Shown here one piece after another: positions 1 through 64,000 of a stretch of DNA of 64,000 bases. The stretch is from the NCBI RefSeq assembly GCF_014639315.1, contig NZ_BMFY01000007.1, positions 124,001-188,000 of the forward strand. The letters are read 5' to 3'. Within the stretch, counting starts at the first letter, position 1; each line of letters begins with the position of its first letter. This DNA comes from Sediminivirga luteola. Lineage in GTDB: Bacteria; Actinomycetota; Actinomycetes; Actinomycetales; Brevibacteriaceae. The notes below the pieces were generated by a model, which was given only the letters and a program-made list of their open reading frames with translations, had not been told where the DNA came from and made no database searches. The translations under genes were made by a program, and so were the position numbers.

Positions 1-268
1 CCGCGTCACCTCCGGCTTCGGTCCCGGAGACCGCGGCACCGATCGAGCCACCGAAGACGTAGGTCATCATGACCGTCATCATGATCGGGAAGATCGTGAC
101 GTCGAAGAGCTGCTCGGGGATGTGCTTGATCTTCAGCAGCGCGCGCCAGCCGTAGGTGAGGGAGGCGGAGACCGGGCCCGAGCGCTTGGGCCGCTCCCCG
201 GGCGCGACGAGGACCTGGGCGATCCGCTGGGCCTCGGTGGCCGGTGCGGCGGGAGTCGTCGTACTCAT
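1..268 (-). CDS. DrrB-type ABC-2 exporter permease (partial, N-terminal part)
   Basis: The gene runs leftward out of the window, so only about the first 89 residues are visible. The ATG sits 7 bases after the stop of the upstream ATPase gene. The protein opens with a hydrophilic stretch of about 40 residues (MSTTTPAAPATEAQRIAQVL...). It then enters the first membrane helix with the HIPEQLFDVTIFPIMMTVMM signature typical of daunorubicin-type DrrB permeases. With the preceding DrrA-like ATPase it would form a two-component exporter for drugs, lipids or polyketides in the cytoplasmic membrane. The family and orientation are clear, but the substrate cannot be inferred. Confidence 0.85.
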   Translation of the reverse strand, partial: MSTTTPAAPATEAQRIAQVLVAPGERPKRSGPVSASLTYGWRALLKIKHIPEQLFDVTIFPIMMTVMMTYVFGGSIGAAVSGTEAGGDA

Positions 269-275
269 CGGGTTC

Positions 276-1325
276 TCACTTCCTGTTCGCGCCGGTGCCC
301 GGCGCCGCACCGGCCGGATCAACCGGATCAACGGATTCGGCCGGGCCGCCTGCGGGTGTCTCGTCATGCTGGGGATCCGCATCCGGCTCGGCCGGCTTGC
401 CGGTCAGAGCCAGGAATACCTCGTCCAGGCTCGGCTGCCCCAGCGCGAAGGTCTCCAGCTCGACTCCCGCCTCCTCCAGGGCGTTCAGCGCGACCGCGGC
501 GCGGGCGTTCTCGTCCAGGCGGGTGCTCAGGGCGGCGGCGTCGGACTCACGGACGACCTCGGCGCCGATGGTACGGGCCAGGATCTCCGCCGCCTCCTCG
601 CGCCGGCCGGCATCGGCGACCCGGACCTTCAGGGCGCCCGAACCGACCTGAGCCTTGAGCTGACCGGGTGTGCCTTCGGCGATGACCTTGCCATGGTCGA
701 TCACGGCGATCCGCCCGGCCAGCTGGTCGGCTTCCTCCAGGTACTGCGTGGTCAGCAGGATCGTGGTGCCGCCGGCCACCAGGGTTCGGATGATGTCCCA
801 CACCTGGTTGCGGCTGCGCGGGTCGATGCCTGTGGTCGGCTCGTCCAGGAACATCAGCTCCGGGGTCACGATGAGCGAGCCGGCGATGTCCAGGCGCCTG
901 CGCATACCGCCGGAATACTTCTTGACCTGACGGTTTGCGGCATCGGTCAGGGAGAAGGCCTCAAGCAGATCCATGCCCCGCGCCCGAGCCGCCCGGGAGC
1001 TGTAACCGAGCAGCCGGCCCAGCAGCACCAGGTTCTCGATCCCGGTGAGGTCCTCGTCCAGGGAGGCGAACTGACCGGTCAGGGCGATCTTCTCGCGGAT
1101 GGCCTTGGGCTCGGCGAAAACGTCATGCCCGAGCACGGTGGCCTGCCCGCCGTCGGGCCGCAGCAGGGTGGCGAGCATGCGGATGGCCGTCGTCTTGCCG
1201 GCGCCGTTGGGGCCCAGGACGCCGTAGATGCCCCCGCGCGGGATGCTCAGATCCACGCCGTCGACGGCGGTGTTGTCGCCGAACCTCTTGATCAGGCCCC
1301 TGGCTTCGATGGCCGGTTCAGGCAC
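276..1325 (-). CDS. DrrA-type ABC exporter ATP-binding protein
   Basis: ATPase of about 349 residues that powers the permease immediately downstream. It has Walker A (GPNGAGKTT), the ABC signature (YSGGMRRRL) and Walker B followed by the D-loop ([12 protein letters not shown]). After the nucleotide-binding domain comes the C-terminal extension of the DrrA/CcmA group with [12 protein letters not shown], then an acidic, proline-rich tail. I chose the GTG at 1323-1325 because an AAGGAG-like ribosome site lies about 10 bases upstream. The open frame continues far upstream into the symporter region, but that extension is antisense shadow. Neighbouring permease spacing of 7 bases indicates one operon. 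Confidence 0.9.
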
Positions 1326-1520
1326 GAGGAGGCTCCTTCCGGGAGATGGCGGGCCGCCGGGGTCATCCGCAGCGGGAACAGCATGGAGACGAGACGATGG
1401 CGGTATGAGCATCTCGCGCCGGCACGAGAGACGGCGCTGGCACTGGCCGCTCAATGGATCACGGCACGATCGTACCCGGATGAAGGGCGCGCCCGGGTGA
1501 ATTATCGCGTACGGCGTACA

Positions 1521-1564
1521 CGACGACGGCGGCGACACCTGCACGGGTATCGCCGCCGTCGTCG
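1521..1564 (-). terminator. Strong hairpin downstream of the symporter gene
   Basis: Perfect 15-bp inverted repeat, CGACGACGGCGGCGA at 1521-1535 and its complement at 1550-1564, with a 14-base loop. It lies in the 290-bp gap between the symporter stop and the start of the exporter ATPase. No U-tract follows it. It may act as a terminator or a 3' mRNA protector, and it is stacked with a second hairpin just nearer to the stop codon. Confidence 0.6.
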
Positions 1565-1570
1565 CCCTCC

Positions 1571-1606
1571 CCGCGCCGGCCGTGGCTGCGGGACCGGCCG
1601 GCGCGG
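1571..1606 (-). terminator. Second strong hairpin after the symporter stop
   Basis: Perfect 12-bp inverted repeat, CCGCGCCGGCCG at 1571-1582 paired with 1595-1606, with a 12-base loop. On the minus strand it is the first hairpin after the symporter stop codon at 1616 and precedes the 15-bp hairpin. The two together make a convincing transcription end for the DUF4212-symporter unit despite the lack of a U-run. Confidence 0.6.
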
Positions 1607-1615
1607 GAAGCCTCC

Positions 1616-3295
1616 TCATTCCCCTGAGGGCACTCGCTCCTGCCGCGTCGCCGGGTAGCGGATCTCCTCGACCATCTCCTGCACCCGCTCCGAGGGCGGC
1701 CGGGTCAGCAGGGAGACGATGATCGTCACCGCGAAGTTCACCGCCGCGCCGATCGCGCCGATGCCCTCCGGGCTGATGCCCATGATCGGATCGTTCGCCG
1801 AGGTGCCGAAGACCTCCAGCGTGTAGATCATGTAACTGCCGCTGAACACCAGCCCGGTGAGCACGCCCGCCGTGGCTCCTGCGGCGTTCGCCCGTTTCCA
1901 GAAGATCCCGAGGATCAGGATCGGGAAGAACGTCGATGCCGCCAGGCCGAAGGCGAAGGCGACCACCTGCGCCACGAACGCCGGCGGGTTGATGCCGGCC
2001 CAGATCGCCGCGCCGATGGCGACCGCCATCGCGATGCGGCCCACGAGCATCTGCTGGCGCTCCGAGGCGCCGTCCTTCTTCATCACCCGGAAGTACAGGT
2101 CGTGCGAGGCGGCGGAGGAGATCACCAGCAGCAGGCCCGCGGCGGTGGACATCGCCGCGGCCATGCCGCCGGCCGCCATCAGGCCGACGATGGGCGCCGG
2201 GAGGCCGCCGATCTCCGGGCTGGCCAGGACGAGGATGTCGTTGTTGACGATCAGGTCCGCGCCGGAGGCCGCGTTGTTCGACACCGTCTGGATGACATCG
2301 ACGTTCTCGTTCACCGTGACCAGGCCGGTGGCGCCCCAGGTCTGGACCCAGTCCGGCAAGTCGTCCGGCGAGGCCCCCTGCACCCCCTGCAGCAGGTTGA
2401 GCTTGGTGAAGGCGCCCACCGCCGGAGCCGTGAGGTACAGCAAGGCGATGAACAGCAGCGCCCAGAAGGCCGAATACCGCGCGCCGCGGACCGTCTTGGT
2501 GGTGTAGAACCGGATGATCACATGGGGCAGGCCCGCGGTTCCCAGCATGAGCGAGGCCGTCACCAGGAACACGTCGAGCTGGCTGCCGCGCCCGGCGAAC
2601 GCCTCGGTGAACGCGTGCAGGCCGAATTCCAGGCTGAGCGCGTCGAGCTCGGCCAGGATGGTGCCGTAGGAGATCTGCGGGATCGGGATCCCCGTCGTCT
2701 GGTACGCCACCGCGAAGGCCGGGATCAGGTACGCGATGATGAGCACCGTGTACTGCGCGACCTGCGTGTAGGTGATGCCCTTCATCCCGCCCAGCACGGC
2801 GTAGATGAAGATGACCGCGGCGCACAGCACCACGCCCCATTCCACGGTGAGGTTCAGGAAGCGGCTGAAGACGATGCCGCCGCCGGACATCTGACCGACC
2901 ACATAGGTGAAGGACACCACGATCGCGGCGATGGCCGCCACGATGCGCACCGACTCGGCGTAACGGTCGCCGACGAACTCCGGCACCGTGAACTTGCCCC
3001 ACTTACGCAGATAGGGCGCCAGCAGCAGGGCCAGCAGAACGTAGCCACCGGTCCAGCCCATCAGGTACACGGAGCCGTCCGAACCGAGGAAGGCGATCAG
3101 GCCGGCCATGCCGATGAAGCTCGCCGCGGACATCCAGTCCGCCGCGACGGCCGCGCCGTTCGCGATCGTCGGCACGCCCTGGCTGGCGACGTAGAACTCC
3201 TTGGTCTCCTTCACCCGCGAGCGCCACGCGATGAAGATGTAGATCGCGAACGTCAGGATGATGAAGAAGAACGTCCAGAACTGGATGTCGCTCAT
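1616..3295 (-). CDS. Sodium:solute symporter (SSS family), large subunit
   Basis: Polytopic membrane protein of 559 residues with the 12-14 helix pattern of the SSS family. It belongs to the ActP/MctC-like branch for acetate, pyruvate and related carboxylates. Family marks include the N-terminal [13 protein letters not shown] region, [17 protein letters not shown]-type helix 2 and the central [15 protein letters not shown] motif. Its start overlaps the end of the upstream DUF4212 gene by 4 bases, and such pairs are the usual form of this transporter. The C-terminal tail is short and charged ([14 protein letters not shown]). A sodium-coupled short-chain carboxylate substrate is likely from family membership but is not shown by the sequence. 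Confidence 0.92.
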
Positions 3296-3624
3296 AGCCG
3301 CTCACCGTCCCCGCCGCGCTCGGCGACCCCGAACTCGTCGTCGATCCGGTCCATCCACAGCGCATAGACGAGGATCAGGATCACGAAGGTGTAGATGGAC
3401 CCCTGCTGGGCGAACCACAGGCCCAGGGGGAACCCGAGGATCTCGATGCTGTTGAGCGGCTCGATCAGCAGGATGCCGAATCCGAAGGAGACGGTGAACC
3501 AGATCGCCAGCAGCACGACGACCATCCGGAGGTTCTTCTTCCAGTACCGCTGCCGCCAGCTGGTATCCGCGGCGGGCCCGGGCGGAGATCCGCCGGGGCC
3601 GTTCTCATGCGCCATCTCGGCCAT
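3292..3624 (-). CDS. DUF4212 small subunit of sodium:solute symporter
   Basis: Small protein of about 110 residues with two membrane helices (IWFTVSFGFGILLI and IYTFVILILVYALW) and the WRQRYWKKNLRM motif ahead of the first helix. This is the DUF4212 partner that precedes a class of SSS symporters. The open frame has an ATG 15 bases upstream at 3639. I prefer the ATG at 3622-3624 because a GAAGGGAG ribosome site lies 8 bases before it. The stop overlaps the start of the symporter gene, so the two are translationally coupled. Confidence 0.9.
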   Translation of the reverse strand: MAEMAHENGPGGSPPGPAADTSWRQRYWKKNLRMVVVLLAIWFTVSFGFGILLIEPLNSIEILGFPLGLWFAQQGSIYTFVILILVYALWMDRIDDEFGVAERGGDGERL

Positions 3625-3772
3625 GGACGCTCCCTTCATCGCGATTCGCCTGACGCGGCACCGTTGCCGCCAGGCACGTCCATTTCTTCAGCCTCAGGCA
3701 ACCGCAGCCCGCTGCCGCCGGGCAAGGACGAACCGGCCCGGCGGCGGTTGAGCGCCGATGAGCGGCTGGCAG

Positions 3773-3839
3773 GGCGCCGTGAACGGCACCGGTCGCCACT
3801 CCCCCGCCGTTCACCGCCTCGGATCGGCCGTTCACCGCC
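3773..3839. promoter_or_regulatory. Candidate LytTR-type direct repeats upstream of the symporter operon
   Basis: Two identical 13-mers, GCCGTTCACCGCC, occupy 3806-3818 and 3827-3839. They are exactly 21 bp apart, two turns of the helix. A third, inverted and imperfect copy lies at 3773-3787. LytTR response regulators bind imperfect direct repeats with about this spacing and a CGTTNA-like core. The repeats sit about 180-215 bp upstream of the DUF4212 start and about 75-110 bp upstream of the divergent gene at 3914. The LytTR regulator at 7983 is the obvious candidate binder, by inference only. Confidence 0.5.
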
Positions 3840-3913
3840 CCATCCGTCCCGCTCGTGGATCCGCACCGGGACAGGACGAGACTGTGAGGCGAGTCACCTT
3901 TTAGGATCGGCGC

Positions 3914-4393
3914 ATGGCTTCAACGGCGAAGACCCCCACGAGGAAAGACCCCGCTTCCCCGGCCGCGCCGGGTGGCGGGAGCACGACGCGAGGCGGCCGG
4001 CCCGCACCCGGCCGCTCGCGCGTGTTCCACCGCGGCAGCGTCCGGATGCTCATCGGCGCCGCACTGCTCCTGGTGGGGTCTTTTACTCCGTGGGTCATCA
4101 CTCCCCTCGGCTCGATCCCGGGCCACGCCGGCCCTGGCCTGATGACCCTCAGCGCGGGATTCATCGCCATAGCCGGCGCATTCCTCCCCTACCGCCGCGT
4201 GGCCATCGCGCACTGCTTCATCGCCGGCGCCGGGACCGCCGCGCTGCTGCTCTGGCAGCTGACCCGCCTGATCCAGCTCAGCGCCGTCACCGGCACCTGG
4301 GGCTCCATGCTCCCGGGCATCGGCATGGTGCTGTGCGCCGGCGGCTCCGTGCTGCTGATCGGCGCCGGCGTGCTCCTGCTGCGCTCCCGCTGA
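3914..4393 (+). CDS. Hypothetical four-helix membrane protein
   Basis: Protein of 159 residues with a basic, proline/glycine-rich N-terminus of about 45 residues. Four hydrophobic segments follow (about residues 47-65, 75-92, 98-118 and 135-157), and the end is RSR. I do not recognise a family; small membrane proteins of this layout are common hypotheticals in actinobacteria. A -10-like TAGGAT at 3902-3907 lies 7 bases before the ATG and no ribosome site is visible, so the message may be leaderless. It is divergent from the DUF4212-symporter unit and directly upstream of the second symporter cluster, with a separate promoter between them. Confidence 0.75.
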   Translation: MASTAKTPTRKDPASPAAPGGGSTTRGGRPAPGRSRVFHRGSVRMLIGAALLLVGSFTPWVITPLGSIPGHAGPGLMTLSAGFIAIAGAFLPYRRVAIAHCFIAGAGTAALLLWQLTRLIQLSAVTGTWGSMLPGIGMVLCAGGSVLLIGAGVLLLRSR

Positions 4394-4433
4394 ACCGGCA
4401 GCGCACCCCGCGGGCGAGCCCTACAATGACCGC

Positions 4434-4769
4434 ATGATCGACGGCGACGGGGGCCCGGGCGACAGCGAGGACCTGGAGACCCGCGACACCCCTGCGGAGG
4501 TGGACGCCGCCTTCCGCACGCTGCGCCGCGTCGCCGTCGGTTACTTCCTCGTCTTCCTCGGTGTCGTGGCGGCGTTCCCACTGTTGTCCTTCACCCTGGA
4601 CTGGTGGTCCGAGGCCCGGGTCCTGGGCGATCTCAGCCCCGGCTTCCTCACCGCCGCCATCGGCCTCTACGCCGTCTTCGCGGTGATCGGCATGGCTGCC
4701 GCTTCCCTGTCCTCCGCCGTGGAGGCCCGGATGCTGGGCGGGCCGCGCGACCCGGAGGCTGGTCCGTGA
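4434..4769 (+). CDS. DUF485-like small membrane partner of symporter
   Basis: Protein of 111 residues with an acidic N-terminus and two membrane helices (about 33-55 and 72-93). This matches the small subunit that precedes acetate-type symporters. A TACAAT -10 hexamer at 4422-4427 ends 6 bases before the ATG and no ribosome site is present, suggesting a leaderless mRNA starting at the A of ATG. The stop overlaps the GTG of the symporter gene in a GTGA arrangement, so translation is coupled. Similarity to DUF485 is by size, topology and position rather than by a strict motif. Confidence 0.8.
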   Translation: MIDGDGGPGDSEDLETRDTPAEVDAAFRTLRRVAVGYFLVFLGVVAAFPLLSFTLDWWSEARVLGDLSPGFLTAAIGLYAVFAVIGMAAASLSSAVEARMLGGPRDPEAGP

Positions 4770-6553
4770 GCGGCGCCAGCATCGTCACCCTGCTGGCGGT
4801 GCTCCTCGTCGTGGTGGGCATCTCCCTGCTCACCCGCCCCCGGCACAGCTCCACCGTGGATTTCTACCTGGCCGGGCAACGGGTGGGCGTGGCGACGAAC
4901 TCCTGGGCGATCTGCGGGGACTACCTCTCCGCGGCATCCTTCCTGGGGGTGGCCGCGGCAGTCTACGTCTCCGGCCTGGACGGCGCCTGGTACGCGGTGG
5001 GGTTCGCCGCAGGGTTCATTCCCGTCCTGCTGCTGGTGGCCGCGCCCCTGCGCCGGTTCGGGGAGTTCTCCCTGGCGGACTTCCTGGGGCGGCGCCTCGG
5101 CTCCGAGCCGGTGCGGCTGGCCACCGTGGGCGTCATCCAGCTCATCATCCTCGCGTACCTGGTGCCGCAGTCCGTTGGCGGCGGCATCACCTGGGAGCTG
5201 CTCGTCGGCCAGGGCCTGCTCGGCCTGTCGCCGTACGCGACGGGCGTGCTGATCTCCACCGCCGTCGTCGCCGCCGTGGTCGCGCTGGGCGGGATGCGGG
5301 GCACCACCTGGAACCAGGCGGTGCAGTTCCTGCTGCTCCTGATGGCGCTCATCTGGCTGGCGGCGATGGTGGCCTCCGACGGGTTCCGCTATGGGGGCGC
5401 GGTCGCGGAACTGAGCCGGGAACCCCTGATGAACCCGGCCTACACGCCGGAGGGGTGGGTACTCGTGCCCGAGGTGAACCAGATCGACGCCGGGCAGCCG
5501 GCGACCTTCGGCGAGCCCGGCTCGCGGTACGGCCGGCTGGGCCAGGTGGCGCTCGTGGTGACCCTCGCGATGGGCACCGCCGGGCTGCCCCACGTGATGA
5601 ACCGGTACTTCACCGCACCGACCGGCAAGGCGGCGCGCACCACCACCGTCTGGGTGCTGGCGCTCGCGGGGCTCTTCTACGCCCTGGCGGTCATGCTGGG
5701 GGCAGCGGCCCGCGCCCTGATCCCCGGTGCCGTGCGGGAGCATCCCTGGCTGGAACCCCTCACCGTGGACGGAGTGCTGAAGATCCCCGAGCACGCTCTG
5801 CCCGTGCTCGGGCGGATCTACGGCGGGGAGGCCGGCCTGGGCCTGGTGGCGGCGGCCGCCCTGATCGCCGCCATGTCCACCGTCGCGGGTCTTCTGCTGG
5901 CTTCCGCGGCCACCTGGGGCCACGATGTGTACGAGCGGCATCTGAATCCGCGGGCCACCCAGCGCCAGGCCGTCCTGGCCGGCCGGGTCACCACGCTGGT
6001 CGCCGCCGCGCTGGCCGCCGGCCTGGCGCTCGTCCTGCACCCGAACGCCTTCACCCCGGCGCTTCCGTCCCTCGTGGCGACGATGGTCACCTGGGCCTTC
6101 GCGATCGCCGGTTCCGCCCTCACGCCGGTGCTCGTCCTGGCCATCTGGTGGCGCCGCACCACCGCCGCCGGTGCCCTGGCGGGGCTGACCACCGGAACGG
6201 TGCTGGCAGTGGCGATGTTCACCGCCGGGAGCCTGCTGCCCCCGTCCGCGGGACAGGAGCTGCTGGCGACGCCGACGCTGGTGACCGCGCCGCTGGCGAC
6301 GCTCGTGATCGTGCTCGTCTCGCTGCGCACCCGGCCCCCTGCGGATGTCGATTCCGCCTGGGTGCTGATGCACGGCACCGCAGCGGACCGCCGCGCGGAG
6401 CGCCTGGCGGAGCTGACCGTCGGCGCCCGGCCCGCCCTGCCCTGGCGCGCCCTGCCCTGGCGCGGCCGAACAGACCGGCAACGCACCGGGGAACCCACCC
6501 ACGAGGGCCTCGGTGACCGTCGCGGCCGGGGACTGAGAGGAGACCTCCCATGA
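4766..6553 (+). CDS. Sodium:solute symporter (cation/carboxylate type)
   Basis: Membrane protein of about 595 residues in the ActP/MctC branch of the SSS family. Marks are TVDFYLAGQRVGVATNSWAI near residue 30, GDYLSAASFLGVAAAVYVSG, the TAGLPHVMNRYFTAPTGK motif mid-protein and a 12-13 helix hydropathy. The start is the GTG at 4766 that overlaps the stop of the DUF485-like gene; longer upstream frames are shadow. The 3' end overlaps the ATG of the sensor kinase by 4 bases, so transporter and kinase are in one message. Short-chain carboxylates such as acetate or pyruvate are the likely substrates of the family. Linkage to a LytS-type kinase recalls the transporter-sensor pairs of enteric pyruvate systems. 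Confidence 0.93.
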   Translation: MSGASIVTLLAVLLVVVGISLLTRPRHSSTVDFYLAGQRVGVATNSWAICGDYLSAASFLGVAAAVYVSGLDGAWYAVGFAAGFIPVLLLVAAPLRRFGEFSLADFLGRRLGSEPVRLATVGVIQLIILAYLVPQSVGGGITWELLVGQGLLGLSPYATGVLISTAVVAAVVALGGMRGTTWNQAVQFLLLLMALIWLAAMVASDGFRYGGAVAELSREPLMNPAYTPEGWVLVPEVNQIDAGQPATFGEPGSRYGRLGQVALVVTLAMGTAGLPHVMNRYFTAPTGKAARTTTVWVLALAGLFYALAVMLGAAARALIPGAVREHPWLEPLTVDGVLKIPEHALPVLGRIYGGEAGLGLVAAAALIAAMSTVAGLLLASAATWGHDVYERHLNPRATQRQAVLAGRVTTLVAAALAAGLALVLHPNAFTPALPSLVATMVTWAFAIAGSALTPVLVLAIWWRRTTAAGALAGLTTGTVLAVAMFTAGSLLPPSAGQELLATPTLVTAPLATLVIVLVSLRTRPPADVDSAWVLMHGTAADRRAERLAELTVGARPALPWRALPWRGRTDRQRTGEPTHEGLGDRRGRGLRGDLP

Positions 6554-7911
6554 GGGGCAGCGCGATCCTGGCCGGCGTCGTGGTCCTCATCTGGACCCTC
6601 GTCTACCTGATCACCCAGCTGTTCGTGGACCCGCCGCTGGGCGTGCTGCCCACGCTGGCCGCCGGCACGCTGCTCACGGTGGCCGCGGTGCTGGGCTATC
6701 CCTCGGCGCTGCGCGGCCCGCGGGGGCGACACCGCTCAGGCGGCTCCACCGGTCACGCGGGGCACGGGGAGGACGGCGACGCTGGCAGCGGGGTGCGCTC
6801 CCTCGCCGCCGCCGGCCGCTCCGTGCCCCTGCGCTCGGGCCTCACTCCCGACGCCGCCCGCCGCACCGCGGAGCTGCTGCGGCCCATGCTCGGCGGCGAC
6901 GCCATCGCCATCACCGACCGGCGCGATGTCCTCGCATTCGTCGGCCCTGGCTCCGACCACCACCGGGTGGGCCGCGCCCTGCAGACGCAGGCGACCGCGC
7001 GGGCCATCCGCAAGGGCCGGACGATCGTGGTCCGGGACCGCTCGCATCTGGGCTGCACCGCGGAGGACTGCCCGCTGCAGTCCGCCGTCGTGGCGCCGCT
7101 GGCCATCGGCACCCGGGTGGTGGGCGCGCTGGGCGTCTTCCAGGCGCGCACGCAGATCCCGCCGAAGGAACTCGTGGAGGACATGGCGAACATGCTCTCC
7201 CTGCACCTGGAGCTGGCCGAACTGGACCGCGAGCGCCGGCTGGCCACGCACGCGCGGCTGGACGCGCTACGCGCCCAGATCAACCCGCACTTCCTGTTCA
7301 ACGTGCTCAATACGATCGCCTCCAAGGCCCGCACCGACCCGGAGGAGGCACGCGAGCTGCTGCTGCGCCTCTCGGACTTCTTCCGGTACGCGGTCCGGCA
7401 GGACGGCCACTTCGCGGAGTTCGCGCAGGAGTACTTCTTCGTGCGGACCTACCTGTCGCTGGAACAGGCGCGCTTCGGCGACCGGCTGCGCGTGCGGTAC
7501 GACATCGACCCTCAGGTCCTCACCACGCGGGTGCCGGTGCTGACCATCCAGCCGCTGGTGGAGAACGCCGTCAAGCACGGCATCGCCGGCCAGGTCTCCG
7601 GCGGGACCGTGCGGTTGCGCGCCCGGGTGGACCCGCTGACCCGCACCACCTCGATCCGCGTCTCCGACGACGGAGCCGGCATCCCGGAGGACGTCCTGGC
7701 CCGGCTCACCGCCTTCCCGGCGGCACCGCCGGAGGACGGCACCGGCGAGGAGAGCACAGCTGAGAACGGGACGCGGATGCGCTCGGGCGGGGTGGGACTG
7801 CAGAACATCTCCCAGCGCCTGGACTCCCTGTTCGGCGACCGGTATGACCTGCGCATCTCTTCCCCGCCCGGCGGCGGCACGGTGGTGGACCTCCGGCTGC
7901 CGCTGCGGTGA
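6550..7911 (+). CDS. LytS-type sensor histidine kinase
   Basis: Kinase of 453 residues. Two membrane helices lie at about 5-25 and 32-52, followed by a linker of about 40 residues. A GAF-like domain spans about 95-205 and carries a cysteine pair, C169 and C174 (HLGCTAEDCPL), often seen in LytS-family GAF domains. The His_kinase region holds INPHFLFNVLNTIASKA, phosphoacceptor H247. The HATPase domain ends with PLVENAVKHGI and GVGLQNISQRL. The start overlaps the symporter stop (ATGA). It would phosphorylate the LytTR regulator that follows. The short membrane part argues against the 5TM-LYT sensing domain, so the signal may reach the GAF domain or the adjacent transporter. Confidence 0.93.
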   Translation: MRGSAILAGVVVLIWTLVYLITQLFVDPPLGVLPTLAAGTLLTVAAVLGYPSALRGPRGRHRSGGSTGHAGHGEDGDAGSGVRSLAAAGRSVPLRSGLTPDAARRTAELLRPMLGGDAIAITDRRDVLAFVGPGSDHHRVGRALQTQATARAIRKGRTIVVRDRSHLGCTAEDCPLQSAVVAPLAIGTRVVGALGVFQARTQIPPKELVEDMANMLSLHLELAELDRERRLATHARLDALRAQINPHFLFNVLNTIASKARTDPEEARELLLRLSDFFRYAVRQDGHFAEFAQEYFFVRTYLSLEQARFGDRLRVRYDIDPQVLTTRVPVLTIQPLVENAVKHGIAGQVSGGTVRLRARVDPLTRTTSIRVSDDGAGIPEDVLARLTAFPAAPPEDGTGEESTAENGTRMRSGGVGLQNISQRLDSLFGDRYDLRISSPPGGGTVVDLRLPLR

Positions 7912-7941
7912 GACCGCCCGTGCTTCCGGCCGCGCCTGAAA

Positions 7942-7982
7942 GACGCGTGTGGCACGGCCCACACGCGTCCTATACTGACCGA
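7942..7982 (+). promoter_or_regulatory. 11-bp inverted repeat and -10 element of the response regulator gene
   Basis: A perfect inverted repeat, GACGCGTGTGG at 7942-7952 and its complement at 7959-7969, ends one base before a TATACT -10 hexamer at 7971-7976. The ATG of the regulator follows 6 bases later with no ribosome site, so the transcript is probably leaderless. The repeat covers the expected -35 position, as an operator would. A terminator for the kinase gene is the alternative, but no U-tract is present. Confidence 0.6.
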
Positions 7983-8753
7983 ATGCGGCCCCGAGCCTTG
8001 ATCGTCGACGATGAAGCCCCCGCCCGGGAAGAGCTGCGCTATCTGCTGGAGCAGATCGGCGAGGTGCAGGTGGTGGGCGAGGCCACGAACGGCGAGGAAG
8101 CCCTCGTCCTGCTCGGCTCCCTCGACTACGACCTGGTGCTGATGGACATCCGGATGCCGGGCCTGACCGGCCTGGAGGCGGCAGCACGGCTGCGCGAGTT
8201 GCCGCACCGGCCGAAGGTCATCTTCACCACCGCCTACCCGGATCACGCGGTGGAGGCGTTCGACCTCGCTGCAGCAGACTACCTGGTCAAACCGTTCGAC
8301 GCCGAGCGCCTGCAGCGAGCGGTCCAGCGCGCCCTGGGGGCACCGGAACCCGCCGCGGCCGGGCCCCCGCCCGCGGCAGCGGACCCGGCGCCGCGCTCGG
8401 AAGGCGGACGCGAGACCGACCGCCTGGTGCGCATCCCGGTCCAGCGGGAGGGCCGCACCGTCCTGGTGGACGGCGAGGCCATCGTGTACGCCGCCGCGAC
8501 CCGCGGCTACTCGTCCCTCAAACTCGCCGATGAGCGGGTCCTGGTGTCCCTGTCGCTGAACGAACTCGAACGCCGCCTGAGCGGGCACTTCTTCCGCACT
8601 CACCGCTCTTACCTGGTGAACCTGCGGCATGTGCGGGAGCTGGTGCCCGACTTCCGCGGCACGCTCGTGCTCGTGATGAACGACCGTCAGCGCAGCCGGG
8701 TCGAGGTCTCCCGCCGGCACGCCCCGCAGCTGCGCCGCCGGCTGGGTCTCTGA
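7983..8753 (+). CDS. LytTR-family response regulator
   Basis: Regulator of 256 residues. The receiver domain (about 1-118) has the acidic pair DDE at 9-11, phosphoacceptor D55 in LVLMDIRMPG, and the K of YLVKPFD. An alanine/proline linker follows, then a C-terminal LytTR DNA-binding domain (about 150-250) with the typical FFRTHRSYLVNLRHV segment. The ATG at 7983 starts directly at the receiver domain; the frame reads 25 codons further upstream, but those overlap the promoter. It is the partner of the kinase just upstream and plausibly controls one or both symporter units. The 21-bp-spaced repeats near 3.8 kb are a candidate target. Confidence 0.93.
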   Translation: MRPRALIVDDEAPAREELRYLLEQIGEVQVVGEATNGEEALVLLGSLDYDLVLMDIRMPGLTGLEAAARLRELPHRPKVIFTTAYPDHAVEAFDLAAADYLVKPFDAERLQRAVQRALGAPEPAAAGPPPAAADPAPRSEGGRETDRLVRIPVQREGRTVLVDGEAIVYAAATRGYSSLKLADERVLVSLSLNELERRLSGHFFRTHRSYLVNLRHVRELVPDFRGTLVLVMNDRQRSRVEVSRRHAPQLRRRLGL

Positions 8754-8811
8754 GCCGCGCAGCTGTCCGGCCCGCCCAGCGCCCTCCGGCGCGCTCGCCT
8801 GTCCATCCCGC

Positions 8812-11307
8812 TCAGCCGGGCAGCAGGCGCACGGTGTGCTCGCGGTGCTGCTCGATCGCTTCCTCGCTGTAGCACAGCGGGAACACGTCATCGGCATCCC
8901 AGACGTCCACCAGATCGGCGTAGTGCTCGCTGCGGGGATCTCCGGACTGCCCGGGGGCGTTCACGGCGCGCGAGTCGTCCCAGGACCCGACGTCGATGGC
9001 GATCCGGAACGAGGCGCCGATGTGCTGCCGGCCAGGCCTGGTTCCCGGATCGTACCCGGACAGCCCGACCGTGTCGCCGCTGCCGGGACGCGGCCGCTCG
9101 TCCAGAACCGCCCACCCGGGCGCGTCCGGCAAGCCGGCCAGCGGATGGGCGAAGCGCATGACGTGATGCCGCCCCCAGTGCCAGGCCGGTTCTTCCGGCG
9201 GGCCGAGTTCGGCGTGCAGCTGCCGGTAGGCCGCGGCGAGAGTCCCGGCCACGATGGCGCGGCCGTCATCGACGGCGAGGGCTTCCCGCAGCAGCCGCAG
9301 CACCGGGCGCGGATCTCCCAGCGCCAGCGGCGCCGGAGCCAGCTGGGCCGCGGCCTCCCGGGCTGCCGTGCCCAGCGCGGAGCTGAGCCGCCATTCCTGC
9401 AGCGCCGGCCGCAGCAGCGAGAACCACCGCTCGTACAGGATCGGCTGGGGCGCATCGGCCCGCATCCGCCCGTCCCAGGGGTGTTCCTCCCCGACCCCGA
9501 ACAGCGCCAGTGCGGCCCGGGCGTCGGCGGCCTCTGGCAGGCGCTCCCAGCTGGCCGCCACGGCCCGCTCACCCGGCCCGCCCGCGGCCTCCGCCGCACG
9601 CGCTTCCGCCATGCCAGAGCCGGTACTGTCCCCTGGCGCTCCCGCTCCCGGGACGTCCGCGCCCCGGCCTTCCAGCGGGAGAAGCGCCCCCAGCGCGCCG
9701 ACCGCCTCGCGTGCCGGAACGCTCAGATCGTCGTTCTGCAGCCTGACGGTGTCCGCCATCGTCCAGCGGCGCTCCGCCGTCACGGAGCCGAGGACCTCGG
9801 CGGCGCGGCGGTACCGGAACGGTGACATCCAGTCCTGCGTGATGTGCACCTGCGCCGCGCCGCCGGCCGGCTCGGGCAGGTTGTACTGATTGGCGGAGGC
9901 GAACCATCCCTCCTGCGGGTTGTGCCGGCTGGGAAGCTCGTCGCCCTGGCGGAAGCCGGACCATTCGTAGCGGCCGTCGCCGGGAACCGGCAGGGAGCCG
10001 TCCCAGCCCTCGCGGATCGGCACCAGTCCGCCGGGGATCCAGCCGAAGTCACCGGAGACATCGGCGTACACCTGGTTCTCCCCCGGGGCTCCCCAGGCCA
10101 TCATCGCGTCCCGGAACTCCCGGGTGTCACGGGCACGCATGTAGCGGATGCTGCCCAGGTACGGCGCCATGCCCGGTTCCAGCCAGGCGGCGCGGACCGC
10201 GAACGCCACCCGGTTCTCCGGCTCGATCCGCACGACGGGTCCGTGGCAGGAGAACCGGAGGGTGACGGCGCGTGCGTCCTCGCCGCGCACCGGGATGTCC
10301 TCGTGGACCTCATCGAACGGGCGCCACTGGCCGCGGTAGCGGTACAGGCCAGGGGCGTCCGGGTGGAGTTCGTAGACGTAGAGGTCCTCCTGATCGATGG
10401 GGAAGATCGTCAGGCCGAAGGCCACGTTGCCGTTGTGCCCGATGGAGACGCCGGGCAGGGCCGGTTCGCCGGCGCCGATGACATCGAACTCGGGGCAGCG
10501 GAGGTGACTGATGTAGCGCAGGGACGGCAGGGACATCGCCCGATGGGGGTCGTTGGCGAGGTGCGGGCGGCCGGTCGCCGTGAGCTCGGGCCCGACCACC
10601 CAGTTGTTGCTGCCGTCCGGCTCCCGCTCACGGCCGCCGACGGGGCGTCCGGCGCCGGCCCCGAACGTCACGGGCGCGCAGGCCAGCCGGTAGTCGTCCA
10701 GCACGGCCTGATGGAAGACGCTCAGATCGAGGCCTTCGGGGACCGGGGCGGGCGGGCCGGGTTCGCGGACGGCGCGCAGATCCTCCGCCCCCGCTCCCCA
10801 GCGGTGCAGGGTGATGGCGCGCGTGAGTTCCTTCTCCACATTGCCGTACAGACCGTGGGAGCGGATGAGGCACAGGTCTTCCGGGCGCCATCTGCCCGGC
10901 GTGAAGCCGGCGGCCTGGAAATCCGGTCCGAGCAGTTCCGGGTTCTCCTCGGTCGCGGCGATCCAGGCGTTGATCCCGGCGACGAAGCAGGTGGCGATCC
11001 GCTTGGCGTCCGGGCCGTAGGAGTTCCATTCGGCTCGCATATCGCCGCGGTACCGGAACAGCCGCGCCGCCCGGTCCTGCTCGGCATACGCCGGCCCGAG
11101 TGCCTCGGAGAGGAGGCCCAGTCCCCGGCGGCGGAAGAGGTCCAGCTGGAACAGCCGGTCGCGGGCGGCGATGAAGCCCTGCGCGGTGAACACGTCCTCG
11201 GCGCTGCTGGCGCGGATGTGCGGGACGCCCCAGCGGTCGTAGACGACCTCGACCTCACCGTCGATGCCCTCCAGAGTGTGCTGTTCCCGCTCCGCTGTGC
11301 CCGTCAT
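8812..11307 (-). CDS. Penicillin acylase family N-terminal-Ser hydrolase
   Basis: Protein of 831 residues. The N-terminal alpha-chain region begins VVYDRWGVPHIRASSAEDVFTAQGF and the predicted autoprocessing site lies before S233 in DGSNNWVVGPE. The motifs GRPHLANDPHR and PGVSIGHNGNVAFGLT follow, so the Ntn-hydrolase scaffold is complete. Family enzymes cleave amide bonds of acylated substrates such as beta-lactams, acyl-homoserine lactones or acyl amino acids. Unlike many relatives it has no signal peptide at the chosen start (MTGTAEREQHTLEG...), so it looks cytoplasmic. It stands alone, convergent with the regulator at 8753 and divergent from the fragment at 11513. The substrate is not assignable. 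Confidence 0.88.
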   Translation of the reverse strand: MTGTAEREQHTLEGIDGEVEVVYDRWGVPHIRASSAEDVFTAQGFIAARDRLFQLDLFRRRGLGLLSEALGPAYAEQDRAARLFRYRGDMRAEWNSYGPDAKRIATCFVAGINAWIAATEENPELLGPDFQAAGFTPGRWRPEDLCLIRSHGLYGNVEKELTRAITLHRWGAGAEDLRAVREPGPPAPVPEGLDLSVFHQAVLDDYRLACAPVTFGAGAGRPVGGREREPDGSNNWVVGPELTATGRPHLANDPHRAMSLPSLRYISHLRCPEFDVIGAGEPALPGVSIGHNGNVAFGLTIFPIDQEDLYVYELHPDAPGLYRYRGQWRPFDEVHEDIPVRGEDARAVTLRFSCHGPVVRIEPENRVAFAVRAAWLEPGMAPYLGSIRYMRARDTREFRDAMMAWGAPGENQVYADVSGDFGWIPGGLVPIREGWDGSLPVPGDGRYEWSGFRQGDELPSRHNPQEGWFASANQYNLPEPAGGAAQVHITQDWMSPFRYRRAAEVLGSVTAERRWTMADTVRLQNDDLSVPAREAVGALGALLPLEGRGADVPGAGAPGDSTGSGMAEARAAEAAGGPGERAVAASWERLPEAADARAALALFGVGEEHPWDGRMRADAPQPILYERWFSLLRPALQEWRLSSALGTAAREAAAQLAPAPLALGDPRPVLRLLREALAVDDGRAIVAGTLAAAYRQLHAELGPPEEPAWHWGRHHVMRFAHPLAGLPDAPGWAVLDERPRPGSGDTVGLSGYDPGTRPGRQHIGASFRIAIDVGSWDDSRAVNAPGQSGDPRSEHYADLVDVWDADDVFPLCYSEEAIEQHREHTVRLLPG

Positions 11308-11512
11308 GCCTCATGTCCTCCCGTCGCTGTCCTTCCCGACGAATCTATCGCCGCGGGACCTGCCGGCTGTGAAGCGGGTCACCAGGACGGCGGGTCCCCT
11401 TCGGTTTCCGGGGCCGCGCCGTCGCCCGTGCTGGTCTCGTAGGCTGGGCGGCGATGCGTCCGCCGACTGGACGGCGCGAGGTCCGCCAGGCGACCGATGA
11501 GGAGAGCGCAAC

Positions 11513-11881
11513 ATGCGGAGCAAGGCCCGGTACGAACGCTGGCAGGAAGTCACCGAGTGGCCGATGGCGATCGTGTCCCTGGTTTTCCTGGGGGTCTACG
11601 GCTATGTGGTGATCGGGAATCTGCGGCCCTCGGACACGGATTGGCCGCAGCAGGTCATGAACGGAATCTGGGTGCTGTTCGCGGCACACTATGTGGTCTC
11701 GCTGTTCCTGGCCCATGAACGGCTGCGCTGGTTCCTGACGCACCTGCACGAGCTGGCGATCGGCCTGACACGCGCACCACGCCGGCACCTGGTGCCACCG
11801 CCTCAGGAGGACCCGGACACCCCTGAACCGGGTGCACGGGGGCTCTCGGTGCCCAGTGCCGGGTGCCGGGTGCCGGGGTGA
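11513..11881 (+). pseudogene. Truncated potassium-channel-like fragment (S1-S2 only)
   Basis: Open frame of 122 residues. The first 85 or so resemble the start of a voltage-gated-type potassium channel: YERWQEVTEWPMAIVSLVFL (S1), then GIWVLFAAHYVVSLFLA (S2), then LRWFLTHLHELA, where the family continues into S3. The rest (GLTRAPRRHLVPPPQEDPDT...) is hydrophilic and unrelated, and no pore sequence follows before the LysR gene at 11910. It is most likely a 3'-truncated remnant, or a small membrane protein derived from one. A GGAGAGCGCA ribosome-site-like stretch precedes the ATG, so it may still be translated. Confidence 0.5.
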
Positions 11882-11909
11882 AGGTTTCCACCTGCCCTGC
11901 GCCAACCGC

Positions 11910-12863
11910 TCAGGCCCGTACTCGGCCCGGTGCCGCGCTGTTGACCGCTTGTTTCGGTCGCTGTCCGGCGACCTTCGCCCGTAGCAGCTCCAGCAGCCGG
12001 GCGATCGCAGGAGACCCCGCTCCGGTTCTCCTGGTCCGCACGACGATGGTCCGCTCCGGCGTGGGTTCGACCAGCGTGGCGACGGCGACCTTCCCCGGGT
12101 CGGCACGAACGCTGGAGTAACTCAGGCGCGGCATCACGGTGATGCCCGCACCAGCTTCGACGAAGGCGACCGCGGCGCCGTAATCCTGGGTCTCCAGCTG
12201 GAAGATCGGCGTGAATCCCTGGGCGGCACACGCATCGAGGAGGATCCGCCGGCACGCCCCCCTGGCGATGTCGTTGTCCACCCATGCCTCACCGTAGAGC
12301 TCCTTCAGCGGCACCTCGGTACGACTGGCGAGGCGGTGCCCGGCCGGCAGGACCACCACATAGGGCTCGGTGAGGAGTTCTTCGGTGTCGTAGCCATCGC
12401 GGATCTTCTCAGAATCCGTGCCGGGAAGGTCGACGGCGATCTCGACGTCGGTATCGCTGCCGGCTCCCTGGGTCAGTTCCCACAGCCTCAGGTCCAGCCG
12501 GAGATCGGGGAACTCGCGTGACAGCGTCGCCGCCACAGCCGGGATCCACGAGGCGCCGACGGAAGCGATGTGGGTGATCACCAGGGAACCGGTGCGTCCG
12601 CCGCGAAGGTCGGCGGCGAGGCATTCGAGCCGGGTGGCCTGTTCCAGCAGCGCCTCTGCCTCGGCGGCGAACCGGCGCCCGATGGTGGTCGGCACCAGGC
12701 CGCGGCCGCGTCGCTCCAGCAGTTCCAGCCCGGTCTCCCGCTGCAGCGCGTGGAGCTGCTGGCTGACCGCCGATGGCGTGTACCCGAGGTTCGCCGCCGC
12801 GCCGTTGACCGAACCGGAGGCAAGGACGGCACGGAAGGTACGCAGGCGGGTGAGGTCCAGCAT
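11910..12863 (-). CDS. LysR-family transcriptional regulator
   Basis: Regulator of 317 residues. The winged helix-turn-helix lies at about 1-60 (LRTFRAVLASGSVNGAAANLGYTPSAVSQQ), followed by a periplasmic-binding-type effector domain. I chose the ATG at 12861-12863 because it gives the standard LysR N-terminus MLDLTRLRTF. The much longer upstream frame is antisense to the divergent transporter gene. It likely controls the EamA exporter across an 80-bp intergenic region, which contains AGCACA at 12877-12882 and its inverse TGTGCT at 12911-12916. The effector is unknown. Confidence 0.92.
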   Translation of the reverse strand: MLDLTRLRTFRAVLASGSVNGAAANLGYTPSAVSQQLHALQRETGLELLERRGRGLVPTTIGRRFAAEAEALLEQATRLECLAADLRGGRTGSLVITHIASVGASWIPAVAATLSREFPDLRLDLRLWELTQGAGSDTDVEIAVDLPGTDSEKIRDGYDTEELLTEPYVVVLPAGHRLASRTEVPLKELYGEAWVDNDIARGACRRILLDACAAQGFTPIFQLETQDYGAAVAFVEAGAGITVMPRLSYSSVRADPGKVAVATLVEPTPERTIVVRTRRTGAGSPAIARLLELLRAKVAGQRPKQAVNSAAPGRVRA

Positions 12864-12945
12864 GACACCACCATAAAGCACAGCTGAACGATGGTACAGG
12901 TTTCTTCGCTTGTGCTGAACTGTCCTTCGCGGCGAAGATCGTGAC

Positions 12946-13956
12946 GTGACCACGTCTTCATCCCAGTCCGGCAAGCCCGCCGCAGGCCCGCCCTCCGCTG
13001 CGGCATCGGTGGCGCCTGTGACGTCCAGCGCCGGGTCGTCTCGCCCGGCCGGCGCTGCCACCCGTCCGCTCCTTCCGCTGGCAGCCGTCTTGACCACGGT
13101 GCTGATGTGGGCGTCCGCCTTCGTCGTCATCCGCTGGGCGGCCCCGGACATCTCCCCCGGGCCGCTCGCGTTGCTGCGGCTTCTGGCCGGATCGGTCACC
13201 CTGACGGTCCTGGTGCTCCTCGTGCGCCGCGGGCGGCCCCGCTTGCCGCGCGGAAAGGCGCTCGTGCTCACCGGCGTCTTCGGCGTGGCCTGGTTCGCGA
13301 TCTACACGGTCGCGTTCAACTGGGCGGGCCACTACCTGGACGCCGGCACCATCGCGATGATCGTGAATCTCTCGCCGCTGCTCACCGCGCTCGGCGCGGT
13401 GCTGTTCTTCAAGGAGGCGTTCTCCCGGCGTCTCTTCCTGGGAATGGGGATCTCGCTCGCCGGGATCGCGCTCATCGCCGTGGCCGGCAGCACCGGACGG
13501 CTGGCGCTGACCGGCATCCTCATCGCCTTGGCTGCGGCGTTCCTCTACACCACCGGCATGCTGGTGCAGAAGGTGGTGCTGCGAACGGTCGATCCGCTCA
13601 CCGCCACCTGGCTCGGCTGCCTGGCGGGAACCCTCGCGCTGCTGCCCTTCGCGGCACAGACCGCCGCGGAATGGGAGGGCGTCTCGGCCGGCACGCTGCT
13701 GGCCGCGGTGTATATGGGCGTCGGGCCCACGGCCCTGGCGTTCTGGTGCTGGGGTTACGCGATGAATCACTTCAGCACCGGTCGCGTGGCCTCCAGCACG
13801 CTGGCGGTCCCGGCGGTGGTCATCCTCTTGTCGGCCGCCACGCTCGGTGAGATCCCGCCGCCGATGGCGATCCTGGGCGGCGGCGTCTGCCTGGCCGGCG
13901 TGGCCGTCTCCCAGTGGCGGCGGTCCCGTCCGCGGCGGAGCCACTTGCCGGCGTGA
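12946..13956 (+). CDS. EamA/DMT-family transporter
   Basis: Membrane protein of 336 residues with two EamA repeats of five helices each. The first runs about 43-175 and the second about 183-325, after a serine/alanine/proline-rich leader of about 38 residues. Family marks are WASAFVVIRWAAPDISPGPLALLR and the repeat-ending EAFSRRLFLGMGISLAGIALI. Start is the GTG at 12946; the leader is long, so a later start cannot be excluded. Such proteins export metabolites or amino acids across the cytoplasmic membrane. The divergent LysR gene is its probable regulator. Confidence 0.88.
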   Translation: MTTSSSQSGKPAAGPPSAAASVAPVTSSAGSSRPAGAATRPLLPLAAVLTTVLMWASAFVVIRWAAPDISPGPLALLRLLAGSVTLTVLVLLVRRGRPRLPRGKALVLTGVFGVAWFAIYTVAFNWAGHYLDAGTIAMIVNLSPLLTALGAVLFFKEAFSRRLFLGMGISLAGIALIAVAGSTGRLALTGILIALAAAFLYTTGMLVQKVVLRTVDPLTATWLGCLAGTLALLPFAAQTAAEWEGVSAGTLLAAVYMGVGPTALAFWCWGYAMNHFSTGRVASSTLAVPAVVILLSAATLGEIPPPMAILGGGVCLAGVAVSQWRRSRPRRSHLPA

Positions 13957-14053
13957 CGCACCCACCCTGGGAAGCCGCGGCGTCGGACCTGTGTCAGGTG
14001 CCAGTCGCCGCGGGGGCCTGGCCGCAGGAAGCCGCAGGCGGCATGCTGGAAAG

Positions 14054-14683
14054 ATGCGCCTCTTCGCTTCCCTTCCGCTCCCCCGCGAGGTCGCCGCTCA
14101 TCTCCAGCTGGTGGCCGGTCCGCTCGCCGATGTGGGTGGATTCGCCGCGAGCCGCGGCCGGCCGGCCGTGCGCTGGGTGCCGGCAGAACAACGGCACATC
14201 ACACTGGCCTTCTACGGCGAGGTCCCGGACGGCGCGGCCGGTGATCTCCTCGCGGCACTGGACCGGGAACTCACGGCTCATCCTCCGCTGCGCCTGCGAG
14301 TGCGCGGTGCGGGAGTCTTCTCCGGACGCACCCTGTGGGCCGGTGTCCAGGAGGAAAACGGGCGGCGGCACAGCAGCCCGGACAGCGCGCTCATCAGGCT
14401 CATGACCGCCTGTGAGGAGACCGGCGGCCGCATCGCGGCCGGAACCGCCGAGGGCCGCGAACGCCGCAAAGCGCATATCACCCTGGCGCGGGCACGGGAC
14501 CGGCGCGCAGCCGAGCCCGTGCTGCGCAGCCACGCCTCCGCGCTCTCGGTATACGAGGGGCCCGCCTGGACCGCGGACCGGGTGCTGGTGATGCGTTCGG
14601 ACCTCGGTGCCGGCAAGGGCGGCACGGCGCTGCACACCGAACTGGCATCCATCCCGCTCGGCCACGCCGGCGACCCCCGCTGA
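14054..14683 (+). CDS. thpR: RNA 2',3'-cyclic phosphodiesterase (ThpR/LigT family)
   Basis: Protein of 209 residues in the 2H phosphoesterase superfamily. Both catalytic HxTx motifs are present: H48-I-T50-L in QRHITLAFYGE and H141-I-T143-L in KAHITLARARD. The start MRLFASLPLP is the standard N-terminus, preceded by a GGAAAG ribosome site. The family opens 2',3'-cyclic phosphates on RNA ends and can ligate RNA in vitro. It stands alone between the EamA transporter and an amidohydrolase, with no functional link to either. Confidence 0.92.
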   Translation: MRLFASLPLPREVAAHLQLVAGPLADVGGFAASRGRPAVRWVPAEQRHITLAFYGEVPDGAAGDLLAALDRELTAHPPLRLRVRGAGVFSGRTLWAGVQEENGRRHSSPDSALIRLMTACEETGGRIAAGTAEGRERRKAHITLARARDRRAAEPVLRSHASALSVYEGPAWTADRVLVMRSDLGAGKGGTALHTELASIPLGHAGDPR

Positions 14684-14830
14684 CGTAGCAGTGCGCGCTC
14701 GCGGCCACGCCGGCCACACCCGCCCCGTGTGAGCCGTCCCCACGCCGGCACCGGCCCGGCAGCGCGGCGGATAAGCTGCCCTCGGCGCCCTCATCCTCCC
14801 GAGGGGCCTTTATTCAAAGGAGAATGCACT

Positions 14831-16093
14831 ATGACCGGCATCACCGTCCTCACCGGCGGGAAGATCTTCGATGGCACCGATTTCCTCGAGGAACCCACCG
14901 ATATCGTCCTCGAAGGCGACCGCATCGCCGCCATCGGTCCCGGCCTGGCTGACGATCCGCGCTACACCGGCGCGGAAACGGTGGATTGCAGCGGCCGCAC
15001 CGTCCTGCCCGGCCTGGTGGACCTGCACGTCCACGTGATGGCGGAGAACCCCGGTTCGGTGCACGAGTTCGTCGAGCCGTTCTCGCTGCAGTTCTACCGC
15101 TCGGCACGCAACCTCGCGCGCACGCTGGAAGCGGGCATCACCACGGTCCGCGACGCCGGAGGCGCGGACCTGGGCACCAAGCAGGCCGTGGATCAGGGCA
15201 TCGTCCGCGGTCCGCGGATGCACATCGCCGTGTCGATCATGAGCCAGACCGGCGGGCACGGCGATTTCTGGCAGCCATCCGGTGCACACGCCCCGGGCAT
15301 CGGCGGCACCCACCCCGGACGTCCCTCCGGGGTCGCCGATGGGGTGGAGGAGGTACGGAAGAAGACCCGCGAGATCCTCCGCGCCGGCGCCGACCAGATC
15401 AAGATCTGCTCCACCGGCGGCGTACTCTCCCCCTCCGACGATCCGCGGCACTCGCAGTTCACGGAGGATGAGATCCGCGTCATCGTGGAGGAAGCCGCCG
15501 CGCAGGGCACCTATGTCATGGCGCACGCCCAGGGCTCGGAGGGCATCAAGAACGCCCTGCGCGCCGGGGTGCGGACCATCGAGCATGGCATCTACCTGGA
15601 CGAGGAGGCGATCGAGCTGTTCCAGGAGCGCGGCGCCGTGCTGGTACCCACGCTGGCAGCGCCCCTGGCGGTCCTGGCGAAGGCCGACACCGGCGTCAGC
15701 GGTCTGCCGCCGGCCGTGGTGGCCAAGGCCCGCGCCGTGGTGGAACGCCACCGCGAATCCGTCGCCCGCGCCATCGAGGCCGGCGTGACCGTCGGCATGG
15801 GCACCGATTCCGGCGTCGGCCCGCACGGGGAGAACCTGCAGGAGCTGTCCCTGCTGGCCGATCTGGGCATGGACCTGACCGGGGCGCTGCGCTCGGCCAC
15901 CTCCATCGCCGGCGCTCTGGTCGATCCGAGCGGCCGCACCGGCAGGCTTTCCGAGGGCGCCCACGCCGACGTCCTCGTCCTGGACGGCGAGCTCGGCTCC
16001 ATCGCTCAGCTGGCCACCCTGCCCGCCTCGATCCGCCAGGTCTGGAAGGCCGGCGTGCTGGAGGCAGGCGAAAAGGAGGCCACCGATGCTTGA
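14831..16093 (+). CDS. Metal-dependent amidohydrolase (prolidase/imidazolonepropionase-like)
   Basis: Protein of 420 residues with a complete TIM-barrel amidohydrolase set. The HxH motif lies in VDLHVHVMAE near residue 70, the carboxylated-lysine candidate in QIKICSTGG, histidines in VMAHAQG and RTIEHGIYLD, and the aspartate in GMGTDSGVGPHG. The ATG at 14831 is preceded by AAAGGAG 8 bases away, a clear ribosome site; the longer frame is not needed. Close families act on Xaa-Pro dipeptides, organophosphates or N-acyl amino acids. Its end overlaps the membrane transporter gene by 8 bases, so the substrate is probably what that transporter carries. Confidence 0.9.
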   Translation: MTGITVLTGGKIFDGTDFLEEPTDIVLEGDRIAAIGPGLADDPRYTGAETVDCSGRTVLPGLVDLHVHVMAENPGSVHEFVEPFSLQFYRSARNLARTLEAGITTVRDAGGADLGTKQAVDQGIVRGPRMHIAVSIMSQTGGHGDFWQPSGAHAPGIGGTHPGRPSGVADGVEEVRKKTREILRAGADQIKICSTGGVLSPSDDPRHSQFTEDEIRVIVEEAAAQGTYVMAHAQGSEGIKNALRAGVRTIEHGIYLDEEAIELFQERGAVLVPTLAAPLAVLAKADTGVSGLPPAVVAKARAVVERHRESVARAIEAGVTVGMGTDSGVGPHGENLQELSLLADLGMDLTGALRSATSIAGALVDPSGRTGRLSEGAHADVLVLDGELGSIAQLATLPASIRQVWKAGVLEAGEKEATDA

Positions 16094-17330
16094 GTCACCC
16101 GTCTTCGTCGTCACCCTGATCCTGGCCCTCGTCGCCGCCGGCGAGGTCATCTCCATCCTCACCCGCGCCTACGTCCCCGCACTGCTGGTGACGTTCATGG
16201 GCTACCTCATCCTGCTGTGGACCGGCGTGCTGGATCCGACCGTGGTGCCCGGCTCCGCACTGTCGGTGGCCGGCGCTGTGCTGGTGGGCGCAGTCATCAC
16301 GCATATGGGCACGTTGATCCCGGTCAGCCACATCCGCGAGCAGTACAAGGCGATCCTGATCGCCCTCGGCGGTGTCGCCGGTGCCGCGATCCTCATCCTC
16401 GGCGTCGTGACGCTCGTCTTCGACTACGGCACCGCCGTCGCCGGCGCCGGACCGGTCACCGGCGGGATCATCGCAACGCTGCTCACCACGGAGGCGCTTC
16501 AGGAACGCGGCCTGGAGACTCTGATCGTCATCCCCGCGCTCATCCTGGGCCTGCAATCCCTGATCGGGATGCCGGTGACGAACATCCTGCTGCGCCGCTA
16601 CGCCATCAGGGTCCGCGACCGGCTCGCAGTCCCGCAGACCGCCTCGGCCGGCGTCTCCGGCACGGACGCCGCCAACCCCGCCGGCGGTGCGCCGGCGGCG
16701 AGCACCAGCACCGACGCGCCTCCCGCCGAAGCCGCCCCGGCGCCTGCACCCCGCCGGGCGCTGCTGCAGTTGCCGGAACGGTTCCAGGAACCGCCCATCG
16801 TGCTCTTGCTGCTCTTCGTCTCCGCCAGCATCGCGACCGTGCTGGACGAGCTGACCGGCGTCAACTACGGCATCTACTGCCTGCTGCTGGGCGTCCTGGG
16901 ACAGGTCACCGGCATCCTCCCCCGGCGCAGCATGGACAAGGCCAACAGCTTCGGTTTCGGCATGATCAGCGTGGTCGTCGTGGTGCTGGCCTCGATGAGC
17001 TCGGTGACCTGGGAGGACGTCTCCCGCGCCATCGTCCCGGTGCTGGTGATCCTGCTCGTCGGCACCGGCGGCGTGATGATCGGCGGCGCGATCGTCTCCA
17101 AGCTGGTCCGCTGGCACCCGACGCTGGGCATGCCGGTGGCGCTGACCGCGCTGTACGGTTTCCCCGGCGACTATGTCCTGGTCCAGGAGGTCGCCCGCTC
17201 CGTCGGCCGGGACGAGAAGGAACAGCTGGCCATCCGCGACCAGATCCTCACGCCGATGCTGGTCGGCGGGTTCGCGACGGTGACGACCTCGTCGATCCTG
17301 GTGGCCTCCATCCTGGTCTCCACGCTGTAA
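16086..17330 (+). CDS. Polytopic membrane transporter linked to amidohydrolase
   Basis: Protein of 414 residues with about 10-11 membrane helices. These form two halves (about 5-180 and 235-410) joined by an alanine/proline-rich hydrophilic loop at about 185-225. The motif GGIIATLLTTEALQERGLETL and the second-half ALYGFPGDYVLVQEVARSVG resemble ion-coupled carboxylate transporters of the GltS/2-hydroxycarboxylate kind. I cannot place it firmly in a named family. Translational coupling with the amidohydrolase suggests uptake of its substrate or export of its product. Confidence 0.8.
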   Translation: MLESPVFVVTLILALVAAGEVISILTRAYVPALLVTFMGYLILLWTGVLDPTVVPGSALSVAGAVLVGAVITHMGTLIPVSHIREQYKAILIALGGVAGAAILILGVVTLVFDYGTAVAGAGPVTGGIIATLLTTEALQERGLETLIVIPALILGLQSLIGMPVTNILLRRYAIRVRDRLAVPQTASAGVSGTDAANPAGGAPAASTSTDAPPAEAAPAPAPRRALLQLPERFQEPPIVLLLLFVSASIATVLDELTGVNYGIYCLLLGVLGQVTGILPRRSMDKANSFGFGMISVVVVVLASMSSVTWEDVSRAIVPVLVILLVGTGGVMIGGAIVSKLVRWHPTLGMPVALTALYGFPGDYVLVQEVARSVGRDEKEQLAIRDQILTPMLVGGFATVTTSSILVASILVSTL

Positions 17331-17348
17331 GCCGCCGGCCGCCGCTCA

Positions 17349-17424
17349 GAACCCACGGCTGTTCTAGATTTCCACTAGATTTCCACCGCACATCGAGGGT
17401 GGTTTTTCAGAACAGTCGTGGGTT
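17349..17424. repeat. Inverted-repeat element with internal tandem 11-mer
   Basis: In the gap between two convergent genes, AACCCACGGCTGTTCT (17349-17364) is mirrored at 17409-17424 with one mismatch. Between the arms lie two tandem copies of TAGATTTCCAC (17364-17374 and 17375-17385) and a small CCACC/GGTGG hairpin. The stretch is visibly more AT-rich than its surroundings. It could be a bidirectional terminator or a short mobile-type repeat. Confidence 0.5.
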
Positions 17425-17508
17425 TTCCCTCGGGCTCGCCGGGCGGCGGCACGGCGATGCGGCGGGACTCCCCGCAGGGACAGCGAAGTCGGGGAAACAG
17501 CGGCGCGG

Positions 17509-18270
17509 TCAGCCGTGCTGGCGCAGGAAGTCCTCGGCGCCGCCGACGAGTTCGGTGTGGCCCTGCTCCAGATCGGAACGACCCACCAGGGCGGCGATCT
17601 CCGCTGCGAACTCCTCGACCGTGTACAGCTTGCCCGCGGCCTCCCGCCGGGCGTCGATGGCTCCCGGCTGAGCACGCTCCAGCAGCGTCGCGGTGATGGT
17701 GCCCTCGATCATGTCCCCGGAGACGACGGTGAGCAGGATGCCCTTCTCGTCCAGGACCGGAATGAGATCGCGCAGCGCGTCCTCGCCGGCGCGTTTGGAC
17801 CGCGCCACCGGCTCATAGGCGTCCATGGTGGCCGTCTGGTTGATGAAATGCGCCTGATGGCTGGTGACGAACACGATCTGGGATCCGGCCGGCATGACCT
17901 CCAGGGCGGCCTTCACCATGTTCACCTGGGCGTCGCGGTTGAGCGTGAGCGCGTAGTCCTCGCCTCGGCCGGCCTCCATGCCGCCGGAGGCGTTGAGGAT
18001 CAGCAGGTCCAGCGAGCCGAAGTGCTCCACCGCAGCATTCACCAGGGTCGCCGCGCCGCCTTCCTCGGTCAGGTCCGCGCCCACGGCCACGGCTTTCCCG
18101 CCGGCTTCCTCGATGCCGGCGACCACCTTCTGCGCGCGCGGCGCCTTCTGCCGGTAGTTCACCACGACACCCGCGCCGCGCGCGGCGATCAGCGCGGCGG
18201 TGGCCGCGCCGATGCCCCGGGAGGAGCCCGTGATCACTGCGCCCTTGCCTTCGAGATCCTTCGTCGTCAT
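17509..18270 (-). CDS. SDR-family oxidoreductase with shifted catalytic tyrosine
   Basis: Protein of 253 residues with the classical SDR Rossmann start GAVITGSSRGIGAAT at about 10-24 and the NASGG variant of the NNAG motif. A serine is at S137. At the active site the sequence is Y152-EPVARS-K159, so six residues separate tyrosine and lysine instead of three, and V155 occupies the usual tyrosine place. Start is the ATG at 18268-18270; the longer frame adds a basic non-homologous leader. The gene is alone, divergent from the small export protein. It is probably an NAD(P)-dependent reductase of unknown substrate, and catalysis by the usual mechanism is uncertain. Confidence 0.88.
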   Translation of the reverse strand: MTTKDLEGKGAVITGSSRGIGAATAALIAARGAGVVVNYRQKAPRAQKVVAGIEEAGGKAVAVGADLTEEGGAATLVNAAVEHFGSLDLLILNASGGMEAGRGEDYALTLNRDAQVNMVKAALEVMPAGSQIVFVTSHQAHFINQTATMDAYEPVARSKRAGEDALRDLIPVLDEKGILLTVVSGDMIEGTITATLLERAQPGAIDARREAAGKLYTVEEFAAEIAALVGRSDLEQGHTELVGGAEDFLRQHG

Positions 18271-18506
18271 GAAAGTGCTCAGCCCCGTTCCTTGAAGTCG
18301 TCTCTGTCGTCTTCGGCGGCTTACCGGCGGCTTGTGGTGCCATGCCGGGGTCCGTCGTGCTCCAGACATCGTATGGCCTCCGCCCGCCCCGACGCCTCCC
18401 GGCGGCCGGGCTCCCCAGGTCCGGCGGTCCCGGGGTCAACCGTCCGGCCGGTAAAGTAATCCCCTATGGGACCGGGATTCGACACGAGGGACGAGGTCAC
18501 GCGCGG

Positions 18507-19001
18507 ATGAACCTGAGCGCGGCGCAATGGTCGGTCCTCGGCGGCGTCTTCCTCGGCGGCGCCACGCCCTGGCTAGAGGCCATCGTCGTCATCCCCGGCG
18601 GCATCCTCGCCGGGGCCCCGGTGACGCTCGTGATACTGGCCGGGGTGACCGGGAACCTGCTGACGGTCGGCATCGCCGCCTGGTTCGGCGCACGCATCCG
18701 AGGGTGGTGGCAGCGCTGGCGGGAGAAGCGCAGAGCCCGCTCGGGCCGCGCCGGCGACCCCGAGGCCGAGGCGAAGCGGGCCCGCCGCCGGGCACGGATC
18801 GAACGGGTGATGTCGCGCTGGGGCATGCCGGGGCTGGCCATCCTCGGCCCCATTGGCCTGGGCACGCAGGTCTCCGCCGTGGTGGCGGTGGCCGCCGGGG
18901 TCAGCGCCTGGACGAGCTTCCTGTGGGTCGGCGCCGGCACGGTCGCCTGGAGCCTCGTCGCCGCGGTCGCCACCGTGGCGGGCGTCTCCGCCTTCGCCTG
19001 A
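18507..19001 (+). CDS. Small multi-drug export family membrane protein
   Basis: Protein of 164 residues. Membrane segments at about 8-35 (GGVFLGGATPWLEAIVVIPGG) and 38-62 are followed by a highly basic loop at about 63-100. The second half contains MSRWGMPGLAILGPIGLGTQVSAVVAVAAG and a final helix. This matches the Sm_multidrug_ex (PF06695) layout, where ATPWLE and GLALLGP-like motifs recur. The ATG at 18507 has a GAGG stretch about 10 bases upstream. The family name is historical and the true function in this organism is unknown. Confidence 0.8.
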   Translation: MNLSAAQWSVLGGVFLGGATPWLEAIVVIPGGILAGAPVTLVILAGVTGNLLTVGIAAWFGARIRGWWQRWREKRRARSGRAGDPEAEAKRARRRARIERVMSRWGMPGLAILGPIGLGTQVSAVVAVAAGVSAWTSFLWVGAGTVAWSLVAAVATVAGVSAFA

Positions 19002-19070
19002 GGGCCGGTCACCCAGGGCGGACGGTTCCGGTCGGCCCGCACCCGTTGCGCGGGCTGCTCCTTCCGCGGC

Positions 19071-20369
19071 TCAAGGCCCGGCCGCCGCCCCTTCACCCGA
19101 CGACGCCGAGGAGTATGCGTCCAGCAGCCGCAGCGTATCCGCCAGCTGTTCCTGCCAGACGGCCCGGACGATGTCGATCCGGTCATCGGCGTCCTGCAGC
19201 CGTCCCAGGTAGCCGGCCAGCCCCGCGCTTCCGGACGGAGCAGCCTCGTGCAGTGCCAGCATCCGCAGCACCACCTCGGCCTGGACGCCGTAGATGGGGA
19301 TCTGGGGTCCGCGCGGGGCGGTCAGCCCGATGAAGTACAGCTTCTCCAGGCCCGCGGGCACGATCCCGGCACCGTAGCGCAGCGGCACGTCCCGGCTGCG
19401 CTGCAGCAACGACTCGTCCAGGAAGGGAAGCGCCGCACGGAAGCCCGTGGCCTACAGGATCGTGTCGTAGTCCCGGCTGCTGCCATCGGCGAAGTGCACG
19501 GTACGCCCTTCGAACCGTCGCACCGCCGGCCTGATGCCGATCCGGCCGTGCTGGACCCAGTACAGCAGCAGATCGTTGACCACGGTCCGGCCCTCCGCCA
19601 GCGTGCGGTGCCTGGGCTGGGGCATGCCGGGGTAGTGATGCCACTCGCCGATGGACACCCGGGCCAGCAGCCGCGCAATCAGGTCCTGCTCCTCCGGGGC
19701 GAACTCGGCCAGCCACGGCACCTCCTGCCGGGGCACGCCGAAGTACGCCTTGGGCTGGAAGTGCACCCCCTCGCGGACGACGACGTCCACCTCGTAGCGG
19801 TGCGCGGCGGCATCGGCGGCCAGATCGCAGCCGGAGTTCCCGGCGCCGATGACGAGCACCCGCTGCCCGTCGATGTCACCGGTGTTGCGGTAGCTCCCGG
19901 AGTGCCTCTGCGCGCCGGTGAACGTGCCGGGCACCTCGGGGATGCGCGGCTCGTGCAGATGGCCGTTGGCGACCAGCACGCCGTCGTAGCCGATCCGCTC
20001 GCCCGTGCTGAGCGTGACCATCCAGCCGGCGTCTCCCACGGCGCCGCCAGAGGGTACGGGGACCACCGATTCCACGGCCGTGCCGAAGCTGATCGCCTCC
20101 TGCAGGCCGTGCTCGCGGGCGTAGGACACGATGTAGTCCCGCACCTCGTCGCGCCGCGGGAAGTGCGGGTAGCGGGCGGGCATGGGAAAGTCCTTGAAGT
20201 GCGTCGAATCCCGTGAGGTGATCAGATGCAGGGCGTCGTAGTCGGTGTGCCAGTGCCCGCCCACCCGGTCACTCTTCTCATAGCAGTCCACCCGGTGGCC
20301 GGCCCGGCGGAGTTCGTGGAGGGCGGACAGGCCGGCGGCACCGGCGCCGATGACGCAGTAACGGCTCAT
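19071..20369 (-). pseudogene. Flavin-containing monooxygenase, interrupted by an in-frame amber codon
   Basis: The N-terminal 305 codons encode a typical FMO: FAD-binding GAGAAGL near residue 8, the FMO fingerprint FTGAQRHSGSYR, and NADPH-binding VIGAGNSGCDLA. At 19452-19454 the minus strand reads TAG between DYDTIL and ATGF, exactly where the family has a tyrosine or cysteine before ATG(Y/F). The same frame then continues with ATGFRAALPFLDESLL and a normal C-terminus to 19071, total 433 codons. A single TAC-to-TAG change explains it. Start is preceded by GAAGGAAA. It is last in an operon with two SDRs. Readthrough, real decay or base error are all possible. Confidence 0.85.
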
Positions 20370-20417
20370 TGCAGGGTTTCCTTCGGGATTCTTCCAGCGG
20401 GCGGATGGGCAGCTTGG

Positions 20418-21143
20418 CTAGACGGCGGTCAGGCCGCCGTCGATGGGATAGACGGCCCCCGTGACGAAGGAGGAGTCGTCGGCGAGCAGGTACGCCACCA
20501 GGGGCGCGATCTCCTCCGGACCGGCACGGCGCCCCAGCGGCGCTGCCGAGCTGGTGCCGCCGGCGGGCTCATCGTCGTTCATCGGGGTGGCGACCCCGCC
20601 GGGGCAGATGGCGTTCACCCGCACATGGGGCGCCAGTTCCGCCGCGGCCACGCGGGTCAGTGCGATCACCGCGGCTTTGGAGGCGGCGTAGGCGGCATAG
20701 CCGGGCGAACCGGTGAGCGCGGCGGTGGAGGACACGTTCACCACCGCGCCGCCGGCCTCCCGCAGGGCGGGCCCCAGATGCTTGATGCCCAGGAACGGCC
20801 CATGCACATTGACCCGCTCGTGCAGCGTCCAGGCCTCCAGGGTGGTTTCGGCAAGGGCGCTGTACCGCAGGACGCCGGCGTTGTTGACCAGCCCGTGCAG
20901 GGGCGTTCCCGTCTCGCGGAATTCGGCGGCCAGGGCGGCCCAGTCGGCCTCCCGGGTCACGTCCAGGTGCCGGTAGAGGGCATCATGGCCGGCCGCCCGG
21001 AGCCCGGCCGTGGTCTCTTCGCCCTGCTCACCCAGGACGTCGGTGAGGATCACGCGGTGGCCGCGCCCGGCGAGCAGCGTGGCGTGCGCGGCGCCCTGGC
21101 CGCGGGCTGCGCCGGTGATGACGATGGTCTGCTGTGCGGTCAT
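20418..21143 (-). CDS. SDR-family oxidoreductase
   Basis: Protein of 241 residues with IVITGAARGQGAAHA, NNAG, the catalytic S in VVNVSSTAAL, and YAAYAASKAAV with the normal YxxxK spacing. The end FVTGAVYPIDGGLTAV is standard. A GGAAAGGA ribosome site precedes the ATG at 21141-21143, so the ten extra codons upstream are not used. It lies 13 bases after the stop of another SDR gene and 48 bases before the broken monooxygenase. The three look like a small catabolic operon, for example oxidation of a ketone or terpenoid, but the substrate is not visible. Confidence 0.92.
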   Translation of the reverse strand: MTAQQTIVITGAARGQGAAHATLLAGRGHRVILTDVLGEQGEETTAGLRAAGHDALYRHLDVTREADWAALAAEFRETGTPLHGLVNNAGVLRYSALAETTLEAWTLHERVNVHGPFLGIKHLGPALREAGGAVVNVSSTAALTGSPGYAAYAASKAAVIALTRVAAAELAPHVRVNAICPGGVATPMNDDEPAGGTSSAAPLGRRAGPEEIAPLVAYLLADDSSFVTGAVYPIDGGLTAV

Positions 21144-21156
21144 ATTCCGTCCTTTC

Positions 21157-21891
21157 CTAGCGGAGCACATCGCCGCCGGAGAGCACCACGGTCTCCCCCG
21201 TCATGAAGCCGGCCAGATCGCCATCGGCCAGCAGTGCGATCCACCGCGCCACCTCCTCCGGCTGGCCTACCCGGCCCAGCGGGATGCCGCCTGCAGCGGC
21301 TTTCATCCGGTCCGTGGCGGCGGTTCCCGGCGTGGCGATCCAGCCCGGTGCCACGCCGTTGACCCGGATGCGCGCCGGGGCGAGTTCCAGGGCCAGCGAT
21401 TTGGTCAGCATCACCACCGCCGCCTTCGAGGCACCGTAGAGCAGCTGGCCGGGAGAGACCTCGAAGGCGTCGACGGAGGCGATGTTGACGACCGCGGCAC
21501 CGCCGGTCAGGCGAGGGCGGCAGGCGGCGATGACGTTGAGCACGCCCAGGACGTTCACGTCGAAGATGTGGCGGTAGATCGCCTCGTCGTAGGTCTCCAG
21601 GGTGCTGGGCGGGTAGACGCCGGCGACATTGGCGACGACATCGATGCTCTCTGCCGGACCCAGCGCCGCTTCGACGGCGGCCGCCAGGATTTCCCGGGAA
21701 CGGACATCGGCGGCCACCGGCGTATAGGAGCCGGCGTCGCCGGTGGCCGGCACGGCGTCGGCGCCGGCGAGGTCGATGCCGATGACGTGCCTGCCCCGGG
21801 CGAGGAATTCCCGTGCCGTAGCCAGGCCCATCCCGGAGGCCGCGCCGGTGACGATCACCGCGCCCTGCTCGTGCTGTGTCATGTCTTCCAT
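21157..21891 (-). CDS. SDR-family oxidoreductase
   Basis: Protein of 244 residues, first gene of the SDR-SDR-monooxygenase operon. It has AVIVTGAASGMGLATA, a shortened VANVAGVYPP in place of NNAG, the catalytic serine in VVNIASVDAF, and YGASKAAV with correct YxxxK spacing. The end is FMTGETVVLSGGDVLR. Two in-frame ATGs, at 21891 and three codons later, are possible starts. A GGAAG stretch precedes the second one closely. A LysR gene lies divergently upstream with a palindrome between them. Confidence 0.9.
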   Translation of the reverse strand: MEDMTQHEQGAVIVTGAASGMGLATAREFLARGRHVIGIDLAGADAVPATGDAGSYTPVAADVRSREILAAAVEAALGPAESIDVVANVAGVYPPSTLETYDEAIYRHIFDVNVLGVLNVIAACRPRLTGGAAVVNIASVDAFEVSPGQLLYGASKAAVVMLTKSLALELAPARIRVNGVAPGWIATPGTAATDRMKAAAGGIPLGRVGQPEEVARWIALLADGDLAGFMTGETVVLSGGDVLR

Positions 21892-21909
21892 TGCACTGTG
21901 CCGCAGGCC

Positions 21910-21957
21910 TCAAGGACAATGCTCACTATCAGAGAGCAGCTCAAGGCTTTTCCTTGA
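21910..21957. promoter_or_regulatory. Candidate LysR operator between SDR operon and LysR gene
   Basis: A perfect palindrome TCAAGG-CTTTT-CCTTGA lies at 21941-21957, and a third TCAAGG half-site at 21910-21915, 31 bp away. LysR proteins commonly bind a dyad recognition site plus a nearby activation half-site. The region is 52 bp upstream of the SDR start and about 70 bp upstream of the LysR GTG, as expected for divergent control. Confidence 0.5.
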
Positions 21958-22029
21958 ACGCCGTGCGCTGGGGGCCGGGGGCGCGACCGCTCCGCACGCC
22001 AGGCACAGACCCGAGAACGAGGAGGACCC

Positions 22030-22968
22030 GTGGCTCTTCCGACGGTGCGCCAGCTGGAGTACTTCGTCACCGCCGCCAGGGTGGGCACGCTGTCCGCCGC
22101 GGCGGCGGAGCATCACATCGCGCAGCCGAGCCTGTCGGAGCAGATCGCGGTGCTCGAGCGCACCCTCAGAGTCCCCCTCTTCACGCGCACGTCACGCCGG
22201 CTCCTGCTCACCGACGCCGGCAAGCAGCTGCTGCCGCTGGCCGAACGCGCTCTGCAGGACACCCGCGAGATCGAGCTGTGGAGCCGGCGCATCCACGATG
22301 TGGAGCACGGCACGGTCTCCTTCGGGACCTTCAGCAGCGCCCATCTGTATCTGCTCCCGCATCTGGTCCGGGACTTCCGCGCGGCGCATCCGGGCGTGCG
22401 GATCCAGGTGGCCGGCCTGAACTCCGCGGAGGTCGCCGAGGCGGTGCGCACCGGCCGCCTGGAGGCCGGGCTGGTGCAACTGCCGGTGGACGATCGCGAA
22501 CTGGCGGTGACCCCTCCCGTGTTCACCGATCAGGCCGTCTACGCCGCACGCGATCCGGAGCGCACCCGGGAACCGGTGGACATCCGCACGCTGGCCGCCC
22601 GTCCGCTGGTGCTCTCCGAGGCCCGCTGGGAGTACACCGATCCGCTGCGGGCCACGCTGCTCGAACGCGCCCAGCGCGCCGGCGTCGCCCTGGAACCGGT
22701 GGTGGAGGTGGAGTTCCAGGCGCACGCCTTCGAGCTGGCGGCGCAAGGGGTGGCGGACTGCCTGGTGTCCTACCACGTGGGCCGGAGCCAGTTCACCGCC
22801 CGCGGGATGAGCTGGGCGCCGCTGGACCCGCCCCTGTACGAGCATTACGCCTTCATCACCAGGAAGGACGGGGCCATCTCCCCGGCGACGAAAGCGTTCA
22901 TGGACCTCGCCCACCGGCTGCTCAGCGAGCTGGCCCGAGCACCTGCATCAGCGCATCAACCCGGATGA
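22030..22968 (+). CDS. LysR-family transcriptional regulator
   Basis: Regulator of 312 residues. The N-terminal HTH is LEYFVTAARVGTLSAAAAEHHIAQPSLSEQI, and the effector domain runs from about residue 90 onward. Start is the GTG at 22030, with GAGGAGG a few bases before it. It is divergent from the SDR-SDR-monooxygenase operon and likely controls it through the TCAAGG palindrome between them. The inducer is unknown. About 220 bases follow this gene before the next one; I see no convincing gene there. Confidence 0.92.
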   Translation: MALPTVRQLEYFVTAARVGTLSAAAAEHHIAQPSLSEQIAVLERTLRVPLFTRTSRRLLLTDAGKQLLPLAERALQDTREIELWSRRIHDVEHGTVSFGTFSSAHLYLLPHLVRDFRAAHPGVRIQVAGLNSAEVAEAVRTGRLEAGLVQLPVDDRELAVTPPVFTDQAVYAARDPERTREPVDIRTLAARPLVLSEARWEYTDPLRATLLERAQRAGVALEPVVEVEFQAHAFELAAQGVADCLVSYHVGRSQFTARGMSWAPLDPPLYEHYAFITRKDGAISPATKAFMDLAHRLLSELARAPASAHQPG

Positions 22969-23189
22969 TGCGGGCTGCCCTCGCCCAGGCCGAGAGCGCC
23001 ACGGTCGTCACGCTCGACTCCGATTTCGGCAGATCCTCCGGCGTCACCTGGTCGCAGCCGGGCAGCGACGGCGGTCTGCTACGGTCACGGCGAGCTTCGG
23101 TCAGTCCGTGACCACGACGCCCCGCGCACCGATAAAAGCTGCGCCATCGAACACCTGAAGGCGGAGACGATAAGCGTGCCGCTGGCCCG

Positions 23190-24674
23190 TCACAGCGCAG
23201 CGCGCAGCCCGCGGCCCGGGTAGGCGTCAATGACGATGTCGCCTTCCCGCACCACGAACACGCCATCGACCAGCACATAGTCAATGCCAATCGAGGGCCG
23301 GGTGCTGTCGAGGTACGTGGTCTGGTCAGTCACCTTCTCGGGGTCGATCACCACCAGGTCGGCATCGGCGCCCACCCCCAGGTGGCCCTTGGCCCGGAAC
23401 GCCTCAGTCGTGGAGTCCATCACCCGCGCGGGCAGATAGCTGCACCGCCGGAATGCCTCAAGCCACGTCCACAGGCCGTTCTCCCGCACCATCATCCGCA
23501 GGGAGCGGGCATAGGTGCCCGAGGTCCGCGGGTGGGTGGTCCCGCCCTCGGGCAGCGGCCACTCGCGGGTGTCCGTGCTGCCGTCCGGGAAGGTGACGTG
23601 CATGGCATCGGAAGCGACGATGCCGTCGGGAAAGGCCAGGGACTGCTCCAGCAGCGCGCGGTCGGCGGGGTTCTCGTCGTCGATGAACTCGACGATGCAC
23701 GCCGCACCCGGATCCGTCGTCCGCACATGCCGCAGATGGGCCTCGTCCCGGATCCGCTCACCGGTGGTCACCAGCACGATGTTCCACGGCTTGAGATCCC
23801 AGGCCGGCAGACGCTCGGGGGCGAGGAAGGCCGCACCGATGCCAGTGCTGCCGGCACCGTAGGGGTAGGTCTCGACGGTGATCGAGGCCCCGCCCGTGCG
23901 CGCGTCCTCGATGGTGCCGAGGGTGCGCTCGATATGGCGCCGCGAGGTGCTGTTGACATGGCAGTGGTGCACCTGGCCGCCCAGATCCATCGCGATCTGC
24001 GCGGCCTCCAGGGTGCCGTCGATCGGCGTGGTGGGATCCGATTCCACGATCTCGCGCACATGCGTGAAGGTGGGCACGCCCGCCCGGGCGGCCAACTCGT
24101 TGACCGCCCGGTACTCGCGCGGATCCGTGCGCGGGGCGTAGCCCTGCAGGATGCCGATGCCCAGGGCGCCATCGGCCAGCTCGCTCTCCAGCCGTCCCAG
24201 CCAGGCCTGCAGCTGCGCTGGTGAGGAGTCTGCCTGCCAGGCGGGGTCGGCGATCATCGAGAGGCCGTTCACGAAGTCCGCGTCCGCTTTGCGGCCGGAC
24301 AGCACCTCGGCCCGGGCCATGCCCCAGGAGGCCGAGAACCCGAAGTTGATGGGCCGGCCCTCCTTCTGGGCATTGGCATAGGCCAGCTCCACCGGCAGCA
24401 GGCCGGCCTCGAGCTCGAGCGCCGTAGTGACGCCGTCGCGGGCCTGCAGACGCTGCCCCGCTACGGAATTCACATGGCTGTGGAGGTCCACGAAGCCCGG
24501 TCCCACCACCTTGCCCGTGACATCGACGACCGCGGCCTCGGCCAGCGCCGCATCGCTCAGCAGTTCGGAGCCCACCGCGGCGATCTTCCCGTTCTCCACC
24601 AGCACATCGGCCTGGCGATCCGTCCCGGTGCCGGGATCGACGACGCGCCCGCCGCGCAGCAGTACGGTGCTCAT
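23190..24674 (-). CDS. D-aminoacylase / N-acyl-D-amino-acid deacylase family amidohydrolase
   Basis: Protein of 494 residues. Metal ligands are H65 and H67 (FVDLHSHVNS), a glutamate in DGVTTALELEAG replacing the cysteine of classical D-aminoacylases, histidines in FTHVRE and HHCHVNS, and an aspartate in IVASDAM. Such enzymes release D-amino acids from N-acyl forms in the cytosol. The start overlaps the preceding serine-hydrolase gene by 4 bases, and it is the last gene of the four-gene leftward operon starting at 28750. Within the island it would feed free D-amino acids to the acyltransferase and racemase encoded on the other strand. Exact acyl and amino-acid preference is not readable. Confidence 0.88.
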   Translation of the reverse strand: MSTVLLRGGRVVDPGTGTDRQADVLVENGKIAAVGSELLSDAALAEAAVVDVTGKVVGPGFVDLHSHVNSVAGQRLQARDGVTTALELEAGLLPVELAYANAQKEGRPINFGFSASWGMARAEVLSGRKADADFVNGLSMIADPAWQADSSPAQLQAWLGRLESELADGALGIGILQGYAPRTDPREYRAVNELAARAGVPTFTHVREIVESDPTTPIDGTLEAAQIAMDLGGQVHHCHVNSTSRRHIERTLGTIEDARTGGASITVETYPYGAGSTGIGAAFLAPERLPAWDLKPWNIVLVTTGERIRDEAHLRHVRTTDPGAACIVEFIDDENPADRALLEQSLAFPDGIVASDAMHVTFPDGSTDTREWPLPEGGTTHPRTSGTYARSLRMMVRENGLWTWLEAFRRCSYLPARVMDSTTEAFRAKGHLGVGADADLVVIDPEKVTDQTTYLDSTRPSIGIDYVLVDGVFVVREGDIVIDAYPGRGLRAAL

Positions 24675-26137
24675 CGTGCGCCTCCCTCCGTATGCTCGCC
24701 TGTCTCGTCCCCTGCATTCTCCTCCGTCGTGACATCGCGCCTGGGCAGGCAGCGGATGCCCACATAGGCGCAGTCACGGCCATCGACCTCCGTGAACGCG
24801 ACCGAAGCCCAGGGGCTGAGATCGTCGGCCCGAGTCACGAAGTGCGCGGGAGCGCCGGCCGGCAGCAGCTCCAGGGTGTCCGGCTCGGCGTCCCCGGCGA
24901 GGACTCCGGCCTTGAGGCGCGCCTCCAGAGTGCCCTGCTCGGACTTCCGCACCTCCAGCGAGGTGCTGGCATCGGCATAGGTGCCCAGCAGGCTCTCGTC
25001 GAGGACCGCGTCCTCAGCCGGGCCCGCAGGAGCCGCCGTGCTCGGGGGCGCGGTCCCGGCGAAGACCTCCGCGAAGGCTCCATAGACCTCGGGCGCCGCG
25101 GCCGGGGCGACGCCGCCGTTGCAGAACACCACGAACACCACGCCGTCCTCCGGCAGCACCTGGAACCACGCGTTGTTGCCGATCGTCGTACCGCCGTGCC
25201 AGTACACCCGATGACCGTTCCAGTCATCGAGCATCCAGCCCAGGCCCCACTGCGGGGCCATGGTGGCGGCCGCGGGATCGAGGGTGACCTGCGGGGTGGT
25301 CATCAGCTCCACGGACTCCGCGCTCAGCAGGCGCGTTCCGCCGGGACCGGCCCCGCCGCGCAGGAACGCTCCGCCGAAGTCCAGCAGATCGTCGACGCTG
25401 CTGGTGATCAGGCCGGCAGGGCCCATCGAACGAGTGATGAGCGCGGTGGGCGCGGGCAGCCAGTCGCGCTGGCCGGGCTGGCGCACATGCCCGTACTGGA
25501 AGCGATGGCCCATCACCTCCTCGGGCAGGGTGAAGAAGCGGTCGAGGTCCAGACGCTGGCTGATGCGCGCTCGCAGGGACTCGTCCCAGGTGCGGCCGTC
25601 GAGCACTTCGATGATGCGCCCGGCGAGCACGAAGCCGGAGTTGCAGTAGGACCAGCCGGTACTGGGAGCGAACAGCGACTCCGCGGACTTCAGCGTTGCC
25701 ACGTATTTCTCCAGGCAGTCGTCGCCGCGGCCGGTGTCGGTGAACAGATCGCCGTCGATGCCCGAGGTGTGGGTGACGAGGTGCCTGACCGTGATCGTGC
25801 GGGCATCGACGGAACCGAGCTCCAGATCCTGGAGGATGTCGGTCACCGGGGTGTCGAGGTCGAGCTTCCCCTCCTCCCGCAGCTGCAGGATCATCGTCGT
25901 GGTGACCACCTTGGTGATCGAACCCACCTGGCACAGCGTGCCGGGCGTGCTGAGCACCCCGGTGCGGGTGTTGCTGACACCGGTCGCGGCCGTGAAGCGC
26001 TGCTCCGCGCCGGTCACGGGGTCGATGCGCAGGACGCCGGCCACGATGCCGGGAACATGGTGACGCCGGGCGATCTCGGCGAGGAGGTTCTCCCAGGGGG
26101 CGGGGTCGAATGCGAGGGGACTGAGGTTCTCAGGCAT
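24671..26137 (-). CDS. Class C beta-lactamase-fold serine hydrolase (D-aminopeptidase/esterase-like)
   Basis: Protein of 488 residues. A beta-lactamase-fold domain at about 15-370 has S73-I-T-K76, Y164-C-N166 and HGGTTIGNN, i.e. SxxK, YxN and HGG triads intact. A C-terminal domain (about 385-460) of the type found in D-aminopeptidases follows. No signal peptide is present, so it acts in the cytoplasm. Family members hydrolyse D-amino-acid amides or peptides, or esters. Coupling to a D-aminoacylase and a peptide-binding lipoprotein gene favours a role in breaking D-residue peptides after import. Confidence 0.9.
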   Translation of the reverse strand: MPENLSPLAFDPAPWENLLAEIARRHHVPGIVAGVLRIDPVTGAEQRFTAATGVSNTRTGVLSTPGTLCQVGSITKVVTTTMILQLREEGKLDLDTPVTDILQDLELGSVDARTITVRHLVTHTSGIDGDLFTDTGRGDDCLEKYVATLKSAESLFAPSTGWSYCNSGFVLAGRIIEVLDGRTWDESLRARISQRLDLDRFFTLPEEVMGHRFQYGHVRQPGQRDWLPAPTALITRSMGPAGLITSSVDDLLDFGGAFLRGGAGPGGTRLLSAESVELMTTPQVTLDPAAATMAPQWGLGWMLDDWNGHRVYWHGGTTIGNNAWFQVLPEDGVVFVVFCNGGVAPAAAPEVYGAFAEVFAGTAPPSTAAPAGPAEDAVLDESLLGTYADASTSLEVRKSEQGTLEARLKAGVLAGDAEPDTLELLPAGAPAHFVTRADDLSPWASVAFTEVDGRDCAYVGIRCLPRRDVTTEENAGDETGEHTEGGAR

Positions 26138-26153
26138 GGATTCTCCGTTTCTC

Positions 26154-26203
26154 CGGAACCTGCGTCCGTAGGAGCCCTGGAGCTCCTACGGGCGCTGGTT
26201 CCG
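26154..26203 (-). terminator. Long hairpin after the binding-protein gene
   Basis: A 10-bp perfect stem CCGTAGGAGC (26166-26175) with its complement at 26182-26191 is enclosed by an outer 7-bp stem CGGAACC/GGTTCCG (26154-26160 and 26197-26203). It sits in the 83-bp gap just after the lipoprotein gene and before the next gene of the same operon. Hairpins in this place usually stabilise the binding-protein message or partly terminate it. Confidence 0.55.
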
Positions 26204-26220
26204 AGCGTTCGATGGGCTGC

Positions 26221-27828
26221 TCAGTCCTCCACGAGGATGAGCCCGGTGAACATCGTCCCGTTGGGCGTGATCATGGCGTCGAGTCCCTGACCGTAGGTGA
26301 TGTCGGGCCGCATCGCGAAGGGCACGTAGTCGGCGGCGGCGTACATCGCAGACTCCGCCTGCTCCCAGCTGCCGCAGGCCTCGGCCCCGGTGAGACTGCT
26401 GGATTCGGCGACGATCTCATCGAAGTCAGGATTGGACACCCCTGCATAGTTGTTGCCCTGCGGGGGCGTCGGACCGGAGACGAAGGACGCGAGCACATTG
26501 GGCACCGAGTAGTTCGAGGCCAGCCAGATGACATCCAGCTCCGAGGAAGCCCCCTCGGTCGTGACGCGCTCGAGGAAAGCGTTCGCGTCCGTGCCGTGGT
26601 GGTTGACGCCCACCCCGATCGCCGCCCACTGCTCAGCCATCAGCTCCGCGGCCGCAGAGTTCTCCGGCCAGCGAGTGTTCCAGGCGAACTCCAGGACGAG
26701 TTCCTCGCCGTCCTTGGCCCGGATGCCGTCGGAACCCTGCACCCAGCCGGCCTCGTCGAGCATCGCCTCGGCATCGGCCACGTCCGTGGCAGGCAGGTTC
26801 GGAGTCGCGGCATCGTACTGGCAGATCTGCGGATCGAGCACCGCCAGGCGCTGAGCGCGTTCGCCCTTGCCGGCCGTCTGCACCTGCATGAGAGAGTCGA
26901 GGTCGAGCGCCTTGGTCAGGGCGACGCGCACGTCCTCATCCGCGGTGGGCTGACCCTCGGCCTGGCTGTAGGCGAAGCCGCCGGTCACCAGCCTGCTCTC
27001 GATCAGGGGATCGACCGAGGCCGCAACCCGATCCTCGTCCGGACCCTGCACCGCGGCCATGTTCAGCTCGCCGGACAGCAGCAGGTTCGCCCGGGTACTG
27101 GGATTCTCGATGATCCGGATCTGGACGTTCTTCGGCACGCCCTCGGTCGAGCCGTCCGGGCCGCCCTCGGGAGCCCAGGCGTAGTCGTCCCGGCGCTCCA
27201 GCGTGTAGTGGTCGCCGGGGACCGCCTCGGTCATCTGGTAGAGACCGGTGCCGTTGGTCGTCGAGGCGACACTGTCCGGATCGTCGAGTGCGCCCTGGCA
27301 GTAGATCGGATGGATGCCCAGCTGCGGCAGCAGGAAGGAATTGGGATTCTCCGTCGTGAGGGTGACGGTGCGGGCCGCCTCATCGTGCTCGACCTGTGCA
27401 TCGGCGGGAACCACCAGGCCGACGAAGGTCGAGCCGTTGTCCGGATCGAGGATCCACCGGTAGTTGTTCGCCACCGTCTCCGCGGTCATCTCCGTGCCGT
27501 CGGAGCACATCGCCCCCTCACGGATGGTGAACTGCAACGAGGTGGGGGTCTCCTCCCAGTCCTCGGCCAGCCAGCCCTGCGCCTCACCGTTCTGGTCGAA
27601 ATAGACGGGGGACTCATAGGCCCAGGGGTAGACGTAGCTGAGCGTGGCGCTGGAGTTGACGTGGCGGAAGAGGTTGCCGGGGTCCTCGTTGATGGCATAG
27701 CTGAGCGTGCCGTCGATCACCGGCTCACCGCTGCTCTCGGAGCTTCCCGCGCCGGAGCCGGAGCCACAGGCGGAGAGAGTGAGCGCGCCGGCGGCCACCA
27801 GCGCAGCAATGGAGCGTTTCGTCATCAT
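26221..27828 (-). CDS. Peptide ABC transporter substrate-binding lipoprotein (SBP_bac_5)
   Basis: Protein of 535 residues with a lipoprotein signal, MMTKRSIAALVAAGALTLSA then C21, followed by a flexible Gly/Ser linker. The SBP_bac_5 fold follows, with the family pattern DGTLSYAINEDP, YPWAYESPVYFD and, near the middle, NGTGLYQMTEAVPGDHYTLERRDDY. It would sit on the outer face of the membrane and deliver oligopeptides or similar ligands. Its permease and ATPase partners are not adjacent. The matching Dpp/Opp set lies 5-10 kb away at 32991-36708 without its own binding protein, so the two probably work together. Confidence 0.92.
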   Translation of the reverse strand: MMTKRSIAALVAAGALTLSACGSGSGAGSSESSGEPVIDGTLSYAINEDPGNLFRHVNSSATLSYVYPWAYESPVYFDQNGEAQGWLAEDWEETPTSLQFTIREGAMCSDGTEMTAETVANNYRWILDPDNGSTFVGLVVPADAQVEHDEAARTVTLTTENPNSFLLPQLGIHPIYCQGALDDPDSVASTTNGTGLYQMTEAVPGDHYTLERRDDYAWAPEGGPDGSTEGVPKNVQIRIIENPSTRANLLLSGELNMAAVQGPDEDRVAASVDPLIESRLVTGGFAYSQAEGQPTADEDVRVALTKALDLDSLMQVQTAGKGERAQRLAVLDPQICQYDAATPNLPATDVADAEAMLDEAGWVQGSDGIRAKDGEELVLEFAWNTRWPENSAAAELMAEQWAAIGVGVNHHGTDANAFLERVTTEGASSELDVIWLASNYSVPNVLASFVSGPTPPQGNNYAGVSNPDFDEIVAESSSLTGAEACGSWEQAESAMYAAADYVPFAMRPDITYGQGLDAMITPNGTMFTGLILVED

Positions 27829-27836
27829 GGTTCCCC

Positions 27837-27870
27837 TTGAGATTGTGCTCAGGTTGAGATTGTCCTCAGG
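27837..27870. repeat. Tandem 17-mer in the gap before the binding-protein gene
   Basis: TTGAGATTGTGCTCAGG (27837-27853) is followed immediately by TTGAGATTGTCCTCAGG (27854-27870), one mismatch apart. The second copy includes the stop codon of the beta-lactamase-like gene at 27866-27868. The first lies just upstream of the ribosome site of the binding-protein gene, so the duplication lengthens the spacer between two coupled genes. Confidence 0.7.
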
Positions 27871-28750
27871 CGGAGCGGAGGTCTTCTACTGCCGCGGCAG
27901 CGAGTGCGCCGATGGCACGGTCGAAATCGGGCGCATTGCCCGCGGGGGTGGGCAGCCGCAGGAACACGGCCACCGCATAGCGGCCGGAGTCCGGGTACTC
28001 CACGACCCCCACCTCATTGCGGACATAAGGCAGCGTTCCCGTCTTCCCGCTGGTCTTCACCGCATCGCCGGGGAACCCCGAGCGCAGACGGTGCGACCAC
28101 ACCTGCAGGCCCAGGATCCTCCGGGCCTCGGCGCAGGCCTCGGGGGCCAGTCCCTCGTCCTTCCACAGCATGCCCAGCAGCCGGGTGGTTTCGCGTGGAG
28201 TGGTCCGGTTGGTGCGCGCGGGATCCAGCGCCCGCGTGCGCAGCAGGGCGCCGGCGTCGTCGAAATAGCTGTCCGGCGCCTCAAGGCCCTGGGCGGCTAG
28301 ATCCTCGTCGATCGTCGCGAACAGATGGGCGCAGTCGCCCTCGAGCACGGTGCCGGGCAGCCCCAGCTCCGCCATCCGGGCGTTGATGCGGTCCCAGCCC
28401 ACGATGTCCATGGCGACATCGGTCGCACGGTTGTCGGAAACGCTCATCATCGACAGGCACAGGTCGCGGAAGGAGAGCGAGACGGGATCGGAGAACACGG
28501 AGATCCCGGTGGGCCCGGCCACCGCGAAGTCTTCCGCGCCGAGCTCCACCCGGCGGCGAGCGTCGAGTTCGCCTGCAGCGATCTGAGCGCAGGCCTCCAC
28601 CAGCACCGGGATCTTGAAGACGCTCGCGGCGACCACCGCGGAGTCCTCCCGCAGGCCCGTCTCCACGCCCCGGTCCAGATCGATGGCATGCAGATATGCC
28701 GTGAGTCCCAGGCTGGACTCGAGCTCTGCGGCCGTGTTCTGCAGTCCCAT
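27866..28750 (-). CDS. Class A beta-lactamase-like serine hydrolase, cytoplasmic
   Basis: Protein of 294 residues with the class A penicillin-interacting motifs: S43-V-F-K46, S105-D-N107, and KTSGKTG near residue 235. An ExxLN omega-loop signature, needed for efficient class A beta-lactamase deacylation, is not evident. No signal peptide is present (MGLQNTAAELESSLGLTAYL...). This places it in the PF13354 group, whose non-lactamase members are amidases or esterases. It leads the leftward operon with the peptide-binding lipoprotein, the class C-like hydrolase and the D-aminoacylase. A D-peptide or D-amino acid amide hydrolase is a reasonable guess; resistance to beta-lactams is less likely for a cytoplasmic protein. 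Confidence 0.85.
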   Translation of the reverse strand: MGLQNTAAELESSLGLTAYLHAIDLDRGVETGLREDSAVVAASVFKIPVLVEACAQIAAGELDARRRVELGAEDFAVAGPTGISVFSDPVSLSFRDLCLSMMSVSDNRATDVAMDIVGWDRINARMAELGLPGTVLEGDCAHLFATIDEDLAAQGLEAPDSYFDDAGALLRTRALDPARTNRTTPRETTRLLGMLWKDEGLAPEACAEARRILGLQVWSHRLRSGFPGDAVKTSGKTGTLPYVRNEVGVVEYPDSGRYAVAVFLRLPTPAGNAPDFDRAIGALAAAAVEDLRSA

Positions 28751-28877
28751 GCCAACATCATCTGAGATGTGGCGCAGAACACGCTTCAGAGTTCAGGACA
28801 AATTCGCCCCCTCCCCTTCGTCCGCGCTGACAGTCGCCTGCCGGAGACCGGGAGGGGAACAGCCCGGGCAGCACCGT

Positions 28878-28897
28878 CCTTGTCGTACCGGACAAGG
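28878..28897. promoter_or_regulatory. Dyad in the divergent promoter region of the D-amino-acid island
   Basis: CCTTGTC-GTACCG-GACAAGG is a 7-bp perfect dyad at 28878-28897 between the leftward hydrolase operon and the rightward acyltransferase operon. Its core TGTCGTACCG (28881-28890) recurs exactly at 38749-38758 upstream of the M20 deacylase gene. This makes it a candidate operator for the island's PucR regulator, by inference. Confidence 0.45.
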
Positions 28898-28987
28898 CGG
28901 GCGCCGAACACTGCACCAATTCCACGATGCGGTCAGGCCGGGTGACAGGACATCCTGATGACGATGACGATTGAAAGGAACACCACA

Positions 28988-29851
28988 GTGGGCGCGTCCG
29001 CAGATGTACTCTCCCCGCATCACCTGGCACGGGATGCCCGGTTACTGGCCCAGCACGCCTGCGCCGGTGCCGGACTCGTGATCCGCGAGGCCCACGACGC
29101 AGCGGTGTGTGACGACATCGCCGAGGTGCTGAGCGCCGTGTGGATGAAGCCCGACCACCCGATCATCGATCCTGCCCTGCTGATCGCGATGACGCACGCG
29201 GGCAATCTCAGCTTCCTGGCCGTTCGGGATGGCCGGCCCGTGGGCGCGGCGGTGGGGTTCTGTGGTCCTCCCGGGATGCCCTTCCACTCGCACATCGTGG
29301 GTCTGCTCCCGGAGTCCACCGGCCGCGGCCTCGGGCAGGCCGTCAAGCTGTATCAGCGGGCCTGGTGCCTGGAACGCGGCATCACTGTGATGACCTGGAC
29401 CTTCGACCCTCTGGTGGGGCGCAATGCCTACTTCAACATCCAGCGTCTGGGAGCCCGCCCGGCCGAGTACCTGCCGGAGTTCTACGGCGCGATGAACGAC
29501 TCGATCAACACCGGTCAGCTCTCCGATCGCATGTTCATGCGCTGGGAGCTCACCTCCGCGCCTCCCGCTCTGGGTGCGATACCCGCGGCGCGGGGCGCGG
29601 AAGGGGCACACGCCGCGGTCGCGGACGTCGGCGGCCGCCCCTCCGGGTACCGTGCTCCGGAGAACACCGATGCGGCCGTGACCCTGGCGGTCCCCCGGGA
29701 CATCGAATACCTGCGGCGCGAGGACCCGGAGCTGGCGCACGAGTGGCGACTGCACACCCGGGCCGCCTTCGCCGAGCTGTTCGCCCAGGGCTGGACCGTC
29801 ACCGGATTCACCCGCTCCAGTCAGTACGTCCTCCATCATCAGGGCTCTTGA
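28988..29851 (+). CDS. COG3375-type GNAT acyltransferase (candidate D-amino acid N-succinyltransferase)
   Basis: Protein of 287 residues with the GNAT core MTHAGNLSFLAVRDGRPVGAAVGFCG and PESTGRGLGQAVKLYQRAWCLERGI, then MTWTFDPLVGRNAYFNIQRLG. This last is the hallmark of the COG3375 group that associates with o-succinylbenzoate-synthase-like racemases. I prefer GTG at 28988, with AAAGGA 8 bases upstream; an in-frame ATG at 28958 lacks a ribosome site. In the known route for irreversible D-to-L conversion, this enzyme type uses succinyl-CoA to acylate D-amino acids, which the racemase encoded 31 bases downstream then epimerises. The C-terminal motif GWTVTGF...YVL reappears in a remnant at 40 kb. 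Confidence 0.85.
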   Translation: MGASADVLSPHHLARDARLLAQHACAGAGLVIREAHDAAVCDDIAEVLSAVWMKPDHPIIDPALLIAMTHAGNLSFLAVRDGRPVGAAVGFCGPPGMPFHSHIVGLLPESTGRGLGQAVKLYQRAWCLERGITVMTWTFDPLVGRNAYFNIQRLGARPAEYLPEFYGAMNDSINTGQLSDRMFMRWELTSAPPALGAIPAARGAEGAHAAVADVGGRPSGYRAPENTDAAVTLAVPRDIEYLRREDPELAHEWRLHTRAAFAELFAQGWTVTGFTRSSQYVLHHQGS

Positions 29852-29882
29852 GAAGAGGGGCCTTACGAAAGGGTAGAAGAAC

Positions 29883-31007
29883 ATGAAGCTCCTGGCAGCA
29901 CGTCTCCACCACCTCGAACTGCCACTGGTCTCGCCGTTCACCACCTCCTTCATGACGCAGACGCACAAGCGGTGCTTCCTGGTCGAGATGGAGCTGGAGA
30001 CCACGGACGGCACCGTGGTCACCGGCTGGGGCGAGAACGTCGCCCTCGACCGCCCCTTCTACTCCCCGGAGCACCTCGACGGCTCCGCCGAGGTGGTGGC
30101 CCGCTGGCTGGTGCCGGAGCTGGTGGCGGCCGGAGAGATCACCGCGGAGACCGTGCACCATCACCTCCGCCGGGTGATCGGCAATCCGATGGCGAAGGCC
30201 TCGGTGGAGATGGCTGTGCTCGACGCCCAGCTCCGGTCCGAGGGCAAGTCCTTCGCCTCCTATCTGGGCGCGGTCTCGAGCGCTGTGCCATCCGGCGTGT
30301 CCGTGGGCATCCAGGACTCGGTGGCCCAGACGGTGCGCGTGGTGGGAGGCTACATCGACGAGGGCTATGCGCGGATCAAGCTGAAGATCCAGCCGGGCGC
30401 GGACATCGAGCACGTCGCCGCGGTGCGCCGGGAGTTCGGCGATGAGCTGCTGTTCCAGGTGGACGCCAATGCGGCCTACACCCTGGTCGACGCCGCGCAC
30501 CTGCGCCGCCTGGACGAGTACGGCCTGCTGCTGATCGAGCAGCCGCTGGGCGAAGCGGATCTGCGTCAGCACGCAGAGCTGGCCAAGCAGATGTCCACCC
30601 CGATCTGCCTGGACGAGTCGATCGACTCCGCCGAGACCGCCGCCGACGCGATCTCACTGGGCTCCGCCGCGGTGATCAACATCAAGCCCGGCCGGGTGGG
30701 CGGATACCTCGAAGCCCGCCGGATCCACGACATCGCCCGCGCCCACGGCATCGCGGTGTGGTGCGGCGGCATGCTGGAAACGGGAATCGGCCGTGCAGCG
30801 AACGCGGCACTGGCAGCACTGCCCGGCTTCACCCTGCCCGGGGACATCTCCGGCTCGGACAGGTTCTACGCCCTGGACATCACCACCGAGCCCATCCGCA
30901 TGCACGACGGCGTGGTGGACGTGCCAGCCGGCCCGGGCTTCGGCATCGAGGTGGACCCGGACCGGGTCGCCGAGTTCCGCACCGCTCTCGTGGAGATCCA
31001 GCTGTGA
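29883..31007 (+). CDS. Enolase-superfamily N-succinylamino acid racemase / o-succinylbenzoate synthase-like
   Basis: Protein of 374 residues with the full catalytic set of the muconate-lactonising subgroup: K166-L-K168, metal ligands D194, E219 and D244, and K268 in INIKPGRVGG. The capping domain at 1-110 has SPFTTSFMTQTHK, typical of the NSAR/OSBS family. No other menaquinone genes are nearby. Context (COG3375 acyltransferase upstream, D-aminoacylase and M20 deacylase in the island) favours racemisation of N-succinyl-D-amino acids over menaquinone synthesis. Its TGA overlaps the GTG of the S9 peptidase gene (GTGA), so both are translated together. Many family members do both reactions. Confidence 0.88.
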   Translation: MKLLAARLHHLELPLVSPFTTSFMTQTHKRCFLVEMELETTDGTVVTGWGENVALDRPFYSPEHLDGSAEVVARWLVPELVAAGEITAETVHHHLRRVIGNPMAKASVEMAVLDAQLRSEGKSFASYLGAVSSAVPSGVSVGIQDSVAQTVRVVGGYIDEGYARIKLKIQPGADIEHVAAVRREFGDELLFQVDANAAYTLVDAAHLRRLDEYGLLLIEQPLGEADLRQHAELAKQMSTPICLDESIDSAETAADAISLGSAAVINIKPGRVGGYLEARRIHDIARAHGIAVWCGGMLETGIGRAANAALAALPGFTLPGDISGSDRFYALDITTEPIRMHDGVVDVPAGPGFGIEVDPDRVAEFRTALVEIQL

Positions 31008-33001
31008 GCCGCGCACCCGTCCTCGACGACCTCACCCGGATCGTCGATCCCCAGACCCCGGCGCTGTTCCCCGGGGGCTCGGCGCTCGTCTACGCCGCCG
31101 TCCACCACCCGGCAGAGGGCCCGGCCGTGTCCGAGCTGCGCGTGCTGAGCCTCCCGGCGTCCGAGCTCGCGGACGCGGCCCAGGAAGGTACGGAGCGCGG
31201 GCCGGAGCAGGCACGCACCCTCACCTCCGGCGACCTCGACTCGAACCCCGCAGTCTCCCCCGACGGCTCTACCGTGGTGTTCACCCGCAAGGCTGAGGGC
31301 AGGCCCGCCCTGTTCTCCATCCCCGCCGAGGGCGGGGAGCCGGTGGCACTCACCTCCGGGCTCACGGTTGCCGGGATGCCGGTGTTCTCCCCGGACGGCG
31401 AGCACATCGCCTTCACCGCGCTGGCCGACGACAGCGCCGCGGATCCCACGCCTCCCCTGGTGATCGACGGCGAGCCCGCGCACAAGGTCGACGGCCTCGG
31501 CTGGGTGGGCACCGCCCGCCTGCAGGTGTTCGTGATGCCCGCCGCGGGCGGCGAGGCCGTGCGGCTGACCGAGTCCGGCAACTGCACCGCCCCCGCCTGG
31601 TCTCCGGACGGCACCACTCTTGCCTTCGCGCACACGGATCACGATGAGCAGGGGGTGCCCTTCACCCGCAGGGTGGGACTGGTGGATCTCGCCGCACCCG
31701 GTACCTCCGTGCGCTTCCCCTTCTCCCAGACCGGCATGTTCTCCCAGACAGGCATGGGCGGGCCCCTGCTGTGGTCCCCGGACGGCGCCTGGCTGGTGGC
31801 GATCGGGGAGGCCCGCACCCCGGTGGGGATCAACCGGCTGCTGCGGCTGGACCCGGACAGCGGCGATATCACCCCGCTCACCGCCGGGCTCGACCGCAAT
31901 GTGATGGGCGGCGGGCCCGGCTACCCCGGCGGCGCGCCGGCCTGGGGTGCGGACGGACGGATCTGGTTCTGCGTGCGCGAGGGCGGCCAGACCGCGCTGC
32001 GCTCCCTGGATCCCGCCGCGGAGTCCGGTGACATCCGCAGCCATGAGCTGGGCGATGGCGCTGTGATCAGTGGTCTGTCCATGGCCGGCGGCACCGCCGT
32101 GGTGCGGCTCTCGGATCCGGACCTGCAAGGCGAGATCTTCTCTCTCGACACCGCCAGCGGCGCTGTCACCCAGCTCACCCGGCACTGGGAGGAGGAGCTT
32201 CCCGAGGTGTCTTTCCTGTCGGCACGCCCGGTGAGTTTCACGATCTCCGACGGCACCCGGGTGCACGGCTGGCTGCTGCGCGACCCCGCCACCCAGGGCC
32301 CCGCACCCACGCTGCTCGACATCCACGGCGGGCCGCACAACGCCTGGACGGGAGTGGCCGACGCCGCCCACCTGTATCAGCAGGTGCTGGCGGCCCGCGG
32401 CTGGAATGTGCTCACCCTCAATCCCCGCGCCTCCGACGGCTACGGCGAGGAGTTCTTCACCGCGGCGGTGGGAGCCTGGGGCGAGGCCGATGAGCAGGAC
32501 TTCCTCGAGCCCCTCGACACCCTGGCGGACCAGGGGCTGGTGGATCCGCAGAGGGTGGCGGTGACCGGCTACAGCTACGGCGGTTTCATGACCTGCTGGC
32601 TCAGCAGCCGCCACCCGGAGCGCTTCGCGGCGGCCGTGCCCGGAGGCCTGGTCTCCGAGCTCCACACCCTCGCGGCCTCCAGCGATCTGGGGCGTTACCT
32701 GCGCGATATCGAGACCGGCGCGGGCAATGCCGAACGCCTGTCGCCGGCCAGCTACGTGGACGCGGTCACCGCCCCCACCCTGGTGCTCCACGGCCAGGAG
32801 GATCAACGCTGCCCGCTGGCCCAGGGCGAGCTCTGGTACTCACGTCTGCAGGAGAACGGCGTGCCCTCGCGCATGGTCGTCTACCCCGGGGGCTCTCATC
32901 TGTTCATTCTCAACGGCCCGGTCTCTCACCGGGTCGATTACAACCAGCGGATCATCGACTGGGTGGTGGAGCACACACAGGCTTCGAGCCTCAAAGACTA
33001 G
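31004..33001 (+). CDS. S9-family prolyl-oligopeptidase-type serine peptidase
   Basis: Protein of 665 residues. A beta-propeller of WD/TolB-like blades spans about 20-400 (SPDGSTVVFTR, SPDGEHIAFTA, SPDGTTLAFAH, SPDGAWLVAIG). The alpha/beta-hydrolase catalytic domain follows, with S524 in GYSYGG, D600 in HGQEDQR and H632 in GGSHLF. No signal peptide, so it cuts imported peptides in the cytosol. Start is the GTG that overlaps the racemase stop; much longer upstream frames are shadow. The 3' end overlaps the convergent ATPase gene by 11 bases. It would supply dipeptides or amino acids, including D-residues, to the rest of the pathway. Confidence 0.9.
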   Translation: MSRAPVLDDLTRIVDPQTPALFPGGSALVYAAVHHPAEGPAVSELRVLSLPASELADAAQEGTERGPEQARTLTSGDLDSNPAVSPDGSTVVFTRKAEGRPALFSIPAEGGEPVALTSGLTVAGMPVFSPDGEHIAFTALADDSAADPTPPLVIDGEPAHKVDGLGWVGTARLQVFVMPAAGGEAVRLTESGNCTAPAWSPDGTTLAFAHTDHDEQGVPFTRRVGLVDLAAPGTSVRFPFSQTGMFSQTGMGGPLLWSPDGAWLVAIGEARTPVGINRLLRLDPDSGDITPLTAGLDRNVMGGGPGYPGGAPAWGADGRIWFCVREGGQTALRSLDPAAESGDIRSHELGDGAVISGLSMAGGTAVVRLSDPDLQGEIFSLDTASGAVTQLTRHWEEELPEVSFLSARPVSFTISDGTRVHGWLLRDPATQGPAPTLLDIHGGPHNAWTGVADAAHLYQQVLAARGWNVLTLNPRASDGYGEEFFTAAVGAWGEADEQDFLEPLDTLADQGLVDPQRVAVTGYSYGGFMTCWLSSRHPERFAAAVPGGLVSELHTLAASSDLGRYLRDIETGAGNAERLSPASYVDAVTAPTLVLHGQEDQRCPLAQGELWYSRLQENGVPSRMVVYPGGSHLFILNGPVSHRVDYNQRIIDWVVEHTQASSLKD

Positions 33002-33770
33002 GCACGGCGGAGATCAACTCGCGGGTGTAGTCGTGCTGCGGGTTCTCCATCACGTCCAGGGTCTCGCCCACCTCCACCAGACGGCCCGCGCGCATCACGG
33101 CCACCCGGTCGCTGACGATCCGCACGACAGCCAGATTGTGGCTGATGAACAGCACTGAGAAGCCCAGTTCCTGCTGCAGGTCCCGCAAGAGATTGAGCAC
33201 CGAGCCCTGCACGGACACGTCCAGCGCCGAGGTGATCTCGTCAGCGAGGATCACCGACGGCCGGGCCGCGATCGCACGCGCCACCGCAATCCGCTGCCGC
33301 TGGCCGCCGGACAGCTGGGCGGGCATGCGCTGGGCGTATTCCGCCGGCAGCGCAACCGAATCCAGCAACCCGGAGATCTCGTCTCGGCGGGCCCGCGGGG
33401 ACGGCACGCTCGTGCCCTCCCTGCGGTGCGCGGCGACAAGCGCCTCATCAAGCGACTGGCCGATGGTGCGGCGCGGATCGAAACAGGACTGCGGGTCCTG
33501 GAAGACCATCTGCACCCGGCGGCGCTCCCGTGCCACGGGTCCACGGGCGCGGGAAATCTCCGTGTCCCCCAGCAGGATCCTGCCGGAAGACGGCTCGGTG
33601 AGACCCACCGCCGCGCGGGCCAGCGTGGACTTCCCGGACCCGGATTCACCCACCAGACCCAGAATCTCTCCCGGCTCCAGGCGGAGATCGACTGAGTCGA
33701 CGGCGGTGAATGCCGCGGCCCCGTGACCATAGATCACAGAGACGGACTCGAAGGATAACTGCGGATTCAT
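32991..33770 (-). CDS. Oligopeptide ABC transporter ATP-binding protein (DppF/OppF type)
   Basis: ATPase of 259 residues with Walker A GESGSGKST, Q-loop VFQDPQSCFDPRRT, signature LSGGQRQRIAVARA and Walker B VILADEITSALDVS. It ends with the DYTRELISAVPSL tail of the DppF/OppF group. It is the last gene of the leftward Dpp operon, its start overlapping the fused permease-ATPase stop by 4 bases. It works with that protein and DppB to import peptides bound by the lipoprotein encoded at 26221-27828. Confidence 0.93.
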   Translation of the reverse strand: MNPQLSFESVSVIYGHGAAAFTAVDSVDLRLEPGEILGLVGESGSGKSTLARAAVGLTEPSSGRILLGDTEISRARGPVARERRRVQMVFQDPQSCFDPRRTIGQSLDEALVAAHRREGTSVPSPRARRDEISGLLDSVALPAEYAQRMPAQLSGGQRQRIAVARAIAARPSVILADEITSALDVSVQGSVLNLLRDLQQELGFSVLFISHNLAVVRIVSDRVAVMRAGRLVEVGETLDVMENPQHDYTRELISAVPSL

Positions 33771-35689
33771 CGCTTCTCCTCCTGGACCAGCGGATCGGAC
33801 GTTCTTTCCACGTCTCCATCCAGTCGTTCGGCATCGCCACGCATGGCGGCATCAGCGTCGCCGCGCACCACCTCGACTCCGGCGGCCCTGCCCGCAGCGC
33901 AACCATCGCCGCCGCCGGAGAAGTCCGCCTCATCCGGAATGGAGGCCATGGGCTCTCCTCGCGGAGTGGTCATGGTCGGGACGGTGTCCATCAGCGCGCG
34001 GGTGTAGGCGTGCGCCGCCCGCCCGGCACGCAGGTCTTCAGAGCTGATGTCCTCGACCAGCCTGCCCCGGTACATCACCAGGACGCGGGTGCACAGTGAG
34101 GTGACGACCGCGATGTCGTGCGAGACGAACATGATGGCGGTTCCGTCTTCCTCATTGATTCGCCTGAGCAGGGTGAGGATCTCCGCCTGGACGGTGACAT
34201 CGAGCGCGGTAGTCGGTTCATCGGCGAGAATCAGCGAGGGTTTGCCCATCAACCCGGCGGCGATCATCGCGCGCTGGCGCATGCCTCCGGAATACTCGTG
34301 AGGATACTGGCCGTAGCGGCGCTCCGCGTCCGGGATGCGCACGGCTTCAAGCCGTTCGATCGCTGCCTCGCGTGCCTCCCTGCGGTTCATCCCCAGGTGC
34401 AGCAGACCTGCCTCGGCCACCTGCGAGCCCACGTGCAGGGCGGGATTGAGCGAGGACATGGGGTCCTGGAACACCATCGCCATACGCTTCCCGAAGTGAT
34501 GGTCGAGGCTCGCAGGGTGGCCGCCTGCCCGCAGTGTGAGGTCCTCCCCGTCGAAACGCGCAGCGTCAGCGGACACATGCAGCGAGGGGTCCAGCAGGCC
34601 CGCCATGGACATCAGGGTGAGGCTCTTGCCGGAACCGGATTCCCCCACCACGCCCACGATCTCCCCTCGGGCTACATCGAAGGACACCCCGTCCACCAGG
34701 GTGCGTACATCATCCCTGCCGTGGGGCGCGCAGACGCGGAGGTTGCGCACGGCCAGCACCGAGTCCTCGGCGAAGGGCGCCGGGACTCCCGCCGGCTCAG
34801 TCTCGTTTTCCGCTGTCTGCGCCCGAAGCCTCCGCAGCACCCGTGAAGACAGGCTGCGATGGGTGTCCGGGGTGAGCGCCTTGCCCAGGATCTCGCCGAG
34901 CAGCACGAAGGTGAGCCCGGCAAGAATGATCGCGATACCCGGCACCAGGGCCGCTGCGGGGGTCACGAAGATCCGGCTGACGCCCTCGTTGAGCATGCGA
35001 CCCCAGTCGTACTGGGGAACCTGGATGCCCAGGCCCAGGAAGGACAGGCCGGCGAAGGACACCAGCGCCCCGCCAGCAGTGATCGCGGCATTCACCAGCA
35101 GCGGGTCCCGCACATTGGGCAGCACGTGCCGCAGCACGATCTGCCATGTGGGCACTCCCAGCACGCGGGCGGCGGAGATGTAGTCGCGGCCCCAGACGGA
35201 GGCGGCGAGGTTGTGGGTGAGGCGCCCGTAGTTGGGCAGCATGGCGATGGCGATCGCCAGCGTCGCCGCCGTTCCGCTCTGTCCCAGGATGACGGAGAAG
35301 GCGATCGCCAGAAGCAGGCCGGGGAAGGCCACCCCGATGTTGATGCCGGCCACGATCCAGCGCCCGGCCCTGCCGCCAAGGATGAGCGGCAGCAGGCCCA
35401 CGAGGACGCCGGAAAGCACACCGGCCACGGTCGCCATGAGAGCCATGGATACGGAGAGCTGAGTGGCAGCCAACGTGCGTAGCAGGATGTCGCGTCCGCT
35501 GCCGTCGGTGCCGAAGAGATGCTCGTCGCTGGGTGGCTGGGATATCTGGGTGGTGTCCGTCACCGCAGCCCTCTCACCCCAGATCGCTGGAGCGAAGAGG
35601 GTGAGGAACAGCAACGTGCCGCAGGCGAGAAGCGCGAGAACGCCCAGGGGCGTCCGCAAGGCGGCGAGGAGACGACGTGCCGTGGTCAT
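33767..35689 (-). CDS. Fused DppC-like permease and DppD-like ATPase
   Basis: Single chain of 640 residues. The permease half at about 1-285 has five to six helices, the family motif DGSGRDILLRTLAATQLS and the EAA-loop region DYISAARVLGVPTWQIVLRHVLPN. The ATPase half at about 310-570 has GESGSGKS, FQDPMSSLNPALHVG, EYSGGMRQRAMIA and LILADEPTTALDVT. A tail of about 70 acidic residues follows. Fusion of the DppC and DppD roles occurs repeatedly in actinobacterial peptide importers. The gene overlaps its neighbours by 4 bases on both sides. Confidence 0.93.
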   Translation of the reverse strand: MTTARRLLAALRTPLGVLALLACGTLLFLTLFAPAIWGERAAVTDTTQISQPPSDEHLFGTDGSGRDILLRTLAATQLSVSMALMATVAGVLSGVLVGLLPLILGGRAGRWIVAGINIGVAFPGLLLAIAFSVILGQSGTAATLAIAIAMLPNYGRLTHNLAASVWGRDYISAARVLGVPTWQIVLRHVLPNVRDPLLVNAAITAGGALVSFAGLSFLGLGIQVPQYDWGRMLNEGVSRIFVTPAAALVPGIAIILAGLTFVLLGEILGKALTPDTHRSLSSRVLRRLRAQTAENETEPAGVPAPFAEDSVLAVRNLRVCAPHGRDDVRTLVDGVSFDVARGEIVGVVGESGSGKSLTLMSMAGLLDPSLHVSADAARFDGEDLTLRAGGHPASLDHHFGKRMAMVFQDPMSSLNPALHVGSQVAEAGLLHLGMNRREAREAAIERLEAVRIPDAERRYGQYPHEYSGGMRQRAMIAAGLMGKPSLILADEPTTALDVTVQAEILTLLRRINEEDGTAIMFVSHDIAVVTSLCTRVLVMYRGRLVEDISSEDLRAGRAAHAYTRALMDTVPTMTTPRGEPMASIPDEADFSGGGDGCAAGRAAGVEVVRGDADAAMRGDAERLDGDVERTSDPLVQEEKR

Positions 35690-36708
35690 GATGTGTCCAA
35701 TGCGGTCCGCGGATCCAGCAGGATCAGGACGATGTCGATGATGAGGTTGATGAGCAGCACCAGGGCGCCGTAGAAGATGATGATCCCTTGCACCAGCGGG
35801 TAATCCTGGTTCTGGATCGACTCGACGATGACGCCACCCAGGCCGGGCCAGGCGAAGATGTTCTCCACCAGCACGGTGCCGGCGATCATGCTTCCGAGCA
35901 GCAGGCCAGAGATGGTGAGTGTCGAGGTCAGTAGATTGGGGAGCACGTGCTTGCCGTAGAGACGTACCGCGGGCATGCGCTTGGCGCGTGCCGTGCGGAC
36001 GTAGTCCTGCTGGAGGACGGTGAGGGTCTCGGCGCGGACGATCCTGGTGAGCGATGCCGTCGGGCCCAGCGCCAGGGCGATCACCGGGAGCAGGTAGGAC
36101 TCGAGGCCGGAGCGTCCGGCCACCGGCAGTATGTCCATATTCACGGCGAACAGGTAGACGAGGATGACGCCCGCGAGGAACTCGGGGATCACGGCGACGA
36201 TCGCGGAGACCGACGTGAAACCCACCTCGACGCCATGCCGGCGGCCACCGCGGGTGATCGCGCCGAAGAACAGGCCCAGGCAGACCGCGAGCACGAGGGC
36301 GATGGCCACGGCGGCGAGGGCGAGTTCGAGTGTGGCTGGTGCCCGGCTGAGGATCACATCGAGGACAGGCATTCGCGAGGTGATCGATTCGCCCATGTCT
36401 CCGGTGAACAGCCCGACCCAGAAGGTGAGGTACTGCACGATCACCGGCTTGTCCAAGCCCAGCTGGATTCGGCGAGCTTCGATTACCTCGGGCGGAGCGT
36501 TCTCACCGGCGGATATGCGCGCAGGGTCACCCGGGATCAGCTGGACAAGCAGAAACGAGACCGTCACCAGTACGAACAGTGAAATCACGAAGTACATGCC
36601 GCGGCGCAGCAGATAGGAGACCCAGGGATTCTGCGCGCGGAACGCCGTGCGCCCCGGTGCGGCAGCCGGAGTTCCACCCGCCGCGGGGCTTACTGGAGTG
36701 ACTGACAA
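35686..36708 (-). CDS. Peptide ABC transporter permease (DppB type)
   Basis: Permease of 340 residues with six helices and an N-terminal segment YLLRRGMYFVISLFVLVTVSF. Family motifs are QLIPGDPA and, in the cytoplasmic loop, DYVRTARAKRMPAVRLYGKHVLPN. First gene of the importer operon; the promoter should lie in the 137-bp gap up to the PucR gene stop at 36846, or the genes may be read through from pucR. A 30-residue Pro/Ala/Gly-rich leader precedes the first helix, so a later start is possible. Confidence 0.92.
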   Translation of the reverse strand: MSVTPVSPAAGGTPAAAPGRTAFRAQNPWVSYLLRRGMYFVISLFVLVTVSFLLVQLIPGDPARISAGENAPPEVIEARRIQLGLDKPVIVQYLTFWVGLFTGDMGESITSRMPVLDVILSRAPATLELALAAVAIALVLAVCLGLFFGAITRGGRRHGVEVGFTSVSAIVAVIPEFLAGVILVYLFAVNMDILPVAGRSGLESYLLPVIALALGPTASLTRIVRAETLTVLQQDYVRTARAKRMPAVRLYGKHVLPNLLTSTLTISGLLLGSMIAGTVLVENIFAWPGLGGVIVESIQNQDYPLVQGIIIFYGALVLLINLIIDIVLILLDPRTALDTS

Positions 36709-36845
36709 ACGGCCCCCTCATACCTCATCGGTCTGTCGCGGTCGTTTCAGTATCGTCAGCCGGAGAGTTCCTTGACATCGTGTGATCTGCCAGGCCTCTG
36801 ATGCCCGCGTTGTACAGATGACCAAGAGGTTCGCGCGCCGTTCCC

Positions 36846-38537
36846 TCATTCCTGCGACGCAGGAGCACTCAGTTCCGGCGCGATCCGCAGCAGCAGCTGG
36901 GCGGCGAACCGCGCCTCGGGATCCCCAAGGTCCATGTCCCCGATCTCCGCCAGCCGTCGCAGGCGGTAGCGCAGCGTGTTGGGATGCACGTGCAGCATGT
37001 CCGCCGCCGCGGACACGTCGCCCATGCAGTCCAGCCAGGAGCGCAGGGTCTCGATGAACTGCGTGTCGTGCACCTGATCGTGCGCCCACAACCGGGCGAC
37101 CGGGCCGGTGACCGTCGTCTTGCCCGCGGCGACGCGGTCGCGTAACTCCAGCAGGAGCGCCTCGACGTGCACCCGCGAGAACAAGGCCACGGAGGACTCG
37201 CTGTCACCCTGCTCCATCCGCACCCGCAGCGCCCGGCGGGCTCCTTCACGGGCGGTGAGCAGCTCCCGGGAACTGCTCACGATCGGCCCGATGCCCATCG
37301 CTAGCGGGGTGCGCCGCCCCACCCGGGCGAGGATGTCATCGGCCAGGCGCAACGCGTGGGCTTCCCCGGCTTCCATCGACTGCACGGGGAGCACACCGAA
37401 GATCGTGTCCCCCAGCAGCGCGACACAGGCAGCCGGATGTACAGCCGCCAGATGGACGACCACCGCATCGGCCACCCGCTGACGTTCGATCGCGGCATCG
37501 GCCTTCCTCGTCCTCAGCCCCAGGACTCCGGCGGCGAACACAGCGATAGGCGAATCGTCGATCCCCAAGCGCTCCAGGGCATAGTCGGCACCGTCTCCGC
37601 CTTCGAGCGCAGTGCTCAGCAGATCCGCTCGTAGCCGGCGATCCACATTCGCCCCAGCGCGCAGGCGCAGCAGGTGGAGCGCCACGACCTTGGACACATC
37701 GCGGAACACCGCCATCTGCTCGGGGCTGAAGGTCTCCGGCACCGCTGCCCAGATGGAACCCAGGATCTCGCCGCCCGCGCGCACGGCAATGGCGACACGC
37801 CCTTTGATCTCGGTGTCGTCCGAGGTGAGCTGGATGTAAACGGGCTCCTCCGAGGAATACAGTCGCTCGAAGAAGCCGGACTCCATCAGCATGCGGAGAT
37901 ACGGCTCCGGCACCTGACGTTCCAGAATGGTCTCGATCCGCGGGGAATCGGCCTCGTCCTGCCTGCTGGAGAAGGCGAGTACCCGCGAATTGCGGTCTTC
38001 GATGGTGACCGGTGCGTCCAGTAGGGAAGAGATCGCATTCGCCACGGCGAAAAGGTCACCGCTGGGCAGACCGTCAATGGTCTCGCTCTCGCTGGTGATC
38101 GCGGGCTCGGCCAGCAGCGAGTAGATCATGGAGCTGAGCTGTGTCCAGGAGGCTCCTCGGGTGAGCCCCAGCAAGGCGACCCCGTGGACGCCTGCGAGTT
38201 CCGCCGTCGCCGCCTCGAGTGCCACGGGTTCACGCAGGATCAGAGCGCTCGCTCCGCCTAGCGCCATCTCTCTGAGGACGCCGACGAGGTCCGGGCCCTC
38301 GCTCAGGCCTACGCCCAGCACGACCAGCCCGGGTGAGACCAGCATGTCGTCGAGAGGGTCGTACACGCTCACGCCGGTCACCCGGCGAGTGGGCTCCGGC
38401 ACTTCCGCCAGGGGCGCGAGAAAGGTGGAACCCAGGTCCTCAAGCATCCGCTCCAGAGTGAGGAGCGGCCGCTGCGGAGGATCCGTGCGCGGACCGGCGG
38501 TACCGTCGTCGTGATGAGGAGAGGACACGGGAAACAT
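36846..38537 (-). CDS. PucR-family transcriptional regulator
   Basis: Protein of 563 residues. The N-terminal purine-catabolism PucR-like domain covers about 25-180, a central GAF-like/GGDEF-like region about 190-440, and the C-terminal helix-turn-helix (HTH_30) the last 60 residues, with VSAAADMLHVHPNTLRYRLRRLAEI. Regulators of this type usually activate a neighbouring catabolic operon in response to a pathway metabolite. It lies between the peptide importer and the divergent M20 deacylase gene, and is the only regulator in the 23-40 kb island. Start ATG at 38537 is weakly supported; the GTG four codons later is an alternative. Confidence 0.92.
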   Translation of the reverse strand: MFPVSSPHHDDGTAGPRTDPPQRPLLTLERMLEDLGSTFLAPLAEVPEPTRRVTGVSVYDPLDDMLVSPGLVVLGVGLSEGPDLVGVLREMALGGASALILREPVALEAATAELAGVHGVALLGLTRGASWTQLSSMIYSLLAEPAITSESETIDGLPSGDLFAVANAISSLLDAPVTIEDRNSRVLAFSSRQDEADSPRIETILERQVPEPYLRMLMESGFFERLYSSEEPVYIQLTSDDTEIKGRVAIAVRAGGEILGSIWAAVPETFSPEQMAVFRDVSKVVALHLLRLRAGANVDRRLRADLLSTALEGGDGADYALERLGIDDSPIAVFAAGVLGLRTRKADAAIERQRVADAVVVHLAAVHPAACVALLGDTIFGVLPVQSMEAGEAHALRLADDILARVGRRTPLAMGIGPIVSSSRELLTAREGARRALRVRMEQGDSESSVALFSRVHVEALLLELRDRVAAGKTTVTGPVARLWAHDQVHDTQFIETLRSWLDCMGDVSAAADMLHVHPNTLRYRLRRLAEIGDMDLGDPEARFAAQLLLRIAPELSAPASQE

Positions 38538-38748
38538 CCCTGTATCTAATCAGATCCGTCCTGCTCCCTGGAACCGCGCGATTGCCATGCCACAGCGCAT
38601 TTTTCCGGCGTCTTCGCGTCCCGCCACCCCATGACCGGCAAGGTCCCCTGGGCATCTTGAGAGCCGGAAGGCGCACACAGATCCTCGCGCGGGCCGGGCA
38701 CCGCAGTCCGCTTGTACTACCAACTCGTGCCAGCCATGAGGGGCATGA

Positions 38749-38758
38749 TGTCGTACCG
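38749..38758. promoter_or_regulatory. Second copy of TGTCGTACCG, upstream of the M20 gene
   Basis: The 10-mer TGTCGTACCG found in the acyltransferase/hydrolase divergent promoter recurs here exactly, 65-74 bp before the M20 start, within a small GTCG-TAC-CGAC dyad. A shared exact 10-mer in two promoter regions of one putative regulon is suggestive, though chance cannot be dismissed. Confidence 0.4.
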
Positions 38759-38822
38759 ACCGCTGGTGATATCTTCGACAGCGTCCGTCCTCCGCAGGGG
38801 GCCTCAGCGTCGAAAGGCCATC

Positions 38823-39971
38823 ATGAACCGGTCATCCATTCAGCTCCCGCCAGGACTTCTGCCCGCCGCTGAGGCGAGGCTGGAGCAGATGATCGCCGAT
38901 ATCCGCACCCTGGTGGAGGTCGAGACGCCCTCCTCCGATCTGGAGGCGGTCGCGGCCGGCGCGGCAGAGGTCGCGCGGCTGATGCGGGAGCGACTGGGCG
39001 CCGGCCCGGAGACCATCGTGATCGACGGGGTGACGCACCTGCGGCTGCGGTTCGGCGACGGGCCAGCGCGGGTGGTCCTGGTCAACCACCAGGACACGGT
39101 CTGGCCGCACGGCACGCTGAACCGGCTCCCGTTCACCGCCGAGGACGGCGTGCTGCGCGGCCCCGGGGTCTTCGATATGCTCACCGGCCTGGTCATGTCC
39201 GTGCACGCGGCGGCACTCGTCGCGCAGAGCGGCCGCCCCCTGGAAGGACTGAGCATCCTGGTCACCGGTGATGAGGAAGTCGGCTCGATCACCTCACGGG
39301 ATTTGATCCTCACGGAAGCTGCCGAGGCCCGCGCCGTCTACGTGATGGAGGCCGCCGCCGATGGCGCCCTGAAAGTGGCACGCAAGGGCGTGGCGATGTA
39401 CCAGGTGACCGTGCACGGCCGTTCCTCCCATGCGGGACTCGACCCGGAGAAGGGCATCAACGCCGGCGTCGGCCTGGGACTGCTGCTGCCGCAGATCGCC
39501 GCTCTGTCGGACCCGCAGGCCGGTACCACCGTGACACCCACGGTGCTCTCCGGCGGGACCACCACCAATACGGTGCCGGCCGAGGCGCGGGTGCAGGTGG
39601 ATTCGCGTGCCGCCTCCCGGGCGGAACAGGAGCGGGTGGACGCGGCGATCAGGGCGCTGCCGGAGCCGATCCCCGGCGCGACGGTGACTGTGACCGGCGG
39701 GATCAACCGGCCGGTGATGCCCCGCGCGGCCGCCGAAGAACTCCTGGCCGAGGCCAGGCGGGTCGCTGCGGAGCTGGGCCTGGCAGAGCCGGAGGCGGTT
39801 GAGGTCGGCGGTGCTTCCGACGGGAACTTCACCGGCGGCGCCGGCATCCCGACCCTGGACGGCCTGGGCGCCGCGGGAGCCGGCGCGCACGCGGACCACG
39901 AGCACGCGATCATCGCCGAGATCGCTCCCCGGACGGCTCTTCTGGCCGGACTCATCAGCGCCCGGCTGTAA
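38823..39971 (+). CDS. M20-family metallopeptidase/deacylase (candidate N-succinyl-L-amino acid hydrolase)
   Basis: Protein of 382 residues of the carboxypeptidase G2/ArgE/DapE type. The metal site has H89 and D91 in VNHQDTVWP, bridging D118 in GPGVFDM, general base E151 and E152 in TGDEEVG, and the last histidine in HADHEHAI. The dimerisation domain begins KGVAMYQVTVHGRSSHAGL. Start ATG at 38823 has AAAGG upstream. M20 enzymes complete the D-to-L conversion by removing succinate from N-succinyl-L-amino acids, which fits this island. Glutamate carboxypeptidase is the main alternative. Divergent from the PucR gene. Confidence 0.87.
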   Translation: MNRSSIQLPPGLLPAAEARLEQMIADIRTLVEVETPSSDLEAVAAGAAEVARLMRERLGAGPETIVIDGVTHLRLRFGDGPARVVLVNHQDTVWPHGTLNRLPFTAEDGVLRGPGVFDMLTGLVMSVHAAALVAQSGRPLEGLSILVTGDEEVGSITSRDLILTEAAEARAVYVMEAAADGALKVARKGVAMYQVTVHGRSSHAGLDPEKGINAGVGLGLLLPQIAALSDPQAGTTVTPTVLSGGTTTNTVPAEARVQVDSRAASRAEQERVDAAIRALPEPIPGATVTVTGGINRPVMPRAAAEELLAEARRVAAELGLAEPEAVEVGGASDGNFTGGAGIPTLDGLGAAGAGAHADHEHAIIAEIAPRTALLAGLISARL

Positions 39972-39979
39972 GCCCGCCC

Positions 39980-40159
39980 TCGCGCGGTCCGGCCGCCTGG
40001 CGGGTGGCGCTCCGGGAGACGATGCACCCGCTCATGACCGCCGGCTGGACCGTCGCGGGCATCGACGCAGAGGGCACCTATGTGCTTGTGCCCGGCGATG
40101 GCAGAAAGCGAACATCCGAGCACAGCGGAGTGAATGAGCACAGCCCGGGCACCGGGTGA
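39980..40159 (+). pseudogene. C-terminal remnant of a second COG3375 acyltransferase
   Basis: Directly after the M20 gene, the frame through 39998 reads AAWRVALRETMHPLM then TAGWTVAGIDAEGTYVLVPG and ends in a TGA at 40157-40159. The intact acyltransferase at 28988-29851 ends HEWRLHTRAAFAELFAQGW, then TVTGFTRSSQYVLHHQGS. WR, the R before the helix, GWTV-G and YVL align with equal spacing. There is no start codon or N-terminal part, so only the tail of a lost gene remains. The rest of the gap to 40542 holds an AT-rich promoter-like stretch near 40190-40220 and no gene that I can support. Confidence 0.6.
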
Positions 40160-40542
40160 AAGAACGTTTCGCGGAATTCTTCGCGCGTTCACTAGAATCC
40201 CGCCGAAAATTATTTACCCGTAAAGACTCTCTCAACCCCGTGCGGGCGCGTTGGTGAGCGGCAGCGGATGCGCACGGGAACGATCAGAAGGATATCCGCC
40301 CAGGTCACCTGCGCCATCGAGGCGAAGATGCCATAGGAGACAGGGCTCCTCATCCGGACGCCTTCACCTGCCCCGGTGAGACCGCACGCGGATTCAGGCG
40401 CCGGTCAGTTTTCCCGGTTTTCCTGAGAATTCCCTTGACCGGAGAATCGCCCGGGCAATAGCCTTCGAATAGTCGGCGGACACCAGTGCCCACCGGCTCC
40501 ACCGGCTATCCACTGCTTGACCTTTGAGAGGACACCGTTCGC

Positions 40543-41114
40543 ATGAGCACGCCTGAAACCACTCCCACGCGCCGCCCTCGCGCTCGCACCGCCCTCGCGC
40601 TCGCACCGTCCTCGCGGCGGCGGGCGTCGTCGGCCTGGCCACCGCCCTGACCCTGACCACCGCCCAGTGGCAGGACGACGCGACAATCTCCGGTGACGTC
40701 ACCACCGGTACCTTTGAAATCACGGTCGATCCGAGCGACCTCGGCTTCGACGATGACTTCGGTCCCGGCGACACCCAGAGCGGCACCTACACCCTGTTGA
40801 ACGAGTCCAGCGTCGACGCCTACATCACCCTCGACATCTCCGGCTTCACCGCTACCGATGTCTGGGACCTCGAGGTGACCGCCGATGGCGAGCCTGTCTT
40901 CGAGGGCGACCCCGCCGGCGCCGGCACGACCGACCTCGCTCTCAGCACCGACTCCGTGTTCGGCCCCAACGAGTCCGCAAGCATCGGCATCTCGCTGACC
41001 CTGGTGGACCCGGAGACGGGCAGCGCACCCGAGGGCGTCACCGACACGGCGACCTTCACCTTCAACGGCACCAGCGAGATCCCCACGGACGACGGCCCGG
41101 GCCCCGTCGAGTAA
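40543..41114 (+). pseudogene. SipW-dependent (alternate signal) secreted protein, frameshifted by a 17-bp duplication
   Basis: The ATG at 40543 follows a GAGAGGA ribosome site and encodes MSTPETTPTRRPRART, but the frame then derails. CCCTCGCGCTCGCACCG occurs twice in tandem (40575-40591 and 40592-40608). Removing one copy restores MSTPETTPTRRPRART-VLAAAGVVGLATALTLTTAQ-WQDDATISGDVTTGTFEITV and an open frame to the stop at 41114. The restored protein has about 184 residues, a TasA/camelysin-like alternate signal and an acidic, immunoglobulin-like body. As written, no ATG, GTG or TTG exists in the second frame before 40797. Lies directly upstream of a SipW-type signal peptidase. Confidence 0.85.
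40575..40608. repeat. Exact 17-bp tandem duplication inside a signal-peptide region
   Basis: Two adjacent copies of CCCTCGCGCTCGCACCG. Seventeen is not a multiple of three, so gain or loss of one copy switches the downstream coding sequence in or out of frame. Such direct repeats can expand or contract by strand slippage during replication. Confidence 0.9.
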
Positions 41115-41241
41115 CGAACACGCCCGGGAGGGCCGGCGCCGCCTCGGCAGCGGCGTCGGCCCTCCCCGGGCCCGCCGGGCCGCATAAGCGCCCGGCGGCC
41201 GCTGACGGCCCGATGGGTATCCACCTTGCAGTGACCGGGAG

Positions 41242-41820
41242 ATGATGACCACGCCTGAGCACACCACCGCGTCCGGCACGCGGCGCCGTCCGCAGCGCCG
41301 GCGTTCTGCGCTCGGCACGGCGTGGTCGGTGCTGGTGACCGTGGTCGCGGTGGTGACGATCGGCCTCACGATCGCCGCCTACACCGGGCTGCTGGGCGTC
41401 CGCGCCATCACGTCCAGCTCGATGCAGCCCACGCTGAACGCCGGCGATATGATCATCAGCCGCACGGTCCCCGCAGCCGAAGCCCAGATCGGCGATATCG
41501 CCACGCTGCAGCATCCGGACGGTCATGTGGTGACACACCGCGTGCTCGCCAATGAGCCCGATCCGGAAGGCCCGGAAGGCACCGGCCGGCTCATCACGAT
41601 GCAGGGCGACGACAACGACGTCGCCGATCCGAGACCCTATCCCGCGACGGAGGTCGATGTGATGCTCATCCGGGTTCCCTACCTGGGCGGGGTCTTCCGG
41701 GCGGTGTCACAGCCGCCGGTCAGTTACATCGCCCTCGGATCGCTCGCCCTGCTCCTGGCCTCCGGGTTCATGCCGGCCCGCCGGCGCAGCACCGAAGCGC
41801 AGGAGCGTCCCACCTCATGA
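41242..41820 (+). CDS. SipW-type (ER-type) signal peptidase I
   Basis: Protein of 192 residues. An N-terminal membrane anchor lies at about 28-50. Nucleophile S60 is in ITSSSMQPTL, and the general base is H99 in HVVTHRV rather than the usual lysine, which marks the ER/SipW type. A C-terminal helix at about 160-178 follows. SipW-type enzymes cut the alternate signals of TasA-like proteins, and the preceding gene encodes exactly such a substrate. Two adjacent ATGs make the exact start uncertain by one codon. The stop overlaps the LPXTG-protein start (ATGA). Confidence 0.92.
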   Translation: MMTTPEHTTASGTRRRPQRRRSALGTAWSVLVTVVAVVTIGLTIAAYTGLLGVRAITSSSMQPTLNAGDMIISRTVPAAEAQIGDIATLQHPDGHVVTHRVLANEPDPEGPEGTGRLITMQGDDNDVADPRPYPATEVDVMLIRVPYLGGVFRAVSQPPVSYIALGSLALLLASGFMPARRRSTEAQERPTS

Positions 41821-42704
41821 GACACCTCACGGAGCGCTCCCCCTCCGCACTCTCCACCAGTCCGCCCCGGAGCGGGGATGTGCACCGGCCGGACAGCAGC
41901 CCGCAGAGCCGGGCCAGCGGCATGTACATGCGCCGCGTCAGCAGCCTGCTGCGACGGCACGGTTCCGATGCCGCCAGGTCCGGTGCGCCCGGTACCGGCG
42001 GCGCGCGCCGGAACGGCACGCCGCGACTCGTCGGCGTCGGCCTGGCCGCCGGAGTGCTCAGCGCGTTCCTCCTGGCCGGCGCTCCCGCCCTCGCCGTCAC
42101 CACGCCGCCTGGGCTGGAGGTCACGTACCCGGACGGCCCCGTCCGCCTGGAGACCCTCGCGCCTGGCGGCACCGTGCGCGGCTACGCGAACGTCCAGAAC
42201 ACGCGGCCCGATGAGGCCGCCATCGAGCTGAGCAGCGACTGGCCCGGCGCCGCCGCGGCTGACGGGCTGATCACCCTCCGCGCCCACGTGTGCACGCAGG
42301 CCTGGCAGGCCGGCGAGTGCGCCCCGGGCGCCTGGGAGGTCCCGCTGGACACGGCTCCCGCGCCGGCCGGCACGCTCGGCGCGGGGCAGAGCTGGTTCCT
42401 GCAGCTCACCGCGCAGCTGGACGCCGCGGCACCGAACGACACCCAGGACCTGCGGCTTCCCTTCACCGTCACGGTGCACGCCTCCGGCGATGGCGACGGC
42501 CCGCCCGGGGAACCTCCGGACGGCAGCGAACCGCCACCACCCGGAGGCGAGCCGCCTGCGCCGCCCGAGGCCTCGCCGCCCGGGGATCCGTTGCCGCGAA
42601 CCGGCCTCGGGGTGTTCTCCCTGCTGGTGGCGGCCGCGGCGCTCATTGCCGGCGGCACCGCCCTCCTCGCCCGGATACGGCACGACGGCAGGCCCCGCTC
42701 GTAA
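41817..42704 (+). CDS. LPXTG-anchored surface protein
   Basis: Protein of 295 residues. A long hydrophilic leader of about 65 residues precedes a signal-type helix (LVGVGLAAGVLSAFLLAGA then PALAV). A beta-rich domain of about 120 residues follows (LEVTYPDGPVRLETLAPGG, later AGQSWFLQLTAQLDAA), then a proline/glycine-rich wall-spanning stretch. The sorting signal is LPRTG, a hydrophobic helix and RIRHDGRPRS. It would be linked to peptidoglycan by a sortase, not encoded here. The leader suggests that a start further in may be used. It is co-translated with the signal peptidase, so the locus makes a small surface structure. Confidence 0.85.
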   Translation: MRHLTERSPSALSTSPPRSGDVHRPDSSPQSRASGMYMRRVSSLLRRHGSDAARSGAPGTGGARRNGTPRLVGVGLAAGVLSAFLLAGAPALAVTTPPGLEVTYPDGPVRLETLAPGGTVRGYANVQNTRPDEAAIELSSDWPGAAAADGLITLRAHVCTQAWQAGECAPGAWEVPLDTAPAPAGTLGAGQSWFLQLTAQLDAAAPNDTQDLRLPFTVTVHASGDGDGPPGEPPDGSEPPPPGGEPPAPPEASPPGDPLPRTGLGVFSLLVAAAALIAGGTALLARIRHDGRPRS

Positions 42705-42800
42705 CCGGGGCACTGCACGCCACCTCCCGGGTTCCCGCACACCGCAGCGGGGAGCACGCCACAGTGGACATCCTGACCGGTCCGGCCCGGGAAACGACTC

Positions 42801-42853
42801 CGCCCGCCACTCACCGGCACCGTGCGGCGGTACCGGGGAGCAGCGGGCGGGCG
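42801..42853. terminator. Possible bidirectional terminator between convergent genes
   Basis: CGCCCGCC at 42801-42808 pairs with GGCGGGCG at 42846-42853, enclosing smaller CCGG/CCGG and ACCG/CGGT stems. It lies in the 161-bp gap between the surface-protein stop and the convergent SDR stop. Without a U-tract this is only a plausible transcription end. Confidence 0.35.
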
Positions 42854-42865
42854 CTACGCGGTCGT

Positions 42866-43645
42866 TCAGCCCAGGAACGGCCTCAGATCGGGGTAGCCGG
42901 TCGTCGCCCAAGCGCCGTCGACGATGAGATTGTCCCCGGAGATGTACGAGGCGTCGTCACTGGCGAGGAAGACGGCCGCGGCGGCGATCTCCTCCGGTTC
43001 GGCCGGGCGGCGGAAGGGGATCCGCTCGAAATACGCCTCATCCACGCCCGGAATGCTCCGCAGTCCCTGGGTCAGCGGTGTAGCCACCAGGCCCGGGGAG
43101 ACCGCGTTGACGCGGATGCCGTGCTCACCCAGCTCCAGAGCCGCCTGCTTGGTGAGCATGACGGCGCCGGCTTTGGATGCGGTGTAACCGACCCCGAGGA
43201 ACATGGGCACCACGGAGTTCAGCGAGGCGACGTTGACGATGGCGCCAGCTTTGCCCTCGGCGAGGAACTGGCGCGCTGCCAGCCGGGTGCCGAGGAACGC
43301 GCTGTGCAGGTTCAACCGGACGGTGAAGTCCCAGTCCTCATAGCTGATCTCGGTGAGAGAGCCCGCCCTGCTGCCCCCTGCGACGTTGAACATCAGATCG
43401 AGCGTGCCATGCTGCTCCACGGTGCGGGCCACCACGCTGGCGAAGGCGTCCTCGTCGGTGACATCGGCGCGCTCACCGCTCACCTGCGGCCCGTAAGCCC
43501 GTCCCGCCTCGGCCACCAGCTCCTCGTTGATGTCGACTGCGACGACCCGCGCACCTTCGGCGGCAAGGCGTTCGGTGATCTTCGCGCCGATCCCGGAGAC
43601 ACCTCCCGTGACGATCGCGACTTTGCCGGAAAAACGCTCTGTCAT
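42866..43645 (-). CDS. SDR-family oxidoreductase
   Basis: Protein of 259 residues with VAIVTGGVSGIGAKI, a VAGGS variant of NNAG, catalytic serine in IVNVASLNSV, and YTASKAGAV with normal YxxxK spacing. The end is ISGDNLIVDGAWATTGYPDLR. A GAGGAGGG ribosome site precedes the ATG at 43643-43645, so the long upstream frame is not used. The TetR-type regulator gene is divergent, with 262 bp between them that holds an AT-richer stretch near 43690-43720 (TACAGTTATCGG...TTGTATAG) suitable for a promoter or operator. Probably a TetR-controlled dehydrogenase; substrate unknown. Confidence 0.92.
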   Translation of the reverse strand: MTERFSGKVAIVTGGVSGIGAKITERLAAEGARVVAVDINEELVAEAGRAYGPQVSGERADVTDEDAFASVVARTVEQHGTLDLMFNVAGGSRAGSLTEISYEDWDFTVRLNLHSAFLGTRLAARQFLAEGKAGAIVNVASLNSVVPMFLGVGYTASKAGAVMLTKQAALELGEHGIRVNAVSPGLVATPLTQGLRSIPGVDEAYFERIPFRRPAEPEEIAAAAVFLASDDASYISGDNLIVDGAWATTGYPDLRPFLG

Positions 43646-43907
43646 GGTGGTTCCCTCCTCGTGTACAGGCCGCGTCGCCTGCACCTTCAGCCTACAGTTA
43701 TCGGACAGATGTTGTATAGACGCCATCGCGTCCTCAGTGCGGACGCATCGCGCCAGCACCGGGCCCTCACGCATCGGCACGATTCCGGCATCGGCAAGCG
43801 AGCCCGGACCCGAATCCGTGGTGCTGTGCCGCACCCGACGGCCCCGGCGTATCGACTGCCCCGCACGCCGGCGCGCAGGCACAGCGGCCGTAGCGCATGA
43901 TGGAGGG

Positions 43908-44495
43908 ATGGATCCGCGACAGCAGCGCACCTGGGCCCGCCTCGGAACGGCGGTGCGCACCCTCGCCTCCGCCCGCCCCATCACGGAGGTGACCGTGGCC
44001 GAACTCGCCCAGGCCGCTGGCATCTCCCGCGACACGTTCTACCGGCACGCAGCCGGCCCCGCCGATCTCCTGGCCGCGGTGCTGCGCCACGAACTGGAGG
44101 CCGCCATCGGCGCTGTCCGCCGGGAGGTCTCCCCGGAAGACCGCAGCGGTTACGTGAACGCCGCCGAGCGGGCCATGCTGGAGCACATCGCCGAGCACCG
44201 GGCGATCTACCGCAACGCAATGACGCCGCGGCTGGCGGACCCGGTGCGCGCCATGCTCCTCTCCTGGCTGGAAGAAGGCCTGTCCGAGCTGGTCGCGGAG
44301 TTCCCGGGGATGGTCCCGGCGGCGGAGGGCCTGCCGCAGGCGACCCAGAATCGCCTCGCTGTCGCCTATGCCGCTTCCGGCACCGTCGGGGCCATCGAGA
44401 GCTGGCTCGCCGGGGAGGAACAAGCCCCGGGCGCTGGCCCGCGCGACGCCGCCCGGGCCATCATCGCGGTCTCACCGGCGTGGTGGCTGCGCTGA
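43908..44495 (+). CDS. TetR-family transcriptional regulator
   Basis: Regulator of 195 residues with an N-terminal HTH, ITEVTVAELAQAAGISRDTFYRH at about 26-48, and a helical ligand domain. A GGAGGG stretch abuts the ATG at 43908, which is closer than usual, so an unusual initiation is possible; no other in-frame start fits the family better. It probably represses the divergent SDR gene. The 3' end overlaps the convergent DUF418 gene by 24 bases. Confidence 0.88.
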   Translation: MDPRQQRTWARLGTAVRTLASARPITEVTVAELAQAAGISRDTFYRHAAGPADLLAAVLRHELEAAIGAVRREVSPEDRSGYVNAAERAMLEHIAEHRAIYRNAMTPRLADPVRAMLLSWLEEGLSELVAEFPGMVPAAEGLPQATQNRLAVAYAASGTVGAIESWLAGEEQAPGAGPRDAARAIIAVSPAWWLR

Positions 44496-45785
44496 CCGGG
44501 GAAAGGACGACTGGGGCGTGTGCTCCTCGGAGCGTGCCGGCTGACGGCGCCCGTATGTCAGGCGGCGAAGCACCAGCTCGGCCGGCCCTCGGACGCCCCG
44601 GCTCTCGAGCAGGAACGCGAGGGGAAGACTGATCAGCCAGACGCCGATGGCGATGGACACGGCCACCGCCGTGCCGAGCCGTCCACCGAGACCGAACGCC
44701 CACGCTGAGAGCAGCGGCGCCAGCAGGACCGACTGCAGCAGGTAGAAGCTCAGCGAGCGTTTGCCGATGCCGGTGACGGCCCGGGACAGGATGCCGCGCG
44801 CCTGGCCCATGCGCCGGGCCAGCAAGCCGAAGGCCGCGGCGTAGCCGATGCCCCCGGCGAGTCCGCCGCCTTGAGCCAGCAGGCTGAGCATGCTCAGCGT
44901 CGCGTCGCCGCCGGGGATGACACCCAGGTACGCCAGTGCCGCGGGGATTCCGGTGAGCCACGCGATGGCGATGCCGTACCCGGCCAGCAGGCGCAGCGTC
45001 CGGGTGTGCTCCGCCGGGCGGTCGAGCAACCCGTGGCGCGCAGCCAGGACCCCGGCCAGGATGCAGAAGGGCACGAAGAAGGTGAAGAGCTGCCCCAGCA
45101 GGATGACCAGCCAGATGGCCACGCGCAGCAGCATCGCCAGGCCGTAGGGCTCGATTCCGCTCATGGAATCGCGGACCCAGTCGACGCCGAAGGCCTGCGC
45201 CTGCATGCCGCCCGTCTCCGCCGGATCCACGACCGCTTCCAGCAGGCTGAGGCCGCCCATCGCATAGACGCCGACCACCATCGTGGACATCGCCAGGCCG
45301 CCGAGTGCGACCAGCCAGTACTGGATGGTCTCGGTCCGGCGGAAGACCAAGAGCCATCCGATCAGGAGACCGAGCAGACCGTACAGACCCAGGATGTCCC
45401 CGGCGAAGAGCAGCGCGGCATGCAGCAAGCCGAAGGCGATCAGCCACCAGTGGCGTCGGCGCAGCTGCCGGCGGATGTCGGTTTCCCCGAGGCCCGCCGC
45501 CGTGCGGGACCGGCAGAACTGGACCATCCCGTAGCCGAAGAGGAAGGCGAACATCGGATAGATGCGGCCGTCGACGAAGACCACGAGCAGCGCCGCGATG
45601 ACGCGGTCGCCAGGTCCCCCGTCGGTGGGATGGACCAGGTAGGCGCCACCCTCGTGACCCCACAGGTACCAGGAGACATTCGCGACGGCGATCAGCAGCA
45701 GCATCATGCCGCGCGCGAGGTCGGGGGCCAGAGCCCGGGGGACGGCGGGGGAGGGCGGGGGCGCGGACGCGACGGCCTGACTCAT
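44472..45785 (-). CDS. DUF418 domain membrane protein
   Basis: Protein of 437 residues with about ten membrane helices. It starts with RALAPDLARGMMLLLIAVANVSWYLWG and has the FVDGRIYPMFAFLFGYGM segment typical of the DUF418/YeiB group. The C-terminal DUF418 part contains GKRSLSFYLLQSVLLAPLLSAW and ends with a basic, polar tail. The biochemical role of this family is unsettled; an acyltransferase-like membrane fold is suspected. It stands alone, ending inside the TetR gene's 3' end. Confidence 0.9.
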   Translation of the reverse strand: MSQAVASAPPPSPAVPRALAPDLARGMMLLLIAVANVSWYLWGHEGGAYLVHPTDGGPGDRVIAALLVVFVDGRIYPMFAFLFGYGMVQFCRSRTAAGLGETDIRRQLRRRHWWLIAFGLLHAALLFAGDILGLYGLLGLLIGWLLVFRRTETIQYWLVALGGLAMSTMVVGVYAMGGLSLLEAVVDPAETGGMQAQAFGVDWVRDSMSGIEPYGLAMLLRVAIWLVILLGQLFTFFVPFCILAGVLAARHGLLDRPAEHTRTLRLLAGYGIAIAWLTGIPAALAYLGVIPGGDATLSMLSLLAQGGGLAGGIGYAAAFGLLARRMGQARGILSRAVTGIGKRSLSFYLLQSVLLAPLLSAWAFGLGGRLGTAVAVSIAIGVWLISLPLAFLLESRGVRGPAELVLRRLTYGRRQPARSEEHTPQSSFPRSAQPPRR

Positions 45786-46052
45786 GGGGTCCTTACGTTG
45801 TCGGGGATACGGTCCCTGCCGTCATCGTATCGGCCCGGCCGGACAGACCGCACGCGTCGCTCCGGGCGGGAGACCCGTCGTTCTGACTCGCGCCACCCCT
45901 CCGGCCGTCGCTGCCGGCGATGCCCGAGAACGCCCCGGCGCCCGGGCCACGCCGCGGAGCCGTCGTGTCCACGAGCGCGCCCCTCCAAGAGCGCGTCCCC
46001 GCGGCGGAGCGTCTGACCAGCAGGGAAAGCCCAGCGTCTGGCCCGCAGGGAA

Positions 46053-46916
46053 TCAGCCGAGCCGCGACCAGAACCTCAGCAGCTCGGCGGCGAGCTCCTC
46101 GGGCTGCTCCTCGGGGATGAAGTGGCCGCATTCGCCCACCGGGTGCCCGCTCAGCAGGTCCTCGCCGGACCCGGAGCCGGCCACGTACGGCCGCCACATG
46201 TCCAGGACCGAGAGGCCGCCGGCCAGTCCCTGTCCGCCCCAGAGCGCCAGCGTCGGGACCTGCACCAGCCGGCCGGCCCTCTGGTCCTGTTCGTCGAGTT
46301 CGATGTCCTCCCGGCTGGCACGGTAGTCGTCGAAGCCGGCGCGCATGGCGCCGGGCGCCTGGAAGGCACGGACATAGTCGGGGATCCTCGGTTCGAGCCG
46401 GTCCCGGCGGAGGGTCCAGCGGTTGAAGAAGTACCGCAGGTACTGCTCCTCGCGGCCGGCCGTGAGCAGTTCGGGCAGATCCGGTTGCATGTGCAGCAGC
46501 CAGTGGAAGAAGCCCTCTGCCGTGCGCATCCCGGCGGCGAACATCGCGTGGGTCGGCGCGATGTCCAGCACCGTCAGGCTCGCCAACCTGTCCGGGTGGT
46601 CCAGGGCGAACCGGTGCGCCACCCGGCCGCCGCGGTCGTGCCCGACCAGATGGGGACGCTCCACGCCGAGAGCGTCCAGGAGCTCGATGATGTCGGCGGC
46701 CATCCGGCGCTTGTCGTAACCGCCGGCAGGCTTGTCGCTCAGCCCGTAGCCGCGCAGATCCGGGGCAATGAGACGGAATTCCCCCGCCAGCAGGGGCGCC
46801 AGCTCCTCCCAGCACTGCGAGGTCTGGGGCCAGCCGTGCAGCAGGACCACGGTGCGCTCACCGCCGCCCCACTGCCGGTAGTGCATCTTCAGGGAGGGGA
46901 GAGTCATCACGTTCAT
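46053..46916 (-). CDS. Alpha/beta hydrolase of the haloacetate (fluoroacetate) dehalogenase group
   Basis: Protein of 287 residues. Nucleophile D94 is in GHDRGGRVAHR, where R95 and R98 match the two arginines that bind the substrate carboxylate in fluoroacetate dehalogenases. The acid D118 is in LDIAPTHAMF, H138 and W139 match the halide pocket pair (FFHWLLHMQ), a tyrosine lies in FDDYRAS, and the base histidine is in CGHFIPEEQP. This full set is more than generic epoxide-hydrolase similarity. Reaction by family: hydrolytic removal of halide from haloacetates to give glycolate. A -35 TTGACT and -10 TAGAGT flank the operator shared with the divergent CGNR gene. Epoxide hydrolase remains the alternative. 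Confidence 0.82.
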   Translation of the reverse strand: MNVMTLPSLKMHYRQWGGGERTVVLLHGWPQTSQCWEELAPLLAGEFRLIAPDLRGYGLSDKPAGGYDKRRMAADIIELLDALGVERPHLVGHDRGGRVAHRFALDHPDRLASLTVLDIAPTHAMFAAGMRTAEGFFHWLLHMQPDLPELLTAGREEQYLRYFFNRWTLRRDRLEPRIPDYVRAFQAPGAMRAGFDDYRASREDIELDEQDQRAGRLVQVPTLALWGGQGLAGGLSVLDMWRPYVAGSGSGEDLLSGHPVGECGHFIPEEQPEELAAELLRFWSRLG

Positions 46917-46925
46917 GCCATGACT

Positions 46926-46956
46926 CTAACCGGTTGAACCGGTTAGTCAATAGACT
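46926..46956. promoter_or_regulatory. Operator filling the promoter spacer between dehalogenase-like and CGNR genes
   Basis: CTAACCGGTT (46926-46935), one G, and AACCGGTTAG (46937-46946) form a perfect 10-bp dyad. On the minus strand it occupies the spacer between TTGACT and TAGAGT, 16 bp apart, for the hydrolase gene. On the plus strand TAGACT at 46951-46956 lies 6 bases before the CGNR ATG. Both starts appear leaderless. A repressor bound here would block both promoters at once. Confidence 0.75.
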
Positions 46957-46962
46957 GAGAGC

Positions 46963-47628
46963 ATGACCGCCACCCGTACGTCCCGTGCCGCCGAGGACTG
47001 GATCTTCGACGGAGGCGCACTCGCGCTGGACTTCCTCAACACCCTGCGTGACCGCACTCGCCGGCCCCGGGAGACCCTGCACACGACGGAGGACCTCGTC
47101 GAATGGTTCGACTGTGCCCTCGCTGCCGGAGCCGTCGTACCGCCCGGAGCGGCCATCCCCGCCCAAGCGCCCCCGGGTGGTCGTTCCACTGAAGCCGCGC
47201 AGATCCCGGGGGCGGACGAGGCCCGCATCGGCGGCGGATCGGCCCGGCTGCTGGCCGAGGCGCGCCGGCTGCGCGCAGCCATCGACGCCCTGCTCTCCCC
47301 CGGCCTGCACCCGACTGCCGCCGATGCCCGCCGGATCAACCGGCGGGCCCGCGGCGCTCCGGTCCCGCGGCTGGACGAAGACCACCCTGACCGGACCGTC
47401 GCCGTGGGCTTCGGCGCGCGGGACGTGCTCGGCGCGGTCGCGGCGGACGCCATCGCGCTCGTCGCCGCCGGCGAGGCCAAGGGCGTCAAGGTATGCGCGC
47501 ACGAACGCTGCGGCCTGCGCTTCCTGGATCAGTCCCGCGGCGGCCGCCGGAAATGGTGCTCGATGGAGCGCTGCGGCAACCGGGCCAAGGCCGCGCGGCA
47601 TGCCGCCGGGAAGGCAACCGTGGGGTAA
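46963..47628 (+). CDS. ABATE/CGNR zinc-finger protein, putative regulator
   Basis: Protein of 221 residues. The ABATE domain spans about 10-150 (IFDGGALALDFLNTLRDR), and the C-terminal CGNR zinc finger at about 178-215 has two CxxxxC pairs (CAHERC and CSMERC) followed by GNRAKAARH. Proteins of this type are predicted ligand-responsive regulators. The perfect dyad between it and the dehalogenase-like gene makes it the likely binder and controller of both. No ribosome site; a -10 hexamer 6 bases upstream suggests a leaderless message. Confidence 0.88.
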   Translation: MTATRTSRAAEDWIFDGGALALDFLNTLRDRTRRPRETLHTTEDLVEWFDCALAAGAVVPPGAAIPAQAPPGGRSTEAAQIPGADEARIGGGSARLLAEARRLRAAIDALLSPGLHPTAADARRINRRARGAPVPRLDEDHPDRTVAVGFGARDVLGAVAADAIALVAAGEAKGVKVCAHERCGLRFLDQSRGGRRKWCSMERCGNRAKAARHAAGKATVG

Positions 47629-47745
47629 CGAGAGCAACGAAACGGGGACCGGTCCGTGACGGGGACCCGAGCAGCCGGTGAACTCTTGCCTACCGGCCCC
47701 GCCGCGGGGCGTCACACGGCGCCGGCTGCTGGTACACCTGAGAAC

Positions 47746-48864
47746 GTGAAGATCGCGCTGCTCGCAGAGTCGTTCTTGCCGCATATGAACGGGGTCACCA
47801 ACTCCGTTCTCCAGGTGCTCCGCTGCCTGGCCGCCGATGGGCACGAGGCGCTCGTGCTGGCGCCCCGCTCCGGGGAGATCACCGCCGATCTCCACGGCGC
47901 CCGCACCACGCTGCTCCCCTCGGCCCCGCTCCCCTCGTACCCGGACGTCCGGGTGGCCCTGGCCAGCGTCCGCAAGCTGACCCGCATCATGCGCGACTTC
48001 GACCCGGACGTCGTGCACCTGGCATCCCCCTTCGTGCTGGGCTGGCAGGGTCAGCTGGCCGCGGAGTCACTCGGCACGCCCACCGTCGCGGTGTACCAGA
48101 CCGATGTGATCTCCTACGCGGAGAAGTACGGCGTCCGCGGCGCGGCGCCGCTGGTGGCCGGGCACATCTCCCGGCTGCACAAGCGGGCCACCCTCAATCT
48201 GGCGCCGTCCTCGGCGTCGGAAGCGCAGCTGAACGGCCTCGGGGTGGACCGCTTGCGCCGCTGGGGCCGCGGTGTGGACGTGAACCGGTTCTCCCCGGCC
48301 CGGCGCAGCGAAGCGTGGCGCTCCCGGATCGCCCCGGGCAAGGTGCTGATCGGCTACGTCGGCCGGCTCGCCCCGGAGAAGCAGGTGGAGGATCTGCGGG
48401 CACTGCACAACATCCCGGGCGCCCAGCTGGTGATCATCGGCGACGGCCCCAGCCGGGACCTGCTCGAACGGATGCTCCCGGGCGCCGTGTTCACCGGGTT
48501 CCTGAGCGGCGACGCCCTCGCCGAGGCGATCGCGAGCCTCGACGTGTTCGTCCACCCGGGTGAGAGCGAGACGTTCTGCCAGACGATCCAGGAGTCGCTC
48601 GTCAGCGGCGTGCCGGTGGTGGCCACGGGCCGGGGCGGGCCGGTGGACCTGGTGCGCTCCAGCGTCGACGGCTGGCTCTACCGTCCCGGGGACTTGAGCG
48701 ATCTGCGCTCCCGGGTCGCGGACCTGGCCGGCGACGACGCCAAACGGCGATCCTTCGCGGCGGCCGCCCGCGAGTCGGTCCGCAATCGCACCTGGGAGGC
48801 GCTCACCGCACAGTTGCTCGGGCACTACCGGGAGGCACGCACCCTGGCCCTGGCCGCGCACTGA
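47746..48864 (+). CDS. GT4 glycosyltransferase (PimB-like alpha-mannosyltransferase)
   Basis: Protein of 372 residues with a GT-B fold. The N-terminus is VKIALLAESFLPHMNGVTNSV, and the GT4 signature is in the second half: LIGYVGRLAPEKQVEDLRAL, VIIGDGPSRDLLERMLP, then SETFCQTIQESLVSGVPVVATGRGGP with the conserved E-x7-E element. I chose the GTG at 47746 because it opens the Rossmann strand directly; the 30 codons upstream are low-complexity. A TACACC -10-like stretch lies 7 bases before. Relatives transfer mannose to phosphatidylinositol or glycolipids in actinobacterial envelopes. It stands alone. Confidence 0.9.
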   Translation: MKIALLAESFLPHMNGVTNSVLQVLRCLAADGHEALVLAPRSGEITADLHGARTTLLPSAPLPSYPDVRVALASVRKLTRIMRDFDPDVVHLASPFVLGWQGQLAAESLGTPTVAVYQTDVISYAEKYGVRGAAPLVAGHISRLHKRATLNLAPSSASEAQLNGLGVDRLRRWGRGVDVNRFSPARRSEAWRSRIAPGKVLIGYVGRLAPEKQVEDLRALHNIPGAQLVIIGDGPSRDLLERMLPGAVFTGFLSGDALAEAIASLDVFVHPGESETFCQTIQESLVSGVPVVATGRGGPVDLVRSSVDGWLYRPGDLSDLRSRVADLAGDDAKRRSFAAAARESVRNRTWEALTAQLLGHYREARTLALAAH

Positions 48865-48923
48865 GCGATGCCGCCACGGGGCCGGCTGGGGGCTCCGGCG
48901 GCGGACCGTGCCGATACCCCGGA

Positions 48924-48978
48924 CGCCGATCGCCGGGCCCGTCCACGCATGCAGCGCGAACGGGCCCGGCGATCGGCG
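48924..48978. terminator. Bidirectional terminator hairpin, 19-bp perfect stem
   Basis: CGCCGATCGCCGGGCCCGT at 48924-48942 is mirrored without mismatch at 48960-48978, with a 17-base loop. It sits between the convergent mannosyltransferase and ABC ATPase genes, the expected place for a shared terminator. No T-run follows, as is frequent in high-GC actinobacteria. Confidence 0.75.
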
Positions 48979-48998
48979 CGACGGTCCTGCCGGCGGCC

Positions 48999-49826
<828 letters not shown>

Positions 49827-49837
49827 GGTGACGCTCC

Positions 49838-50644
49838 TCATGCCTTCACGGCGTCGGCGTGCTGCTGCAGCTGCTGCCGGGTCATCTTCTTGCTCCGCAC
49901 CCCGAACAGCCGTTTGAAGACCGGTTCGGCCTTCGGCAGGCCGGCACGGGTGTTCAGGACGTTCTCGATCTGTGCCTGGATGAAGGTCCACACCGTGGTC
50001 AGCAGCAGGTAGTACAGCGCCACCACGATGTAGATCTCGAACACCATGAAGGTCGCCGAGCTGATGATCGTACCCACCTGGAACATCTCCGAGACGCCGA
50101 TGATGGACAGGATGGAGGTCTGCTTCATCATCTGGTTGAAGGAGTTGCCCAGGGGCGGGACCATGATCCGGATCGCCTGCGGCACGATGATCCGGCGCAT
50201 CGCCGCCAGGGGCGTCATGCCCAGGGACAGCGCCGCCTCGTGCTGGCCGCGTTCGACCGACTCCAGCCCGGAGCGGACGATCTCGGCGACATAGGCGCTC
50301 TCGTTGAGCATCAGGCCGACGATGGCGGCCTGCACGGCACCGCGGATGACGAGGCCGAACAGGTCGGCGTCCTCAAACCGGAAGATCCCGGCCGCGGCGA
50401 ATCCGGTGTAGATGATCACCAGCTGGACCAGCAGCGGCGTGCCCCGGATCACCCAGATGTAGAGGCTGGCGAAGATCTTGAACGGCAGGAACTTGCTGCG
50501 GCCCATGAGCGCGATGATCAGCCCGACGATGAAGGCCAGCGCCATGGCCACCACCGAGATGACGATCGTGAGCATGAGCCCGTCGAGGAACTGGCGGCTA
50601 GGTGTGAACAGCGCCTGCCAGAAGAACTCCCAGTTGAAGTTCAT
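49838..50644 (-). CDS. Polar amino acid ABC transporter permease
   Basis: Permease of 268 residues of the HisM/GlnP kind with five to six helices. Marks are [49 protein letters not shown] and [16 protein letters not shown]. The C-terminus is a charged tail of about 45 residues. It lies 43 bases after the first binding-protein gene and is coupled to the ATPase gene. Only one permease gene is present, so the channel is probably a homodimer. Confidence 0.93.
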
Positions 50645-50687
50645 GCGTCAGATTCCCTCCTGTCGGCTCGGATGCGTCGCGGCACGC

Positions 50688-51545
50688 TCAGGCATTGGCG
50701 ATGTCCTGATGCTCCAGGCCCCACTCCGCGAGGATCTCCGCGTAGCGACCGCTCTCCACGGTCTCCTCGAAAGCGCCCATGAGCGCCTCGTGCACGCCTT
50801 CGACGCCCTTGAGGGTGGCCGCGCCGATCTCGATCTCGCCGAACGGCTCACCGACCAGCTGGAAGGCGCCCTCGGACTGCATCTCGAAGTAGCCGGCGAG
50901 TTCGGCGGTGTCGAGCATGGCGTCCTGCTGCCCCGCGATGACCTGCTGCAGGCCGTCGGCGGCTCGATCGGTCAGGGTGATGTCGATCCCCGGCTTGCCC
51001 TCGGCCTCGCACTCCTCCGACTTCTCCTCCAGCAGCCCGGCACCGGTGGCGCCGGTGATGCCCAGCGCCCGCACGCCGCAGAGGGTGTCGTCGTAGCCGG
51101 TGATGCCCGCCGGGTTCTCCTCCGAGACCGCGACCGCCGAACCCGAGAGCAGGTACGGCACGAAGTCCGCGATCTCCTCCCGCTCGGGCCGGATGTACAG
51201 CGATGAGATGATGACATCGCATTGCCCGCCCTGCAGCGCGGGAATCAGGCCGGAGAAGTTGAACTCCCGGAAGTCCGGTTCGAGCCCGAGGTTCTCGGCC
51301 ATCGCCTCGGCGATGTCCACCTCGGCGCCCTGCGGCTCTCCCGCCTCGTCCGTGAAGATGTTCGGCGGGGTGGCGAGGTTGGCGCAGATGGTCAGTGCCC
51401 CGTCGCGGACGAGTGACAGCCCCTCCTCGGAGCCTTCCTCACCGGCGGCCCCGCCGCCGCAGGCGCCGAGCGCCGCGAGCGAGGCCAGTGCCGCGGCAGC
51501 GCCGAGCACTCGCTTCGGGGTCGTGTTCCTCAGGACAGCGTTCAC
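50688..51545 (-). CDS. Amino acid ABC transporter substrate-binding lipoprotein, paralogue 1
   Basis: Protein of 285 residues with a lipoprotein signal ending LAALGA-C29-GGG, then the SBP_bac_3 fold: DGALTICANLATPPNIFTDE, GGQCDVIISSLYIRPEREEI and YDDTLCGVRALGITGATGAG. Start is the GTG at 51543-51545, with AAGGGAG 9 bases upstream. A conserved cysteine in DTLCGV and another in KSEECEAEG may form a disulphide, and both are shared with paralogue 2. The two proteins, encoded in tandem, differ enough in the ligand half to suggest different ligands served by one permease. Confidence 0.92.
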   Translation of the reverse strand: MNAVLRNTTPKRVLGAAAALASLAALGACGGGAAGEEGSEEGLSLVRDGALTICANLATPPNIFTDEAGEPQGAEVDIAEAMAENLGLEPDFREFNFSGLIPALQGGQCDVIISSLYIRPEREEIADFVPYLLSGSAVAVSEENPAGITGYDDTLCGVRALGITGATGAGLLEEKSEECEAEGKPGIDITLTDRAADGLQQVIAGQQDAMLDTAELAGYFEMQSEGAFQLVGEPFGEIEIGAATLKGVEGVHEALMGAFEETVESGRYAEILAEWGLEHQDIANA

Positions 51546-51573
51546 AGTGGTGTTCTCCCTTAGCTCGGAGTCC

Positions 51574-51590
51574 GGCAGGACGTTCCTGCC
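51574..51590 (-). repeat. Hairpin copy 2 between tandem binding-protein genes
   Basis: GGCAGGA-CGT-TCCTGCC, a 7-bp perfect stem with a 3-base loop, lies 29 bases before the start of paralogue 1. It is nearly identical to the hairpin at 51632-51652. Together they separate the two binding-protein cistrons in the mRNA. Confidence 0.7.
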
Positions 51591-51631
51591 AGACAAGGTG
51601 ATGCGTGATGCGCGCGTCCGCGCGCTCGTGA

Positions 51632-51652
51632 CCGGCAGGAACGTCCTGCCGG
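51632..51652 (-). repeat. Hairpin copy 1 directly after paralogue 2 stop
   Basis: CCGGCAGGA-ACG-TCCTGCCGG, a 9-bp perfect stem with a 3-base loop, begins one base after the stop codon of paralogue 2. The same GGCAGGA/TCCTGCC stem recurs 42 bases further on in the transcript. It is likely a 3' stabiliser or processing site that sets the ratio of the two binding proteins. Confidence 0.7.
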
Positions 51653-51653
51653 C

Positions 51654-52526
51654 TCACGCCGCCGTGATGCTCTGGCGCTCCAGGCCCCAGGTCTGAAGGA
51701 TCTCCTCGTACTGGCCGCTTTCGACGAGTTCGTCGAACGCCTCGGACAGGGCGTCGTGCAGGCCCTCGGTGCCCTTGAGCGTGGCGGCGCCGATCTCCAC
51801 CTCGCCGAACGGCTCGCCGATGGTGGTGAAGCCCTCATGCTCCATCTCGAAGTAGAGGAGCTGCTCAACGGTGTTGACGTAGGCGTCCTGCTGGCCGGCG
51901 ACGATCTGGCTCAGCGCGTCGGTGCCCCGGTCCACCAGGGTGATGGTCACCGCCGGATCGCCGTTCCCCTGGCATTCCTCGCTCTTCTCGTCGAGGAGCC
52001 CGGCGCCGGTGGAGCCGGTGACCGCGATGGCGCGCACTCCGCACAGGGTGTCGTCGTAGCCGGTGATCTCCGCGGGGTTGTCATCCGGCACGGCGACCAT
52101 GGTGCCGGCCATGAGGTACGGGACGAAGTCCGCGATCTCCTCGCGCTCGGGCCGGATGTAGAGCGAGGCCATGATGACATCGCACTGCCCGGCTTGCAGG
52201 GCCGGGATGATCCCGGAGAACGCGACCTCGTGCCAGGCGGGCTCCAGGCCCATGCCCTCGGCCAGCGCGGCCGCGATCTCGATCTCCACGCCCGTCTCGC
52301 TGCCGTCCTCCTCGCGGAAGGTGTTGGGCGGATTGTTGAACGTGCTGCAGACCGTCAGGGCGCCGTCGGAAATCAGTTCCGCGCTCGCCGCCTCACCGGC
52401 GTTCTCATCCGGTTCCCCGCTGGCCGTATCGCCTCCGCCGCATGCACTCAGCGCCAGCAGTGCGCCGACGGCGGTCAGCGGGCCGAGGGCGCGCACGGCC
52501 CGCGTCGTGTTCAGGACCTTCTTCAT
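51654..52526 (-). CDS. Amino acid ABC transporter substrate-binding lipoprotein, paralogue 2
   Basis: Protein of 290 residues, first gene of the importer operon. The lipoprotein signal ends LLALSA-C29-GGG. The SBP_bac_3 body parallels paralogue 1 almost block by block: DGALTVCSTFNNPPNTFREE, AGQCDVIMASLYIRPEREEI, YDDTLCGVRAIAVTGSTGAG and ATLKGTEGLHDALSEAF. GGGGAAGA precedes the ATG. The promoter should lie in the 387-bp gap to the FadR gene, where a 27-bp palindrome sits. Confidence 0.93.
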   Translation of the reverse strand: MKKVLNTTRAVRALGPLTAVGALLALSACGGGDTASGEPDENAGEAASAELISDGALTVCSTFNNPPNTFREEDGSETGVEIEIAAALAEGMGLEPAWHEVAFSGIIPALQAGQCDVIMASLYIRPEREEIADFVPYLMAGTMVAVPDDNPAEITGYDDTLCGVRAIAVTGSTGAGLLDEKSEECQGNGDPAVTITLVDRGTDALSQIVAGQQDAYVNTVEQLLYFEMEHEGFTTIGEPFGEVEIGAATLKGTEGLHDALSEAFDELVESGQYEEILQTWGLERQSITAA

Positions 52527-52695
52527 GGTGTCTTCCCCTTGCGTGTGGACGATCTGGCCGCCGATGTGCCCGGTGTGGTCCGGGTGCCTGGCACGAATCC
52601 GTCCCCGTCTGAACCCGTCCGGCTGGCCGGGCGGCACCGAGACCGGGCGGCCGCGTGCAGGCGGTGGTGTGATGCCGGTCTCAGTGGTGGCAAGT

Positions 52696-52722
52696 TTGAC
52701 AGTTGGTCTGACCAACTGTCAA
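52696..52722. promoter_or_regulatory. FadR-type operator, 27-bp palindrome
   Basis: TTGACAGTTGGTC (52696-52708), one T, then the exact complement to 52722: a 13-bp perfect dyad. Its centre TTGGTCTGACCAA fits the FadR-subfamily pattern TNGTNNNACNA. Each arm begins with TTGACA, so the palindrome carries a consensus -35 in both directions. It lies in the 387-bp gap between the importer operon and the FadR gene. The rest of that gap shows no gene. Confidence 0.8.
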
Positions 52723-52913
52723 TATCGCCATAAAGCCGGTTGTGCCGTGACCGGGTAACCTTCGAGAACGCACCCCTGACTCGGATCGCGCGCCCGCTCA
52801 CGCATCGGCCCTGCACCGGACCCGCACGGAAGGCATCGGCGGCGGCACGCACATGCCGCCAAAGATCCATCCCGCGCGGTCGCAGGCCGGCGGACACGAG
52901 GAAGTGATACTCA

Positions 52914-53690
52914 ATGGACTGGACATCATTGCGCCGATCGCACGCGCTCTCGGTGCCCGAGAGGTTGTCCGTCGACCTGGAACGGCTGATCCTGGAGGGC
53001 ACGCTCAAGCCCGGTGACCGGCTGCCGCCCGAGCGCGAACTCGGCGAGATGCTCGGCGTCTCCCGGGTCTCCATCCGCGAGGCGCTGCACGAACTGGAGA
53101 GCCGGGGCTTCATCGACCGCAAACCCGGCCGGGGCACGATCGTGGTCTCTCCCGCTCAGCGCGGCGGCAGCGCCGGCACCGCGCTCTCCGCGCTGGTCGA
53201 TGCCGCCGATCCCGGCTCGGTCGAGCTGAGCCGGATCATGGAGGTCCGCGCCGTCGTCGAGCCGCCCATCGCCGCCTTGGCCACAGCGCGCGTGACGGAG
53301 CGCGACCTGGCGCAGCTGCGGGCCCTGGTCGAGGAGATGGAGACCGAGGAGGACCTGGAACGCTACGCCGAGCTGGACCGCGCGTTCCACCAGGCCATCT
53401 CGCAGTACACGCACAATCCCCTGCTGGCCCAGCTGACCGAGCTCATCGGCGATCAGCTCGCCGTCAGCCGCCGCATCGCGCTGCAGAGCCAGGAGCGCCG
53501 CCGCTCCTCCTCGGCGGCGCACCGCCGGATCTACGAGGCCATCGCCAGCCGCGACGCCGAGGCCGCCGAGACCGAGGCCCGCGCCCACGTCGACTCCATC
53601 CTGATCGAAGCCCTGCGCGCGAAGGAGCGCGCCCGCACCGACCATCCCGCGCCGCCGGCCACCGGGCCGGACCGAGAGGAGACCGCATGA
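52914..53690 (+). CDS. FadR-subfamily GntR transcriptional regulator
   Basis: Regulator of 258 residues. The winged HTH lies at about 12-82 (LEGTLKPGDRLPPERELGEMLGVSRVSIREALHELESRGFI), and the FCD effector domain at about 100-230 has the metal-binding pattern (D in AELDRAFHQAI, H in SAAHRRIYEAI, H in ARAHVDSIL). Start ATG at 52914. It leads an operon with the gamma-glutamyltransferase homologue and the TauE exporter, overlapping the former by 4 bases. It is divergent from the amino acid importer. The palindrome at 52696 is its likely site, so it probably controls both units in response to the imported compound. Confidence 0.93.
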   Translation: MDWTSLRRSHALSVPERLSVDLERLILEGTLKPGDRLPPERELGEMLGVSRVSIREALHELESRGFIDRKPGRGTIVVSPAQRGGSAGTALSALVDAADPGSVELSRIMEVRAVVEPPIAALATARVTERDLAQLRALVEEMETEEDLERYAELDRAFHQAISQYTHNPLLAQLTELIGDQLAVSRRIALQSQERRRSSSAAHRRIYEAIASRDAEAAETEARAHVDSILIEALRAKERARTDHPAPPATGPDREETA

Positions 53691-55222
53691 CCACCACGAC
53701 CGGGCCGCTCGGCGCCGTCGCCACGTCCCACTACCTGGCCACGGAGGCCGGCGCCGAGGCGCTGCGTCGCGGCGGCAACGCCATCGACGCAGGCATCGCC
53801 GCCGCAGCAGCCCTCTGCGTGGTCTATCCGAACAACGTCGCCCTGGGCGGCGATCTGGTCGCCCTCGTCCGGGACCCCCAAGGACAGGTCCGGTTCGTCA
53901 ACGCCACCGGCCCGGCCCCGGCTGGCGTCTCCCTGGAGGAGATGCGCGCCAAGCACGGGAGCGCCCTGCCGGCCCGCGGCGTCGACACCATCACGGTGCC
54001 CGGCGGCATCGCGGGATGGGACACACTGGCCGGGCTCGGCGGACGATTGGACTGGCCGGCCCGGCTGGAGGCCGCACGCCGGCACGCCGAGTCCGCTCCC
54101 GTCGCCCGCTCCGTCGCCGCCGCGCTGCGCGAGGGCGAGTCGATGCTGCAGGCCGACCCGGGCGCACGCGCCATCTTCTTCCCCGACGGGGAGCCGCTGC
54201 TCGAGGGTCAGACCCTGCGGCAGCCAGCGCTGGCCCGCTCCCTGGAGCGGCTGGCCGCCCACGGCCCGGCGGAGTTCTACACCGGCGAACTCGCCGCGAT
54301 GTGGCGCGCCGGCCTGCAGGCGCTGGGCAGCCGGATCTCCGAGGAGGACACCAGAGCGTATGCGCCAGTCGTCGAGGAGCCGCTGAGCGCGGACGTCTTC
54401 GGCCTGCGAGTGCACACCGGGCAGCCGAACACGCAAGGCTTCTCACTGCTGCGCACGCTCCTGGGACTGCAACGGGACCAGACACCGTTCGACGCTCCTT
54501 ACGGCGCGGACGCCGGGCGGGTCGCCGCCCTCTTCCACGAGGGCAACCAGGTCCGTGGCGCGCATCTGGCCGATCCGCACGCCATGCGCCTCTCGGCGGA
54601 GGAAATGCTGACCGTGCCCGCGCCGGCGTCCGCGCCGGTCCCGACGGCCGCTACCGGGGACACCGTGGGCCTGACGGCGGTCAGCGCGGACGGCTGGGCG
54701 GTGTCCCTCGTGCAGTCCGTGTACAAGTCCTTCGGCGCCGGGATCCTCGAACCCGAGACCGGCATCCTGTTCCAGGACCGCGGCACCGCGTTCTCGCTCG
54801 ACCCGGCTCATCCGGCGGCGCTCGCACCGGGCCGGCGTCCGCCCCACACGCTCATGCCGGTCCTGGCCGAGCAGGACGGCGCGCTGCGCTACGTCACCGC
54901 GACGATGGGCGGGCAGGCGCAGCCGCAGATCCACGCCCATCTGCTGCTGCGGCTCCTCGGCGGCGCCTCCCCGCTGGAGGCGACCTCGTCCCCGCGCTGG
55001 GTCGTGGACGTGCCACGCGAGAACGGAGACGTCCCGGCTATCGTCGAGGCCGATATGGACGCCCAGGCCCGCGCCGCGATCGGCGACGCCGGTTTCGCCA
55101 TCACCACGGTCCCGCCGCGGGACGAGGACCTGGGTCACTCCAACGTGATCGAGATCCGTGACGGCGGCTACCGCGCCGCGAGCGATCCCCGTTCCGACGG
55201 CTCGGCAGTCGTGATCGCGTGA
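53687..55222 (+). CDS. Gamma-glutamyltransferase family Ntn hydrolase, cytoplasmic and divergent
   Basis: Protein of 511 residues with the GGT layout: AVATSHYLATEAGAEALRRGGNAIDAGIAAAAAL at the start, and the predicted processing site before T326 in GDTVGLTAVSADGWAVSLVQSV. Towards the end is LAPGRRPPHTLMPVL with MGGQAQPQ. It lacks a signal peptide, unlike periplasmic GGTs. The PSSGG loop of classical GGT is replaced by GQPNTQGFSL. Substrate is therefore likely a different gamma-glutamyl or related amide taken up by the adjacent ABC importer. Coupled by 4-base overlaps to the FadR gene before it and TauE after it. Confidence 0.88.
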   Translation: MTTTTGPLGAVATSHYLATEAGAEALRRGGNAIDAGIAAAAALCVVYPNNVALGGDLVALVRDPQGQVRFVNATGPAPAGVSLEEMRAKHGSALPARGVDTITVPGGIAGWDTLAGLGGRLDWPARLEAARRHAESAPVARSVAAALREGESMLQADPGARAIFFPDGEPLLEGQTLRQPALARSLERLAAHGPAEFYTGELAAMWRAGLQALGSRISEEDTRAYAPVVEEPLSADVFGLRVHTGQPNTQGFSLLRTLLGLQRDQTPFDAPYGADAGRVAALFHEGNQVRGAHLADPHAMRLSAEEMLTVPAPASAPVPTAATGDTVGLTAVSADGWAVSLVQSVYKSFGAGILEPETGILFQDRGTAFSLDPAHPAALAPGRRPPHTLMPVLAEQDGALRYVTATMGGQAQPQIHAHLLLRLLGGASPLEATSSPRWVVDVPRENGDVPAIVEADMDAQARAAIGDAGFAITTVPPRDEDLGHSNVIEIRDGGYRAASDPRSDGSAVVIA

Positions 55223-56001
55223 GAGCCCCGGTGGGCCCGCCGCCCAAGCTCTCCGCCACGGCGCTGATCCTGCTGGGGCTCGTCGCGGGGCTGCTCTCGG
55301 GGCTGTTCGGCGTCGGCGGCGGGTTCCTGATCGTGCCCATGCTGCTGATGCTGAACGTGCCGCAGCGGATCGCCGCCGGCACCTCGGTGGCGGCGATCCT
55401 TCCCACCGCCGTCGTCGGCGCTGCAGGCTACGGGGTGACCGGCAGCATCGACTGGATCGCGGGCATCCTGCTGGCCGTCGGCGTGGTGGCCGGCGCCCAG
55501 CTGGGCAGCTATCTCCTGGCGCGCATCCCGCAGCCCGTGCTGTTCTGGTCCTTCCTGGCCTTCATGGCGGCCGTGATCGTGAGCCTCTGGCTGGTGGTCC
55601 CCGACCGGGACGACACGATCGACCTGACCCCGCTGACCATCGCCGGGCTCCTGGCCGCCGGCGTCCTGGTGGGCACTCTCTCCGGTCTGCTGGGCGTCGG
55701 CGGCGGCATCATCCTGGTGCCCATCCTGATCTTCTTCTTCGGCGCGAGCGACCTGGTCGCCAAGGGCACCTCGCTGCTGATGATGGTTCCCGGGTCCGTC
55801 TCTGCGACGATCGGGAACCAGCGGCGCGGCAACGTGGACCTGCGGTACGCGCTCTACATCGGCGGCACCGCCTGCCTCGTCTCCCCGCTGGGTGTCTGGG
55901 CGGCGACGCTGATCACGCCGTTCTGGTCCAACGCGGCCTTCTCCCTCCTGCTGCTCTTCGCCGCGGTGCAGCTCGTCCTGAAGCACATCCGCAAGACCTG
56001 A
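55219..56001 (+). CDS. TauE/SafE-family sulfite/anion exporter
   Basis: Protein of 260 residues with eight helices in two related halves, each opening with a glycine motif: LLSGLFGVGGGFLIVPMLL near residue 25 and TLSGLLGVGGGIILVPILIFF near 155. Start is a GTG overlapping the stop of the GGT homologue. The family exports sulfite, sulfoacetate or other organic anions. Its place with a GGT-like enzyme and an amino acid importer suggests a sulfur-containing compound, such as a glutathione-type peptide or a sulfonated amino acid. That is inference from context. Confidence 0.9.
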   Translation: MRAPVGPPPKLSATALILLGLVAGLLSGLFGVGGGFLIVPMLLMLNVPQRIAAGTSVAAILPTAVVGAAGYGVTGSIDWIAGILLAVGVVAGAQLGSYLLARIPQPVLFWSFLAFMAAVIVSLWLVVPDRDDTIDLTPLTIAGLLAAGVLVGTLSGLLGVGGGIILVPILIFFFGASDLVAKGTSLLMMVPGSVSATIGNQRRGNVDLRYALYIGGTACLVSPLGVWAATLITPFWSNAAFSLLLLFAAVQLVLKHIRKT

Positions 56002-56153
56002 GGGCTCGCCGCCCCCCCGGGACGCACGCTGAGGCCGGACGCCCGCGCCCGGGATCATGCTGGAAAGCAGTATCCCTGCTGTGGCCGACCAGGTCCGCGA
56101 GTTCCTCGGGCTGGCGACAGCACTGACGACTGAGTGCGGCTCTCGGTGAGGCC

Positions 56154-56283
56154 GGACGCACGAAACGACACCCGTCGCCGCAGCTACCGGGCACAGCGCA
56201 TCCGCGTCCGGGACGCACGAAACGACACCCTAGTGACAAAACGACACCGTAGACGGTGTGGTTCTGTCACTAGGGTGTCGTTT
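56154..56283. repeat. Repeat cluster: 20-bp direct repeats plus nested 19-bp hairpin
   Basis: GGACGCACGAAACGACACCC occurs exactly at 56154-56173 and 56211-56230. Overlapping the second copy, AAACGACACCCTAGTGACA (56220-56238) is mirrored perfectly at 56265-56283, followed by T. The 26-base loop contains another hairpin, ACACCGT-AG-ACGGTGT (56244-56259), and a further AAACGACACC. The AAACGACACC core thus appears four times in 130 bases. It fills most of the 343-bp gap between the exporter gene and a convergent lipoprotein gene and could double as a bidirectional terminator. Confidence 0.8.
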
Positions 56284-56344
56284 TACCTGCACGGCCCAGC
56301 CGTCATGACGCCGCACGGGGCATGCCTGGGTCCGTGGCGCCGGC

Positions 56345-57336
56345 TCAGGTCAGGGCGTCGGACAACAGCGGGACGACGTTCTCCAGCGCGTACGGGACCG
56401 ACAGGACGGTGTTCGCCGAGTACGCCAGCCGGATCGCCTCATCGTCCTCGTCGAAGACGATCGCGCGCCCGTCCTGCACGGCGGGCAGCTGTTCGAACAG
56501 AACCTGACCGGTCACATCGGAGGCAGACACGCCGATGGGGAAGACGACGATCAGGTCCGCGTCAAGGAGCCCGAGCTGCTCCTCCGGCAGGCTCACGCTG
56601 AAGCCTTCCGGGGTGAGTTCCTCGATCTGGGGTTCTGCGTGAAGCCGAGCCGCTGCATGAACATGACCCGCTCGCTCTCAGCGATGTACGCACCCCACCC
56701 GCCGGAACTGAGCGCGGCGACCGAGACGGTCTTGTCCTGGAACTCCGGATGGGCCCCGGCCGTCTCCGCGAATCGCCCCTCGAGGTCCTCCAGCAGCTGC
56801 TTGCCCTGTTCCGGCACCCCCAGGGCACTGGAGATGAGCGTCACCTGCTCGTCGATGGAGGTCAGGAACGAGTGCTTCCCCTCCGGGATGCCCACAGTGG
56901 GGGCGATCTGCGAGAGCTGGTCGTAGCGCTCCTGGTCGCCGGAGCTCTTGACGTCCAGGATCAGGTCCGGCTCCAGTGCCGCCACCGCTTCGTACGACGG
57001 TTCGAGGGTCTCGATCAGTTCCGGTGCCGAGTCGTAGAGGTCCTCGGCCCACGGCCCGACGCCGCTGCCGCCGAAGGCGAGCCAGTCCGAGGCGCCTACC
57101 GGCTGGATGCCAAGAGCCAAGGCGGTCTCGGCATCGCCCCAGCCGAGCGCGACGACGCGTTCGGGCTGCTCGTCGACCGTGACGTCGCCGAACTCGGTGG
57201 CGACGGTCACGGGGAACGCACCGGATCCCGTGTGCGCCGGCGCCGTCTCGGCTGAACCGTCGTCGGCTCCACCGCAACTGGAAAGGGCGGTGAGGAGGGC
57301 AAGTGCTGCCAGGGTGGCCAGGGGCCGGCGCTTCAT
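56345..57336 (-). pseudogene. Siderophore-type ABC binding lipoprotein with a one-base frameshift
   Basis: The N-terminal frame (57336 to about 56630) has a lipoprotein signal ending LTALSS-C21, then the FepB/FecB-like periplasmic-binding-protein fold (RVVALGWGDAETALALGIQPVG, LEPSYEAVAALEPDLILDV). At the C4 run (GGGG on the plus strand, 56629-56632) it shifts and stops early. With one extra C the reading becomes RLGFTQNP-QIEELTPEGFSVS-LPEEQLGLLDADLIVVFPIG and continues normally to 56345. About 331 codons in all. A candidate iron box lies upstream. No permease or ATPase genes are next to it. Confidence 0.85.
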
Positions 57337-57398
57337 CGGGTCGGGTCTCCTTCGAGGTGGGACATAAGCGAGTCCGCCGCCGGTCCTCGGCAGCGGAC

Positions 57399-57417
57399 TA
57401 AAGCGAGCATAACCTCA
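57399..57417 (-). promoter_or_regulatory. Candidate DtxR/IdeR iron box
   Basis: On the minus strand the 19-mer TGAGGTTATGCTCGCTTTA matches the DtxR/IdeR consensus TTAGGTTAGGCTAACCTAA at 13 of 19 positions, including AGGTTA and GCT. A -10-like TTATGT lies about 30 bases closer to the lipoprotein gene, whose start is at 57336. The position fits iron repression of a siderophore uptake gene. A 7-bp hairpin, AGTCCGC/GCGGACT, lies between. Confidence 0.5.
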
Positions 57418-57575
57418 TCCGGGCTTTCCCAGGCTGCGGCGTCCACCGGGGTTTCGGCAACCGGCCGGACACCCCTGGCCACTGGGCGCATGGCACGCCT
57501 ACGATGGAACCGCAAGGCCATTTTCGCGCCTTCCGGCGGCGGACACCGGCCCGATGACGCCCTAAGGAGCAGGAC

Positions 57576-58331
57576 ATGCCCGAGTACGACGTCAAGAACC
57601 GATCCGCCATCGTGACCGGGGCAGGCTCCGGCATCGGCGCGGAAGTCGCCAGGACCCTCGCCGCCAGCGGCGCCGCTGTGCTCGTCAGTGATCTGAATGC
57701 CGGGGCGGCCGAGGCCGTCGCCGCGGGCATCTCCGAGGACGGAGGCACCGCCGTGGCCCTGACCGGGGACGTCAGCGATCCCGCCCACGCCGAGGCCGCC
57801 GTCGAAGCCGCCCAGCAGCTGGCACCGCTGCGGATCGCGGTGAACAATGCCGGCGTCGGCGGCGCTGCGGCACCCATCGGCGAGTACCCGATCGAAAGCT
57901 GGCAGAAGGTCATCGACATCAACCTGAACGGCGTGTTCTACGGTCTGCGCGCACAGCTTCCGGCGATCGCCGCGAACGGGGGCGGCGGCATCGTTAACGT
58001 CGGTTCGATCCTCAGCTCCGTCGGCTTCGCGCAGTCCTCCGCCTACGTCACCGCCAAGCACGGGCTGGTGGGCATGACCAAGAACGCGGCGCTGGAGTAC
58101 GCGGAGCAGGACGTGCGGGTGAACGCGGTCGGGCCCGGCTTCATCAGGACACCCCTGCTGGACGCCAATCTGGACGCCGAGACCTTGGAGTTCCTGGCCA
58201 CCCAGCACCCGCTCGGGCGGCTCGGCACCGCGCAGGAGGTGGCGGACCTGATCGCCTTCCTGGTCTCGGACCGGGCCTCCTTCATCACCGGGAGCTACCA
58301 CCTGGTGGACGGCGGCTACACCAGCCGCTAA
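57576..58331 (+). CDS. SDR-family oxidoreductase
   Basis: Protein of 251 residues with SAIVTGAGSGIGAEVA, NNAG in VNNAGVGGAA, catalytic serine in GSILSSVGFA, YVTAKHGLV with YxxxK, and the end FITGSYHLVDGGYTSR. A canonical AAGGAG lies 8 bases before the ATG. The stop codon is shared with the convergent glutaminase stop (TAA against TAG overlapping by 3-4 bases). Divergent from the siderophore lipoprotein gene. Substrate unknown. Confidence 0.93.
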   Translation: MPEYDVKNRSAIVTGAGSGIGAEVARTLAASGAAVLVSDLNAGAAEAVAAGISEDGGTAVALTGDVSDPAHAEAAVEAAQQLAPLRIAVNNAGVGGAAAPIGEYPIESWQKVIDINLNGVFYGLRAQLPAIAANGGGGIVNVGSILSSVGFAQSSAYVTAKHGLVGMTKNAALEYAEQDVRVNAVGPGFIRTPLLDANLDAETLEFLATQHPLGRLGTAQEVADLIAFLVSDRASFITGSYHLVDGGYTSR

Positions 58332-59683
58332 CCGGCCGGCGCCTCGCTGGGATCTTCCCCGGCGCACCAGGCCGCCGCCTCGTCCAGGGTGGGGAACGCT
58401 TTCATCCCCACGCTTTCCGCCAGCTCCCGGTCCTGCGGATCGGCATCGACCACCACGACCTCGCGCTCCGGTGAGACGTAGTGCTCCGCGAGCCTGCGGA
58501 TCTCGTCCTTGGCCTGTTCCGTGATGGCGCCCGCCTCGCTCGTGTCGATCACGAGCTTGGCGGTCGACTCCGGTTCCTCCGCCATCGCCTCTGCCAGGCT
58601 CTGCAGTCCAGCCACGTGGATATCGCCCTGAAGCACGTACAGGGTGGCGTCCTCCTCCTGCTCCTGCAGCGCCTGCGCCAGGCCGGGATCGAGCTCCTCC
58701 GCCTTGGCCAGCGGGATCTGCCGCCGGAGAGTTCGGGTGGTGCCGCGCGGACGGTCGAAGATGTGCAGCCCGAACTCGCGGGACAGCTCGGTGAACGCCG
58801 CCACGCCCCGGACGCTGTTGCCGTGATCGTTCAGCATCGGCGAGAAGACCGCGACCGCCAGCTGACCCGGCAGCACCCCCATGATCCCTCCGGAGACGCC
58901 ACTCTTGGCCGGCATGCCCACATCCGTGAGCCAGTTGCCCGCGCCGTCGTACATGCCGCAGGTGGCCATCACGCTGAGCATCCGGCGCAGCACGTCCGGC
59001 TCCAGGATCGGCTCGCCCGTGCGGGGCTGCACGCCGCCGTTGGCCAGGACCGCGCCCATGGCCGCCAGGTCCTCGCACGTCACCTTCACCGCGCACTGCG
59101 CCAGATACACCGCCAGCGCCTCGTCCGGGTCGCAGGCGATCATGTCGTGCGCGCGGAGCATATAGGCGATCGCGCGGTTCCGGTAGGAGGACTGCGTCTC
59201 CGAGTCCAGCACGCCCTGGTCCAGCTCCAGCTGCCGGCCCGCGTAGGAGGACAGCAGGCTCACGACCGCGTCGATGCGCTCCTCAACGGTGCGGCCCGGG
59301 ACGAGTGAGCTGGCGGCGATGGCGCCGGCGTTGATCATGGCGTTGAGCGGCCGGCCGGACTCCGGGTGCACGCTCAACTCGTTGTACGCCTCGCCCGAGG
59401 GCTCCACGTCGATGTACGCGTCGACGTCCTCCCGCCCGTGGGTGGCCAAGGCGAGACCATAGACGAAGGGCTTGGAGATCGACTGGATGGTGAACTCCTG
59501 GTCCGCGTCTCCCAGGCCCGCGGTGAACCCGTCGGCGGTGCAGACCGCTAAGCCGAAGGCCTCCTCATCGGCTTTGCCGAGCTCGGGGATGTAGGAGGCC
59601 AGTTTCCCGCCGCCGATCCCGCGGACGCGCTCGAAGACCTCCCCGACTTCCCGCTCGATCGGTGACATCACGCGTTCGGCCAT
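58328..59683 (-). CDS. glsA: Glutaminase with C-terminal STAS domain
   Basis: Protein of 451 residues. The glutaminase domain spans about 15-310 in the beta-lactamase/DD-peptidase fold with S68-I-S-K71 (TIQSISKPFVYGLAL), then ELSVHPESGRPLNAMINAGAIAA and the GMPAKSGVSGGIMGVLPG lid segment. A C-terminal STAS-type domain at about 340-440 follows (ATLYVLQGDIHVAGL, KLVIDTSEAGAI), a fusion seen in many actinobacterial glutaminases. Reaction: L-glutamine to glutamate plus ammonia, cytoplasmic. Monocistronic. Confidence 0.94.
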   Translation of the reverse strand: MAERVMSPIEREVGEVFERVRGIGGGKLASYIPELGKADEEAFGLAVCTADGFTAGLGDADQEFTIQSISKPFVYGLALATHGREDVDAYIDVEPSGEAYNELSVHPESGRPLNAMINAGAIAASSLVPGRTVEERIDAVVSLLSSYAGRQLELDQGVLDSETQSSYRNRAIAYMLRAHDMIACDPDEALAVYLAQCAVKVTCEDLAAMGAVLANGGVQPRTGEPILEPDVLRRMLSVMATCGMYDGAGNWLTDVGMPAKSGVSGGIMGVLPGQLAVAVFSPMLNDHGNSVRGVAAFTELSREFGLHIFDRPRGTTRTLRRQIPLAKAEELDPGLAQALQEQEEDATLYVLQGDIHVAGLQSLAEAMAEEPESTAKLVIDTSEAGAITEQAKDEIRRLAEHYVSPEREVVVVDADPQDRELAESVGMKAFPTLDEAAAWCAGEDPSEAPAG

Positions 59684-59755
59684 CGGGTGCCTCCTGGCTG
59701 GGGGACGCTTCTGGCCTCCGATCCTATCGAGACGCGCCGTCCGGAGGGCAGCCGG

Positions 59756-60967
59756 TCAGCTGAGTTCGGCGCGCAGCTCCGCAGCCGGTCCCGCCCAGGC
59801 CGGACGGAATGCGTAGACGCAGCCAAGCCGGAGCAGCGTCGCCTCCTGGTAGACGGCGAGCGCTCCCGGGAGCACCCCGAGCCGGGCGGCGGTGGTGTCC
59901 ACCTGGGCGAGGACGACATCGGCGTCCTCAGCCGTCCACAGGCCCTGCCTCCGGCGCCACAGCGCATGGGCACGGAGGTTCGCCAGGTCCAGCGCGGGAT
60001 CGGCCAGGCACGCGGTGTCCACGTCGAGCAGTCCGGGGCCGAGTTCCGGATCCCAGAGCAGCTGCTTGTCGTGGAGGTCCCGGTGCGCCGGCGCCCATCG
60101 GTGCACCGGAAGCTGCAGCAGCCGGTGCACGGTCCGCTCCACGGCCGCCTCGAAACGCCGCCAGCCGGCCTCGGGGCCGTCGGCGCCCGCTGCGCTCTGG
60201 CCGTCTCCGCCTGCCACGACCGGCGCGGCCAGCGCGGTCCAGCGCCGCAGCACGGCAGCCTCCTCCGCCGGGCCGTGCACGGGAACGTCCACCGGCTGGA
60301 CCGGGTTCCCGGCACCCGTGCCTCCGGCGCTGTTCCTCGCCGGGAACACGCCTTCTAGGTCTCCTGCCGGTGCCCCCGGGCCCGGGACGGCACGCACGAC
60401 CTCTTCCCAGGCGCCGAGCACTTCGGCCCAGGCGCGGTACCACTCCGCGGGCGTGAACGCGCATGGCTCGTGCATGCTCCGGCCCGTGAGCGCCTCGAAC
60501 ACGACCGTGGCGTCATCGCCGGCCAGGACCCGCGGCATCCGGAACCTGCCCTCGAAGGCCCGTGCCCGGCCGATGCCGCGCAGAATACCCGGTGCTCTGC
60601 CGGGCCGGACCACTTTGATGTACCTGCTGCCGTCGGCGCTGCGCACGACGGCGCGCTTGCCCGGCCGGTGGGAGATCACCTGGCCGTGCGCGGCGGCGGG
60701 CCGCAGCGCGTCGAGCTTGGGATCCCGTCCCGGCTCCCACAGTTCGATCCGGCCCCTGCGCATCCGCGCGGCCCGGACGGTGCCCTCGCGCAGCAGTTCG
60801 AGGATGAGTTCGCCCTTCGCGCCGGGCCACGCGCGGCGGACTGTCCACGCGCCGCCCTCGGCCTCGACCTGCTCAGGTGGCAGCACGAGAACCGGCATCG
60901 TGTCGGCTGCCGCGCCCACGGGAGCGTCTCCCGCGGTCAGCGCCTGCGGGATGGTCTGCGGTTTCAT
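59756..60967 (-). CDS. APH-fold phosphotransferase
   Basis: Protein of 403 residues with an aminoglycoside-phosphotransferase/choline-kinase-type catalytic core: Brenner motif HRDLHDKQLLW near residue 316 and metal-binding LLDVDTACLADPALDLANLRAH just after. The N-terminal 120 residues contain the RYIKVVRPGRA stretch, consistent with the nucleotide lobe. It is the third gene of a leftward operon after an ABC exporter and another APH-fold kinase, with 4-base overlaps throughout. Small-molecule kinase of unknown substrate; the context gives no reason to call it antibiotic resistance. Confidence 0.85.
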   Translation of the reverse strand: MKPQTIPQALTAGDAPVGAAADTMPVLVLPPEQVEAEGGAWTVRRAWPGAKGELILELLREGTVRAARMRRGRIELWEPGRDPKLDALRPAAAHGQVISHRPGKRAVVRSADGSRYIKVVRPGRAPGILRGIGRARAFEGRFRMPRVLAGDDATVVFEALTGRSMHEPCAFTPAEWYRAWAEVLGAWEEVVRAVPGPGAPAGDLEGVFPARNSAGGTGAGNPVQPVDVPVHGPAEEAAVLRRWTALAAPVVAGGDGQSAAGADGPEAGWRRFEAAVERTVHRLLQLPVHRWAPAHRDLHDKQLLWDPELGPGLLDVDTACLADPALDLANLRAHALWRRRQGLWTAEDADVVLAQVDTTAARLGVLPGALAVYQEATLLRLGCVYAFRPAWAGPAAELRAELS

Positions 60968-62190
60968 CGTTCCAGCGCCTCCTCGGCCAGGCGTACCCGG
61001 CGTGCGATCGTCTCCGGCCAGTCGTGTTCCCGGCGGCGGAACGGCTCCACCGCGGCGGCAAGCTGGGCGTAGGCTTCCCAGGCGGCCAGCTCACCGACGC
61101 GGAGCGCGTGGCGGGCGTGGCGTGAACCGGCGTGCCGGTACCCCTGCAGGAAGCCTTCCGCCAGTTCCGGCAGGTCCTGCCGGCGGCAGGCGGCCAGCCA
61201 GCTTCCGATGTCCCGCGCCGCCGGGCCGCGGCCGGCCCGGTCCAGGTCGATGATGCGGATCTCACCGTCGCCGACGAGGATCTGGTCGGGTGAGAGGTCC
61301 CCGTGCAGCTCCGTATGCGTTCCGGTTTCCGCCTCGGACCGGCGGACCCCGGGCGTGAGCGCTTCGGCGAGGGCCTGCACCCGGGACCCGAGCGCCGGCA
61401 CCAGCCGGTGCACCGCATCGGCCGCACCGCTCACATCCGCCGGCGCCACCGCGCGCCCGTGCTCCTGCGGCGTCGCCTGCCCGGCCTCGTGCACGCGCGC
61501 GATCACCTCCCCTGCCGCGAGCGCCGCCTCCAAGCGCGGCGTGCGCAGCAGGTCGCCGTGGCCCCACAGCTGGCTCGCCATCGCGGTCGACCGGCGTCCG
61601 AGCGGTTCCACCGGCAGCACCGGGGCTCCCAGCTGAGCCCAGCGGGCCGCGGCGTGCACCAGATGCGTCTCCGGCCGGGCGGCGATGCGCAGCACCCTGC
61701 CGTGAGCGTGACCGGCGGCCTCGGGGGTCTCGGCAGCGACCAGGCGGCGGCGCGGGTTGTACCGCAGCGGCCGCAGCCCGGTCACCGGGAGGCCGAGGTC
61801 GTGCAGCGGCCGCGCCAGCTCGGGGTCGGAGGCGACCGGACCTGACAGCAGGTACGGCCCGGAGTCCTCGTGCACCCTGATCTGCTGCCCGGCGCGGGCG
61901 GCCCGCCGCAGGGCGTTCCGGTATTTGTCCGGATCGGCCAAGACCGCTGCCCAGCCGCCCGCCTGAGCGGAGACGCCGGGGTCACCGTCGCCATATTCGC
62001 CGGACTCACCGCAGTCAGATGGGTGCCAGGCGACCACCAGGCTCCGCCCCTCCTTGACCCGGACGTACACCGCGCGCACCGGCCGGCCCAGCCGTTCCGA
62101 GAGCGCGGCGTCGTCCAGCAGCTCAGCGGCGAAGGGTAGCCCCGCCAAGCGCACGAGGCGCTCATCGTGGGAAAGCAGCCCGGCGGTCAT
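60964..62190 (-). CDS. APH-fold phosphotransferase
   Basis: Protein of 408 residues with the Brenner motif in LHGDLSPDQILVGDGEIRIIDLDRAGRGPAARDIGSWLA and the LAPALGSRVQALAE-type helices before it. The N-terminal half (about 1-180) is diverged, with KEGRSLVVAWHPSDCGESGEY. It lies between the exporter gene and the second APH-fold kinase, joined by 4-base overlaps on both sides, so the three are one translational unit. Similar to the gene after it only in the catalytic core. Substrate unknown. Confidence 0.85.
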   Translation of the reverse strand: MTAGLLSHDERLVRLAGLPFAAELLDDAALSERLGRPVRAVYVRVKEGRSLVVAWHPSDCGESGEYGDGDPGVSAQAGGWAAVLADPDKYRNALRRAARAGQQIRVHEDSGPYLLSGPVASDPELARPLHDLGLPVTGLRPLRYNPRRRLVAAETPEAAGHAHGRVLRIAARPETHLVHAAARWAQLGAPVLPVEPLGRRSTAMASQLWGHGDLLRTPRLEAALAAGEVIARVHEAGQATPQEHGRAVAPADVSGAADAVHRLVPALGSRVQALAEALTPGVRRSEAETGTHTELHGDLSPDQILVGDGEIRIIDLDRAGRGPAARDIGSWLAACRRQDLPELAEGFLQGYRHAGSRHARHALRVGELAAWEAYAQLAAAVEPFRRREHDWPETIARRVRLAEEALER

Positions 62191-64000
62191 GCGCGCAGCC
62201 GCCTCTGCGCCGGTTCCAGCCCGCCGCCGCGGGCCGGCCGGGCACCATCGACGCCGGCCCCCTCAGGCTGCGCCCCCTTCGTCTGCGCTGCCTCGGGCTG
62301 TGTCCCCTTCGTCTGCGCGGCCACCCATCGCGCCAGGCGGCTGTCCGGGTCGCGGAGCAGCTCGGCGGGGGCGCCGTCCTCCTCGATGCGGCCGTGTTCC
62401 AGCCACAGCACCCGGTCCAGGCCCTGAATGGTGCCCAGGTCGTGGGTGATGGCCAGCGTCGTCCGTCCCCGGGTCAGCTCCCGCAGCGACTCCTCCACGG
62501 TGGCGCGCGAGGCAGGGTCGAGGCCGGCGGTCGCCTCGTCCAGGATCACGATGGGCGCGTTGCGGACCAGCGCGCGGGCGATCGCGACGCGCTGCCGCTG
62601 CCCGCCGGAGAGGGTGTCGCCGCGGTTCCCCAGGACGGTGTCGTACCCCTCCGGCAGGGCCGTGATGAAGTCGTGGGCGCCCGCACGGCGGGCGGCGTAC
62701 TCGACTTCGGCGTCGGAGGCTCCCAGCCGGCCGTAGCGGATGTTCTCCCGCACCGTGGTGGTGAACAGCACCGACTCCTGGAGCAGGATGGACACGTGCC
62801 GGCGCAGGCTGGCTCTGGTGACCCTCCGGGTGTCGTAGCCGTCGATGAGCACGCTGCCGGCATCGGCGTCGGCCAGGCGGAGCAGATAGCCGGCCAGGGT
62901 GGATTTGCCGGCGCCGGAGGGACCCAGCAGTCCCACCCGCTGGCCCGCCGGGATATGCAGGCTGAGGTCCTCGAACAGCACCCGGCCGTGCCCGTCGCGG
63001 GCGGTGATCCGGTCGAAGGCGACGTCCCCGTCCACATTGCCCATCCGCAGCGCCGGCTTGGGATCGGCGATCTCGACCGGTTCCTCCATCAGGTCCGCGA
63101 TGCGCTCTCCCGAGGCGGCTGCGCGAGCGATCCGGCCGGTGTACTTGGCCATATCGCGCAGCGGCTTCATGGCGATCTTGAGGTACATCAGGAAGAGCAC
63201 CATATCGCCGGGCGTCATCCGGCCGCGCAGCACCTGCCAGCCGCCGAAGCCCAGGACGACGGCCGTGGCCACCCCGACCAGCAGATCGGTGGAGCGCTCG
63301 AGTCCGGCGGCCAGGCGCCGCGCGCGGATACCGGCTTTGAGGGCACGCTCGTTGCCGTCCGCGAAGTCGTGCGCGACGGTCTTCTCCAGGCCGTAGGCCT
63401 GCACCACCCGGATCGCCCCGAGCGCCTCGGCGGCGGATCCGACCAGCTTGCCCTCGCCCTTGCGGGTAGCCCGGGACGCATGCGTGATCTTCGGCGTCGC
63501 GAAGCGCGAGAGCACGAAGTACGCGCCGGCCGTGGCCACCACGATCAGGCTCAGGACCGGGTCCAGGATCATGATGACGACCAGCAGCACGGCGAGCGTC
63601 AGGACGTTGCCGACCAGCGGCAAACCGGCGGTCACGGCGACTTCCTGGAGCCGGCCGATGTCCCCCACCAGCCGCTGCGAGGTGTCGCCGACGGAGGCCC
63701 GGGAGTGATAGCGCAGTGAGAGCGCCTGGACGTGGTCGAACACGCGTGAGCGCAGCTGCGTCGCGACCCGGGAGCCGACCAGGGCGAAGGCGATCGTGCT
63801 GGCGTAGTTGCACACCGCCCGGCCGCCGACGATGAGGGCCAGCAGCAGCGCCCACGTCACCAGGGTGAGGCCGACATCGCCGCCCAGGCCCGTCGTCTCG
63901 GACAGCCGGGCGCCGAGCGCCTGGGTCACGGCGTCCACAGCGTACTTGACCGGCCAGGGCTCCAGCACGCGGAAGATCACATCGCCGGCCAGGGCGAGCA
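62187..64000 (-). CDS. ABC exporter, fused membrane and ATPase domains (partial, 5' end outside window)
   Basis: About 604 residues are visible; the frame stays open to the window edge (LALAGDVIFRVLEPWPVKY), so the true start lies beyond 64000. The type I exporter transmembrane domain runs to about residue 310 of the visible part, with SRVATQLRSRVFDHVQALSLRYHSRASVGD and TRKGEGKLVGSAAEALGAIRVVQAYGLE. The ATPase has Walker A GPSGAGKST, signature LSGGQRQRVAIARA and Walker B IVILDEATAGLDPASRATVE. It ends in a low-complexity tail with repeated QTKGTQPEAA-like units. First visible gene of the operon with two APH-fold kinases. Confidence 0.9.
   Translation of the reverse strand, partial: LALAGDVIFRVLEPWPVKYAVDAVTQALGARLSETTGLGGDVGLTLVTWALLLALIVGGRAVCNYASTIAFALVGSRVATQLRSRVFDHVQALSLRYHSRASVGDTSQRLVGDIGRLQEVAVTAGLPLVGNVLTLAVLLVVIMILDPVLSLIVVATAGAYFVLSRFATPKITHASRATRKGEGKLVGSAAEALGAIRVVQAYGLEKTVAHDFADGNERALKAGIRARRLAAGLERSTDLLVGVATAVVLGFGGWQVLRGRMTPGDMVLFLMYLKIAMKPLRDMAKYTGRIARAAASGERIADLMEEPVEIADPKPALRMGNVDGDVAFDRITARDGHGRVLFEDLSLHIPAGQRVGLLGPSGAGKSTLAGYLLRLADADAGSVLIDGYDTRRVTRASLRRHVSILLQESVLFTTTVRENIRYGRLGASDAEVEYAARRAGAHDFITALPEGYDTVLGNRGDTLSGGQRQRVAIARALVRNAPIVILDEATAGLDPASRATVEESLRELTRGRTTLAITHDLGTIQGLDRVLWLEHGRIEEDGAPAELLRDPDSRLARWVAAQTKGTQPEAAQTKGAQPEGAGVDGARPARGGGLEPAQRRLRA

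Follow-up and report, generated by a model that had tools for sequence, protein, structure and literature searches.

Immediately behind the intact M20 gene of Sediminivirga luteola lies a short protein-like reading, and the locus raises the question of whether this is the end of a lost acyltransferase gene and what it says about the role of the M20 enzyme. The reading begins 17 bp past the M20 stop (PAAWRVALRETMHPLMTAGWTVAGIDAEGTYVLV). Its frame is on the + strand, open from 39803 to 40156 and closed by a TGA at 40157-40159, and from 39998 on it reads WRVALRETMHPLMTAGWTVAGIDAEGTYVL. We refer to the whole 64,000-nucleotide stretch of DNA analyzed here as the window. The initial annotation had taken the reading as the C-terminal tail of a second acyltransferase, of a family that we take to be COG3375, a label of which no mention was found in the literature searched. 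N-succinylamino acid racemase (NSAR/OSBS) clusters convert D- to L-amino acids irreversibly. In the presumed pathway an acyltransferase N-acylates, probably N-succinylates, the D-amino acid, whose configuration is then inverted by the racemase, and the L-amino acid is released by the M20 enzyme.

Table 1 Features of the window that bear on the remnant and its neighbors.
Feature	Position	Strand	Basis or remark
Intact acyltransferase P0002, other lineage	28958..29851	+	Sole full-length relative found in the genome
Enolase-superfamily gene, N-succinylamino-acid-racemase/OSBS type	29883..31007	+	1sja; TIGR01928
PucR-type regulator, divergent from M20	36846..38537	-	Pfam HTH_30, E 1.9e-21
M20-family metallopeptidase/deacylase, intact, probable N-acyl-L-amino acid hydrolase	38823..39971	+	Pfam
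Interval from M20 stop to first homologous codon, with the putative deletion junction inside	39972..39988		17 bp; profile alignment starts at 39989
C-terminal remnant (34 codons) of M20-linked GNAT acyltransferase	39989..40090	+	Profile positions 245-278, 48.0 bits, E 5.9e-14
Continuation of the remnant frame (read-on) up to its TGA	40091..40159	+	Without clear counterpart among relatives

We built two profiles without the window sequence, one from 11 distinct Nesterenkonia acyltransferases (13 Nesterenkonia-type sequences, collapsed) and one from 49 other GNATs, and searched them against the 1190 six-frame stretches of the window, each of at least 20 residues. The Nesterenkonia profile matched the remnant with 48.0 bits (E 5.9e-14) and P0002 with 241.0 bits, and the next frame reached 5.2 bits. 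The profile of other GNATs matched the remnant with 27.8 bits (E 8.4e-8). When the window was resampled 20 times with a first-order Markov model, the maxima were 6.9 and 6.6 bits for the two profiles, respectively, and reversed frames gave 3.1 and 5.9 bits. By these scores the reading is homologous to the C-terminal tail of full-length family members, as had been proposed. The lack of an N-terminal part was also borne out: no N-terminal acyltransferase fragment was found in the six frames of the window, where P0002 was the only clear match besides the remnant.

The homologous part is confined to profile positions 245-278 and does not include the GNAT catalytic domain. In a relative of 319 residues, Acetyltransf_1 was matched (Pfam, just below the cut-off) at residues 90-163, and the retained part corresponds to residues 277-313. 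Because of this, nothing catalytic is left in the reading, which is a remnant and not a member gene of the acyltransferase family. The remnant by itself had no match in Pfam and a single match in NCBIfam (E 0.054); two full-length acyltransferases gave a sub-threshold Acetyltransf_1 match as their only Pfam match and none in NCBIfam. Over 39989-40090, the codon-usage score was positive in the remnant frame alone among the six frames, and the read-on was not coding-like. Counted from its W codon, the tail is 31-34 residues long in 10 of 13 intact tails and 38-44 in the other three, compared with 53 in the window frame. A few tblastn alignments extended into the read-on region (that of L070, and that of L063 beyond its own stop). 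Thus, of the annotated extent of 39980-40159, the part at 39989-40090 stood, and 3 codons at the start and 22 at the end were without clear counterpart. The remnant is a real, well-supported and ordinary pseudogene remnant.

The initial annotation had placed the motifs WR, R, GWTV-G, and YVL in register with intact P0002. This alignment was reproduced, with 12 of 30 residues identical, and the pairwise match alone was weak (tblastn E 1e-4 within the window, without composition correction, and 0.013 genome-wide). We then scored the remnant against 79 distinct relatives, collapsed from 88 acyltransferases. The 11 best were all of Nesterenkonia type, with scores of 107-137; the other 68 scored at most 93, and P0002 scored 62. 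The shortness of the remnant does not allow a separate tree. A tree of 61 proteins, built from P0002 and the 60 relatives with scores of 120 bits or more, separated P0002 from the group that includes the Nesterenkonia acyltransferases (branch 96/93); P0002 sits on a long branch whose exact placement is unsure. A full-length Nesterenkonia acyltransferase searched against the window's own genome found only P0002 and the remnant at E 0.01, and no other intact copy. On the basis of that search, two weak genome matches of the remnant, C6:106488 (E 0.026) and C9:115774 (E 0.1), were dropped as chance. The 11 best scores, together with this genome search, show that the remnant is not a copy of P0002 but comes from the end of another acyltransferase, distinct from it.

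We compared the M20 gene and its neighbors with those of relatives. The M20 gene is complete, with its TAA stop at 39971; its protein contains catalytic and dimerisation domains (Peptidase_M20, E 1.9e-22; M20_dimer, E 2.8e-18), and the alignment with the nearest relative reaches the last residue. It is 63-70% identical to the M20 proteins of 11 Nesterenkonia loci and groups with these 11 in a tree of 58 proteins (100/98), in which it forms a long branch; the tree comprised 57 distinct M20 proteins with coverage of at least 80% and that of the window. Of the 11 named Nesterenkonia loci, which were found via the acyltransferase, 10 have the acyltransferase to which the remnant corresponds directly after M20. 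Among the 33 top-ranked of 80 loci, M20 was matched in 28 and the enolase in 25 (one of these, in L072, at 27% identity on the opposite strand), and the M20 match ended at most 300 bp upstream of the acyltransferase match in 26. The other 47 loci are more distant and had no M20 match, with an enolase match in 43. In the eleventh named Nesterenkonia locus, L040/L063 (7434-12036 in L040, the metagenome-assembled genome (MAG) of Nesterenkonia sp. bin114), 2.5 kb separate M20 from the acyltransferase, and this space contains two genes, one the enolase and the other presumably alcohol-dehydrogenase-like. In the Nesterenkonia pairs, such as those of N. muleiensis (L068) and N. alkaliphila (L070), the acyltransferase tail lies in the same place after M20 and is 55-74% identical to the remnant over 31 codons, whereas the acyltransferase is long there (258-320 residues from match start to stop) and reduced to 34 codons in the window. 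Relatives of the PucR-type regulator were in several cases found at the same loci as M20, the acyltransferase, and the racemase. The synteny in relatives and the M20 tree support the proposal that the window M20 gene formerly had its own acyltransferase next door.

The distance from the M20 stop to the W codon is 707-788 bases in the 10 adjacent Nesterenkonia loci (for L065 and L071 the W position was taken from tail lengths, about 760 bases past the M20 stop) and 26 in the window. By this comparison about 680-760 bp are missing, the catalytic domain included. The deletion may have been larger than about 0.7 kb, since two genes separate M20 and the acyltransferase in L040/L063. We counted codon changes over 31 codons, excluding L067 because of a one-codon gap. 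Compared with 10 distinct Nesterenkonia tails, the remnant carried 9.0, 6.2, and 16.6 changes at codon positions 1, 2, and 3, most of them at the third; the corresponding values for these tails compared with one another were 9.4, 6.3, and 14.7. Identity at the amino-acid level was 66% between the remnant and Nesterenkonia and 62% within Nesterenkonia, or 65% and 64% when 12 rows were counted, with two identical pairs kept. Positions 1 and 2 thus changed no more in the remnant than in intact tails, over a count of codons that is small. The truncation looks recent, because in an old pseudogene these positions should show surplus changes. The 60 family genomes included no second genome of the window's genus that might show the locus before the event or date it.

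Short repeats around the junction were weighed as possible traces of the deletion, namely 12 nt at 39974-39985 found again at 40572 and 40589, and a 20-nt repeat (85%) at 38683 and 39978. These were set aside, because by our own estimate such short repeats are expected by chance in GC-rich DNA.

The genes for an acyltransferase, an NSAR-like enolase, and an M20 hydrolase lie within about 11 kb in the window, as in NSAR/OSBS pathway clusters. The racemase has the N-acylamino acid racemase 1sja as its best solved relative (E 4.5e-130) and matched TIGR01928 (o-succinylbenzoate synthase) with 304.1 bits, against a cut-off of 200.65. The window differs from these clusters in that one acyltransferase is truncated and the other lies 9 kb from M20. 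In addition, among solved structures the M20 protein is nearest to carboxypeptidase G2 (E 3.2e-34), and its match to succinyl-diaminopimelate desuccinylase is weaker (E 8.7e-14); the enzyme activities are predicted ones. The pathway assignment of M20 therefore comes from gene context and not from its own sequence. The recurring order of M20, acyltransferase, and racemase makes the role in the N-acyl D-amino acid pathway that had been suggested for M20 more likely; it supports this role and does not prove it. P0002, beside the racemase-like gene about 10 kb from the remnant, may do the job of the lost acyltransferase. By linking the M20 hydrolase to an acyltransferase partner, the remnant points to a predicted deacylase of a D-amino acid salvage pathway, and it suggests that such clusters are able to lose or exchange their acyltransferase. 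Its wider importance is small. This gene cluster is not described in the available text of two reviews of NSAR enzymes (PMC8142540, PMC7431475).

We also analyzed relatives from the window's own family, where an acyltransferase relative was found somewhere in 57 of 60 genomes, including that of the window. Nine loci of the family's main genus carry genes with 66-71% identity to the racemase gene; its identity to that of G003 is 69%, and to that of the Nesterenkonia MAG (G126) 44-45%. The nine main-genus loci (L041-L048 and L055) have M20 near an NSAR-like enolase and gave no acyltransferase match with P0002 as query; in four of the nine, a Nesterenkonia acyltransferase as query also found none. 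The four of these loci that have gene calls show a divergent gene beside M20 that we take to be glutamate-cysteine-ligase-like. The claim that the island has been rearranged was upheld modestly, by the local loss of about 0.7 kb and by genes with differing nearest relatives. That the island is composite and lost an acyltransferase it no longer needed is a reasonable interpretation, though not a proved one. We tentatively consider it possible, at somewhat less than even chances, that a Nesterenkonia-type M20-acyltransferase pair joined a resident acyltransferase-racemase pair from a different lineage and that the redundant newcomer acyltransferase was then deleted, a recent non-orthologous replacement.

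The island (23190-38537) also encodes an amidohydrolase, two beta-lactamase-fold enzymes, and an S9 peptidase, and genes that presumably encode a solute-binding protein and ABC transporter parts. These contents would fit the uptake and breakdown of D-amino-acid peptides. Several island genes are matched by the G003 locus L052.

Very probably, the window once carried a GNAT gene of the Nesterenkonia kind after M20, which lost about 0.7 kb. In the ancestor, the gene after M20 would have encoded a GNAT acyltransferase like the one that Nesterenkonia retains at this place. Its start and all of its catalytic domain would then have been lost in a deletion of about 0.7 kb, leaving the last 34 homologous codons without function, and the acylation step would now run through P0002, which is of another lineage and adjoins the racemase gene. 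Against it count the nine main-genus loci, where M20 has no acyltransferase match nearby, and the long branches of the window M20 and of P0002 in their trees. This explanation builds on the observed homology, position, and truncation of the remnant, the synteny in relatives, its distinct lineage, and the finding of no other intact copy; from these we infer the deletion as an event, its recent date, the replacement by P0002, and the substrates.

Other explanations would place the loss differently. The M20 gene may have been acquired by recombination with the downstream breakpoint inside the acyltransferase, so that part was lost at transfer and not later. M20 and the remnant are indeed nearest to Nesterenkonia while the racemase is closer to the main genus. 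However, the missing part lies between M20 and the remnant, so that a breakpoint at the end is insufficient and an internal loss is still required, which makes this unlikely. A partial duplication of P0002 by recombination within the island would agree with the shared protein family, the distance of about 10 kb, and the common strand, but it is very unlikely given the low identity to P0002, a score of 62 against 107-137 with Nesterenkonia, and the position of P0002 elsewhere in the tree. Misassembly at the junction may also account for the arrangement.

Two further explanations concern the nature of the tail itself. If it were still translated as a small peptide, from the GTG at 40004 or the ATG at 40022, and retained for function, this could explain its coding-like codon use and why the first two codon positions show no surplus of changes. 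The same pattern is expected after a recent truncation, though, and the comparison covers just 31 codons; the catalytic domain has been lost, and the frame has no start codon from 39803 to W, with GTG and ATG as in-frame codons only beyond it. We therefore regard a retained peptide as scarcely credible. Chance resemblance or conserved non-coding DNA might be considered for so short a stretch, which alone has no curated family match, but its chance of being correct is negligible: the profile E-value, against controls below 7 bits, rules it out together with the non-coding alternative raised at the outset, and in the 13 Nesterenkonia-type loci compared a long acyltransferase frame has this stretch as its coding C-terminal part.

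Past the remnant, about 450 bp had no blastn match to the fetched relative loci. With tblastx there were scattered weak matches in several places and frames (best E 0.002 among the matches listed), which we treated as noise. A camelysin-like gene lies at 40542-41114 on the + strand, with a Pfam M73 match just below the cut-off and with its start region and mature part in different frames. At 40568-40616 it contains 2.9 copies of a 17-bp unit, and it adjoins a signal-peptidase-like gene at 41242-41820.

Follow-up and report, generated by a model that had tools for sequence, protein, structure and literature searches.

Tandem repeats in the promoters of dop, lpdA and cysG of Mycobacterium tuberculosis have been argued to mediate phase variation through changes in copy number, such promoter repeats varying at 10^-2 to 10^-3 per chromosome (PMC12817950). 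The number of copies of these 54-58 bp promoter repeats differs from strain to strain and also within one culture, and a change in copy number could alter expression, with effects that include biofilm formation (PMC12817950). The locus described here likewise belongs to an actinobacterium, but here the repeated unit measures 17 bp, falls within coding sequence, is present in two copies and is known from one allele. A second precedent is found in fission yeast, where microhomology-mediated tandem duplications reversibly inactivate genes, as described for ssp1 (reviewed in PMC13207564). As in ssp1, the break comes from a short duplication between short homologies and can revert, although reversion was observed in the yeast and is deduced as possible in our bacterium.

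The gene that is broken finds its closest counterparts in the TasA/camelysin-SipW systems of Bacillus (B. subtilis tasA-sipW; B. cereus camelysin-sipW, PMC4292775), in which, as here, a small secreted protein adjoins an endoplasmic reticulum (ER)-type signal peptidase. The Bacillus cargo proteins carry a SipW-type signal. The product of the broken gene is not matched by the signal model TIGR04088, and it differs in matching the camelysin family PF12389 near the cut-off and over its first half only. The present cluster also differs in the addition of an LPRTG protein, and its cargo is not known to form fibres or to act in biofilms.

A 17-bp duplication in the signal-peptide coding part

The window, i.e. 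the whole stretch of 64,000 nucleotides of Sediminivirga luteola DNA that was analysed, contains an exact tandem pair of the 17-bp unit CCCTCGCGCTCGCACCG at 40575-40591 and 40592-40608, as revealed by sequence comparison (plus strand, as are all features of this locus given below). The initial annotation had reported two exact copies in the signal-peptide coding part of a secreted-protein gene, and both the coordinates and the description proved right. An assembly-wide search detected no further occurrence of CCCTCGCGCTCGCACCG outside this pair. The exact run at an offset of 17 extends over 37 bp (40572-40608), providing 20 bp of homology for deletion, and when the window was simulated 40 times with a first-order Markov model the longest exact tandem was 22 bp, which shows the repeat to be a real duplication. 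Tandem Repeats Finder (TRF) scored 2.9 copies at 40568-40616, the count including the imperfect third unit next to the exact pair. TRF and comparison of the units resolved an array of 17-bp period at 40568-40618, consisting of imperfect unit A (CGCGCCGCCCTCGCGCT), a hybrid unit (CGCACCGCCCTCGCGCT) and imperfect unit B (CGCACCGTCCTCGCGGC). Units A and B are identical at 13 of 17 positions, and the hybrid middle unit has a B-like start (CGCACCG) and an A-like end (CCCTCGCGCT). The repeat covers approximately codons 11-22, and the length of the unit, which is not a multiple of three, alters the frame in this 5' coding part. The leader immediately upstream of the broken gene carries another exact tandem, the 9-bp CCACCGGCT in two copies (40490-40507).

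Translation of the two-copy sequence from ATG 40543, which is preceded by a Shine-Dalgarno-like GAGAGG motif, gave a shortened reading frame of 35 amino acids (40543-40650) terminating at TGA 40648-40650. The rest of the gene is a start-less open frame at 40557-41114, as evidenced by its translation, the PF12389 match and third-position GC, which is 0.91 for the broken gene. This frame is open from its end at 41114 back to TGA 40554, and in 40557-41111 it contains no ATG, GTG or TTG before TTG 40797, approximately codon 80 of the full protein. Reading the gene with a single copy gave a fully open frame of 184 amino acids, in which a short N-region rich in arginine precedes a hydrophobic stretch (VLAAAGVVGLATALTLTTAQWQDD) and then an acidic domain. 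The earlier claims that one copy leaves the gene open, that two copies shift it out of frame and that the first half lacks an alternative start were thus all confirmed. The one-copy form is one that we infer, the one known allele being two-copy.

Identity of the product and its neighbours

The exported part of the one-copy product matches PF12389 (camelysin, Peptidase_M73) with 23.5 bits against a curated cut-off of 22.5 (E=5.6e-5), the match being limited to residues 5-92 of that part. TIGR04088, the model of SipW-cognate signal peptides, gave no match to the product of the broken gene at E values up to 10 and matched several paralogs of the same genome over its cut-off; the claim made here is therefore that the product is camelysin-like and adjoins SipW, and not that it is a proven SipW substrate. 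An AlphaFold2 model of the cargo from its single sequence was mostly beta with a mean pLDDT of 54.9, too poor to use, and a PDB fold search with this model gave no significant match. The proposed identity as a secreted protein was upheld by the match of the one-copy product just over the PF12389 cut-off and by the adjoining SipW/ER-type peptidase gene, and the gene at 40543-41114 is best explained, as judged from its sequence, as the former gene of a small surface or matrix protein of the camelysin/TasA-like type, exported through SipW.

Downstream lies an intact gene for a SipW/ER-type signal peptidase I at 41242-41820, which scored 60.9 bits with TIGR02228 (cut-off 51.85), matched PF10502 and scored with the SipW model below that model's cut-off. 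Ser60 and His99 of this enzyme are invariant across four paralogs of this genome and would be the expected catalytic pair of an ER-type signal peptidase. It is followed at 41817-42704 by an intact gene for an LPRTG (sortase-motif) surface protein, recognised by its open reading frame and motif, the ATG of which overlaps the sipW stop by 4 bases. The LPRTG protein has a conventional-looking signal peptide and matched no Pfam or NCBIfam family; the genome encodes two sortases. Both partner genes are whole, as had been annotated, and genes for a cargo, SipW and an LPXTG protein together make up the cluster at 40543-42704. Strong GC-rich hairpins without a U-run are predicted at 41124-41200, in the interval that separates the broken gene from sipW (minimum free energy z -3.8 versus shuffles); they may represent a GC-rich terminator or an RNA-processing site. 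A scan for consensus promoters and terminators found none. RNA left untranslated past 40650 might lower the expression of sipW and of the LPRTG gene through Rho, the hairpins lying in between.

Cargo genes elsewhere in the genome and in relatives

Three other SipW clusters in this genome contain five complete cargo genes, all of which are open. The cluster on contig 5 has a similar layout with two open cargo genes; the contig 19 cluster has two open cargo genes and SipW, with a relic cargo ahead of them; and contig 30 carries one open cargo gene and SipW as well as another cargo cut at the contig end. No comparable repeat and no start-less frame was present in any of the complete paralogs. The contig 19 relic (L050:1119-1322) stops soon after a SipW-type signal (TIGR04088, E 1.9e-7), contains no tandem repeat and has immediately behind it a paralog whose signal region is very similar. 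It appears to be another cargo gene, broken independently of the first, and its breakage without a tandem repeat indicates that cargo genes do decay in this genome. In another SipW cluster (L014 1359-2570), the cargo combines a SipW-type N-terminus with leucine-rich repeats resembling HupY/LrrG adhesins.

Of 396 genomes in the order, 45 contain PF12389 genes. In each of the 30 PF12389 relatives fetched from the order, an in-frame start lies ahead of the domain, and an exact tandem repeat with a unit of 10 bp or more upstream of the domain was found in none of them (0/30); for one of the 30 (L099) the position of the match was estimated, as a contig end cuts its flank. The window gene, scored identically, has no start. 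The genus is represented by one genome, that of the source itself; searches of the family and order for orthologs returned distant matches alone (27-41% identity), and two GTDB contig scans for orthologs found nothing.

Tandem duplications as genomic background

Exact tandem duplications with a unit of 10 bp or more were counted in sampled stretches amounting to 464 kb of the source's own genome, giving 18 duplications or approximately 3.9 per 100 kb, so that one duplication in the window is not unusual. Two relatives gave 2 in 200 kb (G003, 1.0 per 100 kb) and 7 in 200 kb (G059, 3.5 per 100 kb). When genes were placed with a crude GC3-based gene caller, all gene-interior duplications of the 464-kb sample had units that are multiples of three, save that at 40575-40608; the other duplications that are not multiples of three are intergenic or at gene edges, leaving 40575-40608 as the sole gene-breaking one in this sample, and it is this damage to a gene that is unusual. 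Selection against frame-breaking duplications, which the broken gene escaped, would explain this pattern. Less exact repeats also occur in the window, including near-exact tandem pairs of the 17-bp TTGAGATTGTCCTCAGG (27837-27870, 94%) and the 18-bp TTCTCCCAGACAGGCATG (31721-31756, 94%), and a tandem of 30-bp period with 2.1 copies at 87% (62257-62322). An intergenic 30-bp unit at L058 8093-8157 forms an exact repeat with a run of 65 bp, a possible operator pair.

Origin of the lesion and alternative explanations

It is likely that a revertible slippage frameshift, an ordinary loss of function in a partly redundant gene and not an evolved phase switch, accounts for these observations. Slippage during replication between the neighbouring imperfect near-repeats A and B of a one-copy ancestor would have added the extra unit; the expected product of such slippage is a unit with a B-like start and an A-like end, given that A and B agree at most of their positions. 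The extra 17 bp would then have shifted the frame and so silenced the gene in the isolate that was sequenced. A recent lesion is probable, because what remains of the frame is open and its codon composition is normal. Now that the repeats are exact, deletion back to one copy would be possible in principle, and the homology available at an offset of 17 suggests that this reversion should be easier than the original duplication. Exact 17-bp tandem repeats delete at measurable rates in bacteria, so that one-copy cells may be present in a culture. Slippage as the cause, the recency of the lesion, the redundancy of the gene and the absence of selection for switching are all points that we infer.

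A different reading is that the true genome is one-copy with an intact gene and the second copy an artefact of assembly or sequencing, which we consider unlikely. The draft state of the assembly (45 contigs), the high GC content of the region and the lack of decay in the remainder of the gene would all fit an artefact. On the other hand, a 37-bp repeat is shorter than an ordinary short read and should be resolved, and the site lies well inside contig 7, at 164.6 kb of at least 188 kb. Moreover, an error of assembly at a repeat should lose copies by collapse and not gain them, as argued for M. tuberculosis (PMC12817950).

The initial annotation had gone further in suggesting that gain or loss of one copy could act as a phase switch. 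If this were bona fide phase variation, slippage of 17 bp would turn the surface protein's export ON in one-copy cells and OFF in two-copy cells, giving mixed populations. A unit whose length is indivisible by three, close to the 5' end of a gene for a surface protein, would fit this reading, that being the usual place of contingency repeats, and the exact run with its homology would favour deletion. Switching by tandem-repeat copy number is also documented in another actinobacterium, in promoters (PMC12817950). Nevertheless, the phase-switch reading found no positive support and appears quite improbable, as there are two copies only, a comparable repeat is absent from all the relatives and complete paralogs examined, and tandem duplications belong to the common mutational background of this genome. 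Relatives usually share a contingency locus or vary at it. It is more doubtful still that the two-copy coding repeat is a real ON/OFF switch of a SipW-exported matrix protein that was selected for mixed populations.

Continued expression of the two-copy allele through ribosomal frameshifting or reinitiation is very improbable: a -1 shift anywhere in 40557-40650 would join both frames and the stop TGA overlaps CTG 40647 of the other frame (CTGA), but a start at CTG 40647 would yield a product without most of the signal peptide and one at TTG 40797 a product without any of it. Programmed frameshifting was ruled out, as the overlap of the two frames contains neither an XXXYYYZ slippery heptamer nor a homopolymer of 4 or more. 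Given the loss of the signal peptide from these starts and the absence of a slippery site, the exported product should not arise from the two-copy allele.

Annotation pipelines will see this gene as a start-less fragment at 40557-41114, which calls for caution. Should both alleles coexist, the locus would be a simple actinobacterial case of a biofilm-type protein switched by a coding repeat. As an ordinary loss of function, the reading that we prefer, it would illustrate clearly how a duplication made by slippage can break a gene.
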